DNA of 64,000 nucleotides from Porphyra umbilicalis. Taxonomy: Eukaryota > Rhodophyta > Bangiophyceae > Bangiales > Bangiaceae. The notes beneath the pieces are model-generated. The model was not told where the DNA came from. It worked only from the letters and a program-made list of their open reading frames with translations, and did no database searches. Made by a program: the position numbers and the translations under genes. The stretch's first letter is position 1. The number at the start of each line of letters is the position of its first letter. The stretch lies in contig KV918835.1 of assembly GCA_002049455.2 (NCBI GenBank), forward strand, positions 210,798 through 274,797, in the 5' to 3' direction. Positions 1-64,000 of the stretch are shown in pieces.

Positions 1-18
1 GGCATCGCCTCCGTCCAT
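1..18 (-). CDS. Copia gag-pol start, partial
   Basis: These are the first six codons of a Copia polyprotein (ATG at 16-18 on the minus strand). They begin with the same M-D-G-G residues as the complete element at 7576, followed by D-A instead of A-A. The rest lies outside the window. The call depends entirely on the matching leader and LTR upstream of it. Confidence 0.7.
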
Positions 19-179
19 GATGTCGTCTTGTCGTATTGCCCGACCTTGCCGAGCCGTTCGCCTTGACCGTCACGTCCTGGAAGCACCTTGACCTCGTCCT
101 CTTCGCACTTGCCGCGACCGCCGTGACACCAGCTGGCACACCTTGCTCTTGTCACAGCCCCGGCTCTGGGCCCATAACC

Positions 180-597
180 TGTTGAAACGCAGTAGGAATG
201 GGGGTTGGGGATCCACGGTGAAGTGGTTGAGTGGCTTGAGCTTGTGTGTGTGTGTGCGAACGTGCTTTGTTGGTCGTCCTAAGGTTCGCCCGCCTCTCCC
301 AACCGAGAGCACCTCTCAAATAGTCCCCACCGGCCCAAGTGCTCCCCCCTCTCGCGCCCACACCGACGCCCACGCCCTCGCACCAAATCGAATCACTCAC
401 CAAATCAAAAGCCACTAGAGCAAAGCGAAGATCAAATCCAAAACATGCCAAAAGTAACGCCCCAAGATCACCCAACACGAATGTGTGCAACTTGACCACG
501 TCTTGCAAATGTACCATGTGGGGTACCATGAGGGTCACCGACCATCATCCATCCTCAAACCGCCAGTGGAGTCGGCGACGAGCATTACAGTCCAACA
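180..597 (-). repeat. Copia LTR (5' LTR of copy 2)
   Basis: A 418-bp LTR bounded by TGTTG and CAACA short inverted termini. It is the same length as the LTRs at 3197, 7738 and 12448, with scattered substitutions. It is adjacent to Copia leader sequence on its inner side, so it is a 5' LTR on the minus strand and not a solo LTR. Confidence 0.92.
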
Positions 598-2910
598 CGG
601 CGTCGCTTGCCGTCTCGTCGGCTTCCTCCTTTCGACCTGTCGTGGGTCAACTGGCGCCACTCCTCCTCCGTCGTCGTCTCGTCGTCGGCCTCGTAGGCCT
701 CCGTGTTACGTTCCACCTCGTGGATGACGTGCACCCCCGTGGCGGCCGCCTGCACGGTCACGGTGGCTGCGCCGGCACTCCCCGACGACCGCGCCCGCTT
801 GACCGCCTCGCGCGCGGTGTGCGCCCGCTCCTGCTGCTCCGGGGTCATGATGGGGCACTGCTCCACCCAGTGCCCCAGGTCGTAGCACATGACACAGGCC
901 CTTCAACGGCGCATGGCGCCGCCAGCGGGGTACCCGCGCGGGTGAGTAGAGTCCCGCCCGGCATGGCTATACGCCGCGCTGGGGCGTCCTGGGAAGAGGA
1001 CCACTGTCCTCAGCCGGGACCCGGCGGCTCCGGACGCGGCGGAGCCTGGGCCCCGCGTCAGCGGTGACGCGAACTCCGTCGTGCGGCGGTACCCCGTTTG
1101 GGGACCCGCGCTCGGGCCCCAACCCGACGGGACTGGGCCGCCGGTACCGGCGACGAGGGCCGCGGAGCCCTCTCCCTCGGCCGCAGCCAGGGCGGCCTGT
1201 GCCGCGTTCCAATCCCAAGTCGCTCCGCGGGGTCAGCGACAGCCGGTTTTGGGCCGGTGGCTTCGGTACCAACTTCACCTTGTGCAGGGCCCGAAAAAAC
1301 TTCCCTTCCCGATTTAAGTTGGCCTTCAGCTTCGTGAACGACCGCCCAGCCGTGTTGTATTGCCGCGCAGCAGCCCAGAGGGACTCGGAGAGCCCTTGCA
1401 ACAGCACCGACTCAAGCTCCTTTCCGTCCAAGAGGGCTCCGAGAGCGGCATTCAACGCCACGACGCGGTCCAGGAACTGCCCCTCGGTTTCCCGCGCGTG
1501 TTGCTTGGCATACTGCAGCTCGCGGGGGCGGTCGGAAAGGACGTCCTCGTCCAGGAACTCCTCCAGCAGTTCCCGGGTTATGTGCTTGAACTTGGGCTGG
1601 GCGGCCACCGCCGCCGTGTCGCTGCCCATCGGCACCACGTGGCGGATGACCACCGTGACGGTCTTGGAGACCATCCACTGAAGCAGGTACACCGCGGCCC
1701 CTTTTGGTCACGCCGAGGGCGTCGCAGGAGGTATTGAGCTTCCACAGGAAGTTGATGACGCTCACCAGGTCCTTGGAGTCCCAACGCCGATCCTCCGCGA
1801 GCATCATCTCCTTGAGTTCACGCCGGTTATACTGCTGCTGCGCCCGCTGCGTGCGCGAGAACCCGGATGTGCGGTCGCACGGACGATTTGCGTCCGTCTT
1901 GAACAGGGGCCCACCCCCGAGGTCCGGGACCCGCTCCAACCGTTGGTCGTGTCGCAGACGCCGGACCACCTCGCCCACGATCGACTGGCGGAATTCCACC
2001 ATCAACGCCGCCGGTTCGGCCGTATGCTCGGAATCCGCGTCACTATCGGAGGAATGGGCCCCAGCATGGACGACGCCCGCCACGGAGGTGGCCCAACTGG
2101 GCGTGGGCGCCGCCGACATGGTGGACGCACTCGGCCCCGCCCGCGGGGCCACGCAAGGTGGCGCGGGCGGCGCTTCGGGCATGGAAATGAGGCTGTCTCG
2201 GTGATCCAGTCCCGCAGGCGGCGAAGCTCCCTCAGCTCCTGTCGCATCTCGGTGATGAGCAGCTGCGACTCGGTCGTGTCAACGGCTGTCTCGGGGCGGC
2301 GCCCGCCCAACCGCTGCGACCCGCGCACGGAGTGTCCACGGCGCCCCAAGAGGATCCTCATCTGGGCCGCGCTGTCGTCCGTTGGCAACGAGGCCCCGTG
2401 GCGGCGCTTGGTGCACGCCGCCGCCCATGCGGAGGACATCTCCTCCGCCTCCGTCGTGTCCACCTCCGTCGTCTGCGCGTCCGCCCGTCGGCGCGCGGCG
2501 GACGACGGGGGCGGACCGTTCGCGCCTGCGTCCCGGGTCCTCGGTGGGGCGAAAACGTCGCGTCGACGCGCCATGTCCCGGGGGGTGTTCGCGGGCCCCC
2601 CCGGACCCCGTTGGGATGTCATCTCCGTCAGCCCCTGGTCTGAGGCGACGGCTCGGTCGGTCGCCGCGAGATACACGTAGTTCGGGTCAAAGAGCGACGG
2701 GCGATGCACCGTCGCCACCGATTGACCGCCCGCCGTCGACGACGCCGGGCCGCCTCGGCCCAAAGCGATGAGGTCAGGCAAGGACGGCAGCCCGCCCCGT
2801 CCGTCCGGCCGGGCCCCGGCAACCGCGGCGACGTCACCGTCGCTCAAGACCGCGCGAGGCGTGCCCCCGGCCAGGGACGAGGAAGAAGAAGAGAAAGCGA
2901 TGCGTTCCAT
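598..2910 (-). pseudogene. Gypsy gag, frameshifted
   Basis: This is the gag region of the minus-strand Gypsy element, starting at an ATG at 2910, 124 bases inside its 5' LTR. Coherent protein sequence runs through three changes of frame: about 2910-2190, 2180-1700, 1690-970, then 896-598. The middle part is helical and charged, as in capsid proteins (for example the stretch with ELLEEFLDEDVLSDRPRELQ at about 1590-1530). At 896-855 there is a CCHC zinc knuckle of the form C-x2-C-x4-H-x4-C (CVMC...H...C), with an in-frame TGA just before it. The remainder is cut off by the second Copia copy at 597. Frameshifts and stops make this copy non-functional. The Gypsy assignment comes from the LTR, primer-binding site and CCHC order, since no pol is visible here. 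Confidence 0.75.
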
Positions 2911-3012
2911 GGCCCAGGGGGCCGCGGCGCGTGCCGTGAGGCGGTTCCTCCAACGAGCCCGTACAACCTCGACATCGGTGCCAGAGGTCCTGCAACCGGG
3001 AGTGGGACCAAT

Positions 3013-3031
3013 GGTCTCGCCCGGAGCGCCA
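3013..3031 (-). promoter_or_regulatory. Gypsy primer-binding site
   Basis: Two bases inside the 3' end of the 5' LTR, the minus strand reads TGGCGCTCCGGGCGAGACC. It begins with TGG, as expected for a complement to a tRNA 3' CCA end. This fixes the strand of the element and shows that the LTR at 3034-8584 is the 5' LTR. Which tRNA is used is not determined. Confidence 0.8.
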
Positions 3032-3196
3032 AATGTAGCACAACTCCGTAGCCACGGTCCAGAGGAGGGAAGTAACCCACCGCTGCCGCCCCAAGAACGT
3101 GGCCCCTATAGGATCACCCGATCCGGGAACAGGGGACGCCAAAGGTTCAAGACAAAAGGCACGGTTTACTTGCCGGCGACGACGGTGCCTCCTACC

Positions 3197-3614
3197 TGTT
3201 GAATCGCAGTGGGGATAGGGGTTGGGGGACCACGGGGAAGTGGTTGAGTGGCTTGAGCTTGTGTGTGTGTGTGCGAACGTGCTTTGTTGGTTGTCCTAAG
3301 GTTCGCCCGCCTCTCCCAACCGAGAGCACCTCTCAAATAGTCCCCACCGGCCGAAGTGCTCCCCCCTCTCGCGCCCACACCGACGCCCACGCCCTCGCAC
3401 CAATTCGAATCACTCCCCAAATCAAAAGCCACTAGAGCAAAGCGAAGATCAAATCCAAAACATGCCAAAAGTAACAACCCAAGATCACCCAACACGAATG
3501 AGTGCAACTTGACCACGTCTTGCAAATGTACCATGTCGGGTACCATATGGGTCACCGACCATCGTCCAACCGCTAACTAACAGTGGAGTCGGCGACGAGC
3601 ATCACAGTCCAACA
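3197..3614 (-). repeat. Copia 3' LTR
   Basis: 418 bp, TGTTG...CAACA ends, directly preceded on its strand by a purine-rich tract. It pairs with the 5' LTR at 7738-8155. Confidence 0.96.
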
Positions 3615-3625
3615 CTCCTCCTTGC
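3615..3625 (-). promoter_or_regulatory. Copia polypurine tract
   Basis: The minus strand reads GCAAGGAGGAG immediately before the 3' LTR, the expected place and composition for the plus-strand DNA priming site. Confidence 0.8.
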
Positions 3626-3649
3626 TTGTTGCCGCGGCGGTTCTTGTTT

Positions 3650-5305
3650 TCAGCAAAGCCCCATGGCCTCGACATGCTTGTCGTGCTTGGTCTTGCCGAG
3701 CTCCTTCGTCATCGGGTCCGCCACCATGTCGTCCGTTGCACAATGCTCCAGTGTCACCTTTTCCGTCGTGATGGCCTGGCGCACGAAGTGGTAGCGAATG
3801 TCGATGTGCTTAGTGCGCTTGTGCTCGACGGGGTTCTTGGAGAAGTCAATGCACCCGCTGTTGTCGACCTTGATGTTGATCGGCCCGCCCCAGATCGCTG
3901 TCCGCAGCCCTTGAGATGCCACGCTTTGCACGAGCTTGTTCAGCCAAACAGCTTCCTTGCTGGCCTCACATAGAGCCATGTACTCGGCTTCCATCGTCGA
4001 CGGCGCCACCGTCTTCTGCAACTTAGAACCCCAGCTGACGGCTGCTCCGCCAAAAATGAAGGTGAAGCCCGTCGTAGAACGTCGCGTCTCGTGGTCACCC
4101 GCCCAGTCGGCATCACTAAAGCCTTGTAGAACACAGGAAGCGTTCTTGTCGAAGACCAGCCCCTTGTCCATCGAACCCTTGACGTACCGTAGAACGCGCT
4201 TGATCGCCGCCCAATGCTCCTTGCCGTAGCACGAGACAAACCGACTCAGCTTCCCGATAGCGAAGGCGAGGTCAGGACGTGTCCCGACCATCAGGTACAT
4301 TAGACTGCCGACGGCTTCGCGGTAGGGCAGCGCGTCCTCGCTCTCGTCGGCCTTGACCAGCTGCAGGCCCACCTCCAGCGGCGTTCCGATCGGGTTGCAC
4401 TCCGCCATACCGAACTTCTCCAGCACTTGCGCCGCGTACTTGCCCTGCGACAGCTTGAGGGTGCCCAACGCCTTGACACGTCTTATCTCTAGCCCGAGGA
4501 TGACCTTCGCCTCGCCCAGGTCCTTCATCTCAAAACGCTGGTGCAGAGCGTCCTTAATCTTGTAGATCGCCGCCAGGCTTGATGCCACCAACAGGAGATC
4601 GTCGACGTACACCAGGACGATGATGATTTCGCCGTCATCCATGAGGAGGTAGAGGCATGCATCTGGGTCAATGTTGTCAAACCCCTGCGACTTGAGGAAG
4701 TCGTCGAGCTTGGCGTACCACATCTTGGGAGCTTGCTTCAACCCATACAACGCTTGAAGGAGACGACAAACTTTGTCAGGATACGTCGGATCGACATAGC
4801 CGTCTGGCTGCTCCATGTAGACCTCCTCTTCAAGGTCGCCGTTGAGGAATGCCGTCTTGACGTCCATCTGATGTAGCTCCCACCCGTTCGCCGCCGTCAT
4901 CGCCAGGATGCATCGGATGGTAGTGAATTTGGCCACCGGCGCGAACGTCTCGTTGAAGTCGAGCCCCTTGATCTGCCGGTTCCCCATGAAGCACAGACGC
5001 GCCTTGTGCCGCGTCGTGTTGTTCCCGTTCTTGTCAACCTCGTTCTTGACCTTGTACACCCACTTGCCCTTCAGCACGCGTCGACTGGCCGGGCGATCCG
5101 TCAAGCGCCAAGTCTTGTTCTTGCGGATGGCCTCCATCTCCTCGTCCATGGCAATCTGCCACTTAGCCGATTCCTGCCCTTGAACGGCTTGCACGTACGT
5201 CGTGGGCGCCTCGTGAGCAACCAGGCTCACCGGGCGCCAGTACTCGACAGGGGGTCGCCGCGCTCTGCCGCTCCGACGCAGCGTGTCTTGAGAGCCGCCA
5301 CAACC
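3650..5305 (-). CDS. Copia pol 3' half: reverse transcriptase and RNase H
   Basis: This is the second half of the Copia polyprotein, in the same frame as the gag-integrase half and separated from it only by the TAA at 5306-5308. It opens with the arginine-rich linker typical of Copia just before the RT domain (RRPPVEYW, about 5253-5230). The RT carries QMDVKTAFLNG (first catalytic Asp, about 4865) and the active-site box YVDD (about 4607-4596). The C-terminal RNase H has SDADWAGD, TMEAEYMAL and a VDNSGCIDFSKNP stretch followed by the conserved HIDIRYHFVR. The stop is TGA at 3650. There is no independent ATG placed to start this half, so it depends on readthrough or was originally one ORF. Confidence 0.95.
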   Translation of the reverse strand, partial: GCGGSQDTLRRSGRARRPPVEYWRPVSLVAHEAPTTYVQAVQGQESAKWQIAMDEEMEAIRKNKTWRLTDRPASRRVLKGKWVYKVKNEVDKNGNNTTRHKARLCFMGNRQIKGLDFNETFAPVAKFTTIRCILAMTAANGWELHQMDVKTAFLNGDLEEEVYMEQPDGYVDPTYPDKVCRLLQALYGLKQAPKMWYAKLDDFLKSQGFDNIDPDACLYLLMDDGEIIIVLVYVDDLLLVASSLAAIYKIKDALHQRFEMKDLGEAKVILGLEIRRVKALGTLKLSQGKYAAQVLEKFGMAECNPIGTPLEVGLQLVKADESEDALPYREAVGSLMYLMVGTRPDLAFAIGKLSRFVSCYGKEHWAAIKRVLRYVKGSMDKGLVFDKNASCVLQGFSDADWAGDHETRRSTTGFTFIFGGAAVSWGSKLQKTVAPSTMEAEYMALCEASKEAVWLNKLVQSVASQGLRTAIWGGPINIKVDNSGCIDFSKNPVEHKRTKHIDIRYHFVRQAITTEKVTLEHCATDDMVADPMTKELGKTKHDKHVEAMGLC

Positions 5306-7576
5306 TTAATTGTCGTCCGTGGACTTGTCAGATCCATCGTCTTGCTTGTCATCCTTGTCGTCATTTTCAGCATCCACGTCTTCGCCGTTGCTTGCAGGGC
5401 CCAAACCCGTCTCGACTCCGACGTTTTCGTCTCCGGGAAGCTCCTCGGCAACTTCTGCCACCTCGCTTACGTTCGTCTCGGCGAACACGACGCTTCGTGC
5501 CTTGACGACCTTGCCGTCGTCGAGGATGACCTTGTACGCCTTGCTGCCATCGGGATAGCCTAAGAAGACGCCCTTCGCCGCCTTGTCGCCAAACTTGCCG
5601 TCAATGTGACTCTTGTGCAGCACCACCCAGCATGTCGACCCAAACACCCGCATGTGGCGTACGTCGGGCTTATTTCCGGTCCATAGCTCAAAAGACGTCT
5701 TGCCGACAGGAAGCGCCCGGCTGGTGACGCGGTTTTTGATGTAGACCGCCGTGTTGATGGCATCCGCCCAAAGATCTTGATCGACGTCCTTGTGTCGCAT
5801 CATGGTGCGAGCCATCTCCACGAGAACTCGGTTGAGCCGCTCAGCAACCCCGTTCTGCTGCGGCGTGTCGGGCACCGTGGTCTGGTGCGTCGTGCCGTTC
5901 TCATCGTGAAGAGCCTTGAATGCATTCGACACATACTCGCCGCCATTATCGGAGCGTAGGATATTGATCTTGGTTCCCGTGTGCAGCTGGGCCTTCGTCA
6001 GCCACTTCTTATACTCCGAGAGCAGATCGCTCTTCTTCTGCAGGAAGACCACGTCTGTCCAGCGGGAGAAGTCGTCAGTGAAGGTGCCAAAGTAGAGCGC
6101 ACCGCCACGCGACGGCTCCGACATTGGCCCGCCCAGGTCCGAGTGCACGAGCTGCAGGCGCTTGCTGACTCGAACTCCTCCTGCACTAGGCATAGGCGTC
6201 ATAGCCGCCTTCCCATACACGCACGGCTCGCAGACGTCCTTGACCGCCATGGACGAGCACTTGAGTCCATTGATGTCCTTGTTCTTGATCATCCGCTTGA
6301 CGCCAGCCACGTTGACGTGCCCAAGGCGCTCATGCCAGAGCTGAAGAGAGGCCACCGCAGCAATATCCAACAGTGGGGCCATGTCCAGGTGGTAGAGCCC
6401 GTTCTTACGAGTGCCGCGCGCAGCAGTCTTCTCGTTCATCTTGATGATCGTCTTACCGCCCTTGAATGACACCTCCGCCTCACGCTCCTCCATCATGCCG
6501 ACCGACATGAGGTTGAAGCCCATTGTAGGAACATGGAGCACCTTCTCCAACTTGATCTTGCGCGTCTTGCCGTGAACGATGACATTGAGCACGACGGTTC
6601 CGACGCCCGCCGTGGCTACGGACCCCTTGTCACCCATCGTGACGCTCCGTCCCGTTGTCGTATGGTAGTCGTCAAAGCACCCGCGCATCCAGCACATGTG
6701 TGCAGACGCCGCAGAGTCCACTAGCCACGACTTGGAGATGTCATCGCTGTCAGCTGCATTGCCCACCAGACAGATGGCGTCGTCGCTGTCGCTACCATCG
6801 TCAGCCGCAATCGCGGCCACCTTGTCATGTCTCTGCTTCTTGGCCTTGAGCTCTGGGCAGTCGTGAGAGATATGCCCAAACTTATGGCAGTAGTAACACT
6901 CGATCTTGGAGAGGTCACCACGGCGGCCTTGACCTCGATAGTTGGCGCCGACGAGTGCCATGTCGCCAATGCGCTTCGTCGCCGGTGACTTGTCCGCCTG
7001 CCGCCGCTCCTCCTGAAGCAAGCGGCTCTTGACAAAGTCGAGGCTCAGCTCGTCCTCGCCCTTGGCGTCGAGAGCCACTAGCAGGTTCTCGTACTTGGAC
7101 GTCAGCCCGTTAAGGACGCTCATGGCAACGTCCATCTCCGTCACCTCGCCGCCCATGGCCTTAAGGTTCTCGCCGAGGTTGCGCACGCGGTTGATGTAGC
7201 TAAGCATGCCCTCGCCGACGGTCAATTCGACGGTGTAGAACTCGCGTCGCGCCTTCATCTTGTTCATCAAACTCTTGCGCTGGAAGACACCTTGCAGCGT
7301 CGACCACATTTCCGCCGTCGTCTTGCAGCCCGACACGTGCTCGAGCTGCTCAGATCCAAGGGTGAGCCCGATGATGGCGCTCGCCTTCGTGTCTCGACGC
7401 TTCCACACCGCCAACTCGCGGGCATCCGCGTCCGTCGGCTTGCCGTCTTCGTCAAGCATATCGTCCAGGTCGCGCAGCGCAAGGACCATCTTAATGCGCT
7501 GGCGCCACTCGTGGAAGTTCGCCTCCGTCAACTTGTCGATCTTGATGCCGCCCATTCCGGCAGCGCCTCCGTCCAT
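5306..7576 (-). CDS. Copia gag-protease-integrase
   Basis: 756 residues from an ATG at 7576. Gag-like domain at about 1-200; CCHC zinc knuckle C227-C230-H235-C240; aspartic protease with the motif LVDSAASAH, active-site D287, where most retroviral-type enzymes have DS/TG. The pre-integrase zinc motif follows with H415, H420, C449 and C452. The integrase core has D480, D543 (RSDNGGEY) and E579 (QQNGVAERLN), spaced as DD35E. Gene order protease-integrase-RT defines Ty1/Copia. The frame then stops at TAA 5306 after an acidic, Asp/Ser-rich tail and would otherwise run straight into the RT half. The whole 1,309-codon frame is of normal Copia length, which favours a recent nonsense change over a designed two-ORF layout. 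Confidence 0.96.
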   Translation of the reverse strand: MDGGAAGMGGIKIDKLTEANFHEWRQRIKMVLALRDLDDMLDEDGKPTDADARELAVWKRRDTKASAIIGLTLGSEQLEHVSGCKTTAEMWSTLQGVFQRKSLMNKMKARREFYTVELTVGEGMLSYINRVRNLGENLKAMGGEVTEMDVAMSVLNGLTSKYENLLVALDAKGEDELSLDFVKSRLLQEERRQADKSPATKRIGDMALVGANYRGQGRRGDLSKIECYYCHKFGHISHDCPELKAKKQRHDKVAAIAADDGSDSDDAICLVGNAADSDDISKSWLVDSAASAHMCWMRGCFDDYHTTTGRSVTMGDKGSVATAGVGTVVLNVIVHGKTRKIKLEKVLHVPTMGFNLMSVGMMEEREAEVSFKGGKTIIKMNEKTAARGTRKNGLYHLDMAPLLDIAAVASLQLWHERLGHVNVAGVKRMIKNKDINGLKCSSMAVKDVCEPCVYGKAAMTPMPSAGGVRVSKRLQLVHSDLGGPMSEPSRGGALYFGTFTDDFSRWTDVVFLQKKSDLLSEYKKWLTKAQLHTGTKINILRSDNGGEYVSNAFKALHDENGTTHQTTVPDTPQQNGVAERLNRVLVEMARTMMRHKDVDQDLWADAINTAVYIKNRVTSRALPVGKTSFELWTGNKPDVRHMRVFGSTCWVVLHKSHIDGKFGDKAAKGVFLGYPDGSKAYKVILDDGKVVKARSVVFAETNVSEVAEVAEELPGDENVGVETGLGPASNGEDVDAENDDKDDKQDDGSDKSTDDN

Positions 7577-7719
7577 GTTGTCTTCTTGTCGTATCGCCCG
7601 ACCTTGCCGAGCCGTGCGCCTTGACCGTCACGTCCTTTAACCACCTTGACCTCGTCTTCTTCGCACTTGCTGCGACCGCAGCGACACCAGCTGCCACACC
7701 TTGCTCTTGTCACAGCCCC

Positions 7720-7737
7720 GGCTCTGGGCCCATAACC
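7720..7737 (-). promoter_or_regulatory. Copia primer-binding region
   Basis: Directly inside the 5' LTR the minus strand reads GGTTATGGGCCCAGAGCC. Position and composition fit a Copia tRNA primer site (plant Copia sites often contain CAGAGC), but the exact tRNA cannot be assigned. The same sequence adjoins the LTR of copy 2 at about 162-179. Confidence 0.55.
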
Positions 7738-8155
7738 TGTTGAATCGCAGTGGGGATAGGGGTTGGGGGACCACGGTGAAGTGGTTGAGTGGCTTGAGCT
7801 TGTGTGTGTGTGTGCGAACGTGCTTTGTTGGTTGTCCTAAGGTTCGCCCGCCTCTCCCAACCGAGAGCACCTCTCAAATAGTCCCCACCGGCCGAAGTGC
7901 TCCCCCCTCTCGCGCCCACACCGACGCCCACGCCCTCGCACCAATTCGAATCACTCCCCAAATCAAAAGCCACTAGAGCAAAGCGAAGATCAAATCCAAA
8001 ACATGCCAAAAGTAACAACCCAAGATCACCCAACACGAACGAGTGCAACTTGACCACGTCTTGCAAATGTACCATGTCGGGTACCATAAGGGTCACCGAC
8101 CATCGTCTAACCGCTAACCGCCAGTGGAGTCGGCGACGAGCATCACAGTCCATCA
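7738..8155 (-). repeat. Copia 5' LTR
   Basis: 418 bp, the partner of 3197-3614. On the minus strand it precedes the leader and gag ATG. Its last base pairs are TCCATCA where the 3' LTR has TCCAACA. Confidence 0.96.
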
Positions 8156-8584
8156 CTACCGTCGTCGCCCTTAGTCCTAAAGAGGGCGGAAACCGTTGCG
8201 GTGGTCCAATTCTTCTTCTGGGAATTCGCCCACGCCACCGGCCAACCAGTACAACTAAGTACAATACGAGAGAAATCCCCCAAGGCGATAAGTACAGACG
8301 AGGGGGATCGCGCCGGCCGGGCTGCGCCTGACGTGGCGGCCCCTGGCGTGGCCACACAGTGGCGCGCGCGCACCACATAACCACCTTGCCTAGCGGCGCC
8401 CTGACAGCCGTGCGCCCCTGGCCCCGGCGTCCGCGCCCCCGACAGCTGCCCAGGCGAGGGCGAGGGGCCACCTGCGGGGCCTTGGCGGCCGTGCCGCCCG
8501 CCCCGGCGCTTGCCACCCGCGGACCGCGCTCACCCGGTCCCCGCCGAGGTTTCCCAGCACCACCCCCCGCTGGGTGGTGCTACA

Positions 8585-9896
8585 ACCACTTTTGGTTCGG
8601 CGGCGAGCCCTCTGTCTACAGCGAGCAAGATTTTGAAATGCGGCCTCGTATGCCGCGCGTGGTCTTTATGCGTCTCTAAGCGGCGGTGCACGACGAGCCG
8701 TGGTGGAGGCGATCCGTCAACGCGACCGGGCGCCTGCAGTCCCACTCAATCCAGAAGCTGGCCGCCGGGCTCCGCGTGCTGGGCTACGGAGAGTTCTACG
8801 ACCGCGCCGGTGAGTACTGCCGGCTGTCGCGCTTAACCATCGCCGAGGCTACCAGGCGTCTGACCAGGCTCGTTGTGGACAAGTGGAAGCAGACGTCCCT
8901 GCGCCGCGCGACGGACGAGGAGCTCAAGCACATCCTTTCCCGCAACGCAACCCGCGGCATGCCGGGCTGCATCGGCTTTATTGCCTGCACGCATTGGCAG
9001 TGGCTCAAGTGCCCCAAGGACCTCGACGGGCAGTACCATGACCGCAAGGATGAGAGCTCTGTGGTGATTGGGAGTGTGTGTGATGAGGACATCTACATCT
9101 GGCACTTTTCAATGGGGCGCCCGGGAGCTACAACAACGAGAACGTGCTGGCGTCCTCCCCGCTCATTTTGGACGTGAACGCTGGTCTGTGCCCCCCGCAA
9201 AACATCAAGTACACACTGAACGGCCGGACCCGTCGCTTGCTTTTCTACGCGGCCGATCAAGGACACCCCCGCTATGCCCTGTTTGCTATGCCGCATCTTA
9301 AACCCTACACTCCCAAGCTCTTAGTGTACAATGGCCTGCAGGAGGCCGTGCGCAAGGACGCTGAGCGCCTGTACGCGGTGATGCCATCGCGCTTCAACAT
9401 TGTATTACGACCGGCATGTTTCACGACGGTTTCGCGGATGCCCGACACCGGCACGTATGTGGACATCGTGCACAACATGGCCATCGAGTGCACGCGTGGC
9501 GGATTTATGGCGCAACGGCGCATGCAGGGCGATGCGGACCTGCGGGATGGTGTCGAGGAGATGGACGGGGACGAGCCAAGCAACGTGGCCTCGGGCGAGT
9601 GGGCGCGCAACGAGGCAACTCGCGGTCAACGAGCGTCACCCAACCGTGAGGCGGCCGTTTATCTCAACGACGGGCCACGCCATCCTGGGGTATGGGGACC
9701 GGCAGTGGCCGAGAATGCCGACCTCGGCCGCGGTAGGGCAGCCAGTTTCGAGCAAGACGCGCCTGTACGCTATCTGCGGTACACCGATGGAGCCGATTGC
9801 GAGGCCAAGGACACGAGCGCCCACTGGGCTTTGCTTCAAGACCTGTCCGAGCACATCTTTGCTGATCTTGGCCGCTTGCTGCTGCCATATTGCTGA
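8585..9896 (+). pseudogene. PIF/Harbinger transposase (Plant_tran / DDE_Tnp_4 type), broken
   Basis: Cut-and-paste transposase remnant. Conserved landmarks run in order: PSVYSEQDFEMRPRMPR (about 8608), an AGLRVLGYG helix region, MPGCIGFIACTHWQW (about 8960-9003), VCDEDIYIWHF (about 9078), a displaced SYNNENVLASSPL block, AADQGHPRYALF (about 9250) and QEAVRKDAERLYAVMPSRF (about 9340). Damage: the 5' end is missing, replaced by the Gypsy LTR; an in-frame TAA at 8677-8679; a single-base frameshift near 9120. The residue equivalent to the first catalytic Asp of the GSIDCMHW-type motif is Ala (FIACTHW, GCC). The last few codons run into a MITE at 9888. It cannot be active. Confidence 0.88.
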
Positions 9897-10290
9897 TCCC
9901 CGAATTTTGTCCTGGTGGACAGAGACTGACTTGCGGACCGACTCTCTCCACCAATCAGATGTGCCCCTGGGACTGACTTGGTGCTCCTGATTGCTTACAT
10001 GTGCCCATTCAGCCTGGAAATCAACATCAGCTCCTCTTTTTTTCTGCACTTCTGGCTAGGAGACAGTAGAAAATCTTAAGATCTCGCGTGGGCAGCTTGC
10101 TACGTGCTAAGAAAATCGGAGCAAGCGGCAACACACAGTGAGTTCTGCTGGATGCAAGGCCCTGGCACCGAAAGCGGGCATTCTATTGGCTTCGATGCCT
10201 TCTTACTGTTGTTTTAGACCAATAGAGTGCTGTTATTCACAGTCAGTCTCTGTCTCTGTCCCCCAGGACAGAATTCGGGGATCAGCAATA
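9888..10290. mobile_element. 403-bp TA-flanked MITE, copy 1
   Basis: Bounded by long inverted repeats that start TATTGCTGATCCCCGAATT on each strand, roughly 45 bp with a few mismatches. The terminal TA on both sides fits a TA target duplication, as in Tc1/mariner-like (Stowaway-type) MITEs. A second copy of identical length lies at 26631-27033 in the opposite orientation. No transposase is encoded. It overlaps the 3' end of the Harbinger remnant. Confidence 0.88.
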
Positions 10291-10990
10291 CGTTTGAGTA
10301 GAATATGGAAAGGTTTTTTTCCCGTTGTGCGGTATTTTTTTCCCTCGACACTGTCTCTCTTCTTCTGCAGCCATGTACGCCAGCTGGCCACGTCAGCCTC
10401 ATGGACATGTCAGTATTTTTCGACAATGGCCGGGCGCCGTGCCTCTTTTGAGGTCTGCTTCGTTCGTCCCTCAGTTGTTTATTGCGGTCTCATCTGGGCC
10501 GCCTTGCGTTTGTTTTGGCCCCGGCTCAGCTGTCTTACCTGTTTGGATGCCTTGCTTTGCTGCCGCTTTGGGAACCTAGCTTTGCGGGCGGTTGTTTCCG
10601 CTTCGGGATCCACCTTTTTGCGTGACTTGGCAGAAAAGGCCGCAGTTGCGTGTGTTCGCGTGCCCGTGAGCGCAAATTTCGTAGAGCATGACAAAGACGT
10701 GCCACAGCTCGGACCGTACAGTATCTACAGGCTAAGATATACAGCAAGTTGATGACAGAAATGCTACAGCAGACGCAAGGAAAGCATGTACAGAGAAAAG
10801 ACAAACGGAGAAAGATAAGCATATCCAGAGAAAAGACAAGCGGAGAAAGATAAGCATGTACAGAGAAAAAACAAACGGAAAACGAAAAACCGACGCGATG
10901 TGCGCTATTCAAAGTCGGCCGCGTCGAAGGCGGCCATTCTGTATATCTCGGCCGCGATGGGGCGCAGCCGCCGTGCAAGGGTCCTCTGGG
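10291..10990. other. No gene recognised
   Basis: Unassigned DNA between the MITE and the decayed ORF further right. It contains T-rich runs (10314-10342) and a short tandem array at 10784-10885, listed separately. Open frames here are short and resemble nothing I know. Confidence 0.5.
10784..10885 (+). repeat. 35-bp tandem repeat, about 2.9 copies
   Basis: Units start at 10784, 10819 and 10854 with GCATGTACAGAGAAAAGACA-like sequence followed by an A/G-rich tail. The third unit is incomplete and diverged. The array is purine-rich on the plus strand. Confidence 0.85.
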
Positions 10991-13562
10991 TCATCGCACC
11001 CCTCCTCGTTCCCGCTGGAGCTGGAGTGGCGGCAAAGGTGGGCGGGCCGCAGTAGTAGCGATGCTGCCGCGGCGATTGCGGCCGCTCTGGTAGTCCCTGT
11101 CTAGCAGCGCGTCAGTAGCAGATTCGCTGTCCAAGCGGACGTAGCTGCCGCCTTGAGCGCTGGCGCCGGCCCACTGAGTCGCGGCAGAGGTAGTGGCACG
11201 GTCGCGACTAGTGCGGCCGCCCGCCCTTGATTTGTCTGGCACCTCCTCGTCCTTGTCCGCGTCGTCCAACAGCTCCCCACACCAGAAGTCGGCGTCTGTA
11301 CCGGCCGCCGCGGCCGCAATCATGGCGGCCGCCTCCTCGGCTGCTGTTGACGGCAGAAGCGTCGGATGCCGGCGTCGTCCGCGTCGTCACGGGCACCGTC
11401 TGTGGCGGCGGCTTCACCTGGTAGTAGTAACCGCCCATGAAGTAACCATCTTCTTTTTCCTCGTCGTCGTAGGGTGTCGAGGGCGGAGACGGACGTGACG
11501 TGGCAGAAGACAAAGAAGAAGACGAGACACCCGCCTTACGTACAGTGCGGACGCGGCGGCATGGCCTCCCGCCTCGTGTGGTTGCTCGACCTCGGTCGTG
11601 ATGTCGGCCTCGCACGTGGCGACCAATACCTCGAAGCGCATCAGCCCCACGGCGGCTTTCTCCACCCCCCCCAGGGCCTTGGCCATGAGCTCGGCCAGAA
11701 ACAGCGGGCCCATCATCGTCCTCTTCCATGACAGCTCGTGCACGGCGGCGACCGCTGTCGCCAACACGTGGACCGCCGTCTCCAATCCGTCGTCTGCTGT
11801 CGCCACCACGTCGGCCGCCTGACGCCGTGGCCACGCCCACGTCCACGTTCAAGTCTTCACGCCAAGACGAGTCGCCCACGCCATTGGTCATGTCGTCGCT
11901 GTCGTTGTCATCCGCTGACTTGAGGCGCTTGCGCATCTCAATGGCCATCACTTGCAGCTATCTGCGAAATTGGCGACCTCTGGCCTTGACCAAACGGCCG
12001 ATGTTTTGCGCTCGACTGCCGACTTGTCGAGGGACTCTAGTGCCGCCGCGTTGGAGGCCGCCTCGCGGTGCAGATGCAAGTCCTCCCGAAGAGCCGCATT
12101 TGCGGCCTTGTTGCCAAAAAGGCCGATCTTGAAACATGTTCTTGCCACGCACAAACGTAGACGACAGCGGCGGGTGGCCGTATTTCTCGTCTCGGTCTTC
12201 AGCTTCCGCACATCCAGAAAGCGTGAGGGGGTCCGCATCAGCATGGTCGGCCGCCGAGACGCCTTGAGCAGCCGCCGTGACCCCCAGCGCCGCAATCGTC
12301 GCACTGCCGCTGAAATTTTCCAACTCCTTGAGGCTCCTCCAGTTTCTTAGCAGAGGGCACGACAGCTTGGCCTCGACAGCGGGTTTGAGGCCATCTTGGG
12401 GGTTGAGGCCATTGCACTTGGCCTTGGCAGCGTTGACGAGCTGCTCATGTTGAAGCGCAGTGAGGATAGGGACTGGGGGACCACGGTGAAGTGGTTGAGT
12501 GGCTTGAGCTTGTGTTTGTGTGTGCGAACGTGCTTTGTTGGTCGTCCTAAGGTTCGCCCGCCTCTCCCAACCGAGAGCACCTCTCAAATAGTCCCCACCG
12601 GCCCAAGTGCTCCCCCCTATCGCGCCCACACCGACGCGCACGCCCTCGCACCAAATCGAATCGCTCACCAAATCAAAAGCCACTAGAGCAAAGCGAAGAT
12701 CAAATCCAAACATGCCAAAAAGTAACGCCCCAAGATGTCCCAACACGAATGTGTGCAACTTGACCACGTCTTGCAAATGTTCCATCTGGGGTACCACAGA
12801 GGGCACCGACTATCATCCATCCGCGAACCGCCAGTGGACTCGGCGACGAGCATCACAGTCTAACAGCTCAGGCGAGGGATGGCCCGTCATCTTAAGCTTC
12901 GGCACGGCCAGATAGCAGTCCTTTATGCGATGAACAGCGGAAAAGATGCCGTACCGCAGCTCCTTCATAATGGCAGAAGTCGAGCATGCCCGGCGGCGCC
13001 CGACTTGATGCCTTCGGTCCGGCAGACGGCGGCGGAAGCGGTCGGCGACGTCGTCGTCAAAATTATCAATGGTTTGGTCCACGCCGACCACAGCGTTGAG
13101 TGTCGCCTCCTGGCAGACGTCCGCGAGCACGTTCCGCTAGGCGTCAATCCATGAGATGCCACGAGGGCTGCGACCGCTCTTGTTTCCTGCTTAACCACGC
13201 GCGGCGGCGCTGCGTGCTGCGGCGGCCTCCCCACGTAGATGTTTAAGCGCCGCGCGAAAGCGGTGCTCCTCGGCCTGCGGCCTCACTGGCTCCTCCAGAG
13301 CCCCGGGGAAAGAGGTGTTCTGCGCCGTTTGCGTGTGCGGCGTTGACACTGCCGGCGCTGCGGCAGCACGGTCGGTGACTGGCGTGATCTCGTTCTCTGT
13401 GGATGCACAAGGCGCGCCGGCGGGGATGGTCAGCGCGCCGCGAGAAGCGGGGCCGCCTGAGCTAATGAAGCCGGCCGTGTGCTGGCCGTCTTGATGAGGT
13501 TCGTCTTCTAGTTCGGGCAAGTCCTTACGCAGGGTCTGGTCCACGGTCGTTGGAAATAGCAA
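10991..13562 (-). pseudogene. Unidentified ORF, frameshifted, interrupted by a solo Copia LTR
   Basis: Coherent protein-like sequence runs on the minus strand from about 13562 to 10991 in several frames. Upstream of the solo LTR it includes a block with ATLNAVVGVDQTIDNFDDDV (about 13100) and a KELRYGIFSAVHRIKDCYLA block. Downstream it resumes with EQLVNAAKAKCNGLNPQDGL and RNWRSLKELENF, in the same frame once LTR and target duplication (423 bp) are removed. Further on there are a helical block (LFLAELMAKALGGVEKAAVG, about 11690) and acidic and tyrosine-rich stretches near 11450. At least three frameshifts are needed. I do not recognise the family. The low-complexity, charged composition and location suggest a transposon-encoded protein, but that is inference. 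Confidence 0.5.
12448..12865 (-). repeat. Solo Copia LTR
   Basis: 418 bp, same family as the other three LTRs, with TGTTG...TAACA ends and no internal Copia sequence on either side. It is flanked by a perfect 5-bp target duplication, GCTCA, at 12443-12447 and 12866-12870. It is the product of insertion followed by LTR-LTR recombination. Confidence 0.95.
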
Positions 13563-13744
13563 ACAGAGCGAAAGAGGGGCAGAGCAGGGGGCACTTGGGC
13601 AGGAGGTGGTCCACGGTCTTTTGTCAACAAAACACAGTCGGAACTGGGGCAGGGCGGGTCTCAGGGTGAGTCAGGGACAGCGACCGTAGTGACAGCCGCC
13701 TCAGGTCGCGGCCGACGTAGTGGCCACAACAAATTTGACGAGCG

Positions 13745-14941
13745 CTAATGCCGCCGAGGCAGCGGCAGTGGCCACAAGGGCTGTGGTTTCCACAACACTA
13801 GATCCTGTGGCAGGTTGAAGTTCACCCAATACTCGTTGCGGCTGCCAGAGGCGTCGGGCCCGGAAATGCGACGCTCCCAGCGAGGAGGCAATTGTCGCGA
13901 GCGTTGCAGGTTCTCAGCGCGCTTCTGGTCCAGCCGCTCCTGGCGGCTCTCCCACGTAGCCCTCCCCGAGATGCCGTTCTCGTTAGGGGAAATCAAGACG
14001 GTAGGAGGGAACGCCCACGGACAGGGACAGCATGGCGGGCACGTGGGATGCTCGCCCCCGACAGTCAGTGAGTTGCGGCAAACAAAGCACAGGTGGCGCA
14101 ACGCCCACCGCTCCACTTTGGGGCTAAAGTACGCACCGTCACCCGCCCTGGCCCACCGCCACCCCCAGCCCGGTTGTGGAGAGGACCGACGCGTCCAAGT
14201 GCAGAGGCAGGTGTGCTGGCTCATTGAAACGTTGCTGCTTACGGTCTGGCAGCGCTTGCACTCCATAGAGATGCTGCGCCGGCCTCGCCGCAATTGGGCC
14301 TTGGAAATTGTCCACGCCGGCGGGCCATACTTGGGGCGGTGGTTGAAGGCGGTGGCGTCATCTCCGGACCGCGTCGCCGCCTACTGCTCGCCTGCAGCAA
14401 TATCAGCTACCTGATCCATGACCGCCGCGGTGGCAAACTCCGCTGCAGAGGTAGGCACGCGCACCACGGCCACAGTGTCAGCGCTGCTCTCGTCAGCGCG
14501 CGGGGGCGTTGTCGGGGGAGGTGAAGATACATTACTTGCGGGGGGGGGGGCGTCTAACGAGGCGGAGAAGCTGCCACTGCCGGAGCTACGCGTTGGGGAG
14601 TGGGTGACGGCGTTGTACGAAACGGAGGCGGCGTCGTAGCCGTTGGACTCGGGCTGGGCTCGGATCAAGAAATAGCCATTGTTGGGTCGGTAGCTTCGCA
14701 ATCGGCGACAGCGCAGCCGCAAACCCAGGACAGTTGCGAGAGTGACTTGAAGCGTAGACAGCTTGGTTGCGATCGCAGCCCCGAATCCACGCGGCAGGGG
14801 GTTAGCAAAGCGGCAGGGGAGCGAGGCGGCAGTGGAAGCGGCCAAGCGCCAAGCCAAGCGGCAGCGCAGAGACCAAGCGGCAGCGCGGTGGCCAAGCGGC
14901 AGACCAGGGGCGGTGTTAGCGGCCGTGCTGGCGGCCGCCAA
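13745..14941 (-). pseudogene. Unknown Cys-rich protein, one in-frame stop
   Basis: A 399-codon minus-strand frame is broken only by TAG at 14381-14383. The N-terminal half is Ala/Ser-rich and low complexity. The C-terminal half is more protein-like, with two cysteine clusters: a CKRC...HTCLC group near 14265-14205 and an LCFVCRNS...CPPCCPCP group near 14090-14025. Their spacing suggests zinc binding. An Arg/Gln-rich helix (RQERLDQKRAENLQRSRQ) follows. The stop at 13745 is TGA/TAA type after a His codon. I do not recognise the family. Being same-frame on both sides of the stop argues that this was one ORF. Confidence 0.45.
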
Positions 14942-16558
14942 GCGGCACAGGGGTCAACGTGGACAAAACAAGTCCGACGGCAGAGTGGTGACGACGGGTG
15001 GGTGGGCGCGCGCAGGTGCGTGGGACGGCAACGAGGCCGTGAGGGATGCAAAGCAGCAATTGAGTGCGCCAGAGGCGAATGTGGGCCACGATGAGTCTGC
15101 GCGTGCGCTGGCATCCGCCTGTAGGTGTGTGCGTGCGTGCAATGCAAGGACACGTCCTCGCTAGCACTGAGCCGTTTTTAGTGTGGAAGAGCGGGCCCTG
15201 CGCCGTGTCGATGGTTCTGAGCTGTTGCGTGTCCCGGGCCAGGCGCTGTTGGGTCGGAATAAGGGGGTGCCGACGCCATTGCGTGGCCCAAGCCACGTGC
15301 TGTTGGTTCGCAAAGGAGGTGCAGACACGCGGGCCGGGGTCTCCCATGGAGCATTCTGAGGCCCTTGGTCTTTGGCTCCCCAGACCATGGGCCGCTTCGA
15401 GCGAACTCGATGGACCGCGTGCGTCACTCTGGGCCCCTGGAGCGGCCGAATCGAGTGCTTTCCAGGGACCCAAATTGAATCCTGCGAGGGACACTGAGCC
15501 TGGGCCCAACACCCTCCCTTCGAGGCCCATGATGGGCCAGAACTGACCGACCGACCACCGCTTGTGTATCTTTCAATATTGATTTCAGGGCCCCACTCGA
15601 GGCCCTTAGTTTGGAGCCTGTCCACGAAATCATGGTCCAGGATACACTGGACCCACACATGTGTGAATCATCAGCCAGCAATAAAAGGATTAAGCACGTT
15701 CCCTGCCGCGTGCGAAACGCGGCCTGCGAGCCGCTGCAGTGGACAGCACACGCAGGCGCGTGATACCATCGCGCGAGTCCGAGGATGTGATGGAGCAAGG
15801 CACACTACACATTTGGAATAAAATCCGGCGCACAAGGAACAAGAACGGAACGCACACGTGCCCGAATGTAATTTGCAGATGACGTTGTGATCTGCTCGGA
15901 CCAATCTAAAGCCGCTCTTTCAGTGATCTGCATCGTGTTCGGTTCGGACCAATCGGAAGCCCCCTTTTCATGGATCTGCGCCACATGACTGGTATCTCAA
16001 CTGGTATCTCGACTGGCATCTGGACCCGCCTCACTTCGGATGCTCCATTGTCTGTCCATGTGACGGAGGGTCCGAGCCCCGCGCCCACCTCTGAGGATGG
16101 CCTACAGAAAGATCTTGGACCCATCTGCAGTCGCGTGTCAGACTTGATCTCCAAGCCAAAGTGCCTCGTGTCCCGAGGTGGAACGATACAGTCACAGTTC
16201 ATCCAGATAACACACAACGCGTGACATGAGGCCCTATCATTATCGTGAGAATCTCAAACGAGAATACAGAGTGCTGATTGGCCAGGCACTGCCTCGGCCA
16301 AGTGTCTGACCAACGACAGGTCTGTGTTTGTGTCCAGACAAGGGCCGAACGCCTCCGCTAAGACAGGGCCTGAGGCAGAAGCAGATGAAGGCACGAGCAG
16401 TGGGAAAGTGAATGGGAGGTGGCAAAGGCACTGGGCGCAAAGGCACCAGGTTCTTCCTGTTGCCGACGTTGTTGCCGACCCAGACTGAGAAAAGCGTAGT
16501 TGCAGGCATATCCACACACGCACGCAAAGCCCTCATGGTGTAGGGATGGCCTCGACGT
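14942..16558. other. No gene recognised
   Basis: About 1.6 kb with no recognisable protein, RNA or transposon end. 14770-14950 contains degenerate AAGCGGCAG-type short repeats. The rest is unassigned. Confidence 0.5.
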
Positions 16559-16566
16559 GTAGATAC

Positions 16567-17319
16567 CAGGGGTTGTCAGGATATGTATTTCGGGGCGAAA
16601 TAGGATACGGAAACACGCCGACGCTGTGTATCTGATTACGGATACCTCCCTTGACTCAAATCCAGCTACGGATATCTACCTCCGAAACCGGACTAATACG
16701 TAGAATATATCCGTATCTGGATACGATTATCGTATTCGATTATAGTCATACAAGTCCGCCAGACAGCAAAATTAGAGCCAGAGAAAGAGACCATTCAGAC
16801 ACTTGTCGAGCGCCGAATGGACGTCAAGTACGCCGTGACATTCACATTTGATGTGTGCACCCCCACGGGCGCGGTCCTGGCGGTTCCCCGCCGTTTTGTC
16901 AATGGCCGTCCGAAGGACCATTCTGCGTCTCGTGTCACACTTTATTGACAACGCGCGCGGGCGGAGTCGCATGATTGAACGGTTTCTTCCAGGTCGGGCA
17001 GGATCGCCGCTTGTCGCTTCAACATGTCCGCACATGAATCGCCTGATTGTCGGAACGTGAAAAGAAAGGTCGACTGCTTTTTATTGGAAATACTGCCGGC
17101 GCGAAAAGTCTAATAATATTGTATATCTCTGTATCCTGACTCTCATATCTGGGGTGCGGATCTGATATAATCTGGCAATTGCTGTCGGACAGGATAGATA
17201 TATCCTTTCCTCTCATTCTCATAATGTATTTAGGATATGCGTCCTCGGCGCGTATCCAAAGTGGATACGGATATAATACATGGATATATTCCTCCGGGAT
17301 ATATCCATGACATCCCCTG
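16567..17319. mobile_element. AT-rich hAT-type MITE at a rearranged junction
   Basis: 753 bp, strikingly AT-rich, bounded by inverted repeats: left CAGGGGTTGTCAGGATATG, right (reverse complement) CAGGGGATGTCATGGATAT. The interior carries many GATACGGATA / ATCCGTATC-like motifs, as in the related element at 20825. Expected 8-bp target duplications are absent (GTAGATAC left, GTCATCAC right). The right flank is Gypsy integrase and the left flank is not, so the locus was rearranged at or after insertion. Confidence 0.7.
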
Positions 17320-18481
17320 GTCATCACTGACCGGTTCTCCAAGCTGGTAGGCGCGATCCCGATGGGTCAGATACGCGCGGTGGACTGCGCATCCGTCCTC
17401 CTGGACTATTGGATCGGGGTCTACGGTCCCCCAGAACGGGTCCTGTCGGACGGCGGACCCCAGTTTACCGCGCAGTTTTGGCACCAGGTGTGCAACCTGT
17501 TGTCCGTAAAGGCCAAGGTGGCCACGCCGTCGCGACCGCAAACGAACGGGCACGCTGAGCGGTTCAACCGCACGATGGGCCGCATCCTCGACCACTACAT
17601 CGCTGAGCAACCCACTACGTGAGACCAGCTCCTACCGGCGCTCATGCTGGCGTACAACACACAGCCGCATGCGGCGACCAAGGTTGCTCCGTTGGAGCTC
17701 TTCAACCCGTTGGGGGTAGCCAGCTGGTCCATCAGGGACCTGACGTGGAAAGCCGGTACCCGGCGACGGCGCAACGGGGCACCCACGCCGAAAAGAAAGA
17801 GCAGGCCGCCTTCCTGACGCGCTTGGTGCACCTGATTTCGCGGATCCGGGCGGCCCTGACGGCAGCGCAGCAGTGGCCGAGCGCAACCATGATGCACGCA
17901 TCTGGTTCCAACCGACCGGACTGGAAGTCGGCGGGTTCGCCTTCAAACGTCACGATGACTACAAGGGGAGTAAGCTCGGCCACCGAGCCCAAGGCCCGTT
18001 TCGCGTCGTCCGCATCGAGGGACCAACCGCTGTGCTAGACATCAAGGGCAAGCACCGGCGGGAAAACATTGTGCACCTGGTGCGCGCCCCGTCAGGGCCC
18101 CCGCCCGAGCCGGCACTGCACCCCTCATTGGATGGTACGGTTCGGCCGCACTGGCCTAGCTCCGATGGGCACACGTATCACATCGACCAGATACTGGACG
18201 ACGCCGACGGCGAGAATGGCCGCCTCTTGGTCACGGTGACTTGGACCGAATACAAGGATGCCACGTGGGAGGCCGCCTCCGTCGCACCCCACGATCCCCT
18301 GCGGATGTACCTGCGCCGCGCGAGCCGCCGGGGCTTCCTCCACACAGCTGCGTACCGGCCCTCCGGCGTGACCGGAGACAACAACGCGGCCGCCGAGGCG
18401 GGGGCCGCGCTTGCATTCTCGGTAGAGGAGGATCCCGGGTGCCCGGCGGGCCCAAACCCGCCTATCGGCCCGCACCTCTAA
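17320..18481 (+). pseudogene. Chromovirus Gypsy integrase and chromodomain, 5'-truncated and frameshifted
   Basis: Begins abruptly inside a Gypsy integrase core at VITDRFSKLVG, continues with LSDGGPQFTAQFW (second catalytic Asp) and PQTNGHAERFNRTMG (catalytic Glu). The first catalytic Asp lies upstream and is missing. An in-frame TGA at 17620-17622 interrupts before the conserved LMLAYNTQPH block, and two frameshifts follow (about 17715 and 17870). The C-terminal part has GPFRVVRI... typical of the integrase tail, then a chromodomain (YHIDQILD...LVTVTWTEYKDATWE, about 18175-18275). The frame ends with TAA at 18479-18481. This is a chromodomain Gypsy relative whose 3' LTR is probably 23921-24507. 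Confidence 0.88.
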
Positions 18482-18526
18482 GACGCATCGCCCCGGGGTC
18501 GGCTCGGGTGCCCTCCATGCTGAAGG

Positions 18527-19200
18527 GCGTGTCGCCAATGGCGCGACGTCCCGTCATCGGCCAAGGCGGGTGCGCGGCGCAGAGGGCGTGTCGCCAGGGC
18601 GGCGAATGCCCGGGATCGGCGCGCGCCGGGTGCCAGCGGAGGGCGTATCGCCAGTGGGGCGGCGCCCCGGGATCGGCGCGCGCAAGGTGCGCTGCGAAGG
18701 GCGTATCGCCGGGGGGCGGCGCCCCGCGGCGTCGCGCTGCCCGGCATGACAGAGGGCGTGCCGCCGGTGGGGCGGCGCCCCGGGGTCGGCGCGCGCCGGG
18801 CACGCAGTGGGCGCGACGAGGTGGGGCGACGCCTCCGCGACGCTGTCGCGCCTGTCGTGACGGAGGGCGTATCGCCAGTGGGGCGGTACCCCGGGATCGG
18901 CGCGCGCCGAGTGCGCAGCGGCGGGCGTACCGCCATTGGGGCGGCGCCCCGGGGTCGGCACGCGCCGGCACGCGAAGGAGAGCGTATCGCCAGTGGGGCT
19001 GTACCCCGATGGCGTCGCGGCGCCGGGCAGGACAGACGGCGTGCCGCCGGTGGGGCGGCGCCCCGGAAACGGCGCGCGCCGGACGCGACGTGGGCGCGTC
19101 GCCAGTGGGGCGACGCCCCCGCGACGCCGTCGCGCCAGTTACGTTGGAAACGTGTGGCCGGTGGCATGCGCCGGTGTGGAATAGGGCGTGTCGCCAATGG
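18527..19200 (+). repeat. About 60-bp GC-rich tandem array
   Basis: Eleven or so diverged units around GGGCGTATCGCCAGTGGGGC followed by a GGCGCCCCGGGATCGGCGCG-like block. Unit lengths vary. It lies directly after the Gypsy integrase stop, in the position where some Gypsy elements carry a non-coding tandem array before further sequence and the 3' LTR. Long open frames across it on both strands are by-products of GC-rich repetition. Confidence 0.85.
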
Positions 19201-19461
19201 GTTGTTGCCCCGAAACGCGCGTGGGAGCGACGTTCCGGCGTTCCGGGTCACGGGCGCCCGCGGTCCCGCGGCCCAGCGGGCCCACCCGGGTGTACTGCGT
19301 GAGACCCGTTTTGGCACCGCCTGGTTCAGGCACACCGCGTGCCACGTTGGGGTCGCGGCCAACGGCCCACGTACCTGGCGCGAGGCCCGGCCGTACTCAA
19401 GGAGGGCCAACCCCAGCATCGCGTCCGTCACCTGACCCCAGTTCCCCACCTGGTCGTACCC

Positions 19462-20399
19462 TCACTCGGCCCACACGCCCCCGCGGATGTCGTTCGGTCG
19501 GGGCGGGCCCGCCTGGGCGGTGTGTGCCGCTCCCGGCAGATATAACGCCGAAACGGCGGCGTCCTGACCGCTCGACCCGCGGGACTCCCGCTCCGCGGCC
19601 ACGTCCCGCCCGCTGGTCCGCGCCGCCACGCGCGGTCCGGCCATGTTTTCGTCCCCACACCGCCGGTCGCCAACCGCCGCCGCTTCCTCCTCCTCGACCG
19701 CGGCGTTGCCGCTCCCGTCGTCGGGACCCCGCGTCATCTCGGCCGGGGGGGGGGGTGTCCGGGGGCGTCCCGCCGGAAGGCGCCACGGGGGGGGTCCCGC
19801 GTGACCGGGGCACACGGCGTGGCGCCAAGCGGCGCGGGGTCGGACGCCCCCACCGCCGCCACGGCGACGGCGCCCTCGGCGACGCCATTCCCCAGTCCCT
19901 GCGTGGCCGGCGGCGCGGCGGCCACGTAACCCAAACGCGGGGGCGACATGGCCGGCCCCGCGGCGGCGGGCCCCAACGCGGCTCCTGCCGACGCGGGCGT
20001 CGGCGCCGACGGCGGCGGCGGGGACTGCCGGGGCGGCGGCGTGGGCCCCGCCCGCGACGTGGTCGGGGGCGTGGCGGGCGCGCTGGCCGGACGCGGACAC
20101 GTGGGCGGGGCGCCAACAGGCACCCCGCTGAGGTGGTCGCACCCGCCGCGGGTCCCCGCGTCCCCAAGGTTCGGGTTGGGCGCACAGTCCCGCCCGGCGT
20201 CAACCGCCGCGGCTCTCCGAGCCGGGGACGGCAGCGCCGCGGCCGGCAACCCCAGGGGCGGCAAGATCGGAGACGCGGCGGCCGCGGCGGGAGCGAGGGA
20301 ACGCCCGGGCGCCGGCGGACCCGGCGCCGGCAACACCGGCGGCGGAACCGACGGGGGCGCAGCGGGCGCGGGCTCCCGGCGTGGCGGCGTCGGCGACAC
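19462..20399 (-). pseudogene. Antisense ORF, C-terminal part (Pro/Ala-rich then acidic)
   Basis: Continuation of the minus-strand coding sequence lying inside the plus-strand Gypsy element. A Pro/Ala-rich frame runs from 20399 to about 19735, with a more complex stretch NPNLGDAGTRGGCDHLSGV near 20175-20120. A second frame takes over with an acidic block (NAAVEEEEAAAVGDRRCGD, about 19700) and ends near 19462. One frameshift, at the G9 run around 19745-19755, is needed. I do not recognise any domain. Whether this belongs to one protein with 20499-23880 is inference from strand, order and composition. Confidence 0.4.
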
Positions 20400-20498
20400 A
20401 GCGGGTGTGGGCTCCCGCCGCGGTGGCGTCAGCGGGGCCTCACCCCCGCCGCGGCGCGGGTACCCACGGCCTTCTCGGGGCGACGCCGGCGGCGGGGC

Positions 20499-22334
20499 TC
20501 AATCGCGGTCCCCACCGCCGTTGCCACGGCCGTACCCGTAACGAGGATCATCACCCCGGGCGCCCTCGGGCCCATAAGCGCCGGTCTCGTAGCCCCATCC
20601 GCCGGCCTGCCCGCTCCCGCGGTAGCCACCGCTGTGGTTGTCGTCCCCGCGGTCGTCACCGCCGCGGTGGCCGCCGCCGCGGTAGTCATATCCGCGGTCA
20701 TCACCGCCTCGGTACCCGCCACCGCGGTGGTCGTACCCGCGGTGGTCACCGCCGCGGTACCCACCTTCGTGTGACTCGCCGCCGTGGTCGCCGCCGCCGC
20801 GGTACTCGCCACCGCCGTCGTCACCAGGGGCTTATGAATCTGCCAATTTTGTGACGACTCAGATATACTCAACACCAGCATTTTTTGAATCAGATAAGAG
20901 TTTTGCCGCAACTTCTCGAATACGGATAAGATACGTATCCGCAGCCGATACAAGAAAGATATGAATAAGAATACGGATTCTATCCAAAATAAATCAGATT
21001 ATTGAACAAATATGTCCGACAGGATGTACTTTCAAGGCGTGTTGCCAAGAAAATAAAAAGAGCACGTTGTGCTGCAAGTTGTGAACACGGCCCACGCCAG
21101 ACCATGACTCGCAGTGAGCGTGCGAAGGTCAATGTGCGGCAAGGGGCTTTGGCTTTCGTTTCCATCTTGGTATCTCGGTTAGCCTTTTTGTACTGATTTT
21201 CGTTCTGATGCTTGTGGGCCTTCCATGGGGGGCGGCGCGCGACGTTTGTCACAACTGTTTACTGTCGACGATCGGCCCTGAGTTTTCTCACTACGGTTCA
21301 GCACTTTTCCAAAATGTACCTGCGTCTTTTGTCCCGACTTTGAGGCACCTGGCAAGTGGAGTTTCCTGAGTTAGTTAGATGCCTGCATCCCACGCAGGCT
21401 AAGTATTTGGACTTGCGCTTATCCTCTTTGGAGCCATTAAATGGCGGGACCATTCAGGTAAGAGTATGTAAAATCGGGCTCGTTATTTTTTAATATGAGT
21501 ATATCCAAGTGTATCGATCCATTATATCAGAGTGCCATTTATTCATGAAAGCCCCTGGTCGTCACCGGCGTGGCCGCCGCCGCCGCGGTACTCGCCGCCG
21601 TTTTCGCCACCGCGGTCGTAGCCGCCGCGGAGTACGCCGCCGCGGTGGTGGCCCCCAACAGGGTAACCCCAGTCGTCGGACGGTCCGTTGGTACGGCGGT
21701 CCCCGCCCGTCCACCCACCGTCCCCGGAGCGGTCACCGGCACCGCGCTGTTGCCACCCGCCGCGGCCGGCGGTAGCCGGGTCCCAGCCGGCGTCCGCTGG
21801 GGAGTTACCCCCGGCACCGGCCGACCAACCACCGCGGCCGCCGCCACCCGGTTGCCAGCCGCCGCCGTGGCGCTGGCCACCGCCACCGGGCCCTTGGCCG
21901 CCGTGCCAGTCCGCGCCGCCGCTGGCCTGGTAGTCGCGGCCCCCACGTCCTCCGGCGTACGCCGGTGAGCCCTACCCCGCCGCTGCGTCGCCGGTGGTGG
22001 GGTACCGTCGGCCGCCGCCCTGGTCGGCCCCTCCGCGGCCGCCGGCACGCCCGGCACCGCCGCCGGGCGACGCGGGGCCACCCGCGTCCGAGGGGCCGTC
22101 AGCGATGCCCCTGTGGGGCTCCGACCGCGGAGACCGCGGCGGATCGGCCCCGCCGGCCCCAGGGGGTTCGGTGGACGCCGCCGGGTGTGTAACACCGTAG
22201 CAGTCCCCGCCGATGTCCACGTAGGGGAACTGAGGTGGCAAGTCCGCCTCAAGGGCAGCCTCCGTACACCCCAACCCGGTCGGCGAGGACGCGCAGGGTG
22301 CCACGCCCACCCAGTGGCGCTCGGCGCTCATCAT
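20499..22334 (-). pseudogene. Antisense ORF, Gly/Arg/Tyr-rich part, interrupted by MITE
   Basis: The minus-strand frame starts with a non-repetitive stretch (DLPPQFPYVDIGGDCYGVTHP, about 22235-22175), passes one in-frame TAG (21972-21974) and becomes a long Gly-rich region built of RGG, GGYDRGG, GGEYRGGG and GGWQPGGGG-type repeats. That resembles the RGG/GYR tracts of RNA-binding proteins. A 733-bp MITE interrupts it at 21557-20825. Removing the MITE and one target copy (741 bp) keeps the frame, and the Gly-rich tract continues with GDDGGGEYRGGGDHGG to a TGA at 20499-20501. RNA binding is a guess from composition only. Confidence 0.6.
20825..21557. mobile_element. 733-bp hAT-type MITE
   Basis: AT-rich island inside GC-rich coding sequence. 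Terminal inverted repeats begin CAGGGGCTT on both strands (left CAGGGGCTTATGAAT, right CAGGGGCTTTCATGAAT). It is flanked by a perfect 8-bp target duplication, GTCGTCAC, at 20817-20824 and 21558-21565. CAGGG-type ends with 8-bp duplications are the hAT signature. Interior motifs such as ATACGGATA and GATACGTATCC are shared with 16567-17319. No transposase is encoded. Confidence 0.92.
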
Positions 22335-23880
22335 CGTCCCCCGGTGGACATAGGGGACGGTGGGGGGTTCCTTCCCCGGCGTCTAGTAGGGAAGGCGCTA
22401 ACGCACGAGGCGCCACGGGACATGCGGCCACGCCGCCATTATGAGGCGCAGCGTCGTGGCCCGCCGGGTGTCCCCTTGGGCAAGGGGCCACCGGCCCGAA
22501 GCGGGTGAGCGCCCACGTCGCCAAGGGCAAGGGCCGGAACAAGCGGCGGTCCCGCTTGTACGCAGCGAGTACGGCGCTCACCATCGCGCACGGCGCCGCG
22601 AGCCTCGCTATGCCAAGTAGGGGGTCCCTCGTCGCCGTCGCAAGGCGATTCGCATGGTGGGTGAAGACCCGCGGCAAGAACCAACGAAGCAGCCGGGGCG
22701 CGGCGAACACGAAGTCCCAGTCGGACGGCGCCGACGGGAGGAGGAACGTTCGGTCGGCGGACTCACGCAGCGGCAGACGCATCGCGCCATGACCCGCACG
22801 GGCCACCGGCGCGAGCCGCCCCATCATGCGGGCGTCCCGCTCGTTGGCCCAGTCGTCCCCGGGGACTGGCACAGAGGAGACGAGGGGCTCACGCCCCACC
22901 CAAAACTCCAACCCGACGCTCACGTCCCCCCACGTCGTCTCCCGCAGCGTCGGCAACTGGCGGTGCAGCGCCACCAACCACGCAAACCCCGCCGCGCCGT
23001 CGATGCAGAACATCTTTGTGACGTCAACCATCGGCTCCGGCAGGAGCACGGCGATCTCATTCACGCGCACAAGGCGGCGGAAGTACTCGGCCGCGAGCGA
23101 GCGGTCGATGGCGGCCAACGACTTCAAGACATTCGGCGCCGCGCCTGGCGCTAGGTAACCGCCCGCTTCGCCCTCGGCGAGCATGCGGGTCCACGCCTCG
23201 TCGATGGCCGCCGTGTCGCTGGGCCCCGGCATGGCGCCCCCGGATGCAACATGCACCGTCGGCCAAAGGCCCTCGCCGTCGACGTCGCAGGCATCCGCAA
23301 CCTCGAGCGGCACCCCGACGGACTTTGGCGCCGGGGCCGCCGGAGGCGGCAGCACGACCGCGGTGGAAACCGGGTCCCGTAGCCCCAAAGGGAGCGTCCG
23401 AGGCGGCCGCGGAGTCGGCCGCAGATGGTCCCTGTCGGGGACCCGGTCCCACGTCGCCGTCCGGAGAAGGTTCTCCGCGAGCTCTGAGCGCGTCCGACCC
23501 CCGGACGTCGCCGGCGACGCTGCCGACGCGGCCCGTCTCGCCGACGCGGGGCCCCGCCCCGCCAATCGGCCGCCACCGCGACTGGCGGCTGCCGCAACCG
23601 CGGACGAAGCCCCGCCTCCGGGTGCTTCTCCGGCCGCCGCAGCCACCGCGGCACCCTTCGGCACGGGGGGCGGCGTCCTCGAGCGGGGGCCTTGCCCCGT
23701 CATGCCCGGCATGCTCCGGGACGCGGCGCCCGTCGTCTCCGCCGACGCCGCGGCAGCCCCCGGCACTCGGAACACGTCGGTAGCCGCGCCGGCCGACGCC
23801 GCCGGCGCCGCGGTCTTTGCCCGAGCGCGCCGCCCCGCCGCCGTCTGCGTCACGGGTCCCCCGGGTCGGGCGGACCCCAC
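22249..23880 (-). CDS. Antisense ORF of the Gypsy element, N-terminal 543 residues
   Basis: An uninterrupted minus-strand frame just inside the 3' LTR of a plus-strand Gypsy element, and therefore antisense to it. Residues 1-180 are Ala/Gly/Arg-rich and low complexity. From about 200 on it looks globular: AAIDEAWTRMLAEGEAGGYL, LKSLAAIDRSLAAEYFRRLV, MVDVTKMFCIDGAAGFAWLV, RETTWGDVSVGLEFWVGRE, then APRLLRWFLPRVFTHHANRL and LATWALTRFG. The frame probably shifts near 22330 into the Gly-rich part. Some plant Gypsy lineages are known to carry an extra, sometimes antisense, ORF between pol and the 3' LTR; no homology to those is claimed. Function unknown. Confidence 0.55.
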   Translation of the reverse strand: MGSARPGGPVTQTAAGRRARAKTAAPAASAGAATDVFRVPGAAAASAETTGAASRSMPGMTGQGPRSRTPPPVPKGAAVAAAAGEAPGGGASSAVAAAASRGGGRLAGRGPASARRAASAASPATSGGRTRSELAENLLRTATWDRVPDRDHLRPTPRPPRTLPLGLRDPVSTAVVLPPPAAPAPKSVGVPLEVADACDVDGEGLWPTVHVASGGAMPGPSDTAAIDEAWTRMLAEGEAGGYLAPGAAPNVLKSLAAIDRSLAAEYFRRLVRVNEIAVLLPEPMVDVTKMFCIDGAAGFAWLVALHRQLPTLRETTWGDVSVGLEFWVGREPLVSSVPVPGDDWANERDARMMGRLAPVARAGHGAMRLPLRESADRTFLLPSAPSDWDFVFAAPRLLRWFLPRVFTHHANRLATATRDPLLGIARLAAPCAMVSAVLAAYKRDRRLFRPLPLATWALTRFGPVAPCPRGHPAGHDAAPHNGGVAACPVAPRALAPSLLDAGEGTPHRPLCPPGDDDERRAPLGGRGTLRVLADRVGVYGGCP

Positions 23881-23911
23881 CCTTCACCGCCGAGGACGGC
23901 GGTCCCTTGGT

Positions 23912-23920
23912 AGGGGGTGA
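23912..23920 (+). promoter_or_regulatory. Gypsy polypurine tract
   Basis: AGGGGGTGA immediately precedes the TGTAGCAC start of the LTR. It supports reading 23921-24507 as the 3' LTR of a plus-strand element. No primer-binding site follows the LTR on its other side. Confidence 0.6.
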
Positions 23921-24507
23921 TGTAGCACCACTCGGCGGGGGGTGGTGCTGGGAACCCCCGGCGGGGACCAGGTTGACGCGGCCCGCGGGTGGAAAGCGGC
24001 GGGGCGGGTGGCACGGCCGCCACGGCCCCGCAGGTGGCCCCTCGTCCTCGCCTGGGCAGCTGTCCGGGGCGCGGACGCCCGGGCCAGGGGCGGACGGCTG
24101 TCAGGGCGCCGCTGGGCGTGGCGGTTATGTGGCGCGCGCGCGCCACCGCGTGGCCGCGCCAGGGGCCGCCACGTCAGGCGCAGCCCGACAGGCGCGATCC
24201 CCCTCGTCTGTACTTATCGCATTGGGGGATTTCTCTCGTATTGTACGTAGTTGTATTGGTTGGTCGGTGGCGTGGGCCAATTCCCATAAGGGGAATTGGA
24301 CCCCCGCAACGGTTTCCGCCCTCTTTAGGACGAAGGGCGACGACGCTAGGAGGCACCGTCGTCGCCGGCAAGTAAACCGTGCCTTTTGTCTTGAACCTTT
24401 GGCGGCCCCTGTTCCCGGATCGGGTGATCCTATGGGGGCCACGTTCTTGGGGCGGCAGCGGTGGGTTACTTCCCTCCTCGGTACCGTGACTACGAGGTTG
24501 TGCTACA
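23921..24507 (+). repeat. Gypsy 3' LTR, uninterrupted (587 bp)
   Basis: Starts TGTAGCAC, ends GTGCTACA, same family and exact length as the split LTR at 3034-8584 in the opposite orientation. Around 24341-24355 it shows the site occupied by Copia in the other copy, without the insertion. The sequence after 24507 (GTAGTCACGC) lacks a primer-binding site. Confidence 0.92.
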
Positions 24508-25933
24508 GTAGTCACGCATGATTGAGTGCGCTCCCAGATCAAAATCGCGGTTGCGATTGGGCCGGCGGCCCCGCCGAGAGCCCCCCACCTGCCGCTTGCT
24601 CACGCGCCCATGCTGCAGGGCCCTCCCTACCGTCAGGGTGGCTCTGGCCCCGAGCACTACCGCCATGTCGAGATCCGCATCAAACTACACGTCGTGAAGA
24701 AGGTTGTCCTCCATACCGCCGCGGCCCGGTGTTGGTCCGCAGGTGACACGCGGCCTGGTGGAGTCCGCAGCCAACGCCGGTGGGAAAGATGGTGCTCACG
24801 ACGGCGGGGAGAGGGGCGGGCACAATGACGACGACAACGATGATGGGGACGCGGGCAGGCACCGTTGATGGATGCGGCCCAATGTTGGTCCACAGGAAAT
24901 AGGCGGCCCAGTGAAGGTCCGCAGAAAACACGGGTGGGGAAGATGGTGCGCTCAACCGTGGGGAAGCGGGCGGGCAGGAAGACGACGTCGATGGGGGTGG
25001 AACGGGATGGGACGAGGGTGGGCGGGAGGACGATGGCGAAGCGGGGGGGCGGGACGTCGATGGATGCTGAGTGGCAGCAATGCGTGTGGTGGCCGCTGCA
25101 CGCCCCCCTCCACACCACCCCTAAAAAGGACACCGGCCAGCTGGTGGGCCGGCGGCACAGCCAGCCACGCGAGCTCCACCGGCCTCGATGGGGCTGTCAT
25201 TCAGTGAACCCCCCCAAATCAAACCCGCTGGAACGGGTGTGGCCAGGTGACGTGGGCTCCTGGCCGCACAGGCCCCCGAAGGGCCACAGTGCAGTGTACC
25301 GCGCGGAATCAGGCCTGTCCGAAGTGGTGCGGCCAGATCACGTCCGCGACTCGCCTCACTGGCCTCGACAGGCGTGTGTAAGGCAAGCGTGCCTGATTGC
25401 GTAATCCCCGCTGGCTCCCTACCCCCTCCACGGCTCCTCTTTTCTTTTTCTGTGGCTGGAGCAGATGAGGATACGTGTCCTTCAAGTGGGCCTTCCATGG
25501 CCATGCACTGCACCGCCTGCCGTTTCTGATACTCAGCAGGGTCACGAAACCTGGGCCCTGGCTCGACAACAGCCTCCGCTGCGGACCACTACGTTTCGCG
25601 GCCTCGAAAGCGCCTGCGTCGTCCGGTCCAGCCACGCAATCTCCGGAATGACTGTCAGAAAATCCCATTGAGCGATCAATCAGCCTGCGAAAGAGACACA
25701 CGTGGTGACCGCAGCGGTCGTCCGGGGCCCTCGCTAGTCACTGACAGCGCTGAGATTCACTCTAAATGGTTCGGATCCAGTCGGTAAAATGAAGAATTCG
25801 TCCCCATGCAGGCCCTCCATGGGGCCGAGCGCCTCATATTACTGAACAGCAACGTACCCCAGAAATTTTTATTCGGGTGGACTTATCGCGCGGTTTTCAT
25901 TGGATACCCGGCGTTTGTGGACGATTCTGCATA
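24508..25933. other. No gene recognised; imperfect duplication
   Basis: Unassigned DNA. Around 24720-25050 two blocks repeat imperfectly about 160 bp apart, sharing a GTTGGTCC(A/G)CAGG segment and a GGTGGG(A/G)AAGATGGTGC segment. Open frames here are GC-driven and carry no recognisable motif. Confidence 0.5.
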
Positions 25934-26077
25934 CAGCCGTTCTCTCTAAAACCTCGCACGCCAACTGTTGCACCACTCTGACAAATCGGCCTTCACGGGG
26001 TCGCAGAGGCCGCTTTGTCAGAGTGGTGCAACACACGCCAAACCACTCTGGCGTGGAGGTTTTTGAGAGAACGGCTG
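25934..26077. repeat. 144-bp foldback (long inverted repeat)
   Basis: Two arms of about 60 nt, CAGCCGTTCTCTC... at 25934 and its complement ending at 26077, also containing TTGCACCACTCTGACAAA and TTTGTCAGAGTGGTGCAA around a short loop near 25990-26010. The right arm has an extra ACCACTCTGG segment. It could be a tiny foldback MITE or a hairpin RNA. No target duplication longer than TGCA is visible. Confidence 0.8.
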
Positions 26078-26630
26078 CACTGCGGGTCGGTATTTCATCG
26101 CCGGGATAGTTCTAAATTTGCCGGCTTGTAAATCTATAACGAGTAGACGCGAAAGAGTTTTTTGAGACAGCCATGCAAAGCTCCTGTGAGATGGCCTCAG
26201 CATGATTCGGAGGATCATGTGCACAACAGTTCCGTGGACCAGCGAAACTCCTACATTTCAGATTGCCCGATTCTTGGGTGACCTCTTTGATTCGGCAGTT
26301 CATCACTACAGTTCTGGACTCGTTCAACGGATCATCTTCGGGACTGACTCTGGGATCGTTCCAGAAGCAGTGTCATCCTGACCCACAGATCATCTCGGGG
26401 ACTGTCATTCGAAAAAAATGTGAGGACTTGTTCAACTGATAGTCTGACTAGTGCCCGGTGGTCGGCTAGCGCCTGGAGGGCACTTTGAATTATAAGACCG
26501 GACACTATTCAGTAACATGGCAGGTGTCACCATGACGACAGGACGCGCGCGTGTCTTTTCATGCGAACACTCTTCATAACACTCCTGTACTGCGCCTTCA
26601 TCATGCCAATACCGACACAGCACCCTGGTG
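26078..26630. other. No gene recognised
   Basis: Moderate-GC DNA with no recognisable gene or repeat, bounded by the foldback and the MITE. Confidence 0.5.
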
Positions 26631-27033
26631 TATTGCTGATCTCCGAATTTTGTCCTGGGGGACAGAGACAGAGACTGACTCTGAATAAGAGCACTCTATT
26701 GGTTTAAAACGACAGTAAGAAGGCATCGAAGCCAATAGAAAGCCCGCATTCTGTGCCAGGACCTTGCATCGAGCAGAACTCACTGTTTGTTGCCGCTTGA
26801 TCCGCTTTTCTTGGCATTGAGCAAGCTGCCCAAGCGAGATCTTGAGAACTTCTACTGTCTCCTCGCCAGAAGTGCAGATGAGAGGAGGAGCTGATGTTGA
26901 TTTCCAGGCTGCATGGGCACATGTAAGAAATCAGGAGCACCAAGTCAGTCCCAGGGGCGCATCTGATTGGTGGAGAGAGTCGGTCCGCAAGTCAGTCTCT
27001 GTCCACCAGGACAAAATTCGGGGATCAGCAATA
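26631..27033. mobile_element. 403-bp TA-flanked MITE, copy 2
   Basis: Same length as 9888-10290, opposite orientation: its right end matches the left end of copy 1. Inverted repeats start TATTGCTGATCTCCGAATT and (other strand) TATTGCTGATCCCCGAATT. TA is present at both outer edges. Non-coding. Confidence 0.88.
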
Positions 27034-27039
27034 CTCTTC

Positions 27040-27440
27040 CCGGTTCATCCCAGCCCAGCCCACCTGTACGTCCAAGCACAGCTCACCCCACTACAACAAC
27101 CGCACATGCCCCACCCCATACACTCCAACCACCGGACCCTACCCACATCCACGCCATCCGAACCCGCCTCGCCTCGCCTCTTACACACTGCACACCCTAC
27201 CAACCCCGCCCTACGCACACGCACACCACCCCAACCCACCCCGCGCCGCCTCCTACGCCCCCCACACCCCCCACCCCACACACCCCCGACCCCACACCCC
27301 TCCCACCCCACACCCCTCCCACCCCACACCCCTCCCACCCCACACCCCCCCCACCCTACCCGCACCCACCCGACCCCGCCGCGATCACGGAACCCCACCC
27401 GACCCATGCCCCCCACCCCACCCACCAACGACGACCACCG
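27040..27440 (+). repeat. C/A-rich, nearly G-free tract
   Basis: About 400 bp in which the plus strand is almost only C, A and some T. It includes near-perfect tandem CCCACCCCACACCCCTC-type units at about 27285-27355. Such strand asymmetry gives misleading Pro/Thr/His-rich open frames. Confidence 0.8.
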
Positions 27441-27838
27441 CTGAGACAACTTTTGGACGAAATAATTCTGTCATGGGGGCTGAAATTCCGACCGACCCGC
27501 ACACTTCATGTGCATGCCGTGTCATGAATTACTCTAGTGCCTGTGAACACTGGCCCAGTGGCTGGAATCGGGTGTGAAAACTGACACTGTTGAACGATCA
27601 GCAATCCGGGGTGGTCGCGGACGGACAAAGTAGCCTACAAGCGTCTTTAAGAGAGTAGAAGTTTCGTGTAATGGCCTTTTAAGTGTAGTAGATTACATTT
27701 CTAATCCCCATGTTGAGAAATGCTGGGAAAATCATAAAAGAGAAAGATATACGTCGTCAAATGGCTTACAAAACAACAGTTGCGGACCGAAAGTATGAAT
27801 ACTCAATTTATTAGTTCGTTGGGTTATCCTTTTTTGGT

Positions 27839-27926
27839 GACAATATTGTTCAGTTGGTCAGAACGGCGGAATCGTAATCCGCACGTCGTGGGTACGAATC
27901 CCACTTTTGGTCAGCTGTTATTGTCT
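27839..27926 (+). tRNA. tRNA-Thr(CGU)-like, interrupted between T-arm and acceptor
   Basis: D-arm GTTC-AGTTGGTCA-GAAC (27848-27864), anticodon arm GCGGA-ATCGTAA-TCCGC with anticodon CGT (27866-27882), five-base variable loop, T-arm GTGGG-TACGAAT-CCCAC (27888-27904). All stems pair fully. The 5' acceptor strand GACAATA (27839-27845) has a perfect 7-bp partner TATTGTC at 27919-27925, but 14 nt (27905-27918) separate it from the T-arm. T-loop position 55 is A instead of T. It may be a tRNA with an ectopic intron-like insertion, a pseudogene, or an organelle-derived copy. Surrounding DNA is AT-rich compared with the rest. Confidence 0.55.
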
Positions 27927-28555
27927 AATTATTTGGACAGTGCATTCTTAAGGGCCTGGACGGGAGTTCAAGTCTCACCGAGAGTTGTTTTTTTATTCCA
28001 GGCACGTAAGTGCAATACCTCGGCCTTCAGGGTGGTGGCGCGCTCGGCGACGCATCGATACCGGGTACGCCGGCCGGCTCCATGGCCGCGAGAACGCACG
28101 GGGGCACGTACAGCCACGTTGCCGTGGCAGGGGGGGCGTGGGGCGGGGAAAGGGGTGCCGCCGCCGCCGCCGCAGCGGCGGCGGCCCGCCGGCGTGGTGC
28201 AGCGCCTACGGACGGGGCCGTCACACCGCCACGCAGCGTAGCTGCGCGCGGCCGACACGGCGCACGGGCGGGCAGATGGGATCGACTACTGCGCGACGGG
28301 GCGCCTCTAACCGCACCGGTAGATGGCGTCAGCAACCTCCGACGCGCCGCCGCCACAGAAGCCGGCGCGCAGGCACAATGACCCGCGGGTCATCGTGGGC
28401 GCTTCAAACTCCGGAAGTCGGTTGCCGCGCGCCATTCGGGGCGGTGGGTGGGAGCAGGAGGGCAGCGCCCTGTACCCCTGTGGCAGGACAGTCCTTCTGA
28501 GCCACGTAACTCCATTCGCTTTTAGCGTCATCGCGACACTTCCAAAACTGACATG
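27927..28555. other. No gene recognised
   Basis: 27940-28000 is AT-rich with a possible second T-arm-like hairpin near 27964-27980. From about 28020 it becomes GC-rich with GCCGCC runs (28157-28185). No gene identified. Confidence 0.5.
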
Positions 28556-28690
28556 CCCTCAGATCCCTGAGGACACGAATTCAGACAGTCACCTCTGAAA
28601 CGGAGAGCATGTCCCACGATCTCAGTATATGTGTGCATCACTACATTTTGAGAGTACCCTGTCCTAAAGGCCAGGAAATATAACATACGG
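28556..28690 (-). repeat. 3' end of a dispersed repeat family (copy 1)
   Basis: The minus strand here matches 49797-49919 on the plus strand: CCTTTAGGACAGGGT, GTAGTGATGCACACATATAC, CTCCGTTTCAGAGGTG and CGTGTCCTCAGGGATCTGAG occur in the same order in both. Similarity stops after GATCTGAG, marking a common 3' end. The last codons of the ORF at 28641 lie in this match. Confidence 0.85.
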
Positions 28691-29929
28691 AAGCCTGTTG
28701 CCCCGGCCTGGCACGGTCCTCCAGTTTCAGGTATTGCGTCCCCGACGCGAGCAGCAGCTCGATCCTATCCGACCGCGTCGCCTCGGCGGCGGCTCGCGAC
28801 ACGAGCATGTTGTGCCGCATGTGCTGGTCGAGGGAGGGCACCTCCGTCGGCGCCAGGGTGCAAAAGGCGACGGCCTTGTCGTTTTTCCGCCACAGGTTCT
28901 GGGTGTCACGGCTGGAGGTTGTGAAAACGGGCAGCACCGGCGGCTCGTCAGTCGCGTCCAGCCCCGTCGATCCACTCGACATGACGCTCGCCGCCATCAC
29001 CTCCCGCGTCCCTTGGGCGAAATCCATCCGCCACGGCGTGCGGCAGAAAGCGTTACGGGCAGTCGCGCAGAGGTGGTTGATGATGTGCGCACGTTGACCC
29101 ATCTCCATGGTGGCCTTGTCGGCGACTTCAAGAATCCTCCTGAGGTCGGTATCCAGCTTGCGGATGCGAGCCTTCACGCAGCTGATGGTCTTGCGGAGCC
29201 GGAAGGTGTCCCTGGCTCCCTCCGCCAACGCGTAGGTCCAGTTTTGGAGCGCCGAGGTGTCCCGCCGCAAAAATGACACACACTGCGACAGATCGGACTG
29301 GACGACAGCGGTGAGAGCGGCGGTGGAGTCCTAAAGACCGGGCAGGGCTAGAATCCTGCCGCCACTGTTTGTGAGGATGCTGAGCGGGTCCTCCTCAGAC
29401 GCGCCCGTATTCCCCTCCTCCTGCAGGTCCGTCTCCTCCGCCTCATCCGTCACCTCTGTTGCCTTGCTCTTGGGGGCATTGAACGCTTTCTTGCGAGGGC
29501 AGGCAGTACGGTCGCCTTGCGCTTGCGGGACTTGAACGGTCTCTTGGACGGAGCAGGCAGGACAAATGGCATGGTGACGCATGCCTTGAGCATCGCCCAG
29601 GAGTGGTTGCGACACTGGTAGCCGACGCGGGTCTTGAACGTCTTTGCAAACATGCCCCCCGGGCAGGGCACCGGCGGCTTGGCTTTAAAGCGGCGGATGC
29701 GCGCGAGAAAAGACCTGTTCTTCTGGTTGGTCCATTCACCCCTCCACCACGAGTCGCGCCCGTCCTTCAAACCATGGAAAAGCGCCTCCGGGCGGCTCTG
29801 CTGCACATCGATGACGAGCGCCTGGCTCCTGGTCAGCGGGCCCGTGCCGTACAGCCGAAGATGGGGTGGGGCGGGCGGGGGCACCCTCCGAGGGCGGGAC
29901 GCTATCGGGAGGCCCCACGGGCGCGCCAC
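28641..29929 (-). pseudogene. Unknown repeat-encoded ORF, one stop and one frameshift
   Basis: Coherent minus-strand sequence. A first block around 29800-29560 has LFHGLKDGRDSWWRGEWTNQ and FAKTFKTRVGYQCRNHSWAM. After a frameshift near 29500 a Lys/Glu-rich linker ends at TAG 29331-29333. The same frame resumes to a 212-residue tail with FRLRKTISCVKARIRKLDTD, INHLCATARNAFCRTPWRM and a C-terminus in WPLGQGTLKM (TAG at 28641). The same C-terminus is found at 49797 as LGQGALKV, so this is a multicopy element and probably a transposon. I do not recognise the family. Confidence 0.5.
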
Positions 29930-29933
29930 CGCC

Positions 29934-30463
29934 GGGCATCACCAGCTCTGGGATGTCCTCGGGGTCAGCGGCGGTCTACACCTCGGCGAAGTGGGTCATT
30001 CCGGCGGCAACCGCCGGCCTCGGAGCGCGGGCCGGCATACTGGCCGACATTACCAAGAGGAACAAGTGTCCAAGACGCAATGAAGGGCTAGCGTCGGCGT
30101 CGCCGGACCTGGAAGGAGGAGTGGCTTGTGTAGCGACACGGAGTACGATCATCCTGGGGATCGTGCTCATGGATTGAGTAAACGAGTGCGCAAGATTGAT
30201 ATAGATTCCTACCCCACGGGCTCTATTGCAGATGGTAGCCTGTATTACTTCGAGTGATGTTGTGAGGAGGGTCTGCCGAATTTGATGAGAGAGCAAGACC
30301 TGCCCATGGGGCGCCACCCCTGGTCAACGTAACGTGTGCAGAGGGAGCCTCCATATGAGTTGACACTCGTGCGACCGACATGCTGTTGCCCGGCGCAGAG
30401 GGGATGGTAGGCACGAGGGGTACCTCAACCACAGAGTCACCCGCTGACCACCCTCTAACCGTC
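29934..30463. other. No gene recognised
   Basis: Nothing recognisable between the repeat-encoded ORF and the ankyrin remnant. Confidence 0.5.
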
Positions 30464-31693
30464 TCACGCTTCTCGCCGCAGCGACGTCACTCTGAGCTGT
30501 CCACGCCATCGGCGCCCGGGGTAGCATGGCGCAAGCACGCAACCGTGCGGAGCGCCGCGGCCAGCTTTCGGACCGGTGCGCGCTCCCGCGAGCTGCCCAC
30601 CTCGCGCGTGACGCGCTCCTTGGCCGACAGCGCCACTTGGAGCGGCGTCGCTCGTCGCTGTCGAGCGCGGCCGGGTGTCACGGGCAGCGATCAGCACCAT
30701 GCAAACGGACGGCGTGAGTGCAGCCGCCGCCCAGTGCGGCGCCGTGCGGCGCATGTCGCCACCAGCAGCGTTCACGCTCGCCCCGCGCTTGAGCAGCATC
30801 CGCACCATGCGCAAGTTGGACGCGCGCACCGCGCAGTCGAGGGCGATGTTCCCGGCGTCTACGTCATTGCGAAAGTCAACGTCCGCCCGAGCGCCAATCA
30901 GCGCCGACAGTGCCAGCACGTCCTGTTTACGCCCGCGGCGGCACAGGATGTCCAGCGCCCGCGCGCGCCGACGAGCCATCCAGCAGAGGCAGCGCGTCGA
31001 CGCTGCAGCCTCCCCCGATCAGCACCGGGATCACGGCGGAGGGGTTGGCCGAGAATGGTAGCCTCCATGGCGCCCATGAAATGTGGGCAAGGCAGCGCCA
31101 CGTCATGTCGCGCGCCCACCTCCAGCAGCCGCCCGACGACGTCCGGCGTCCGCAGTGAGGACGAGCATGCACGTCCGCTCCGTCAAGTCCGCCCCGACGT
31201 GGCGGAGGGCGCCCTCCAAAACGGTGCGACACATGACCGACGTCAGCGGTCCCGCCAGAGTCAGCGCGTATTGCCCACGGTCGATGCTGAAAGTCGCGCT
31301 CGCGCCCCGCGACAGTAGAAAGGCGGCCACGTCGACGCACTGGTTCCGCACCTCCATGGTCAGCGGCGTCTCCTCATCCTGGTTGGACAGCGCGGTGAGC
31401 TCGGCGTCCGCCTCTGCCAGCCGCATCACCGCCGGCATGTGCCCTACCCGCGCCGACAGGTGTAGGGGTGCGCTCAATCACAAGTCACCACCCCTACCGT
31501 CGGCGGGAAACCCCGACGCCAGCAGCACGTCGATGGTCTCCACAGAGCCGCACCGAGCTGCCATGTGCATCGACGACCGAGAACGCCAGGTGTGCTCCTC
31601 GCGCCAGCCGTCGCCCGCAGCAGCAATCGCCGCCGCCGTGGTGGCCGCGTCGCCACTGGACGCTGCGGCGAGGATGGGCGACATTGACGCCAT
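30464..31693 (-). pseudogene. Ankyrin-repeat protein, decayed
   Basis: Ankyrin-type helix pairs are visible on the minus strand: MHMAARCGSVETIDVLLASG (about 31560-31505), then after an in-frame TGA (31475-31477) APLHLSARVGHMPAVMRLA, TPLTMEVRNQCVDVAAFLLSRGA, a VVGRLLEVGARHDVAL fragment, and further down ALDCAVRASNLRMVRMLLKRGA and TPLQVALSAKE. At least three frameshifts (about 31150, 31050, 30980 and 30650) connect these pieces. Ankyrin repeats mediate protein-protein contacts; the original partner or cellular role cannot be told. The start is probably near 31693 (MASMSPILAAASSGD). Confidence 0.75.
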
Positions 31694-31725
31694 GGGCTCG
31701 GACGCGTCGGCCGCCTAGTCTTACG

Positions 31726-32830
31726 TCATAGCGTCCAGGTCGGACGGGCCGTAGTCATCCAGATAGCTCCGGCGCTACCAGAGGTAATCCTACAGGCGGT
31801 GGCCAGTGCCGGCAGCCCCCCAGGTGCGCCTCCGCGAGGCGCTCGGGTGGCATGTCCACCGCCGTGTGCGCCGCGCGCAGGTGCTCGACGAATGCGGCGC
31901 CCGCCCCCACGGCCGCACCACAGCTGAGCAGTGGGCAGACACCCAGGGAGGGGCCGCACCAACACCCGCACCAGACCCACCGTCAACAGCAGGAGAGGGC
32001 GGCGGCGCGGCAACGGCCGACGCGGCCGCGGCGCCACCCACCGCCAGCGAGCTCGCAACCGAGCGGGCCGCCGGCGCGGCGGAAGGCGCGCCCGGGCGCG
32101 CAGCACACCCCGCCTCGTGCTCCGCCAGCGTCAGGCGCGCGGGCGTCGACCGACCGGTAGGAAGCAAGCCGCCGCAGTGGCGGCAGCCGCGCAGGCCGGT
32201 TGGCCGACAGCACCGACGCGGCACGACCGCCGCCGCGGCGCACGGCGGGTAGCGCCCGCCGGGCGCACCTGCTGCACGGGCGGCGGCGCCACGATGGCCG
32301 TGGCCGGGAGCCAGCTGCCCGTTTCCGGCGCGGGCGCGAGACGGTCGGCGACGCCGAGCGCCGTCGCCATGGACCGCTTCCTAACCGAAGACGGGAGCAG
32401 CAGCGTCGCTTCCGGGTAGGCCGTCAGCAGCGGCCACACGTTGGGGAGTAGTTCGGTAAAGACGTGGTAAAAGGTCGCCCCGTGGTGTTGGCCGAGGTCC
32501 ACGACGAGGCCGGCGCCGGCGTAGGGGGCGGCGCTCCCCGCCCCCGCCGCACCCGCCCCGCCGGCGGCGGTGGCACCCCCCCCGGCGCAACGGCAAAGGG
32601 CACGGTGTGGGGTCCGTCGCCGCCGCCGTCGGCGGTCGGCTCGTCTGGCCAGGCGCCCTCCTTGGCCCACCTCCCCACGTCGACGAGCGCCGCGTCGCCG
32701 TCGGGGCCGACGCGCAGCACCTGACCGGCGGCGTTGACGTACCAGCGGGCCCCTCCGCCGCCGGCCACAAGCACCGCCACGAGTGGGCGGTTGCACGGTG
32801 CTCCCCGCCATGCCCGGCAGCGGCCGGCAC
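31726..32830 (-). pseudogene. GT61-like glycosyltransferase remnant
   Basis: The core reads VVDLGQHHGATFYHVFTELLPNVWPLLTAYPEATLLLPSS (about 32510-32390), followed by a RSMATALGV helix. A tyrosine/histidine followed by a conserved FTE-LPN/R stretch is typical of GT61 (DUF563) enzymes, which transfer sugars in the secretory pathway. Upstream another frame holds WYVNAAGQVLRVGPDGDAALVDVG. Downstream a third frame holds AFVEHLRAAHTAVDMPPERL and a possible C-terminus SYLDDYGPSDLDAMT near 31770-31730. At least two frameshifts and two stops are needed. Family assignment is tentative. Confidence 0.4.
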
Positions 32831-33229
32831 AATGGATCTCGACTGCTGTAGATGGGTCTCGACAGCAGTCCCTGCGCAGTGGAGCTCAACCGGGTAGCTA
32901 GGCGCTGGATATCGCCCCCGTCGTCGTTGAGCAGGACATTGTGACAGAGCCAATCACCGCTCAATACAAGAATCTCATGTGGCCAATGAATGCTCGCAGG
33001 CTGCGGCATGCCCCACCCCCCAGCTGGTCCACTCAGCGCGCTAGGCGGGCACTTGGTGGGCGCCGCGCTGGCGACACGGCCGGGATGTCGTGATGGTGAT
33101 ACGCGGCGCGCGCCTGCGGCGGGGGGGGGGGGACTTCGAGCCCGAAGCCCCGCGGGGTGCACAAGGGGCCTTCGGCGTTTGGCCGGCGCCCCTTTGTGGT
33201 GGCTGGCGGGACGGTCGGGCACCCGAGGG

Positions 33230-33590
33230 GACAGTTCGCGACGCGGGGGACAGTTCGCGAGCAGGGGGACAGTTCGCGACGCGGGGGACAGTTCGCGAGC
33301 AGGGGGACAGTTCGCGACGCGGGGGACAGCTCGCGACGCGAAGGACAGCTCGCGATCCGGGGAAAAGTTCGCGAGCCGGGGCACAGTTCGCGAGCCGGGG
33401 CACAGTTCGCGAGCGGGGGGACAGTTCGCGACGCGGGGGACAGTTCGCGACGCGGGGACAGTTCGCGAGCCGGGGGACAGTTCGCGAGCCGGGGGACAGT
33501 TCGCGAGCCGAGGGACAGTTCGCGAGCGGGGGGACATTTCGCGACGCGGGCGACAGTTCGCTACGCGGGGGAAAGTTCGCGGCGGGCGCC
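33230..33590 (+). repeat. 19-bp minisatellite
   Basis: About 19 tandem copies of a unit like TTCGCGACGCGGGGGACAG, with ACGCGG, AGCAGG and AGCCGG variants in the middle. Every unit contains a TCGCGA palindrome. It is open in several frames, producing artificial RTVPRLANCPPARELSPG-like repeats. No evidence of a host gene around it. Confidence 0.92.
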
Positions 33591-34058
33591 GAGATCCGCC
33601 GCCGCGGGGCGCCACCGCAGTGGGTCCGCGGGCGGCCTGGTTGGGGGGGGGGGGAGTGGGGGGGTGCCGGCGAGGACGGCAACGCCCGCGTCGGCGCGCC
33701 GGCACGCCGCCGCCCCGCCGTCCGTTTTTCACCGTCTGAGGCGGCCCACACGCCACGCTCAGCAGATTGACCACACGGCTTCTCTGCTGCTCAAAATCTG
33801 GTCGGATTTTGACCAGCCTCTGGCCACGGGGAAAACATTGTTATGCCGGGAAGACACACACATTACTACATTACAGAGTGACACCAGCAGGGGTCTTGAA
33901 GCGTTGGTCACTGGAAAACGACGACGCCCGCCCGCCGCCGCCGTTGACGCGAACGCTGCCGGCAAGGGGCGGGCGGTGCGGGCGGCGCCGCGCCGCCGCG
34001 ACTGGGGCGGGGGCGTCGGGCGGGGCGGCGGCGCCGACCGCAAGCCGCTTCGACGCCT

Positions 34059-37000
34059 TTATCGTCGGCTCGACCGTCGCCGCCGTCCCTGCCGCGTCGG
34101 CCGCCCCCCCCCGCGCCGGCAGGTGCCAAGACTGGTGGCCCACAAGGCCGCGTCGGCGGCCTTGTGGGCGTCACGCAGGTGAGAGCGGACGCCCAGCCAC
34201 AGCGGATTGCCTGCGGCGGTCGCGCCGCAGCTCGCGACCGGGCAGCGGTGCTCAGCGGCCGTGTCAGCCGCACCAGCCGACGAGGCGGGCGGGGGGGGGG
34301 GGGAACGCGAACGAGCAGGGGGGGTGCAGGGGGGGGGGGGGAGGACAGAAGCGCCAGAGGATTGAGAGATGACGGGGGGGGGGGGGGCAAAGGCGCGCTC
34401 GCCCGCGCCGGACGGCACGGGGGACGGGGCACGAGGGGTAGAGGGACAGTCACTGTCGTCGGGGGGGTAGTCAAACCGTCTGAGTACGCCGGGATCGGCC
34501 AGTTCTGTGATTGCGCGGGGGAGCTACACCCCGCCGCCTTGCCAGGCCGGGCCGCCCGACCGGGTAGCGGAGGGGAGGCAGCAGGTGGCGCGACTGCCGG
34601 CGCGGCGGCGCGAACCCCGTGCTCGTCTGGTGGCGACACGGCCACAGGCGCACGTGCGTGCGCGTTGGACGTGGAGCAGAGGGCGCTCGCGGCACGACAA
34701 CCGTCAGTTTGAGAGGTCGCGGGAAGCCCCTCCCCCACGTCCGACTCTCTGGACACGCGCAGGGTAGGCGGCACGCTGGCAGCAGCGTGCGCCTCCGCCG
34801 GAGACGCAGTGATGACCGGCCCCGCGGCAACGCCGGCAACGTGTGGCGGCGCCACAGCGGCAGCGCGCAGCCAGGCACCCGCGCGTCCGTCCGGCAATGC
34901 GGACCGGCGGCGCGCCGCCCACACAGACGAGGCGGTGCCCCGACGTGGAGTCGAGCGGCGCCCGCACTCGCCGCTTAGCGGCGGGCGTCGGTGGGGGAGC
35001 GCGCGCACCAGCGGCCGGCGCGCTCCGAGGAGCCCCTCCCCCAAGCCACAGTCGTCGTTCCCCACGTCGGGGGGGAGGCGCACCAACGCGGCGGCAGCGG
35101 CGTCGGCGCCGGCAGCAGCGGCGACAGCGCGCGCGGTGGTGCCCCGCGCACGACGGGCGATGCCCGCAAGGGCGGCGGCCCGCAGGCGGCGCGCGACGGC
35201 AACCGGCGCGTCGTGGCGGGCCATGATGCGCGCGGTCGCCCGCCGCAACCCACGCGCGGTCCTCAGGCGGACGCCCGACTCGGCGTCGAGTCGCCCCTTG
35301 GGCGACGGCGACGTTGGAGGCCTGGGCAGAGCCAGCGACGACACCGCCAAGTCCGTGTTCGCCGTGGCGGCGGCCGACGCGGCCACGCACACGCCGCGCG
35401 CCTCCGCCGCACCAGCGCGCGCCTTCGTGGCGGCCGGATCGAGCCGACGCGGTGGGGGCGGCCGCGTCAGCGGGCCTCCACCACGGCGCCGTCGGCGATG
35501 CGGAAAAGCGCCGCCGCCAGCGTCAAAGCGCCCACGGCGCCGCCCGGCACGCGCCGGACAGCCGCGGCGACCGAGTCGGCCAACGGGGGGAGTCAGGCAG
35601 CAGTGCCCGCCGACACGTCCGCATCCACCACCCCGCTGCATCCATAAGTTGGGCGGCCGCGAGCGAACTGCGGTCCCCGCGCGCCGGGGCGTCGGGGAGT
35701 TCACTGCAGTGCGGGGGCTGGTGGGGGGCGTGCTGCGGCCACCGGGTGAGGCGGACACAGCAAAAACTTCTGCCCGCCCGGGCGAGGCGCGATCCGATCC
35801 GGGGGGGGGTCGGTCGCCGTCGTGGCGACCACCCGCATCCCGATCCCGGATGCGGGATCGACCCGTCCCGTCGGCGCGAGAAGTTTCCTCGGCCGCCGCG
35901 TCATCTTCGGCGGCCGCCGAAAACGTGGGGGGGTGGGCGGCAAACAGAAATTTCCGACTGTACGGCAGCAACCGAAGCGGGGTCGAAGCCGCTGGCTGGG
36001 AATTCTCGTCTCCCGGCCGGTCGGCGTCGACCGCCTCCACGGCCGCCTCCCTGGGGGGAACCAGGCGGGCGCTGTCCGCCCCGCACCGGGCGGCTCCGCG
36101 ACGCTGAGCGTCGGCACCAGCGGCCGCCGCCGCTGGGGGCGCCGCACGGCCGCCCATGGCGCCACCATGCACCCAGCTGCTGCACGTACGGGGCGAGCTC
36201 CTGGGGCAGCAGCGGGCGGAGGCCGTCCCAGTGAGCGGGCGGCATGCCCACCGCTCGTCCAGCGACGACAGCTTGGCGCGGCGGCGCGCACGTAGAAGGC
36301 GCGCCACCTCCGCGCCGCCTCGGCCGACAGCCCGCGTCGGCGCGGGGCGCCCAACAGCGACAGCGAGAGGGGTTTGACCCCCCGCAAGAGCTTGAGCGTG
36401 GCGGCGGCCGGACAGCGCCACCGCCGCCTCAAATGCGTCGGCGTGCTGTGCCAGCAGGCGCACCTCGGCGAGGTCGCCGGCGCGGTCGACGTCGACGACA
36501 GCCCGTTTGGGCAGCCCGGCGGCCGCCGACAGCAGCTCACGCAGCCGCCAGGTGCGCGTCTCGCGCGCGAGCGCCGGACGTAGACAGTCCGCAGCGTCAC
36601 CGGCGGGGCGACCCAGCGGCGAGGCCGCGCAGCACGGCGCCCGCGGCGGCCGCGCGGGCGAGCCGGGCGGCCGCCGCCACGGCAGCGCCTCCGTCTTGGT
36701 CTTAGTTTTCGCCGCCGGCGGCGGCGGCCACCGCCAGAGCGTTCTTTTGTTTGCCGCCGCGCGGCAGCGGCCGCCGGCCGCCGCCCAGGCCGCAGGGGAG
36801 CCCACGCCGGCGACCACCGCGTCGGCCCATGTCGAGGGGCGCGGGCGGGGGGCAGCGCGCGGATCTGCCGCAGGCGCGGGACGGCGTCCAGCGGCCGCCG
36901 CAGGGGCGGCCGGTAGGGGCGGGCGGGGGGCCGCCGGCACGACGTTGCGGGCCGCGGGGGCCGGCGACTTGGTCGACCGCGGCGGGGGCGGCGGCGCAGA

Positions 37001-37195
37001 TCGCCGACGCAACAGCGGGGGAGCCGGGGGGAAGGGCGGGCGGAGCCGGGGGGAAGGGCGGGGGGCGCTCAGCGGCGGGAGGTGGGGGAGCACGCGTGGG
37101 TAGGGGGATAGCGGCGCCGACTAAGCCGCTAATAGCGAATAGCGGCGCCGCGCCAGCCAAAAAAAAGCGAGGTTCCAGAAGAGGACCATTCTCAG
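34059..37195 (-). pseudogene. Possible LINE ORF1-like remnant, heavily frameshifted
   Basis: Pieces that look like protein occur in changing minus-strand frames. An N-terminus MAENGPLLEPRFFLAGAAPL occurs at about 37195. A block TWRLRELLSAAAGLPKRAVV followed by DRAGDLAEVRLLAQHADAFE (about 36560-36430) resembles the ORF1 fold of some non-LTR retrotransposons (lrelL...v.di...g...ell). Then come HWDGLRPLLPQELAPYVQQL (about 36230) and RLLPYSRKFLFAAHPPTF (about 35970). A C2H2-type finger CPVASC...HLRDAH lies at about 34230-34160. No reverse transcriptase follows. The very long single frame across 33908-37093 is a GC artefact. Family assignment is a guess. Confidence 0.3.
34281..34390 (+). other. 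Cluster of long G runs
   Basis: Three runs of about 12-14 G within 110 bp (34289, 34330, 34374), followed by shorter GGGG runs to 34470. Strong G-quadruplex potential on the plus strand, and a likely spot for replication slippage or assembly errors. Confidence 0.8.
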
Positions 37196-40100
37196 CCATC
37201 GATCCTCCGTAAGTCTCGAAACGGCCAACAGCAAGAGCGATCGCTTTGCCGTCGCCGTAAATCGACGGCGACGGCGTCGAGCAACGCCGCGATCGCGCGC
37301 GCCGTCGCGGCGACGGCGGCGGCCCCCCCGCCGCCGCCGCGTCCATCGCCGCCGCGCCGCCGCGGGGGGGGTGCCCGGACCCCCAACGCACCCTCGCCGC
37401 GACACCGTCTCGCCAGGCACAGCCACTCGTCTTCAAGCCGCCTCGAGCGGGTAATCGTAGACTGCTCACCGGGTCCTTTCGTGGGGGGTGATATGGTGCT
37501 TCGCTCCTCACCTCTGGAAGAGGTGATACTGGTATAGATATTAATCTTTCCATTAATAAAACCAACATCTATTTAATTGATCGGCAAAATTCTTCTTGTC
37601 GTTGAAGTGGGCCGTATAATTCTCAACCGACCCAACTTTGGCGTGTTCGCTGATCCTTCCACCGTCCACACCGACACGACTTCACTTCTACCGCACCCAC
37701 GGCCCCCCGTTCCGGACCGGGCGGGGGCAGGGACGTCCCTGCCCCTCACCCGTCCCTGCCCCACCCCCGGTCGCTGCCCCCGCCCCCGGACGCTGCCCCC
37801 CCCCCCGGTCACTGCGCCCCCCCCGGTCGCTTCTCCCCCCCCCTCTGCCCCAGTTTCGTCGCTGGCTGTGTACGACATCCTCCTCGCGTCTTCTCTTCAC
37901 CTGTATGTGAGCCTTTGCAGTGTCGTCGTAAAGCGAGAGTGTACGTCGGATAGCGGTTGGGAGTACTCACTGTGGGGGGGAGGACATGTTTTCCCCGGTT
38001 CCTGGCCGCTGAGAGGCCAGCCCCTGATCACGCTCTGACCTGTGGTATGTGTCATGTTCTTTCCTCTCTGGCTGCCGCTGAAGTTTTTTTTTTTGCAGCC
38101 AGCGACGTGCGGTCGTCGCAGCGGCAGTGGGGGTGTGGCGGGGTGGCGGTTTGTCGAGGAGGGGGGGATTGATGGGGTCGACAGGGGTCAAGGGGTGGCG
38201 GGGGTGCGGGAGTGGCGGGGTTGGCGGGCACGCGGGCGGACGTTCCTGAGTTGGGGGCAAACTATTGTTGCTACTGTAAGGAAGCAAGTTGTAGTGAGCA
38301 ATCGCTGAAGAGCTCTGGTGAAAGAGCCTCTTTCGAGCGCAGGCAGAGCTTATTAGCGAAGCTCCTCTATGAGACGGACACGGAAAGGGCCCTCCAGCTG
38401 TCCCAATAGGGCGCTGATTGGTCAATCTGCCTTGATCCAGGTGGGATGCTTTCCGGGTTCCTGACCGTCCATTCTTACCTCGGAAGCGACACTTGGTCGA
38501 TCTATTATTTAATTGGTGGTTGCTGCCTGCTGCATTCTGCGAATGTCGCTCTGTCGTATTTTGTTGGGAATGAAACTTGATTGAGAAGTGAGACTGTGGT
38601 TTCGGCTGCTGTAGTTTTGGTGTGGAGGCTGTCCCCCCAGCTCGTGCTAGCGAGCCTCCAGTGTGGTGGTCCATTGCGAGGGTCAGGCTGGGTGGGGTGT
38701 GTGTGTGATGACGGCGATGACCGAATGTGGTCAATTTACGTTTGGTTGTGGGGAGGGGCGCTGGGGGCCGCGGGCTGCGATGAGGGGTAAGGGGGTAGTT
38801 AGACCAGGATGAAAAGAGTCCTGGACCAAAGCGGTTTCTCAACCAGAAGACGGCAGAAAGGGGGATTGGGTGCCGGGGATGTCAACAACGGCGGGGAAGA
38901 ACGTGGGTGGCGCCTGATAGCTCCGACAGAGAGAGCGGATTTGGGCAACGTGGCGATAAGAAACTGCTTGGTGCTTCTAATAAGTATTTGTCGGTTCACA
39001 TTGGCGTGTAGATTTACAAGAGGCATTTGCACGAGCTTCGCTAACGGCCCCCCGCCACTGGGGGGGCTTCTATTGATTTTAGCTCTAAAGCGAGATCTTG
39101 TCAACAATTTAAGCCCGAGTAGCATCGTCTCAATTGCGTACCACACTACTGGGGCGCGCAAAGGTGTACTGGGTCGTACTGCGGCCTAGAATTTGTACCA
39201 GAAAGTGGAATCAATGCTGGGGTGGCGCGGGCTCCACTGGCCTCTCACCAGCCCGTGGAAACGCAGGCTACAAGTGGCGCCCTCAGTCCTGGTATTGTCC
39301 CCGCCGACGGCGGTGGGATTCGGCGGGATTCCTCATCATGTAGACTCGCCGGATCGCTAATGTAGCCTCACCGGGTCGAGAGGGAGTTTTCGTGCGTGAG
39401 ACGATTCAATGCTCGATGCAAGGCCTGCACGAGAGTGGTCACGGATCAACTCCGGCGGTTCATCGCTGGATTTCTGGAACGCTGCGCTGCGCTCTACGTG
39501 GCCTCACTGAACCCCAGTGATACCCCAGGTCAGATTCACCGTAACGACTGCATCTGCTTACAAGGCTGCGACCACGCCAACGCCTCTGCTTCGTCGATGC
39601 CAACGTCGACGGACTCTCCATCGACGCCTGATACGCACCCCCCCCTACACCGCCGCATTTGCTCACGGGCGCCCATGCCCACTCCGTCAATGCCTACACA
39701 CACCACGCCGCAATCATTCGGGCCCGGTCACATCTGTAGTAACTGACGTCACCGGCTTGCCAGACTGCGCCACGGCACCCTCCAACTAGTTGCAGTAAAG
39801 TACCCTCTCAAGACGCCCTAAATCGGGTGTAGAAGTTACTTGTCAGCCGAGGTGTCATACTTCAGTGTGGTGTTTCTGTCAACATCGCCATGTGGAGGCT
39901 GCAAGCTCGTGTGTGGACCAGCACTCTCACCATCAGTTGTGTGGAGGGCGGCACGGCTTATGCGGGGATCTCGACCCTCATTTGTTGACACTGTGAGCCT
40001 TACTGGGCGGTCAATGGGTCATCTGTTCTGACGATATAGTCTGAGATCGGTCCTCAGTGGCCGCGTTCTGATACCGTTTCTTCGGGGCGATCATCGATTG

Positions 40101-41994
40101 GTGCAGCGTATGTCGCTCTTCGGAGGGTCAGCCGACGTGGAAGCTCCCGGGGACGTCGTCCAGTGGGCCATTGGCCCCAATGGTACCTGGCCGTGTACCC
40201 CTCCTCCGGCAGCCCTCGCGAACCCCCGCCCCCCGCACCCCCTGGGCTTAAGGGTTCGGCCGCGGTATAGCTACCGCTGACGGCTACGCCGTCGTCGGCA
40301 TGGAGGGGCCGGGAGTCACGCCGGCGTCAAGGCTTCTCTACCGCGTCGGATCCCGTCACGCCCGAGCTGCGCGTCTTTGACACCCCCTCGCCCGTCTTGA
40401 ATTTTTTGTTCTCAGTACGTTAGTGTCGTGAGGATAGTGGACAGGATAGTGGTAGATGTGTCCACTGCGTATCGTTTGCTCCGCCGTTTCCCTCCGTAAT
40501 CTGCACCCGTCCAGTGATGTGTTTTCTCTCTCTGCCCATGTGGCCTTTGCCGCCCTTTTCCCTACTGCCGCTCTTCTCCCTACTGCCTGTTTCCTGCCAC
40601 TGCTCTTTTCTCTCCGCTGCCTCTTTCCAATATTCTTATAGCCTACTGCCATTGTTCTCCTGCTGTACCATGTTCTACAGTCCATTTGCTCCTATGGCCC
40701 TGCTACTCTATAGTCGTTGCGGTCGGCGCGGATGTGGACCGGTGAAGGGGGTGGGGCGCTGCATGTGCTGATCTCCTGTCCCTTGCTTCGTTCTGGCTTT
40801 TTGCGTGCGGTTCGGGTCGGGTGGCGAGGGGCGGGGGAAGAGCGCGAGGAGGTAGGAAGAGGGTGTACTACCCCAGCCAGAGGGCGTACAGAACATAAAA
40901 GACGCTTCTGTTTTCTGCAACGTATTCAGCTGGTGCGGCCTGTACGACAGCTCTCCAGCTGGCATCCACGTATCAGACCGCTGATTGAATACGAATCCAG
41001 CCAGGCACGCTCGCAATCGTGGCACCAGGGGGGCCACGTGACTTGTCTCAGCAGGTGCGGTGATGCCCCCAATTGGAGCTGTGAGGGGGGGGGGGGGCGG
41101 CTCCCGGACATGTCGTTGAACAGTGTCAGAACCGTGCTGGCCGCGTACTGTTGCTCTAAAATGCGAATATGCATCTATACTGATAGTGTAGACACTGAGG
41201 AAAAGCGGGGTCGATATGGCCCAGTTAGCCATTTCAGACGTACTGGCACCAATCTGAAAACCGCCGGGGTAGTCCCCAAGTAGCGTGGTACGGAATCGCG
41301 ACGATGATACAGTATGATAAAGATAATACGTATAATTTAAACAGTGCTGCAAGTTCTTTACTTTTTATTGCGGTGGTCAGACGATGATCTGAGCTTGACG
41401 CCAAGAGATTGGATCGCCTGTGCTCATTCATTTCTTGAACTCTTGCGGTGCGGAATGACCCTGACTTGCGACATGTCACGAGGCCGTGCCGGTGGAATGT
41501 CTTAAAGAAGGTTGTCCGCCGCATCCGAAAATGAAAGGTCAAGCGGGAGATGCGACAATAAGTCTATCGAAACCGGCAGTGCGGGAAATCGGATGCGGAT
41601 CAGACGTGGGTGGCGGAGGCGACGGCAACCCTTCGAGAGGCGGCGACGGCGGTGGCGGCGTGCGTCTCGGCGGCGCGCGCCGCCGGGCGTACCAGCTGGC
41701 GCCACACGTCATCGCATGACTCATGGGCGCCTGCGGTGGCGGCGACGGCAGCGGCGGCAGTGGCGGCAGCACCACGGCAGCAGTCGGTGGGGGTAGGCCC
41801 TGAGTCATCGCCAGTGGCTCCCGGGCGCCTACCCGCGCAATCCCGCTAGCAGCACCGCATCACTGGGGGAGGTGGCGGGGATCTCGTCGAAGATGGGCGA
41901 CCTCCCACGTCCGTTGGCCGCTCTGCGGGGCGACGCCCCGCCCGTCGCTCGACGGGCCGCTGATGGGAGCAGGACCGGCTGCGCTCGGCGGCGA
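37196..41994. other. No gene recognised over 4.8 kb
   Basis: Mixed composition. 37330-37380 is GCCGCC-rich, 37500-37620 is AT-rich with AATAAA at 37555, 37700-37850 is C-rich, 40520-40660 is pyrimidine-rich, and 41085-41096 is a G run. Open frames (for example plus 38809-39189) have no recognisable motif. I see no transposon termini. Confidence 0.45.
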
Positions 41995-42000
41995 TATAAA
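41995..42000 (+). promoter_or_regulatory. TATA box of the Fea1-family gene
   Basis: TATAAA in the context GCGATATAAAGAGCG, 150 bp upstream of the ATG at 42150. Good position for a core promoter with a 5' UTR of roughly 120 nt. Confidence 0.6.
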
Positions 42001-42149
42001 GAGCGACTCCCCCCCCACCATCGCCCATATCTGCGACCCCATAGCCAGCGAGCCGACGACTCCCATCTGCCTCTCCCCTTGGCCCGTCGGTTCTATTTGG
42101 CTGCTGCCATTACCCCTCCCACCGGCTCCCCGTGACCCTTCCCACCACC

Positions 42150-43296
42150 ATGGTGTCCCTCAAGTGGGCAGCCGCCGCCGCCGTTGCCGCCGCCACCGTC
42201 ACGGTGGCCTCCGCCGCCCTGGGAACAAGGGCGTGAACTTTGCGGGCTACTTCCCGTCTGAAGACGTGTCGATGCAGGCGCGTGTGGACCTGGACATCAA
42301 GGCCATGATGGATGCGGGCACCATTGGGCCGCCGCCCGCCGGGTGTACACCCAAGGGAGAACTCCGAGGATGAGGAAGACGGGGCGGGCCTCGCAAAGAT
42401 CCAGGACTGGTCGACGCGGTTCAACAAGGCCGGCCTCCAGCGCACCGAGCCGGCGGCGATTGCTGGCAGGGCGTTTTGGGGGGACTGGGATTTCGCCAAC
42501 CGCCACCTGCTCGCCGTACTTGACGGGAAAAACTCCCCGAAGTATGGGCTGTATCGCACGGGGGCGTGGGCCAGAACCAACGCCGCCCGCAAGGAGATGG
42601 TCGAGAAGCTCACCAAGTACACCTTTGTGCCGCTGCAAGTCGGCTGGGAGCTGCTGCTGACCCTCACCGACTATGCCAGAAGGAGGAGGAGGCGCCGGAG
42701 CACTGGGACGAGGCGTGGGCCTACTATGCGGGCTCTCTGGAGAAAGGGTCGGGCAACGGCTTTTCGGCCTACGCGCTGGCGGAGAAGCGGGCCAAGAACT
42801 TTGGCACCATGGCCGCTGGCCGCTCTTCGGTCAACCGGCGGATTCTCCGTGCGATGAACGCCGGTAAGCGGCAGGTGCGGGCCAAGTCGGCTGGCGCCGG
42901 CCTCCTCAAGTCCGCCAAGTGCATCCGTGCGCTGCTGCTCGTCCCGTCCATCCAGGGCTGCCTCCGTTACTCGTACCGCGTGTCGTCGACGACGGCCACG
43001 TCGAGGCTCCCTAAGGAGGCAGCGGAAGCGTGGGCGTTTTGCGCGGCCGTCCTCCCCGCGCTCGCCCGCGCCAACGCCGGCGCCGCACAGCGGGTGCGCC
43101 AGCAGGTGTTCCTGTCGGGCGTCAAGCGCCCGAACTGGCCGATCGTGCGCGCGGCGTTTGGGGCGTCGACGTTGAACAAGATGGGCATCCGCTGCGCCGA
43201 CGTTGGCTCCTCAACGTCGAGTCGCCCAAGGCCGCCCACCCCGTGTGCAAGGACGGCAAGTTGACCAACAATCTGGCGGGCACCAACTTTTGCTAA
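42150..43296 (+). pseudogene. Fea1-family low-iron-inducible periplasmic protein, frameshifted
   Basis: ATG at 42150 (CACCATGG context) starts a clear signal peptide (MVSLKWAAAAAVAAATVTVA). Conserved Fea1 blocks follow: NKGVNFAGYF, VDLDIKAMMDAGTIGPPPAG, FNKAGLQRTEP, ILAVLDGKNSPKYG-type, KLTKYTFVPLQVGWELLL, HWDEAWAYYAGSLEKGSGNGF, YALAEKRAKNFGTM, LLLVPSIQGCLRYSYRV, AAFGASTLNKMGIRCADVG and a C-terminal PVCKDGKLTNN. Fea1 proteins are secreted and help algae take up iron; expression rises when iron is low. Four frame changes (about 42225, 42350, 42670 and 43200) break it. Either a decayed paralogue or a gene damaged by assembly indels. A TATA box lies 150 bp upstream. Confidence 0.85.
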
Positions 43297-43800
43297 CTAG
43301 ACGTCCACCTTGAGCTGGGTGGGGGGAGGGGAGGTGAGGTAGGCAGTACACGGCGGAGGGCATGGCAGGCGGGTGAGGGTCGGACAGGCCCAGGCAGCAC
43401 GGGCCCCGCGGGACATGTTCGTCGGCATAGGGAGACACTCATCTCTCAACGACCAACCAACAGCAACTCATGGATGAGCTCTTCTGACACAGTAATGACT
43501 CATAGGTGCAGGCCAGGGAGTGAAAAGGATCTGACTCATCAGGCAGTTCCTTTCGACTCGATAGGCCACGCCTTGCCCGTGGCGATGTGCGGCGGCGGCC
43601 GTGGGAAACAGCCGCCTTTCGGTGGAGCAGGCTGTCGTCCAGACCTTCCACCCTGGCCAGCACAGTCGCTCCTCACCCGACCGACCCTTGAGCATGGTGC
43701 TCTGCGTGGGCGCTCATGTGGGAGCACAGCAGCGCGGACCACCAAGCCGCCTGCAAGCGGCCTACGGCCCTCTCCTTGTAGTTCAGGACAACGGCGCGGA

Positions 43801-43806
43801 TATAAA
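43801..43806 (+). promoter_or_regulatory. TATA box upstream of the hydrolase gene
   Basis: TATAAA in GCGGATATAAAGTGCG, about 250 bp upstream of the ATG at 44054, and similar in context to the box at 41995. Confidence 0.45.
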
Positions 43807-44053
43807 GTGCGTCCTCGTTACAAGAGAATCGTTTACAAAAGAATATGGGTTGAGAATCTTCCATTTCAGTCCGTGTCGGCCATTTTTTATTCATATTGAG
43901 ACGAATCAGCGAGAACGCACTGTATCCATGAAGAATATCAATTATATTCATCACTGCGAGGCATACGCAGGTACAGTAGCCGCGGATGTGGCTTGCGCGT
44001 AGCTCGGAGCCGTCCCCACCCCGGCTTCCCCCGCGACCCCCCCCCCCCCCGCC

Positions 44054-45475
44054 ATGCCTCCCCCCACCGACGACGCGGCGCTGACGCGCCCCGCCCCCTT
44101 CGCTACACCCTCACCCCCGCCTTTTCCAGCAACACCGGCCCCGTCGTTGTGCTCATGTCCGGGTGGCCCGACCAGCCCGCCACGCTCTACGCGGGCCTCC
44201 TCTCCCGCCTCGTCGCCGCCGGGTATCGCCCCGCCCTCGTGGAGCTGCCGGGCTTTCCCCCCCCGCTGGTGGCACCGCTGCCGCCACGGTGGTGGGGGTG
44301 GGACACCCCGCAGGTGGTGGCCGGCTACGCTGCCGCGGTGCGGGCCATCCAAGCCGCCGCCGCCCCCGCCCCCGCCGCTGTTGGCGGCACCGCCGCGGGC
44401 GCGGGGGCGGGCGCGGCGCCGACCCCCCACCCGCCCCACCCGTCACGTTTGTCACGCACGATTGGGGGGCGGCCATGACGTGGCGCCTCGTCGAGGCGCA
44501 CCCAGACGTGGCCGCCGCCATTGTCGGCGCCGACGTGGGGGACGTCGGGCGCATCCGCTCGCCTGCGATGCTCCTCTTTTGCGCCTTGTACATGTCGGTG
44601 CTGGCGGCGCTGTTTGTGGTGGGCGGGCCGGTGGGGGACGCGGGCACCCGGTGGGTTGCGCGGCTGCTCGGCGCGCCGCACCCAGAGGCGGCCGCTGCGC
44701 GCATGAATGCGCTCTACTTTTGGACGGTGCGGGGGCAGATTAGCGCGGCGGTGCGCCGCGTGACTGGGGGGGGGGGGGGGGGCGTGGACGAGGGGGCGGG
44801 GGCCGGGGGGCTGGGGAGGGCCGCCATTCCCCGGCTCGGTCGCCGCGCAAGGACGTGCCGCCGGCATGCCCGGTGTTATACCTGTACGGGGAGCGAAAAA
44901 AGGTAAGGGTGGTGAGGGCGGGGCGGGGGCGGGCGGGAAGGACCCTGGGCAATGGCTGCGGTGGGGTGTGTGCTCTGTCGCTGCGTTGGTGGGCATGCTG
45001 GCCGCGCGGACGCGCAGCGATCTCGTCCGCTTGTTTTTTTTATTTGCCTGCCGCGTGTGTGGGTGGCGGCACGAACACCCGGCAGCGACTAACCAGCGGC
45101 GCGTTGCTTGCCCTGCTCAGTGTGGTGACCTGTGCGTGCATGTGCCGGCCGCTCTTCTCTGGTCGCGGCCGCCTCTTGTTGTCGTCTGGCCGACTCTGCG
45201 TTTCGCCCCCCACAGGGCTTTCAATACCACTCGGCCGAGTGGCTCGCCGCCCTGCGCGCGCGCCCCGACTGTGGGTGGTGCCCCTCGACGACTCGCATTG
45301 GCTCATGGCCGGGCCCGCCGCCGACGTGTACGAAGCGGCGGTCATGGAGTGGTTGGCGCGCACCCTTGGGGGCGGCGCATCTGCGCCGCTGCCGCCGCAC
45401 GGTGCGGCCGCGACGACGGCGGCGGCGGCGTCGGCAGCGGCGGCGGTCGCCGGTGAGTCCAAGAAGGAGCTTTGA
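44054..45475 (+). pseudogene. Alpha/beta hydrolase with one GT-AG intron, frameshifted
   Basis: Alpha/beta-hydrolase fold protein. ATG at 44054, then PVVVLMSGWPDQPATLYAGL (oxyanion-region strand), YRPALVELPGFPPP, TFVTHDWGAAMTWRLVEAHP (nucleophile-elbow region with the HDWG pattern of epoxide-hydrolase/dehalogenase relatives, Asp as nucleophile), MNALYFWTVRGQI, CPVLYLYGERKK, and after an intron FQYHSAEWLAALRARPDC and VVPLDDSHWLMAGPA with the catalytic His. The intron (44903-45215, GTAAGG...CCCACAG, phase 0) joins the two halves exactly where relatives continue. Frameshifts at about 44095, 44440, 44765 (17-G run) and 45285 break the frame. Two or three of these lie in G or C runs, so assembly error is a real alternative to a pseudogene. 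Substrate unknown. Confidence 0.75.
44903..45215 (+). other. Spliceosomal intron of the hydrolase gene
   Basis: Donor AAG|GTAAGG at 44903, acceptor CCCCACAG|G ending at 45215; 313 bp; phase 0. Splicing would join GERKK to GFQYHS, consistent with the usual strand-helix continuation of alpha/beta hydrolases. Confidence 0.75.
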
Positions 45476-46890
45476 AGGGCAACGGGGGTGCCATTCCCGC
45501 GCGCCGCACCCGGCGGCCACAGTGTGCGCGGAGAAAATATCCATGCACAGATGGGAGAGTAGCAGTGGAAGAGGGTGCCGGTAGAGACGTACCGGTCAGC
45601 AAAAGATCGTGCACGCCCTTTGCACTGCCTTCCCGCCCCCTCCTCCAATCCCACTCCCAGTATACGCCCTGCACGTACACAGGGTGACGATGAGGCACAC
45701 GTAGGGCCGTGTGTGCTCAGGGCGCTCGGGGTGGTGACCGCTGCGACGCACCGCCTGCAGCTTCTGTTTGTGACCATGACCCTGCCCGTCTACCTGGCCA
45801 TGTACCTCGACGTTGGTGGCTGCACGACGATGGAGTCGCTGCCGACAGGCTTTGCCAACCCAGACAGCAACAGCCAGTTCAGGTGTATGCGGGCGCGGCG
45901 GGGCTGTGAGGGGGGGATTTGCACCTCGGGGGGAGACGGGCGGGGCGTCCTCGACCCACTTGTGAGGTTGCTGACCGACCGCCTAGGGGCCGAGCCACTG
46001 TCCGAGGTGGGGGGGGAGGCGGGGGGATTGAGCGTGCTTGTGGACCCGGCTTCCCCATTGGGCCAGTAACGATGGCCTCCCCCGCCGCCTCTGCGCCCCC
46101 CGCCAACGACAACAACTCCGCCGTCTCTGCCTCTGCCGCCGCCGCCTACCGCCGCTGGGGCGAGCCCGTCACGCCCCATTCTCGTCTCACATGTCCCATT
46201 CTCGTCTCGTACGAGCGATTTTCTGTCTCTTACGAGCGATTTTCTGTCTCACACCTGGCTCATTGGGGCATTCGAGTCGAACATCGTCGCGAAAATGTAC
46301 CACGTACGGAGCACGTGATGGGGACTTGGCCAGCAGGATGGTCTGCGTCTGACGAGGATGGCACGAGACTGCAAGCGGAATAGCTGATTTCCAGTGAATT
46401 GTAGAACATTGTACAGTGAGTTCCTGATATACGGTCGGGGTTGATGTAATCAGATCCTTGCATGTTACAAAATTTGCCCCCTCCTGGACGCGGAGACGCA
46501 GGTCATTTCGGAAGCTATCATGTGGCTGGCGATCTTACGGCAGGAAGTCACTGTACTGACACTCTTTGCCTTGTCTCTGCACGAAAAACGAAGGGTCATC
46601 TGCCGGCACACTCGTGGTCTGCTCATCTGCCGCCACACTCATGGTCTGGCTGTGGACCTCGTCACTGCAGGCTCTCTGCGCCAGGTGTGACGAGGACACC
46701 GGGAGACGCTGCGGGCCCGTGACGAGGCCGCGTGCGACCTCGTCAAGTGGGCGCCTCCATTCAAGCAACGTCGGGAAGCTGGACCGGCGTCGCGCCGCTT
46801 AGTCTTTTTTTTCCCACGCCGCAGACGACACTCCCAACTGCGTGGATGCTCACCAGCGACAGGGGCACGGCACCCTCTCGCCCGTCGACC
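45476..46890. other. Unassigned stretch between hydrolase and GRDP genes
   Basis: A possible plus-strand exon near 45710-45890 reads VLRALGVVTAATHRLQLLFV followed by PVYLAMYLDVGGCTTMESLP and ends at a donor-like CAG|GTGTAT. It is unidentified. At 46170-46255 short direct repeats occur (CCCATTCTCGTCTC twice; ACGAGCGATTTTCTGTCTC twice). The rest holds nothing recognised. Confidence 0.45.
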
Positions 46891-49088
46891 ATGGAGGCGG
46901 ACTCGGCCCCCTCCGCTCTGAGCCTGCCGCCGCGCGCGGCGGCGCTACCCGCTGCGGCGGGGGCCCTGCGCGACCTCCTGCGCCGCGTCGACAGTACAGC
47001 GACGGTGCTGTGGCACGGTCCCGGTCTGACGACCGCCCTCCTGCGCTACCAAGAAGTGTTTTTGCCCATGTACGCGGCCCACCTGCACGCGACGGGGCGC
47101 GTTGTGCTCCACGGGCGGGCCGCCAAGAAGGCGGACGCGCTGATGGCGGCGGCGGCGACCGTGGCAGCGACCACGAGACGGACGGCACGCGCAGCTGCGG
47201 CGCGACCGCTGTCGGCGGAGGAGCATAACGCGTGGGCGTCGCTGTCGACCAAGACGGCGGGCGGGGTGGCGCACCCGCCGCCCCTGCCGCCGCTGGACGT
47301 TGCGTTTGTGTGGATGCTCGCGCGGCTCGACAACCGCGCCTACGCTGCGGATTGTCTGGGGACGTTTGGGGTGGAGCTTCCTGCTGGGGGAGGGTGGGCG
47401 GGCGCGGAGGGGACGCCCAACCACGGGGATGGCGTCGACGCGCCGGCCACCGCTGGCAGCGACTGCGGCGGGGAGGGCGTCGACTTGGCGGCGGCGTTGG
47501 ACCACGTGTGGGTTGGCAACGCCACAGAGCCCCGCGCCGTTACGGCGCGCCTGCAGTGGGTGTGCTTTGCCCAAGCGACGCGGGAGGTGGCCCACGCGGC
47601 GCGCAACGCAGCGGCGGCGGCGGCGGTCAAGGCGAAGGCGACAGCGCAGGGCTCTTGGTGGACCCGCCACATACGCGCCCCCCGCGCGGTGAGGTTGGCT
47701 CCGCCGCCGGTGCGGCGCACGCACACCCACTTTCTGCCCGGCTACCTGTGGCCGCCCACGAGCCTTTCGCCGTTGGTCAAGGGCACCGCTGGCCGCACTG
47801 GGTTTGGCGCAGACATGCCGGCGGGGTTTGTCACCCGCTTTGACTGGGCGCCCCGACCACGGGTGGCTGCCTTGGTCGCCGCCGCCGCGTCGCAGCGGCT
47901 CTTTTTAGCCGCCACCGTCGGTCCCCCCGGGCCGCTCGACACGTGGGCGGGGTTGGAGGCGGCGACCACCCGCTACGGGCGATACCTGGGCCTCGTCGCC
48001 TCCCCTGCCGCCGCCGACACCTTCCTCGTCCCGCCCGTGGATGTCGATCTCGTGTGGCACGCGCACCTCGCGTCGACGGCGGTGTACGCGGCGGACATGC
48101 AGGCGGTGCTCGGGCGCCCGCTGCACCACATTGCCGATGATGATAATCGGGCGGGCGGGCGCCTGCGGCAGGGCCGTGCCGCGACCGCCGCCCTGTGGGC
48201 CGCCGCGTACCCGTCCGACCCGTACCGCTGGCGCCGCAGCCGCGCGGGTGCCACTTCACCTGGCACGTCCGCCGCCGTCAAGACCGCCGTCAAGAAAGCG
48301 GCGGTCGTCGACAAGACGGCCATCAAGGCGGTGGCCTCCACCGCAGAAGGCAACCGTGGAGGTTACTGGCCACAAGGGGCCATCGATGTAGCACCACAAG
48401 CCGCCAAACTCGCTCTCGTTCTCCGCGTCCAGGCGGAAGCCGCCGCCGAAGCGGCCGCGGTGGTGCGCGCCGACGCCGCCATCGCCGCCGCCACCGCGTC
48501 CCCCTCTGCTGACGCCACCGCCGGCCGTGCCCGCAGCGGCGGTGCCCCCCCCCCCCCGCTTCACGCCGCGAGGCGCGCCTCCAGCGGTACGCCACCGAAA
48601 CGGCGCAGCGGACCGCCGAAGCCGCCGCCTGGCGCCGCCGCATCGGCCCCTCCGCCGTGCCCGGCGGTGGGTGGCCCGGCTTGTACGCGGTAGGCATGGT
48701 CGCCGCGCCGGGCGATTCGATCGCGGTCGCTTCGTGTTCGGCGTTTCAGGGGCCGGCCGCTGGGCGGGGGGGAGGGGGACACGCGGCCGTCCAAATGGGG
48801 GGATCATGGTTGGGTGTGGAGGCGGGGGGGCTGCCGCCGGGTGTGATGGGGGGGGGGGGAGGATGCGGTGCGGGGGTGGGTGCGGGGGGGAGGGGGCTGT
48901 GGCGGTGGCGGTGGGTGTGGCGGTGGGTGTGGCGGCTGCTAAAGCGCCCCACGCAGCGTGCCGGCCGCAACCGCCGCCGCGGCTGCCTCCGCGCGACGCG
49001 GCCGTCCGTGACGAGCGCCGACCGCTGCCGCCGCGGGTGTGGCGTGCCATCCGACAGGTGTTTGCTAGTCTCAACGTCGCTCCCCTAA
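46891..49088 (+). CDS. GRDP-like protein (DUF1399 / PF07173 type) with Gly-rich tail
   Basis: The ATG at 46891 (GACCATGG context) is preferred to upstream starts because the protein-like sequence begins there. Two copies of the family's core motif are visible: PLDVAFVWMLARLDNRAYAAD (about 47295) and VPPVDVDLVWHAHLASTAVY (about 48030), with PLHH following the second, as in GRDP proteins (PxxDIDLxWHxH). Between them is a LPGYLWPP block. The frame ends at 48693 unless it shifts at a 13-C run (48545-48557). One extra C would open QRYATETAQRTAEAAAWRRR and a Gly-rich tail to TAA at 49086, matching the Gly-rich C-terminus typical of GRDPs. GRDPs are linked to development and stress in plants; the biochemical role is unclear. 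Confidence 0.7.
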
Positions 49089-49094
49089 CCGTCA

Positions 49095-49650
49095 CGTGCT
49101 CTGAAGCGACTGTAACTCTGAAGCGCCTGTAGCTCTGAAGCGCCTGTACCTCTGTAGCGCCTGTAGCGCTGAAGCGCCTGTAGCTCTATAGCGCCTGTAG
49201 CTCTGTAGCGCCTGTAGCTCTGTAGCGCCTGTATCTCTGTGGCGCCTGTAGCTGTGTGGCGCCTGTAGCTGTGTGGTGCCTGTAGCTCTGTAGCGCCTGT
49301 AGCTCTGTGGTGCATGTAGCTGTGTGGTGCCTGTAGCTCTGTAGCGCCTGTAGCTCTGTAGCGCCTGTAGCTCTGTGGCGCCTGTAGCTGTGTGGTGCCT
49401 GCAGCTCTGTAGCGCCTGTAGCTCTGTAGCGCCTGTAGCTCTGTAGCGCCTGTAGCTCTGTAGCGCCTGTAGCTCTGGCGTCTGTAGCTCTGTTGCGCTT
49501 GTAGCTCTGTAGCGCCTGTAGCTCTGTAGCGCCTGTAGCTATGTAGCGCCTGTAGCTCTGTAGCGCCTGTAGCTCTGTAGCTGTTGTAGCTCTGTAGCGC
49601 CTGTAGCTCTGTAGCGCCTGTAGCTCTGTAGCTCTGTAGCTCAGTATCAC
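49095..49650 (-). repeat. 17-bp minisatellite, long open frames
   Basis: About 32 copies of TGTAGCTCTGTAGCGCC with point variants (GTGGCGCC, GTGGTGCC). Because 17 is not a multiple of three, every frame on one strand encodes the same 17-residue repeat, and the minus strand (GGCGCTACAGAGCTACA) has no stop, giving two overlapping frames of about 190-200 residues (Ala/Thr/Gln/Tyr/Arg repeats). No ATG context or flanking gene suggests expression. Confidence 0.93.
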
Positions 49651-49785
49651 CGTGCCTTGTTGCGACGTTTCTAGAATAATCCTTGAACGCCAAGAGCGTC
49701 GATTTCTATCGTAGTCCTCCGTGTATCGAACAGAGGTCGGGCCCAAATTTCGTTTTATAAACTATCCAGTGTGCACAAGAGAATC

Positions 49786-49919
49786 AACCAAAGGTTAATT
49801 CCCCGGCCTTTAGGACAGGGTGCTCTCAAAGTGTAGTGATGCACACATATACTTAGATCAAGGAACTTGTTCTCCGTTTCAGAGGTGGCAGTCTGCATTC
49901 GTGTCCTCAGGGATCTGAG
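49786..49919 (+). repeat. 3' end of the dispersed repeat family (copy 2)
   Basis: Homologous to the complement of 28556-28690. It encodes the tail PLGQGALKV followed by TAG, then the shared 3' UTR ending GGGATCTGAG. Only the last part of the element is present. Confidence 0.82.
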
Positions 49920-50003
49920 TGTGGGTACACGGCGAGAATCAAGAACATACGCAATGTAAGCGCAGTGCGCCTGACACCGACAGTCGCAGACCCCACCCTT
50001 ATG

Positions 50004-50095
50004 TAGGGATGAGCAACCGGCTCGTTTTCGGAAACTGGTTGAACCGGGTATTTGGTCATCCAGTTACCAGTTTAAAACCGGTTGCGAACAAATAC
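50004..50095 (+). repeat. hAT left terminal and subterminal repeats
   Basis: Terminal 17 bp are identical to the right end. Beyond that, AACTGGTTGAACCGG, CCAGTTACCAGTTT and AAACCGGTTGCG give clustered binding-type motifs in both orientations. Confidence 0.9.
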
Positions 50096-50297
50096 TATAC
50101 TTTGCGTATAAAATCAATGCATTGGATAGTTGTATACCTTCATTCCGAGATTTAACAACGTTCCGACGCCACCATTGCGGCTGTGTCGCCGGGACGTGCT
50201 GCTCCTTTCCCAACTGCTCGCCGTCCCAGCCCCTCCGTCCATTGAACGGCGCCCCCCATCACAGCCCCCGGCTCTCTCCACCAGGACAGCCATAACC

Positions 50298-52916
50298 ATG
50301 GCCAACACTCCGCTCCCCCCCTCACCCCCGACCCCGACGGACGGCGCGACCAACGAGCTGACGGTCCCCAGCGCTCCGGCAGCCACTGGTGGCACGGCTG
50401 CCAATGCGACCTCTCTGCCGCTGGCCCCTCGCTCGTCGTGGAAGCCACCGCAAGGGTGCCGCTGGGCTTCCGTGCCGTCGGGCCGACGAAAAAGCCGGGT
50501 CTATGACTACTACGTTGCCGAGTACAACAGTGCAGGCGTCATGGATTCTACTGCCTTTTTTTGCGTCCACGAGGACCATCTGGGGCACCCTTCTCGTGTG
50601 GCACATGCCAACGGGACCACCAACTTGAAGCGGCACGTACGGGACAAGCACGCAATTGAAGCCGAGCCCATCCTCCCTGTGCCCTCGCTCGCCGCGCAGG
50701 GCAATGCCGTCCAAGTTACTGATCAAGTCCACATCACGTCTTTTTTCGCGGCCAAGCCGGGCCCCTACCCGTCGGGGCACCCGACGCAGCAGAGATTCTA
50801 CGACGCCCAGGTCAATATGATCATCTCCACCCTGAGCCCGGAGGCGATTGTGGACAACCCCGCGTACGTGTCTATGATTGGGGTCGCCAATCCCCGCTTG
50901 TCAACACTGTCCCGGTTTTCCCTCTCTCGGGCTATCTCCATCAAGTGGGAGCGCCACATGGCTGTCGCGCGCGAGGAGCTGTCTCGCGTGCCCATCTGCC
51001 ACGTCAACTCTGACATGTGGACATCTATTGCCAACTAGCCGTTTGCTTCTTTTGTGGCGACCTGGCTGGACAACAAGTGGCGCCTGCGGACAGTGGTCCT
51101 GCGGTGCTGTGTCGTGGGCGGGCGGCACACAGCCACCGCTATTGCCGCCTTCCTTTTGCGCGTGGCTGAAGAGTTTAGCCTGCGGGAGAAAGTCGGTGTC
51201 GTACGCACAGATGGGGCAAGCAATTGCGTTGGTGCCGGTCGCGTGCTCGGCCGAGCCGCTGGTCGCGGTGCGCCTGTCGCCACTCGACGGAGCTCCGCGA
51301 GTGGTACGGACCGGGCGTTGGGCGGTGGCGGAATCCCGGGCGGCGGGGGCGGTGCCACCGGACCAGTCGGAAACGGGGGAGCACGCCGTGGGGGCGGCGC
51401 TACTGGACCCGATGGGCTCGAAGGTCCGGGTCGTCGCGCGTTGCCGGATCTCGACGATGCGGACGATGAAGGAGGCGATGGAGGTGACTTGGACGATGTC
51501 GGGTCTGATTGTGGGGACCCTGTCGAGCTCGGCCCTGACCTCGTTGAGTCGGGAGGCGATGGGTCAGGGACCGGCGGCGATGCAGCAGCCCTCGCAACCG
51601 AACGTGCGGACACCTTTTTCTCCGAAATACCTGCCGCCTTCCGGAACCGGCAGGCCGATCACGTGACTCGGGATGCCGCGTTCCTTTGGCAGCACGCCCG
51701 GTGTGCCACGCACACCCTGCAGCTGTCTGTGCGTAAGGGCCTGTCGGTGCCGATTGTGCGGTATTTGCTTGACAAGGTGCGGTTGGTGGGCAAGCTGTGC
51801 CGCACAAGTACCAACTTCCAGGAGGAAATGAGGCTGGCGGTCGAGTCTGAGGAGGCCCGTGCAGCGGCTCACGAGGGCAGAGAGCCGTTGGGCTCTGCGC
51901 TTCTCGCTTCCCGCTTGATCATCGACTGCCCCACCCGCTGGGGGTCGGCTGCTGTCATGCTTCGCCGGTTCCTTCGTGTCGGCGCAGCCGTGCCAGCTGC
52001 CCTGTCATCGTACTACCACTACACAGCGGTGCCGGCACGGAAGAAGCGCGTCGAGTGCCCAAGCTTCCAGGAGCAGGCAGCGCTTAAACAACTTGTTAAG
52101 TTTCTGGAGATATTGGAGAGCGCCTCCGCGAGCCTGGGGTCCGAGTCAACGTCGACGAGCCCCATGGAGGAGACGGTGTATTGGTATGTGCGCCGTGCCG
52201 CGGCTCCCCAGACGCTGGACTGCCAAGCCAGTACTTCATTCAAGTGCGCCGTGGTGGGCGACATGGCCACCCGCCGGGACCGAGAGCGTCTGGAAGGACC
52301 CAACCCCTGCTGGTTTGACATTCGTGTGGCGGCTGTGCTTCTCGACCCGTTCACCAACTCTTTTACATTCGGTGACAACCCATCAACTGCAGCCACGGCG
52401 CGGCACCGCGCCATCGACATCATTAGCTGGATGGTCGCGCGATCGCCAGATGCGACTTGAGCTGGGTCTGAGCGTGCGGGCGGCGGCCCAGCAGCGGGTG
52501 GCGGCGACGGTGGTGCCCCCCCCCCGACCAAGAAGAAGCGGACGTTTGCCTCTAGCTTACGCGCTTTTGCTGCTGAAGGAACGTTTGGAGAGGACAGCAA
52601 CAGTCCCTCTGTACGGTCGGATTCGGTATCTACTGTTCCCATTGAGACGGAGTGGGAAGCGTACATTGCCTTTTCTGTGGATACTGACTCGGAGGAGACT
52701 GCTTTTTCATGGTGGCTCCAGCATGAGCAGCTCTTCCCCCGAGTTTCTTTGGGAGCTCGCTACTTGCTGCCCATTCCTGCAACAAGCGTCGCCTCTGAGC
52801 GAGTGTTCTCCAAGGCAGGTCGTACAGTCACGAAGAGCCGGGCTCGATTGACTGGGGCCCTCGCGGAGAAGTATGTTGTACTGAATGACAATTTGCTACG
52901 AACCGCTAGCGAGTGA
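50298..52916 (+). pseudogene. hAT transposase, two in-frame stops
   Basis: The ATG at 50298 (ACCATGG) begins an 873-codon frame with no frameshift. N-terminus: a BED-like region (FFCVHEDH...NLKRHVRDKH, residues 88-118). Catalytic core: first Asp D239 in HVNSDMWTS, second Asp D305 in VRTDGASNCVG. Then come an unusual Gly/Asp-rich insert (about 330-430), the CATHTLQLSV motif (about 470), DCPTRWGS (about 545), and a C-terminal dimerisation domain with FSWWLQHEQLFPRVSLGARY and IPATSVASERVFSKAGR (about 800-860). TAG at codon 247 (51036-51038) lies directly after the first catalytic block, and TGA at codon 721 (52458-52460) lies before the dimerisation domain. Both are single-base-change stops. The last codon is followed by TGA at 52914. 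Confidence 0.92.
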
Positions 52917-53987
52917 TGGAGGGTTTCTTCTTGACTGAACCAAGGCTCCATTGACCAGAGCACAGCCCCAAGAGAGACAGTCTCAACAGTCCCTCACCTC
53001 CCAGAATAGCAACGAGATAAGGTCCTCCTCCCCTCCCCCCTCATCCACAACTGATGCAATATCCCCCCCCCCCAGCCGCTTGCTGCACAGCCACTGGCAC
53101 ACTCCAGGGGCGTCCCCCCGGCCCCACCTGCATCATCTCGAGTGCCGACTGTCCAGTGTGTCATGCCACAGGCGGCAGCCCGAGACGAGAGTGGCATGGT
53201 GGAAGACGGCTGATCAGTCTGCTTTGCCGTGTGCCCGGCCGGCTGAGACCAGCCCACCCTCGCGCAGAGCGGACGTGCCAAATTCGTGGTCTTGTGTGTG
53301 AAGCGCACGACGCGGCCGGGCCCGCGCAGGGGGGGTCGAAGGGCACGTGATGACATGTGGCTGCGGATGGGACAGTGCCTAGCCGCATCCGCGCAGCCTC
53401 GGGACTGTTGTCGAGACAATATCGAGAGGAGCATCGAGTGCTTAGTAGTTCCCGCCCGCAGGACCCGCCATTTTTGGCCCACAAGCGATCTGGTGTATCT
53501 CAGATTACCAGAAGGCCTCCCATCACCGAAAGTGGGGTCAAGCGTGAAGTGACTCGACACCAAATTTGTGAAGGTCTTCTTGCATGAACATGGGCGTCTG
53601 GAGGTAGTTGATACAAGTCGGAGCTCGTTTGTAACTGTACAGTATCCCGTCGGATTCGGCAGCGGCGTTGGCAGATCCCACCACCCCGAACCGCCACCCA
53701 AGAGAACACCCCGTGTGGGAAAGCCGGAGCCATCGGCCAGTGGCTTCGGTCGCCGGACCAGATCCGTCCTGTGGGCACACGAATGGCAGCGAGTCTGCAG
53801 CCCTGGCATTGGCACCACACATCCACAAACAGGTCCTGCCCCGAGTGCACGTGAGGCTGCGCTTTGTTTTGTGGTACGCCGGAGCGGCGCGCTCCTGTGT
53901 CTGTATGCTCGTCACTACGCGCTGTCTAGCTTGAGTACCTCTGCCCTCTTCCACAGATTGATCCCCCCGTCCCCCATTCTCTTCGAC
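52917..53987. other. Spacer or possible N-terminal extension of the KDZ-like gene
   Basis: After the hAT stop there is about 1 kb without a recognised gene. The frame of the KDZ-like ORF is open back to about 53568, with an ATG at 53583. The added 135 residues look low-complexity and the sequence CTCTTCCACAG at 53946-53956 resembles a 3' splice site, so an upstream exon is possible. Confidence 0.4.
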
Positions 53988-55592
53988 ATGACTCTTCTTG
54001 CCGTCGAGTTTGAGCGATGCCTGGGGATCTCCTGCAACGCCTACAAGCTGCGCAACCGCGTCGCCGTTTCGGTCACCGTGCGGACCGTACGTGGCATTTA
54101 CAACGCACGTGCTCTCTCCCGCTCCTGCGACAAGTGCCGGACGCAGTACACTCCGGGTATGACGACGTACAAGCCCGACTACTTTGTCAACGAGATCCAG
54201 CCGTGGGTGACATCTGCGCTCCCCATCCCTGCCGTTGACTTGGACGCCGCAGTGGGAGTCCGAGCGCACAGCCCCGTTCAAGGCCTTGTGCGCGTCTCAA
54301 ACCACCATTTCGTCGATTTGACGCTTGCTCGGTCTTGGTGCCTCCAAGCCACGATGGGCCGGTCGTCAACCGAGAGCCAAGCCCTGGTGCGCGCGGCGAC
54401 GGCGACGTCTGATACGCTCCTCGACAATATGGACGGGCTCGACGGGGTGGAGGAGGAGGGGGGCCTAGGGCAACTGATTTGGGCATCCATCGTGTTCTAT
54501 GGGGCTTTTCTCTTCGAGCAGCGGCGCGGCTGCGTCAATGTGGCCTGGCTGACAGTCCACGACGTGCAGCGGACGCGCAGCTCCCTCCGCACATCCCTCC
54601 ATGCCCTGTGCCGTCGGATGGTCGGCGTGTGGCAGCGTGTTGGGTTTTTCCACGCACGTCACGAGTGTGACAGGTGCCGTCTGTTTAATGGCATCGACTA
54701 TCTTGTGGGTGACGGCGTTGCTATGGGGGGGATTGTATGCGGCATGGAGGGCTGCCTTGATCCCCCCGTCCACAATCTTCGGTTTTGCGTGCATCACTCG
54801 GCGCGTGAGCGCGTCTGCGCTGTCGTGCGGGTTTCGTCATCATCCGGGCCGTGCGGGGAGCCCCGGGCGCCCCGAGCTCCCTCCGCTGGTCGACAGGCGT
54901 TCTGGCTCGTTTGCCGACGGCACATCCCATTGGAGGAGGCCCACGAGCGGCGCGCGAACTCGGCGGCCACGCGGCGCAACGGGAGTGTACCCGGTAACGT
55001 TGCAGCAGATGCGGCTGCTTCTGTGGACGGGGACGGCGGGGACCAGTTTGGTGCTCATGGCGGGGGGCCTGGATCGGGGCTGCGGGCCGTGTGGCGTCGT
55101 CAACACGTCCAGCGCTATGTTGTTTTCAGCCGACCTTGTGGGGTTGTTGTCTTTGCTCAGTTTCTGTCGGGTGGGGAGGGACCCGCGACAGTTCTCGCTT
55201 CCATGGCCCGGGCGGTGCGCTGCCTTGAGCGCACCCCGTCGGCTATTGGCTACGACATGTGCTGTCGCATCCACCAGCACCTGCGTGGACCCAATGTTGT
55301 GCGGCGGGATGCCGACACCGTAGCCGGGGCTGTCTTGGTAGTGCCTCGCTTCCATGAGCGTACTCACCGACTCTGTGCGCCTCATTGCATGTCTTCGTGT
55401 CGAATGTCGTGCTATCCCGAGTTGGTCGGGCCTGATGTCAGAACGAGTCTCTTCAACACCTCGCGGGCCGAGCAGCACTTCAGGTTCTTGCGTGGATGGC
55501 AAAACACAGTCCACAGCATGCACTGCGACAAGGCCGACTTCATGCTGGGTTGTGTTGAGGAGGAGCGCAACTTTGACTTGCTCCGGCGCTAG
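53988..55592 (+). CDS. KDZ-like transposase with CxC cysteine clusters
   Basis: A 534-residue uninterrupted ORF from an ATG at 53988. Cysteine clusters associated with Kyakuja-Dileera-Zisupton (KDZ) transposons are visible: C47-x2-C50, C227-x2-C230, and YLVGDGVAMGGIVC...C256...FCVHH...C277, which matches the pattern DG...C...C...FC..H...C of the CxC5/CxC6 modules. The C-terminal core has IGYDMCCRI (Asp 423), VVPRFHERTHRLCAPHC (455-467) and FNTSRAEQHFRFLRGW (489-504), corresponding to the YDIAC, vP.fH..aH...C and terminal acidic blocks of KDZ enzymes. The last residues EEERNFDLLRR precede TAG. It lies inside the hAT element and, unlike it, is intact. DNA-mobilising activity is inferred from family resemblance, not shown. 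Confidence 0.65.
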   Translation: MTLLAVEFERCLGISCNAYKLRNRVAVSVTVRTVRGIYNARALSRSCDKCRTQYTPGMTTYKPDYFVNEIQPWVTSALPIPAVDLDAAVGVRAHSPVQGLVRVSNHHFVDLTLARSWCLQATMGRSSTESQALVRAATATSDTLLDNMDGLDGVEEEGGLGQLIWASIVFYGAFLFEQRRGCVNVAWLTVHDVQRTRSSLRTSLHALCRRMVGVWQRVGFFHARHECDRCRLFNGIDYLVGDGVAMGGIVCGMEGCLDPPVHNLRFCVHHSARERVCAVVRVSSSSGPCGEPRAPRAPSAGRQAFWLVCRRHIPLEEAHERRANSAATRRNGSVPGNVAADAAASVDGDGGDQFGAHGGGPGSGLRAVWRRQHVQRYVVFSRPCGVVVFAQFLSGGEGPATVLASMARAVRCLERTPSAIGYDMCCRIHQHLRGPNVVRRDADTVAGAVLVVPRFHERTHRLCAPHCMSSCRMSCYPELVGPDVRTSLFNTSRAEQHFRFLRGWQNTVHSMHCDKADFMLGCVEEERNFDLLRR

Positions 55593-58500
55593 TGCGCTCC
55601 TCTGTTGTTTAGGTGTAGAGTACGTGTCTGTCTATTCAATAGTAGCTTGTTATCTCTTTGCACTTGCTAATGTACAGAGCCCCGACATCTGGCCGACAAC
55701 AGGTCGATGCACCCGTCTAGGAAGTATTCTACTCATGGAAGCAACGAACAGCCGACAAAAGATGGCGGGGACATTGCCTTAGCGGCCCTTGTTCCAGCTG
55801 GAAAGCACAATGTCGGCCGCCACCACGTTTGAGAGAAAGCAGGCCCAGGTCAGGACGCTCAGGTCGCGACAGCGAGTGGTCGTCACGGTGGCCATTGTTC
55901 GCGTGGGTGGCCAGTGACAACTACATTCCCACGTCCGGCACGCTGTCTCCACTCGCGGAGGCCTTCTCGCCTCCTGCAACATAACCAAAGAAGGAAACAT
56001 GGCCGGGGCGGGAGCCGTCCGATACAACTGCGGAAAGCCGGCCTGCTCGTCAGATCCAAGAAATTGTCAGACTACATATCAAGTCGCGGATGCCAATTCC
56101 AATGTAATAGGAATACCGTTTCGAGAAAGAGTCCTCATTCTTTGCCATGGGCGCAGCACCGCCGAAGCAGTCGACAGAGAGATGCACACCCGTCAAGCGC
56201 CGCAGAGTGCAGAGCCACAGGCAAGCACTTTTTTCTTGTAGCGGTGTACTCTTCAACTCAGAACGAGACGGCACCGAACGTACTGTTCAAATAGGCTTGG
56301 CAACGGCACCTCCGAGCAACTCGACCCTCGACGCTGCCATCACTCGAAGTGCTTTCATGGAGATGAAGTGTGCCGACAGCGCTCACCTTCACGCCTCGCC
56401 ACAAAGGAGATTCGTAGTGTCTCAGTTCGCCAGTGGCAAGAAGGGCAGGAGCGGACGCAAAGTCATGAACGCTCGGCGTCACTAGGTCTGCTCGCATACC
56501 TAGGCAGGAGCCACCACATTGCTCGGCGTACGCACCATTGCCGTAGCTACTACGATGAGCACAGGCAGGACCACCTCCAGAAGGTCTACATTTCTTTATT
56601 TTTCCAGTCCCCGTCTGACAGCCGTGGCGGCGCGTCATTGCCGCGGCGCGGTCTCGCCAGGGGATACAAAGGCTATCTGCTTCTGCCGAAAGTGCTTTCC
56701 ACTACCACGAGCAAGCGCTTCGGCGAGCACCCGCACGAAACTGGGCTGATAGTGGTATCAGGGGTAAACGAAGGCGCATCTATGTTTACTACAATGAGAA
56801 CATGACTGTGGCGTCACTTCTCGACTGCACCGCGACATGAAGTAAAAGTGTGAACCTCCACGGCCACACACAAGAGAGCGTCTGCTCCAGCCAGCGCCGC
56901 AAACGCACGGCGAGTCCATCGTGGAACGCAGGTGGGCGGCGGGCAAAGGGGCGCCGCAAGCGATGCGGCAGCCCCCACCATGGGACCTGGCTGAGGCACA
57001 CCACGCGGGCTACAACGCTGAATGTAACGCATGTGGCGGCGCAGCCGCCGCTGCTGCCAGCCTCAACCAAGTGCAACATCGCCTCGAAGAACCGCAGCGC
57101 ACAAAGCAGCACCGACAGACGGGGCTGCAGACGAGGACGTGCGCCCTCTGGGCGGGCGATGGTAAAATCGGGGCACCCACGTGAGATGATTACCTGTAGT
57201 GGGACCGCTCACCGTGATGAGGGGAAAGCAACATGGGGGTGTCTTGGTAGCGTGACTACCAAACGACTGGGAATAGTCGTGTCGGGGCCGCGGTCCGTAC
57301 AGCTACTGCCGCGGGATAGAGCACACGCTGCAGCTGCGAGCTTGACGGAGCTCGTGCAGCTTGCACAAAGAAAAGAGACGTCCGCGCACGCGACGTGAGT
57401 TGCAAAGACACAAAGGGAGAAGGAACTGATGTCCCGTTCTGATGCGACCCGATTTCACTGTCAAGTAACTTGAAGCAAGCATTACGAATGTCTCCGGCGC
57501 TACGATTAGAAACGTGGTACCACGGTGTACACGACGACGGCCTACTACCCCTTGACGACTTGCGTCACTGCACCACTTGCCGCAGCACGAGTTTCACATC
57601 GTGGGCGAATATGGGTTACGGAGCATAGCACACCCTAATAACAGGTCTTCTCCTGCCAATTACTGGTCAGGCCACGCTAATTCTAAACCGAAGCAGACGC
57701 AATGTTTGACCCCGGGAGGATTGATAACCATTTATCGCATTCTCCTTTTTCCAACTACTGAGCGGGGCATCTTCCCACTCGGCCACAGGGACCTTTGCTG
57801 TCCGATCACGTCTCCAGATGCAATTTATAGCATAGATTCTGTCTCTGGTCTCGGGTTCGATCTTCTCCGGTCGGAATAAAAGAAGGACTCTATTCGGGCG
57901 TACAACACCCCAGTACCCAGTTTGCTTCGATTCTTGCGCTTGTATGCTTCTTGGGCCGGGCTTTCAGATCCCGCCTGGTTGCGGCGCGTGTGGCCGACTA
58001 TCAAGTTAGCGCCTCGGCGACCCCTCCCGCATGCTCGCGGTCGCCACCGCACCGAAGATGCTGATTCTCGGGCTTCTGTTCTGTTGCAACCACCGCAGAC
58101 ATGGGCGCCCCCTATTGCACTAAGGGGGGCCTGCAGGCCACGGGCGTTGACACTTTCCCTACCGATGCACCGCAACAGCCACATTGGCACGTCTGCCGCA
58201 TGCTCGTACTCTGCCCCCACAGCCCGCGGCGGCGGGAGATGCGTCGGCGCCATCAGCCCCGCCAGCGCTGGTAGCCGTCCCCGGCAGCGTCATCATAGCT
58301 GGATCGGCCGGGCCCGCGGCCCGTCATGGTACGATACAAGGTTTCGCTGGCACCCCGACCCACTAGCTGGACCCATGGCGTTGGCCACGGTGTGGCCAAC
58401 CTGTGCATCGCCCCCACAACTGCAGCACGCAATGGGGAGCACGCTACTCAGCGTGATGCCTAAAAGGGGCAGCCAAAATACTACTGACGGTACCGTGCCG

Positions 58501-60694
58501 AGTGCAGAGGTGACGTCCGCCAACCACGTGGCCCCTCTATGCGCCTTTCATGTATGCGGGCTGTGCGCGGCCGACAGGGCCAATGGCGACCCAGAAACAG
58601 AGAGAGGTGCGCGCACTAGCAACCAGGTAAGTGATGTTCTGCCTAGACCGCCCCTCCCAGAGGACGCCACCGCTAACGTCGGAAGACTACATCGACGCAG
58701 TGCCCGAACGCAGCAAAGACGCGTCCCTCTGCGTGCCAGTCCCATAGCCGCCCAGCGTGCCACCGCGCTTCCATAGACCCAGGAATGGTGGCAGAGGCGT
58801 CCGACCCACGTCCGCACGGCCCCCCCGGCCGCAGAGCCCCCGCTTGCTACCCTCCCCGCATTGTCCTGCCTTTCCCCGACATTTTCAGAGTCCTTCGGGC
58901 TGATGCTTGTAGCCTGTATGGCGGGGGCTTTCTGTCGCTGCACCCACCGACGCCGTCGCGAGGTTGGTTCCTGCCTTGAATCGCCGGCCTTCAACTCCGA
59001 GATCTGCGCGCATGCCAATGGAAAGGCACCAGACGCAGCGCCCTCATGACCTGGTATTGTCGCGCTGCTGAGACGGCTCGGCTGGATCGCTTTAGTCCTA
59101 GAATAAGAAATGCGGTTTGAAGCACTCGGGTGGCCGCAGTGACACAGGAGGCTGTATGACTCACGGTGCCCACCAGCGGGCCGCAGGACCCTAAAGACAT
59201 GCCGGTGCCGTTTCACGCCGATGAGAAACTTGGGGAAAGCGTGGCGGGTGCCATGACGCTGGGCATCAGCGACAGGAACGCCCCAGCCCTGGCGGGGTGC
59301 GCCCAAGCACACCCATCAGCCCCCCAGATCGTCGCCTGGCCGCCAGCGCCGAAAAGACTGCTGTGCCTCCTCAAGCCAGGTGCCTGGAGTGGAGAATATC
59401 CCAACGGCGCATGGCGGCGCGAGCTTTTGCCCATCGCCCTCTACGACTGTGTGCACGGCGCCAGCGGCATGCCGTCTGAAGGTATGACCTCTTGCAGCGG
59501 ATCTTCGCTACCGGCCAACACGCGCTTGGCACCGAATAATTGCGGCGCAAGAGTCGCAATGCCTACATTGGATTTTGCTTGCGCATGTGCCTGTGGGTAC
59601 GTCAACTGGCTTGCCGGAGAGCAATTTGTCATACCACCCCCTTCCCCACTACAGTATCGCCGTAAGCATTCCTTTGGTCTGTACCCCACTTCAGCAGATC
59701 CAGGCCTACCCTTTTATCCCTTGTGGCCGTTCCGGCGTCTGTGCTGTCTCTCTAGCCCGACCATCCGACGACACAATGACAGAGAGTGGCCGGCCTACGC
59801 GTGAGACACCGCAAGCCATGGCGCCCGCACACGACGCGACGGTTTTCCATGCCGCCGTGCTGAGTCACCAGTCGCCTCGCCCCCTGTTTCCGGCAGGAAC
59901 CTCGGCGCCGCCACCTCCGTTTTCCGGACAGAACTGTTTCGTCCGACTCGGAGCGAGGGTAGCGTCCTTCCACCGTCCCTAGGCTCTCATTGTAGTGGCT
60001 TTTTACGCTACCCGCGAGAGTCACTCGCATCGGCTGGGTCGCCCTTTCCCATGACACACTGTCATCCGCCGCTGTGGCGGCGGACCCGCTCGCGCACACG
60101 TGACCGTCGCCGGTTGTGACAGACAGCGGCAGTTGCCATGGTGCAGAACGAGGTGGAAAATGCACCTAAGAGCGCGCATGACCATCTCGTAGTCCCTATC
60201 CCTACCTATACTCTTCACCCCCGACCCTCCCCCGCAGCTTTTAGCCGCCCACAACACGGCCGTGGTAGCCTAGGTGGTGAGAAGCTGTCTCTGCTATATG
60301 TGAGACGGTGGCCAGCGGCAGAAAAACGCGGCGACGGACCTAGAGATTCCCCTGTGCCCTAACCTGTACCACATACTTGAAAACGGCGGCCTCTCCCGCT
60401 ACCACCACCACTATAGGAGACGCTTCAACAATGGCTTTGGTGTACTCTGTGGCCGCCCTCGCCCCTCCGCTCCTTCTCATCGGATGGCCTGCAACCGGGT
60501 TGCCGCGGGCAGGTGGAAACGGAGTGAGGGATGTCTTGGGAAAAAAACAGAAAATGAGACAAAGGAGCTTGTGATTGGTGACGGAGGCGCGTGCGCCTGG
60601 TCGAGGAATAGATGTGCCCTGTGTCGTCGGTTGCCATACTTGAGCTAATGAAAAAAAGAAAAATAAACAGCTAGAAGGCATCGACGCTTGCGTA
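55593..60694. other. 5.1 kb unassigned inside the hAT element
   Basis: Between the convergent KDZ-like and minus-strand ORFs. Composition is closer to 50-55% GC than the GC-rich left half. Open frames (for example plus 57922-58776, minus 58548-59312) overlap each other and show no motif. I find no terminal repeats of a nested element and no RNA gene. Confidence 0.45.
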
Positions 60695-62611
60695 TCACTC
60701 GGTCGCCTTCATCCACGCAACTTGATTGCGCACGGCACGAGGATGGTCAATAAAGAAAGACCAAACTTTGGCGACCCACAAAGCCGCAGATAGGTGGCTC
60801 GCCATGGGTTGCAGAGCCACCTTCTCATCATTGAGCATCAACCGCAGGGTGGCCAAGATCCACTCTTCTCCACCATCACCATCTCGGCTGGGGCGGACCC
60901 GCATCCGTAGGTCGTCAAAAGCAGATTGGGCACGAGACCGGCCAGAGCTACGACGAGCGCGGAAGTGGCGGATGTCCTCAAAAATGACATGTGCCGGCGG
61001 CGCGGAGTGGAAGAACCCAAACAGAGCGAAACTGGTGTTGCGAGCCACCACATACATCGTAGGCAAGTCCCGGATGCGGATCAGCTCCTCCATGTACACC
61101 GCCCCGGCTGTCTGCGCACGCAACCAGGAGACCGTCACCGTGCGGGTTGTACGAAGGACAGCTGTCCCGTCGGCACCCAGGGCGTACCGCGGCCATGTGG
61201 GCATCCAAATGCGGGCGCCCTCCCGCAGAGCCCACTGGCGAGCCTCATCGCGGGTGAAACGACCAATAGCGCCCACCAAGAACACCTCGCTCGTGAAAGC
61301 GCGCTCCTCCTCGTCGAGACCAAATGCAGCTGCCAGGAGGTCACGTGCCGCCACGGGGGAGACGTGCGCCGACGGGTCCAAATTGGCCGCGGGGGGCAGC
61401 TCGGCTGTGGGTGGCGCGCCAGTAGCATCCGCGGGTAGTGTAGCACGGGGGGCGACTGAAGACGGAGCGGAAGGAGCGGTAGACGGGTAGGCACAAGCAG
61501 GCGACGATGGGGATGGGCGACGAGTCCCAGACGGTGCGGGGGCGCAGGTATTTATGGGTCGCTGATCCCGGGCGACAGCCGGAGGCGGCAGGCGGTGAGC
61601 GGTAGTCTGGTTGCCAAGCGAGGCAGCGGCCGGGAGGCGCCGGATGAGTGCCGCAGTACGAGCCGGTGTAGACGTGGCCGAGGAGCGTTGCACAGACGCC
61701 GGCGTTGGATCAGTGGCATAGCCCTGCAGCACCGCTGACAGCACATCATCGTCCTCCGAGTAGCTGTCTGGCTCAGTGGACGTGTCCGACAGAGGACGCG
61801 CCGGAGTCCCGACAGGAGACCCAAGAAATCCACCCGTCAAGTACTTGTGCGCGGTCGTTGCAACGCTCGGCTTGGAAATTCTTCCACAGCGCACTTGGTC
61901 CGCCGTCCCACGCGAGCGCGCCGGGCGCCGGCCTCGGCAAGCCGACGCAGCCGGAGAGGTCGGCGGCATGCGCACGCTCGCTGCAACGGCAGCTGCGGGC
62001 AGCACCACCGGCTCCCCCGAAGCACCTGGCACCGGCCGCGATGGAAGGCCGACCGCGACCACGTCAACGGCGCTCTGTGCGGCGTACGCAAACATCCCAT
62101 CGGCGCCCCGTCCGGCTTCCGCCTCAACAAGAGCGCCACCACCCGGCTCAGACCACGCACCAGGTCCCACTCTCTTGGAATCCCATGCATGCGCGACAGC
62201 ACGGAGCACGGCCCGCAGGGATGAGGCACTCAGAGGGGCCGAACCACCCCCGGAGAAGCATTGGCGAAAGTGGTCGTCCATCTCGTCACGCGTCATCGGC
62301 TTTCCGGCGAGCGTCTCGAGGAAGGTGTCTAGGTGGTCAACCCGGGCAGGACGGAGGGTGGGCGGGATGGCAGACAGGATGGAAACCTTGAGCAGCGCGA
62401 GGTTGGTCTCGTTAAAAGCCTTGCGCGGCAGCGGTACGCGAACAGCTGCAGTCCCCTCGACCTGCATGCGAGAGTTGGACGGCGAGGCGCCACAGCGACC
62501 ACCACTGCGGGTACGGCGAGTAGGCGTCGCGGAGCGTGGAGAGTACGGATGAGCGGCGGCTAGGCGAGGCACGGCGGAGGTGAACAGGTGAGACGTGTCC
62601 TGGTCCGCCAT
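60695..62611 (-). CDS. Intact unknown 638-residue ORF
   Basis: The ATG at 62611 (ATCATGGCG) is preferred because the upstream extension to 62716 begins at a non-ATG codon. Three regions: N-terminal helical block with AFNETNLALLKVSILSAIPP and TRDEMDDHFRQCFSGGG (residues about 60-150); a Ser/Pro/Ala-rich linker (about 190-420) with an acidic DSYSEDDDVLSAVLQ stretch; a C-terminal globular block with DLLAAAFGLDEEERAF, RFTRDEARQWALREGARIWM, TVTVSWLRAQTAGAVYMEEL, VIFEDIRHFRARRS, EEWILATLRLMLNDEKVAL and SFFIDHPRAVRNQVAWMKAT. Stop at 60695. Charged C-terminal features suggest nucleic-acid or protein binding, but I recognise no family. It shares the hAT interior with the intact KDZ-like gene and points toward it. 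Confidence 0.6.
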   Translation of the reverse strand: MADQDTSHLFTSAVPRLAAAHPYSPRSATPTRRTRSGGRCGASPSNSRMQVEGTAAVRVPLPRKAFNETNLALLKVSILSAIPPTLRPARVDHLDTFLETLAGKPMTRDEMDDHFRQCFSGGGSAPLSASSLRAVLRAVAHAWDSKRVGPGAWSEPGGGALVEAEAGRGADGMFAYAAQSAVDVVAVGLPSRPVPGASGEPVVLPAAAVAASVRMPPTSPAASACRGRRPARSRGTADQVRCGRISKPSVATTAHKYLTGGFLGSPVGTPARPLSDTSTEPDSYSEDDDVLSAVLQGYATDPTPASVQRSSATSTPARTAALIRRLPAAASLGNQTTAHRLPPPAVARDQRPINTCAPAPSGTRRPSPSSPACAYPSTAPSAPSSVAPRATLPADATGAPPTAELPPAANLDPSAHVSPVAARDLLAAAFGLDEEERAFTSEVFLVGAIGRFTRDEARQWALREGARIWMPTWPRYALGADGTAVLRTTRTVTVSWLRAQTAGAVYMEELIRIRDLPTMYVVARNTSFALFGFFHSAPPAHVIFEDIRHFRARRSSGRSRAQSAFDDLRMRVRPSRDGDGGEEWILATLRLMLNDEKVALQPMASHLSAALWVAKVWSFFIDHPRAVRNQVAWMKATE

Positions 62612-63850
62612 GATGACTTGGAGCCGGGATTGAAGTGGGGATAGAGATGGAATGTACGTGGAAAGGGAGGGTGTGGGAACCTGTGTCGAAGTTGAAGATA
62701 AGTGTCGTGAGGGCAAGCGCGTGAGTGGTGGTAGGGATGTGCAAGACAGCTCGGTCGTCGACAGAGAGTGTCATAGAAGTACTCCTCGGGAGCCCCCCCC
62801 AGCCTCCCCCGAGTGCTCGACTGCCCCCGTTCAGCCCCAGGTGGGCTAGCAAGGGGGATGGGCCTCGACGGTCCGCTGCATGGTCGCAACAGATCCCAAA
62901 GCGGGAAAAAAGCGCGCGAACGGATTTGCTATCGACCGTGACGCCCCATGGCAACAGCACGCGACAAAAACGCCCGAAGCTGAAGGGAGAGCCCGGCCGG
63001 CGGCGAACAGATACGCGTCCTGGGGCAGTGCGTTGTGTTTGCCAGCCCTCGCTGGCTGGCACTCGCGCCAAACTGACCCCATGAGCTGTGGCCTGCGCCA
63101 CGACTCCCGGAAACCGCCGCCCGTCCCCGCCCTCATGGCCCTGAAAGCGATGGGCTTTGCTACATGCCAACAGCCCGAGGGCCTCGGAATCAAACAAAGA
63201 GGAAGCCGCGGTCCACCAAATGGGCTGAATCTCTCAGAGCGGGCCCCAGCCTGACAGGAAAAGGACACTGCGGCCAGCTGTGCGCAACTGCCACCTCCAA
63301 AGGATCCGTTTCAGCCCCCTACGCACACAGACGGCCCGTCCCACTTGCACAGTGCCCGGTACCTGGCTGAAGGATATCGGGGACACGCACAAGAGACCAG
63401 AGCAGCACACGGGGGTTCCCCTGACTGGTCGCCAGTGCCGGGATGCACAACACAGCGCGGGATCGACCTGCGCCCGCAAGATATACAACCACTGGCTCAC
63501 TCAGTACTGAAAGTACGCTCTGACACGTGCGACCGTAACACCATACGTCACAAATGCATATGTGTATATGTGACATCCTCAGATCTTTGATCGAGGGTCA
63601 ACATGATATCGGGCCACCGGTGCAGCGAGATTGGAACCCGCGTGTGTGCCACGAAGGGCTCCTGATTTCATGTTGGAGCCACATCCAGCTACATTAGTCA
63701 AGTTCATTGCCGGGACATGCATGATGCACTCGTGTGTGCTCGAGACCCGCGGATGTGGCACGACACTCGGAAGGGATCAGTCGGTGGCGGGCCCACGCAA
63801 GCACTTCCTGGGACCTGACCTTGGCGGATGATCAGGTGGGGGCACGTGGC
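62612..63850. other. No gene recognised
   Basis: Upstream flank of the minus-strand ORF and interior of the hAT right end. It probably contains that ORF's promoter; no clear TATA box was found. No other feature seen. Confidence 0.45.
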
Positions 63851-63973
63851 AGACCACGTGGCAACCGGTTGGCCCAGTTTTCAGCCCTCAGAACTGGTTA
63901 CAATCCGGTCCATGTTTTTTGCCAGTTTTAACTGGTTTCAACCGGATGCTACTAACCGGTTGCTCATCCCTAC
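63851..63973 (-). repeat. hAT right terminal and subterminal repeats
   Basis: Contains CAACCGGTTGG, AACTGGTTACAATCCGG, CCAGTTTTAACTGG and the terminal CCGGTTGCTCATCCCTA, mirroring the left end. Confidence 0.9.
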
Positions 63974-64000
63974 CCTTATGGCACTTCCCCCAAAAATGAA

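Follow-up and report, generated by a model that had tools for sequence, protein, structure and literature searches.

Giant elements of the KDZ superfamily have been described in Ectocarpus; the accessory genes of giant transposons are mostly of unknown function, and nested insertions are generally fixed among the copies of such elements (PMC12477816). Zisupton and Kyakuja are found in Chlamydomonas (PMC8226300), and the available text of a further study reports target duplications of 8 bp in Zisupton and in a Dileera family, and in two Kyakuja families duplications of 7 bp and CA..TG ends, with no inverted repeats (PMC12730594). The Cryptococcus neoformans elements KDZ1–KDZ3 are approximately 9–11 kb long (PMC12810828). 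A CxC5/CxC6 frame of 739 codons (a related one has 660) has been reported from a 6,792-bp multicopy insert in the MSH4 gene of Pleurotus ostreatus; in the part of that report available to us, the authors found no KDZ transposon near the frame and proposed an association with Copia elements (PMC7641404). No KDZ element from Porphyra appeared among the titles of the matches listed in a literature search, in which few subscription journals were covered.

The window, a stretch of 64,000 bp from the genome of Porphyra umbilicalis (contig C75:210798-274797; the assembly comprises 83.8 Mb in 665 contigs), contains a unit of 13,969 bp that lies between 17-bp ends and is flanked by the 8-bp duplication CCCTTATG. 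We are highly confident that this 14-kb unit is the product of two successive insertions, in which a KDZ element with its own transposase and the candidate accessory gene ORF2 became nested in a hAT element. The outer borders are as perfect as the original prediction had described them, since all four sites are exact: the 17-bp end TAGGGATGAGCAACCGG at 50004-50020 (+) and 63956-63972 (-), and CCCTTATG at 49996-50003 and 63973-63980. With up to three mismatches TAGGGATGAGCAACCGG matched nowhere else in the window, and shuffled controls gave a mean of 0.15 matches (100 shuffles, only one of which reached two). The left part of the hAT element (50004-53372, +), which begins with one terminal repeat, holds a transposase frame (50130-52916, +) with a C-terminal hAT dimerisation domain in 52461-52916 (E 8e-16), and the right part (63777-63972, +) ends with the other repeat. 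The 8-bp duplication, the short inverted ends and the hAT transposase are those of the hAT superfamily, with which the outer element also shares the dimerisation domain and its length of 3.6 kb; it has no unusual features, and the transposase of the window copy is broken by two in-frame stops and is dead, as had been supposed.

Copies of this hAT element that lack the interior are present elsewhere in the genome. A scan for the 17-bp end with up to two mismatches gave 41 matches, compared with four for the reversed pattern. Counting as hAT loci those paired ends approximately 3.6 kb apart of which at least one was exact, we found three besides the window, of 3,564 bp (C105), 3,567 bp (C106) and 3,680 bp (C294, with one mismatch in one end), each with its own exact 8-bp duplication (GTACCATG, CTGGCAGC and GAGACCGG, respectively). 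The left hAT part of the window is piecewise 96-98% identical to these copies. In C105 and C106 two stretches align, 50001-53376 at approximately 98% and the last 205 bp at 97-98%, and nothing between them does; C294 aligns in pieces at 96-98%, has a difference of its own near 50900-51260 and likewise does not contain the interior, which is therefore found in none of the three. On C105 the hAT copy contains an open stretch of 689 codons.

Comparison with these empty copies places the breakpoints of the insert at 53372/53373 and 63768/63769, within the interval (52917-63850) in which the borders of a possible nested element had been expected. The insert, a KDZ-type transposon of 10,396 bp (53373-63768, +), lies 204 bp away from the right end of the hAT element and is bordered by GGATGGGA on the left (53365-53372) and by GGAAGGGA, which has one mismatch to GGATGGGA, on the right (63769-63776). 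The uninterrupted site reads GGATGGGA in all three empty copies, and joining the window flanks without the insert gives a junction that agrees with the uninterrupted C106 copy. The hAT element was inserted first and the KDZ element second, each with an 8-bp duplication, one of which later acquired a mismatch.

The inner element has imperfect terminal inverted repeats (53373-53393, +, and 63748-63768, -) that are identical at 16 of 21 positions, a match equalled by none of 100,000 random pairs, for a length of 21 that was picked after the ends were known. Two further full copies were identified, at C27:123027-133443 (10,417 bp, 98.3% identity, 159 differences from the window over 10,395 aligned positions) and at C226:53904-64875 (10,972 bp including a 555-bp insertion, 172 differences over 10,395 positions). 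All three full copies start with CAGTGCCTAGCC and finish with GGCACGACACTC, and those on C27 and C226 are flanked by exact 8-bp duplications, GCCACGTC and GTGTGGCG; the 24 kb read around each of these two copies revealed no piece of the hAT element. A decayed copy (88-91% identity, with stops in its transposase) lies on C76, and fragments of the element lie on C74 and C148. With up to three mismatches, the left-end pattern matched at six places (C27, C75, C226, C459, C76 and C148) and the right-end pattern at three (C27, C75 and C226), and the reversed controls of both gave no matches. The genome DNA search overlooked C27 and C226, the closest copies, which were found by protein search, and its copy counts are therefore lower bounds. 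A search of 49600-64000 gave no Rfam match. Accessory genes have been found before in elements of this kind, and the superfamily is a known one, in which the inner element forms a new family.

The original prediction had proposed two explanations for the unit, a large cargo-carrying hAT and a nested transposon of a poorly known type, and had suggested that other copies with the same ends would decide between them. Outer ends and a duplication that remain perfect over 14 kb are what one would see if a hAT had picked up two genes and were moving with them as a single unit, but the three other two-ended loci lack the interior, and the interior has ends and duplications of its own and occurs in full outside this hAT element on C27 and C226. 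Moreover, a second locus with both hAT element and insert was not found in the genome, the composite being present on C75 only with its left part repeated on C459. We consider a cargo-carrying hAT extremely unlikely, and the other explanation is the one which agrees with the ends, the duplications and the two further full copies. It is also very unlikely that two unrelated pieces were joined at a contig end during assembly. The window ends where contig C75 (274,797 bp) ends, 20 bp beyond the right hAT duplication, and the right junction is found in this contig only. The left junction, however, is present in two contigs, as C459 repeats 42000-49990 of the window at 100% (rounded) and 49801-53603 at 99.5%, running from the left flank through the left hAT part to 231 bp inside the insert, where it ends; we take C459 for the same locus, either an allele or an assembly duplicate, and not for a second event. 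In addition, the outer 8-bp duplication is exact, and the right hAT piece restarts with the same 8 bp that form the left duplication of the insert, both of which speak against an artefact. A nested insertion is thus the reading that we follow below.

The transposase of the inner element is encoded by a frame of 679 codons from stop to stop (53553-55592, +), with CxC5 at residues 153-275, CxC6 at 385-426 and a match to the KDZ core at 529-607. Both cysteine clusters, which are associated with KDZ transposases, scored above their Pfam cut-offs (CxC6 28.9 bits against 27.5, CxC5 27.6 against 26.9); the KDZ match (18.9 bits, E 0.0013) is under the curated cut-off of 26.6. CxC5 was found in none of 14 control genomes. 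The stretches YDMCC, HERTHRLC and NTSRAEQ presumably correspond to KDZ core motifs, which they resemble. Alignment with a relative on C222 suggests that the conserved part of the protein starts at about Met146 (53988); conservation of the C-terminal part extends to C24. A long KDZ-like frame on C157 was rejected as a relative, as it had no meaningful BLASTP similarity to the window transposase. The predicted structure (pLDDT 29) was too poor for a fold search. Over three copy pairs with few changes, dN/dS of the transposase was 0.31-0.59, the value for the window and C27 being 0.31 (13 synonymous and 12 non-synonymous changes); the divergence between these two copies is 1.23% for the transposase, 1.20% for ORF2 and 1.86% for the middle of the element.

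The features of the element agree with those of Zisupton, namely a probable KDZ-type transposase, terminal inverted repeats, although imperfect ones, and 8-bp target duplications, which are exact at C27 and C226 and match at seven of eight positions in the window (PMC12730594). Such duplications would also suit Dileera. The element differs from Zisupton, as far as the available text describes it, in its shorter frame (679 codons, perhaps 534 from Met146), in having CxC5/CxC6, and in that no TET/JBP gene was found: 10 window frames including ORF2 gave no match to a dioxygenase family at E up to 1. Its 8-bp duplications, CAGTG..CACTC ends and imperfect inverted repeats are not those of Kyakuja. 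KDZ1–KDZ3 of C. neoformans are similar in size, in the combination of a KDZ core, putative in the Porphyra element, with a zinc cluster and, in KDZ1, in the 8-bp duplications (4-8 bp in KDZ2 and KDZ3); they have CxC1 instead of CxC5/CxC6 and inverted repeats of 139-241 bp instead of 21 imperfect bp, and the available part of that report does not mention a partner gene such as ORF2 (PMC12810828). The P. ostreatus insert shares with the Porphyra element a CxC5/CxC6 frame in multicopy inserted DNA (PMC7641404), and the comparison suggests that such a frame can itself be a transposase. In Porphyra a CxC5/CxC6 protein is the product of a mobile unit that has target duplications of its own, which bears on the fungal frames that have not been taken for transposases.

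The second gene of the element, ORF2, is a frame of 691 codons from stop to stop (60695-62770, -; first Met at 62611) that is convergent to the transposase at a distance of 5.1 kb. It travels with the KDZ element, being at the same place in all three full copies, in each of which both it and the transposase frame are open. The original prediction had called the two genes intact and foreign-looking; intact they are, with 679 and 691 codons, whereas a foreign appearance finds no support, since their element is multicopy and has distant relatives in the same genome. ORF2 is an orphan and a probable accessory gene. It had no Pfam match, its C-terminal piece searched separately had none either, a search of PDB sequences gave nothing useful, and its predicted structure (pLDDT 32) was too poor for a fold search. 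Protein searches with the whole ORF2 and its C-terminal part recovered, among the candidates scored, two ENA records only (99-100% and 90-92% identity); as these searches needed shared 5-residue words and scored the 7,994 candidates with most of them, absence of others is weak evidence.

Relatives of ORF2 were searched for in its own genome with the C-terminal 261 residues (E up to 1), which matched the three full copies and the C76 remnant and, more distantly, C140 (34%, E 6e-11), C24 (26%, E 0.01) and C192 (weak, E 0.2). The C24 relative, which aligned by BLASTP at 26% over 218 aa (E 1e-8), is approximately as long as ORF2 (371 + 315 codons with one in-frame stop between), and in the reverse search it matched all three ORF2 copies, with E values from 2e-6 to 1e-4, and also a 44-residue fragment on C129. 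On C24 and C140 a transposase relative is encoded on the other strand (C24:47777-49459 and C140:65966-67128), at a distance of 11 and 13 kb, respectively, from the ORF2 relative. Both pairs are convergent, as in the window, where the gap is smaller (5.1 kb). Only these two of the four distant ORF2-like matches are near a KDZ relative. On the side of the C129 fragment where a transposase would be expected, 9.5 kb was examined and gave no match to one, and the genome protein search reported no transposase relatives on C129 or C192. Conversely, no ORF2 relative was reported near two of the four distant transposase places (C222, and C24 near 104 kb). A search for the end motif with a matching 8-bp flank did not find the termini of the C24 and C140 relatives, for which the stretches searched may stop short of the ends, and these pairs are putative single mobile units, past or present. 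The association of ORF2 with the transposase thus recurs, but at two loci, both of them decayed and with no ends found. Because relatives of both genes lie together and convergent at these loci, ORF2 looks like a long-standing accessory gene candidate, and we infer from the two distant pairs that its pairing with this lineage of transposases is probably an old one.

ORF2 could instead be a separate third insertion in the KDZ element, or an accidental frame. Its dN/dS of 1.03-1.52 over three copy pairs, with few changes (1.20 for the window and C27, with 6 synonymous and 19 non-synonymous changes), is about 1 or more, so that purifying selection is not detectable between these young copies, which favours this alternative. 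The scarcity of protein relatives at the sensitivity of that search and the two distant ORF2-like matches for which no KDZ match was reported on the contig point in the same direction, and long chance frames are common in such GC-rich DNA, with a mean longest frame of 258 codons. None of 200 first-order resamplings of the element, however, contained a stop-to-stop frame above 480 codons, compared with 691 for ORF2. An insertion or accident also fits poorly with the same position in all three full copies, with a C24 relative of similar length aligned over 218 aa, and with the convergent pairs on C24 and C140: a rough post hoc estimate that two hits both fall within 20 kb of the four KDZ loci, leaving out C192 and C129, is 4e-6. 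We therefore regard an origin of ORF2 by separate insertion or accident as unlikely and treat it as a candidate accessory gene.

In the nested reading, the 3.6-kb hAT element inserted first, duplicating CCCTTATG; the 10.4-kb KDZ transposon then entered it at a point 204 bp short of the right hAT end, where 8 bp were duplicated. Judging from its family, the CxC5/CxC6 zinc-cluster protein with its C-terminal KDZ-like core presumably binds the ends of the element and moves it by cut-and-paste with 8-bp staggered cuts. ORF2 would most likely be an accessory protein that aids transposition or counters silencing. As both hAT ends are intact, a hAT transposase supplied from elsewhere might in principle mobilise the composite. 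More tentatively, and with rather less than even confidence, we propose a two-gene red algal KDZ lineage, in which the compact CxC5/CxC6 protein would be the whole transposase and the orphan convergent protein would be a long-standing partner without which the element could not transpose or could not escape silencing; its role may be comparable to that of the unrelated TET/JBP proteins of fungal KDZ elements.

A puzzling 14-kb structure is in this way resolved into two insertions nested in an ordinary manner, of which the companion gene ORF2 is the only unusual part. The locus provides a well-bounded red algal KDZ family, for which the ends, the duplications, three full copies and an unoccupied site are available. 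The orphan partner gene, which recurs elsewhere in the genome, can be named as a concrete candidate for an accessory protein that assists transposition or acts against silencing. The giant KDZ transposons of brown and green algae resemble this element in being generally longer than 10 kb, in their accessory genes, in their fixed nested repeats and in having algal hosts with a long haploid stage; they reach 30 kb, whereas the element of the red alga has 10.4 kb and one convergent accessory gene, which is found near diverged transposases too (PMC12477816). A dispersed repeat of approximately 390 bp lies inside the KDZ element (57404-57802) and has matches on eight other contigs (nine stretches). 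The alignments of the copies on C27, C226 and C76 run across it, which fits the fixed nested insertions described in that work (PMC12477816).

Some other copies of the KDZ element (the 10,396-bp transposon nested at 53373-63768) have themselves been interrupted. The full copy on contig C226 carries a 555-bp insertion at the place of window position 59042, which has inverted ends and an apparent TCA duplication and looks like a small Harbinger-type element. The decayed copy on C76 and the fragment on C74 both contain insertions at an identical KDZ position, corresponding to window position 55642, that of C76 being 2.4 kb long. As these two insertions share not only their position but also partial similarity (72-75%), the C76 and C74 copies may derive from one interrupted copy. 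On C148, a left KDZ end (1120-1611 of the stretch C148:143500-148500) was also found split, with unrelated DNA interrupting its first 217 bp.

A long open frame on C157 (2-3976, plus strand, of C157:7500-13500), with 1,324 codons within this stretch and 1,436 reported, showed weak matches to KDZ, CxC4 and CxC5, all below cut-off. It may belong to another KDZ lineage, distinct from that of the nested element, in which the frame is intact. For the nested element itself, ENA protein records were found for both of its frames: ORF2 (60695-62770, minus strand) corresponds to P0001 and P0002, at 99% and 90% identity, which stand for 20 and 3 member sequences, and the transposase (53553-55592, plus strand) to P0003, at 99%, standing for 22.

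Two short elements with hAT-like ends TAGGGATGGGCAACCGG, of 453 bp on C48 and 839 bp on C58, match the ends of a related 4.1-kb element on C234, as would miniature derivatives.

Directly left of the hAT element lies a sequence of approximately 120 bp (~49798-49920), possibly a young short interspersed repeat. It occurs in at least 32 further places at 85-98% identity, mostly 95-98%, among the best 40 of 1,681 candidates scored, and it has no match in Rfam. Window positions 49030-49707 are occupied by a tandem array with a unit of 17 bp.
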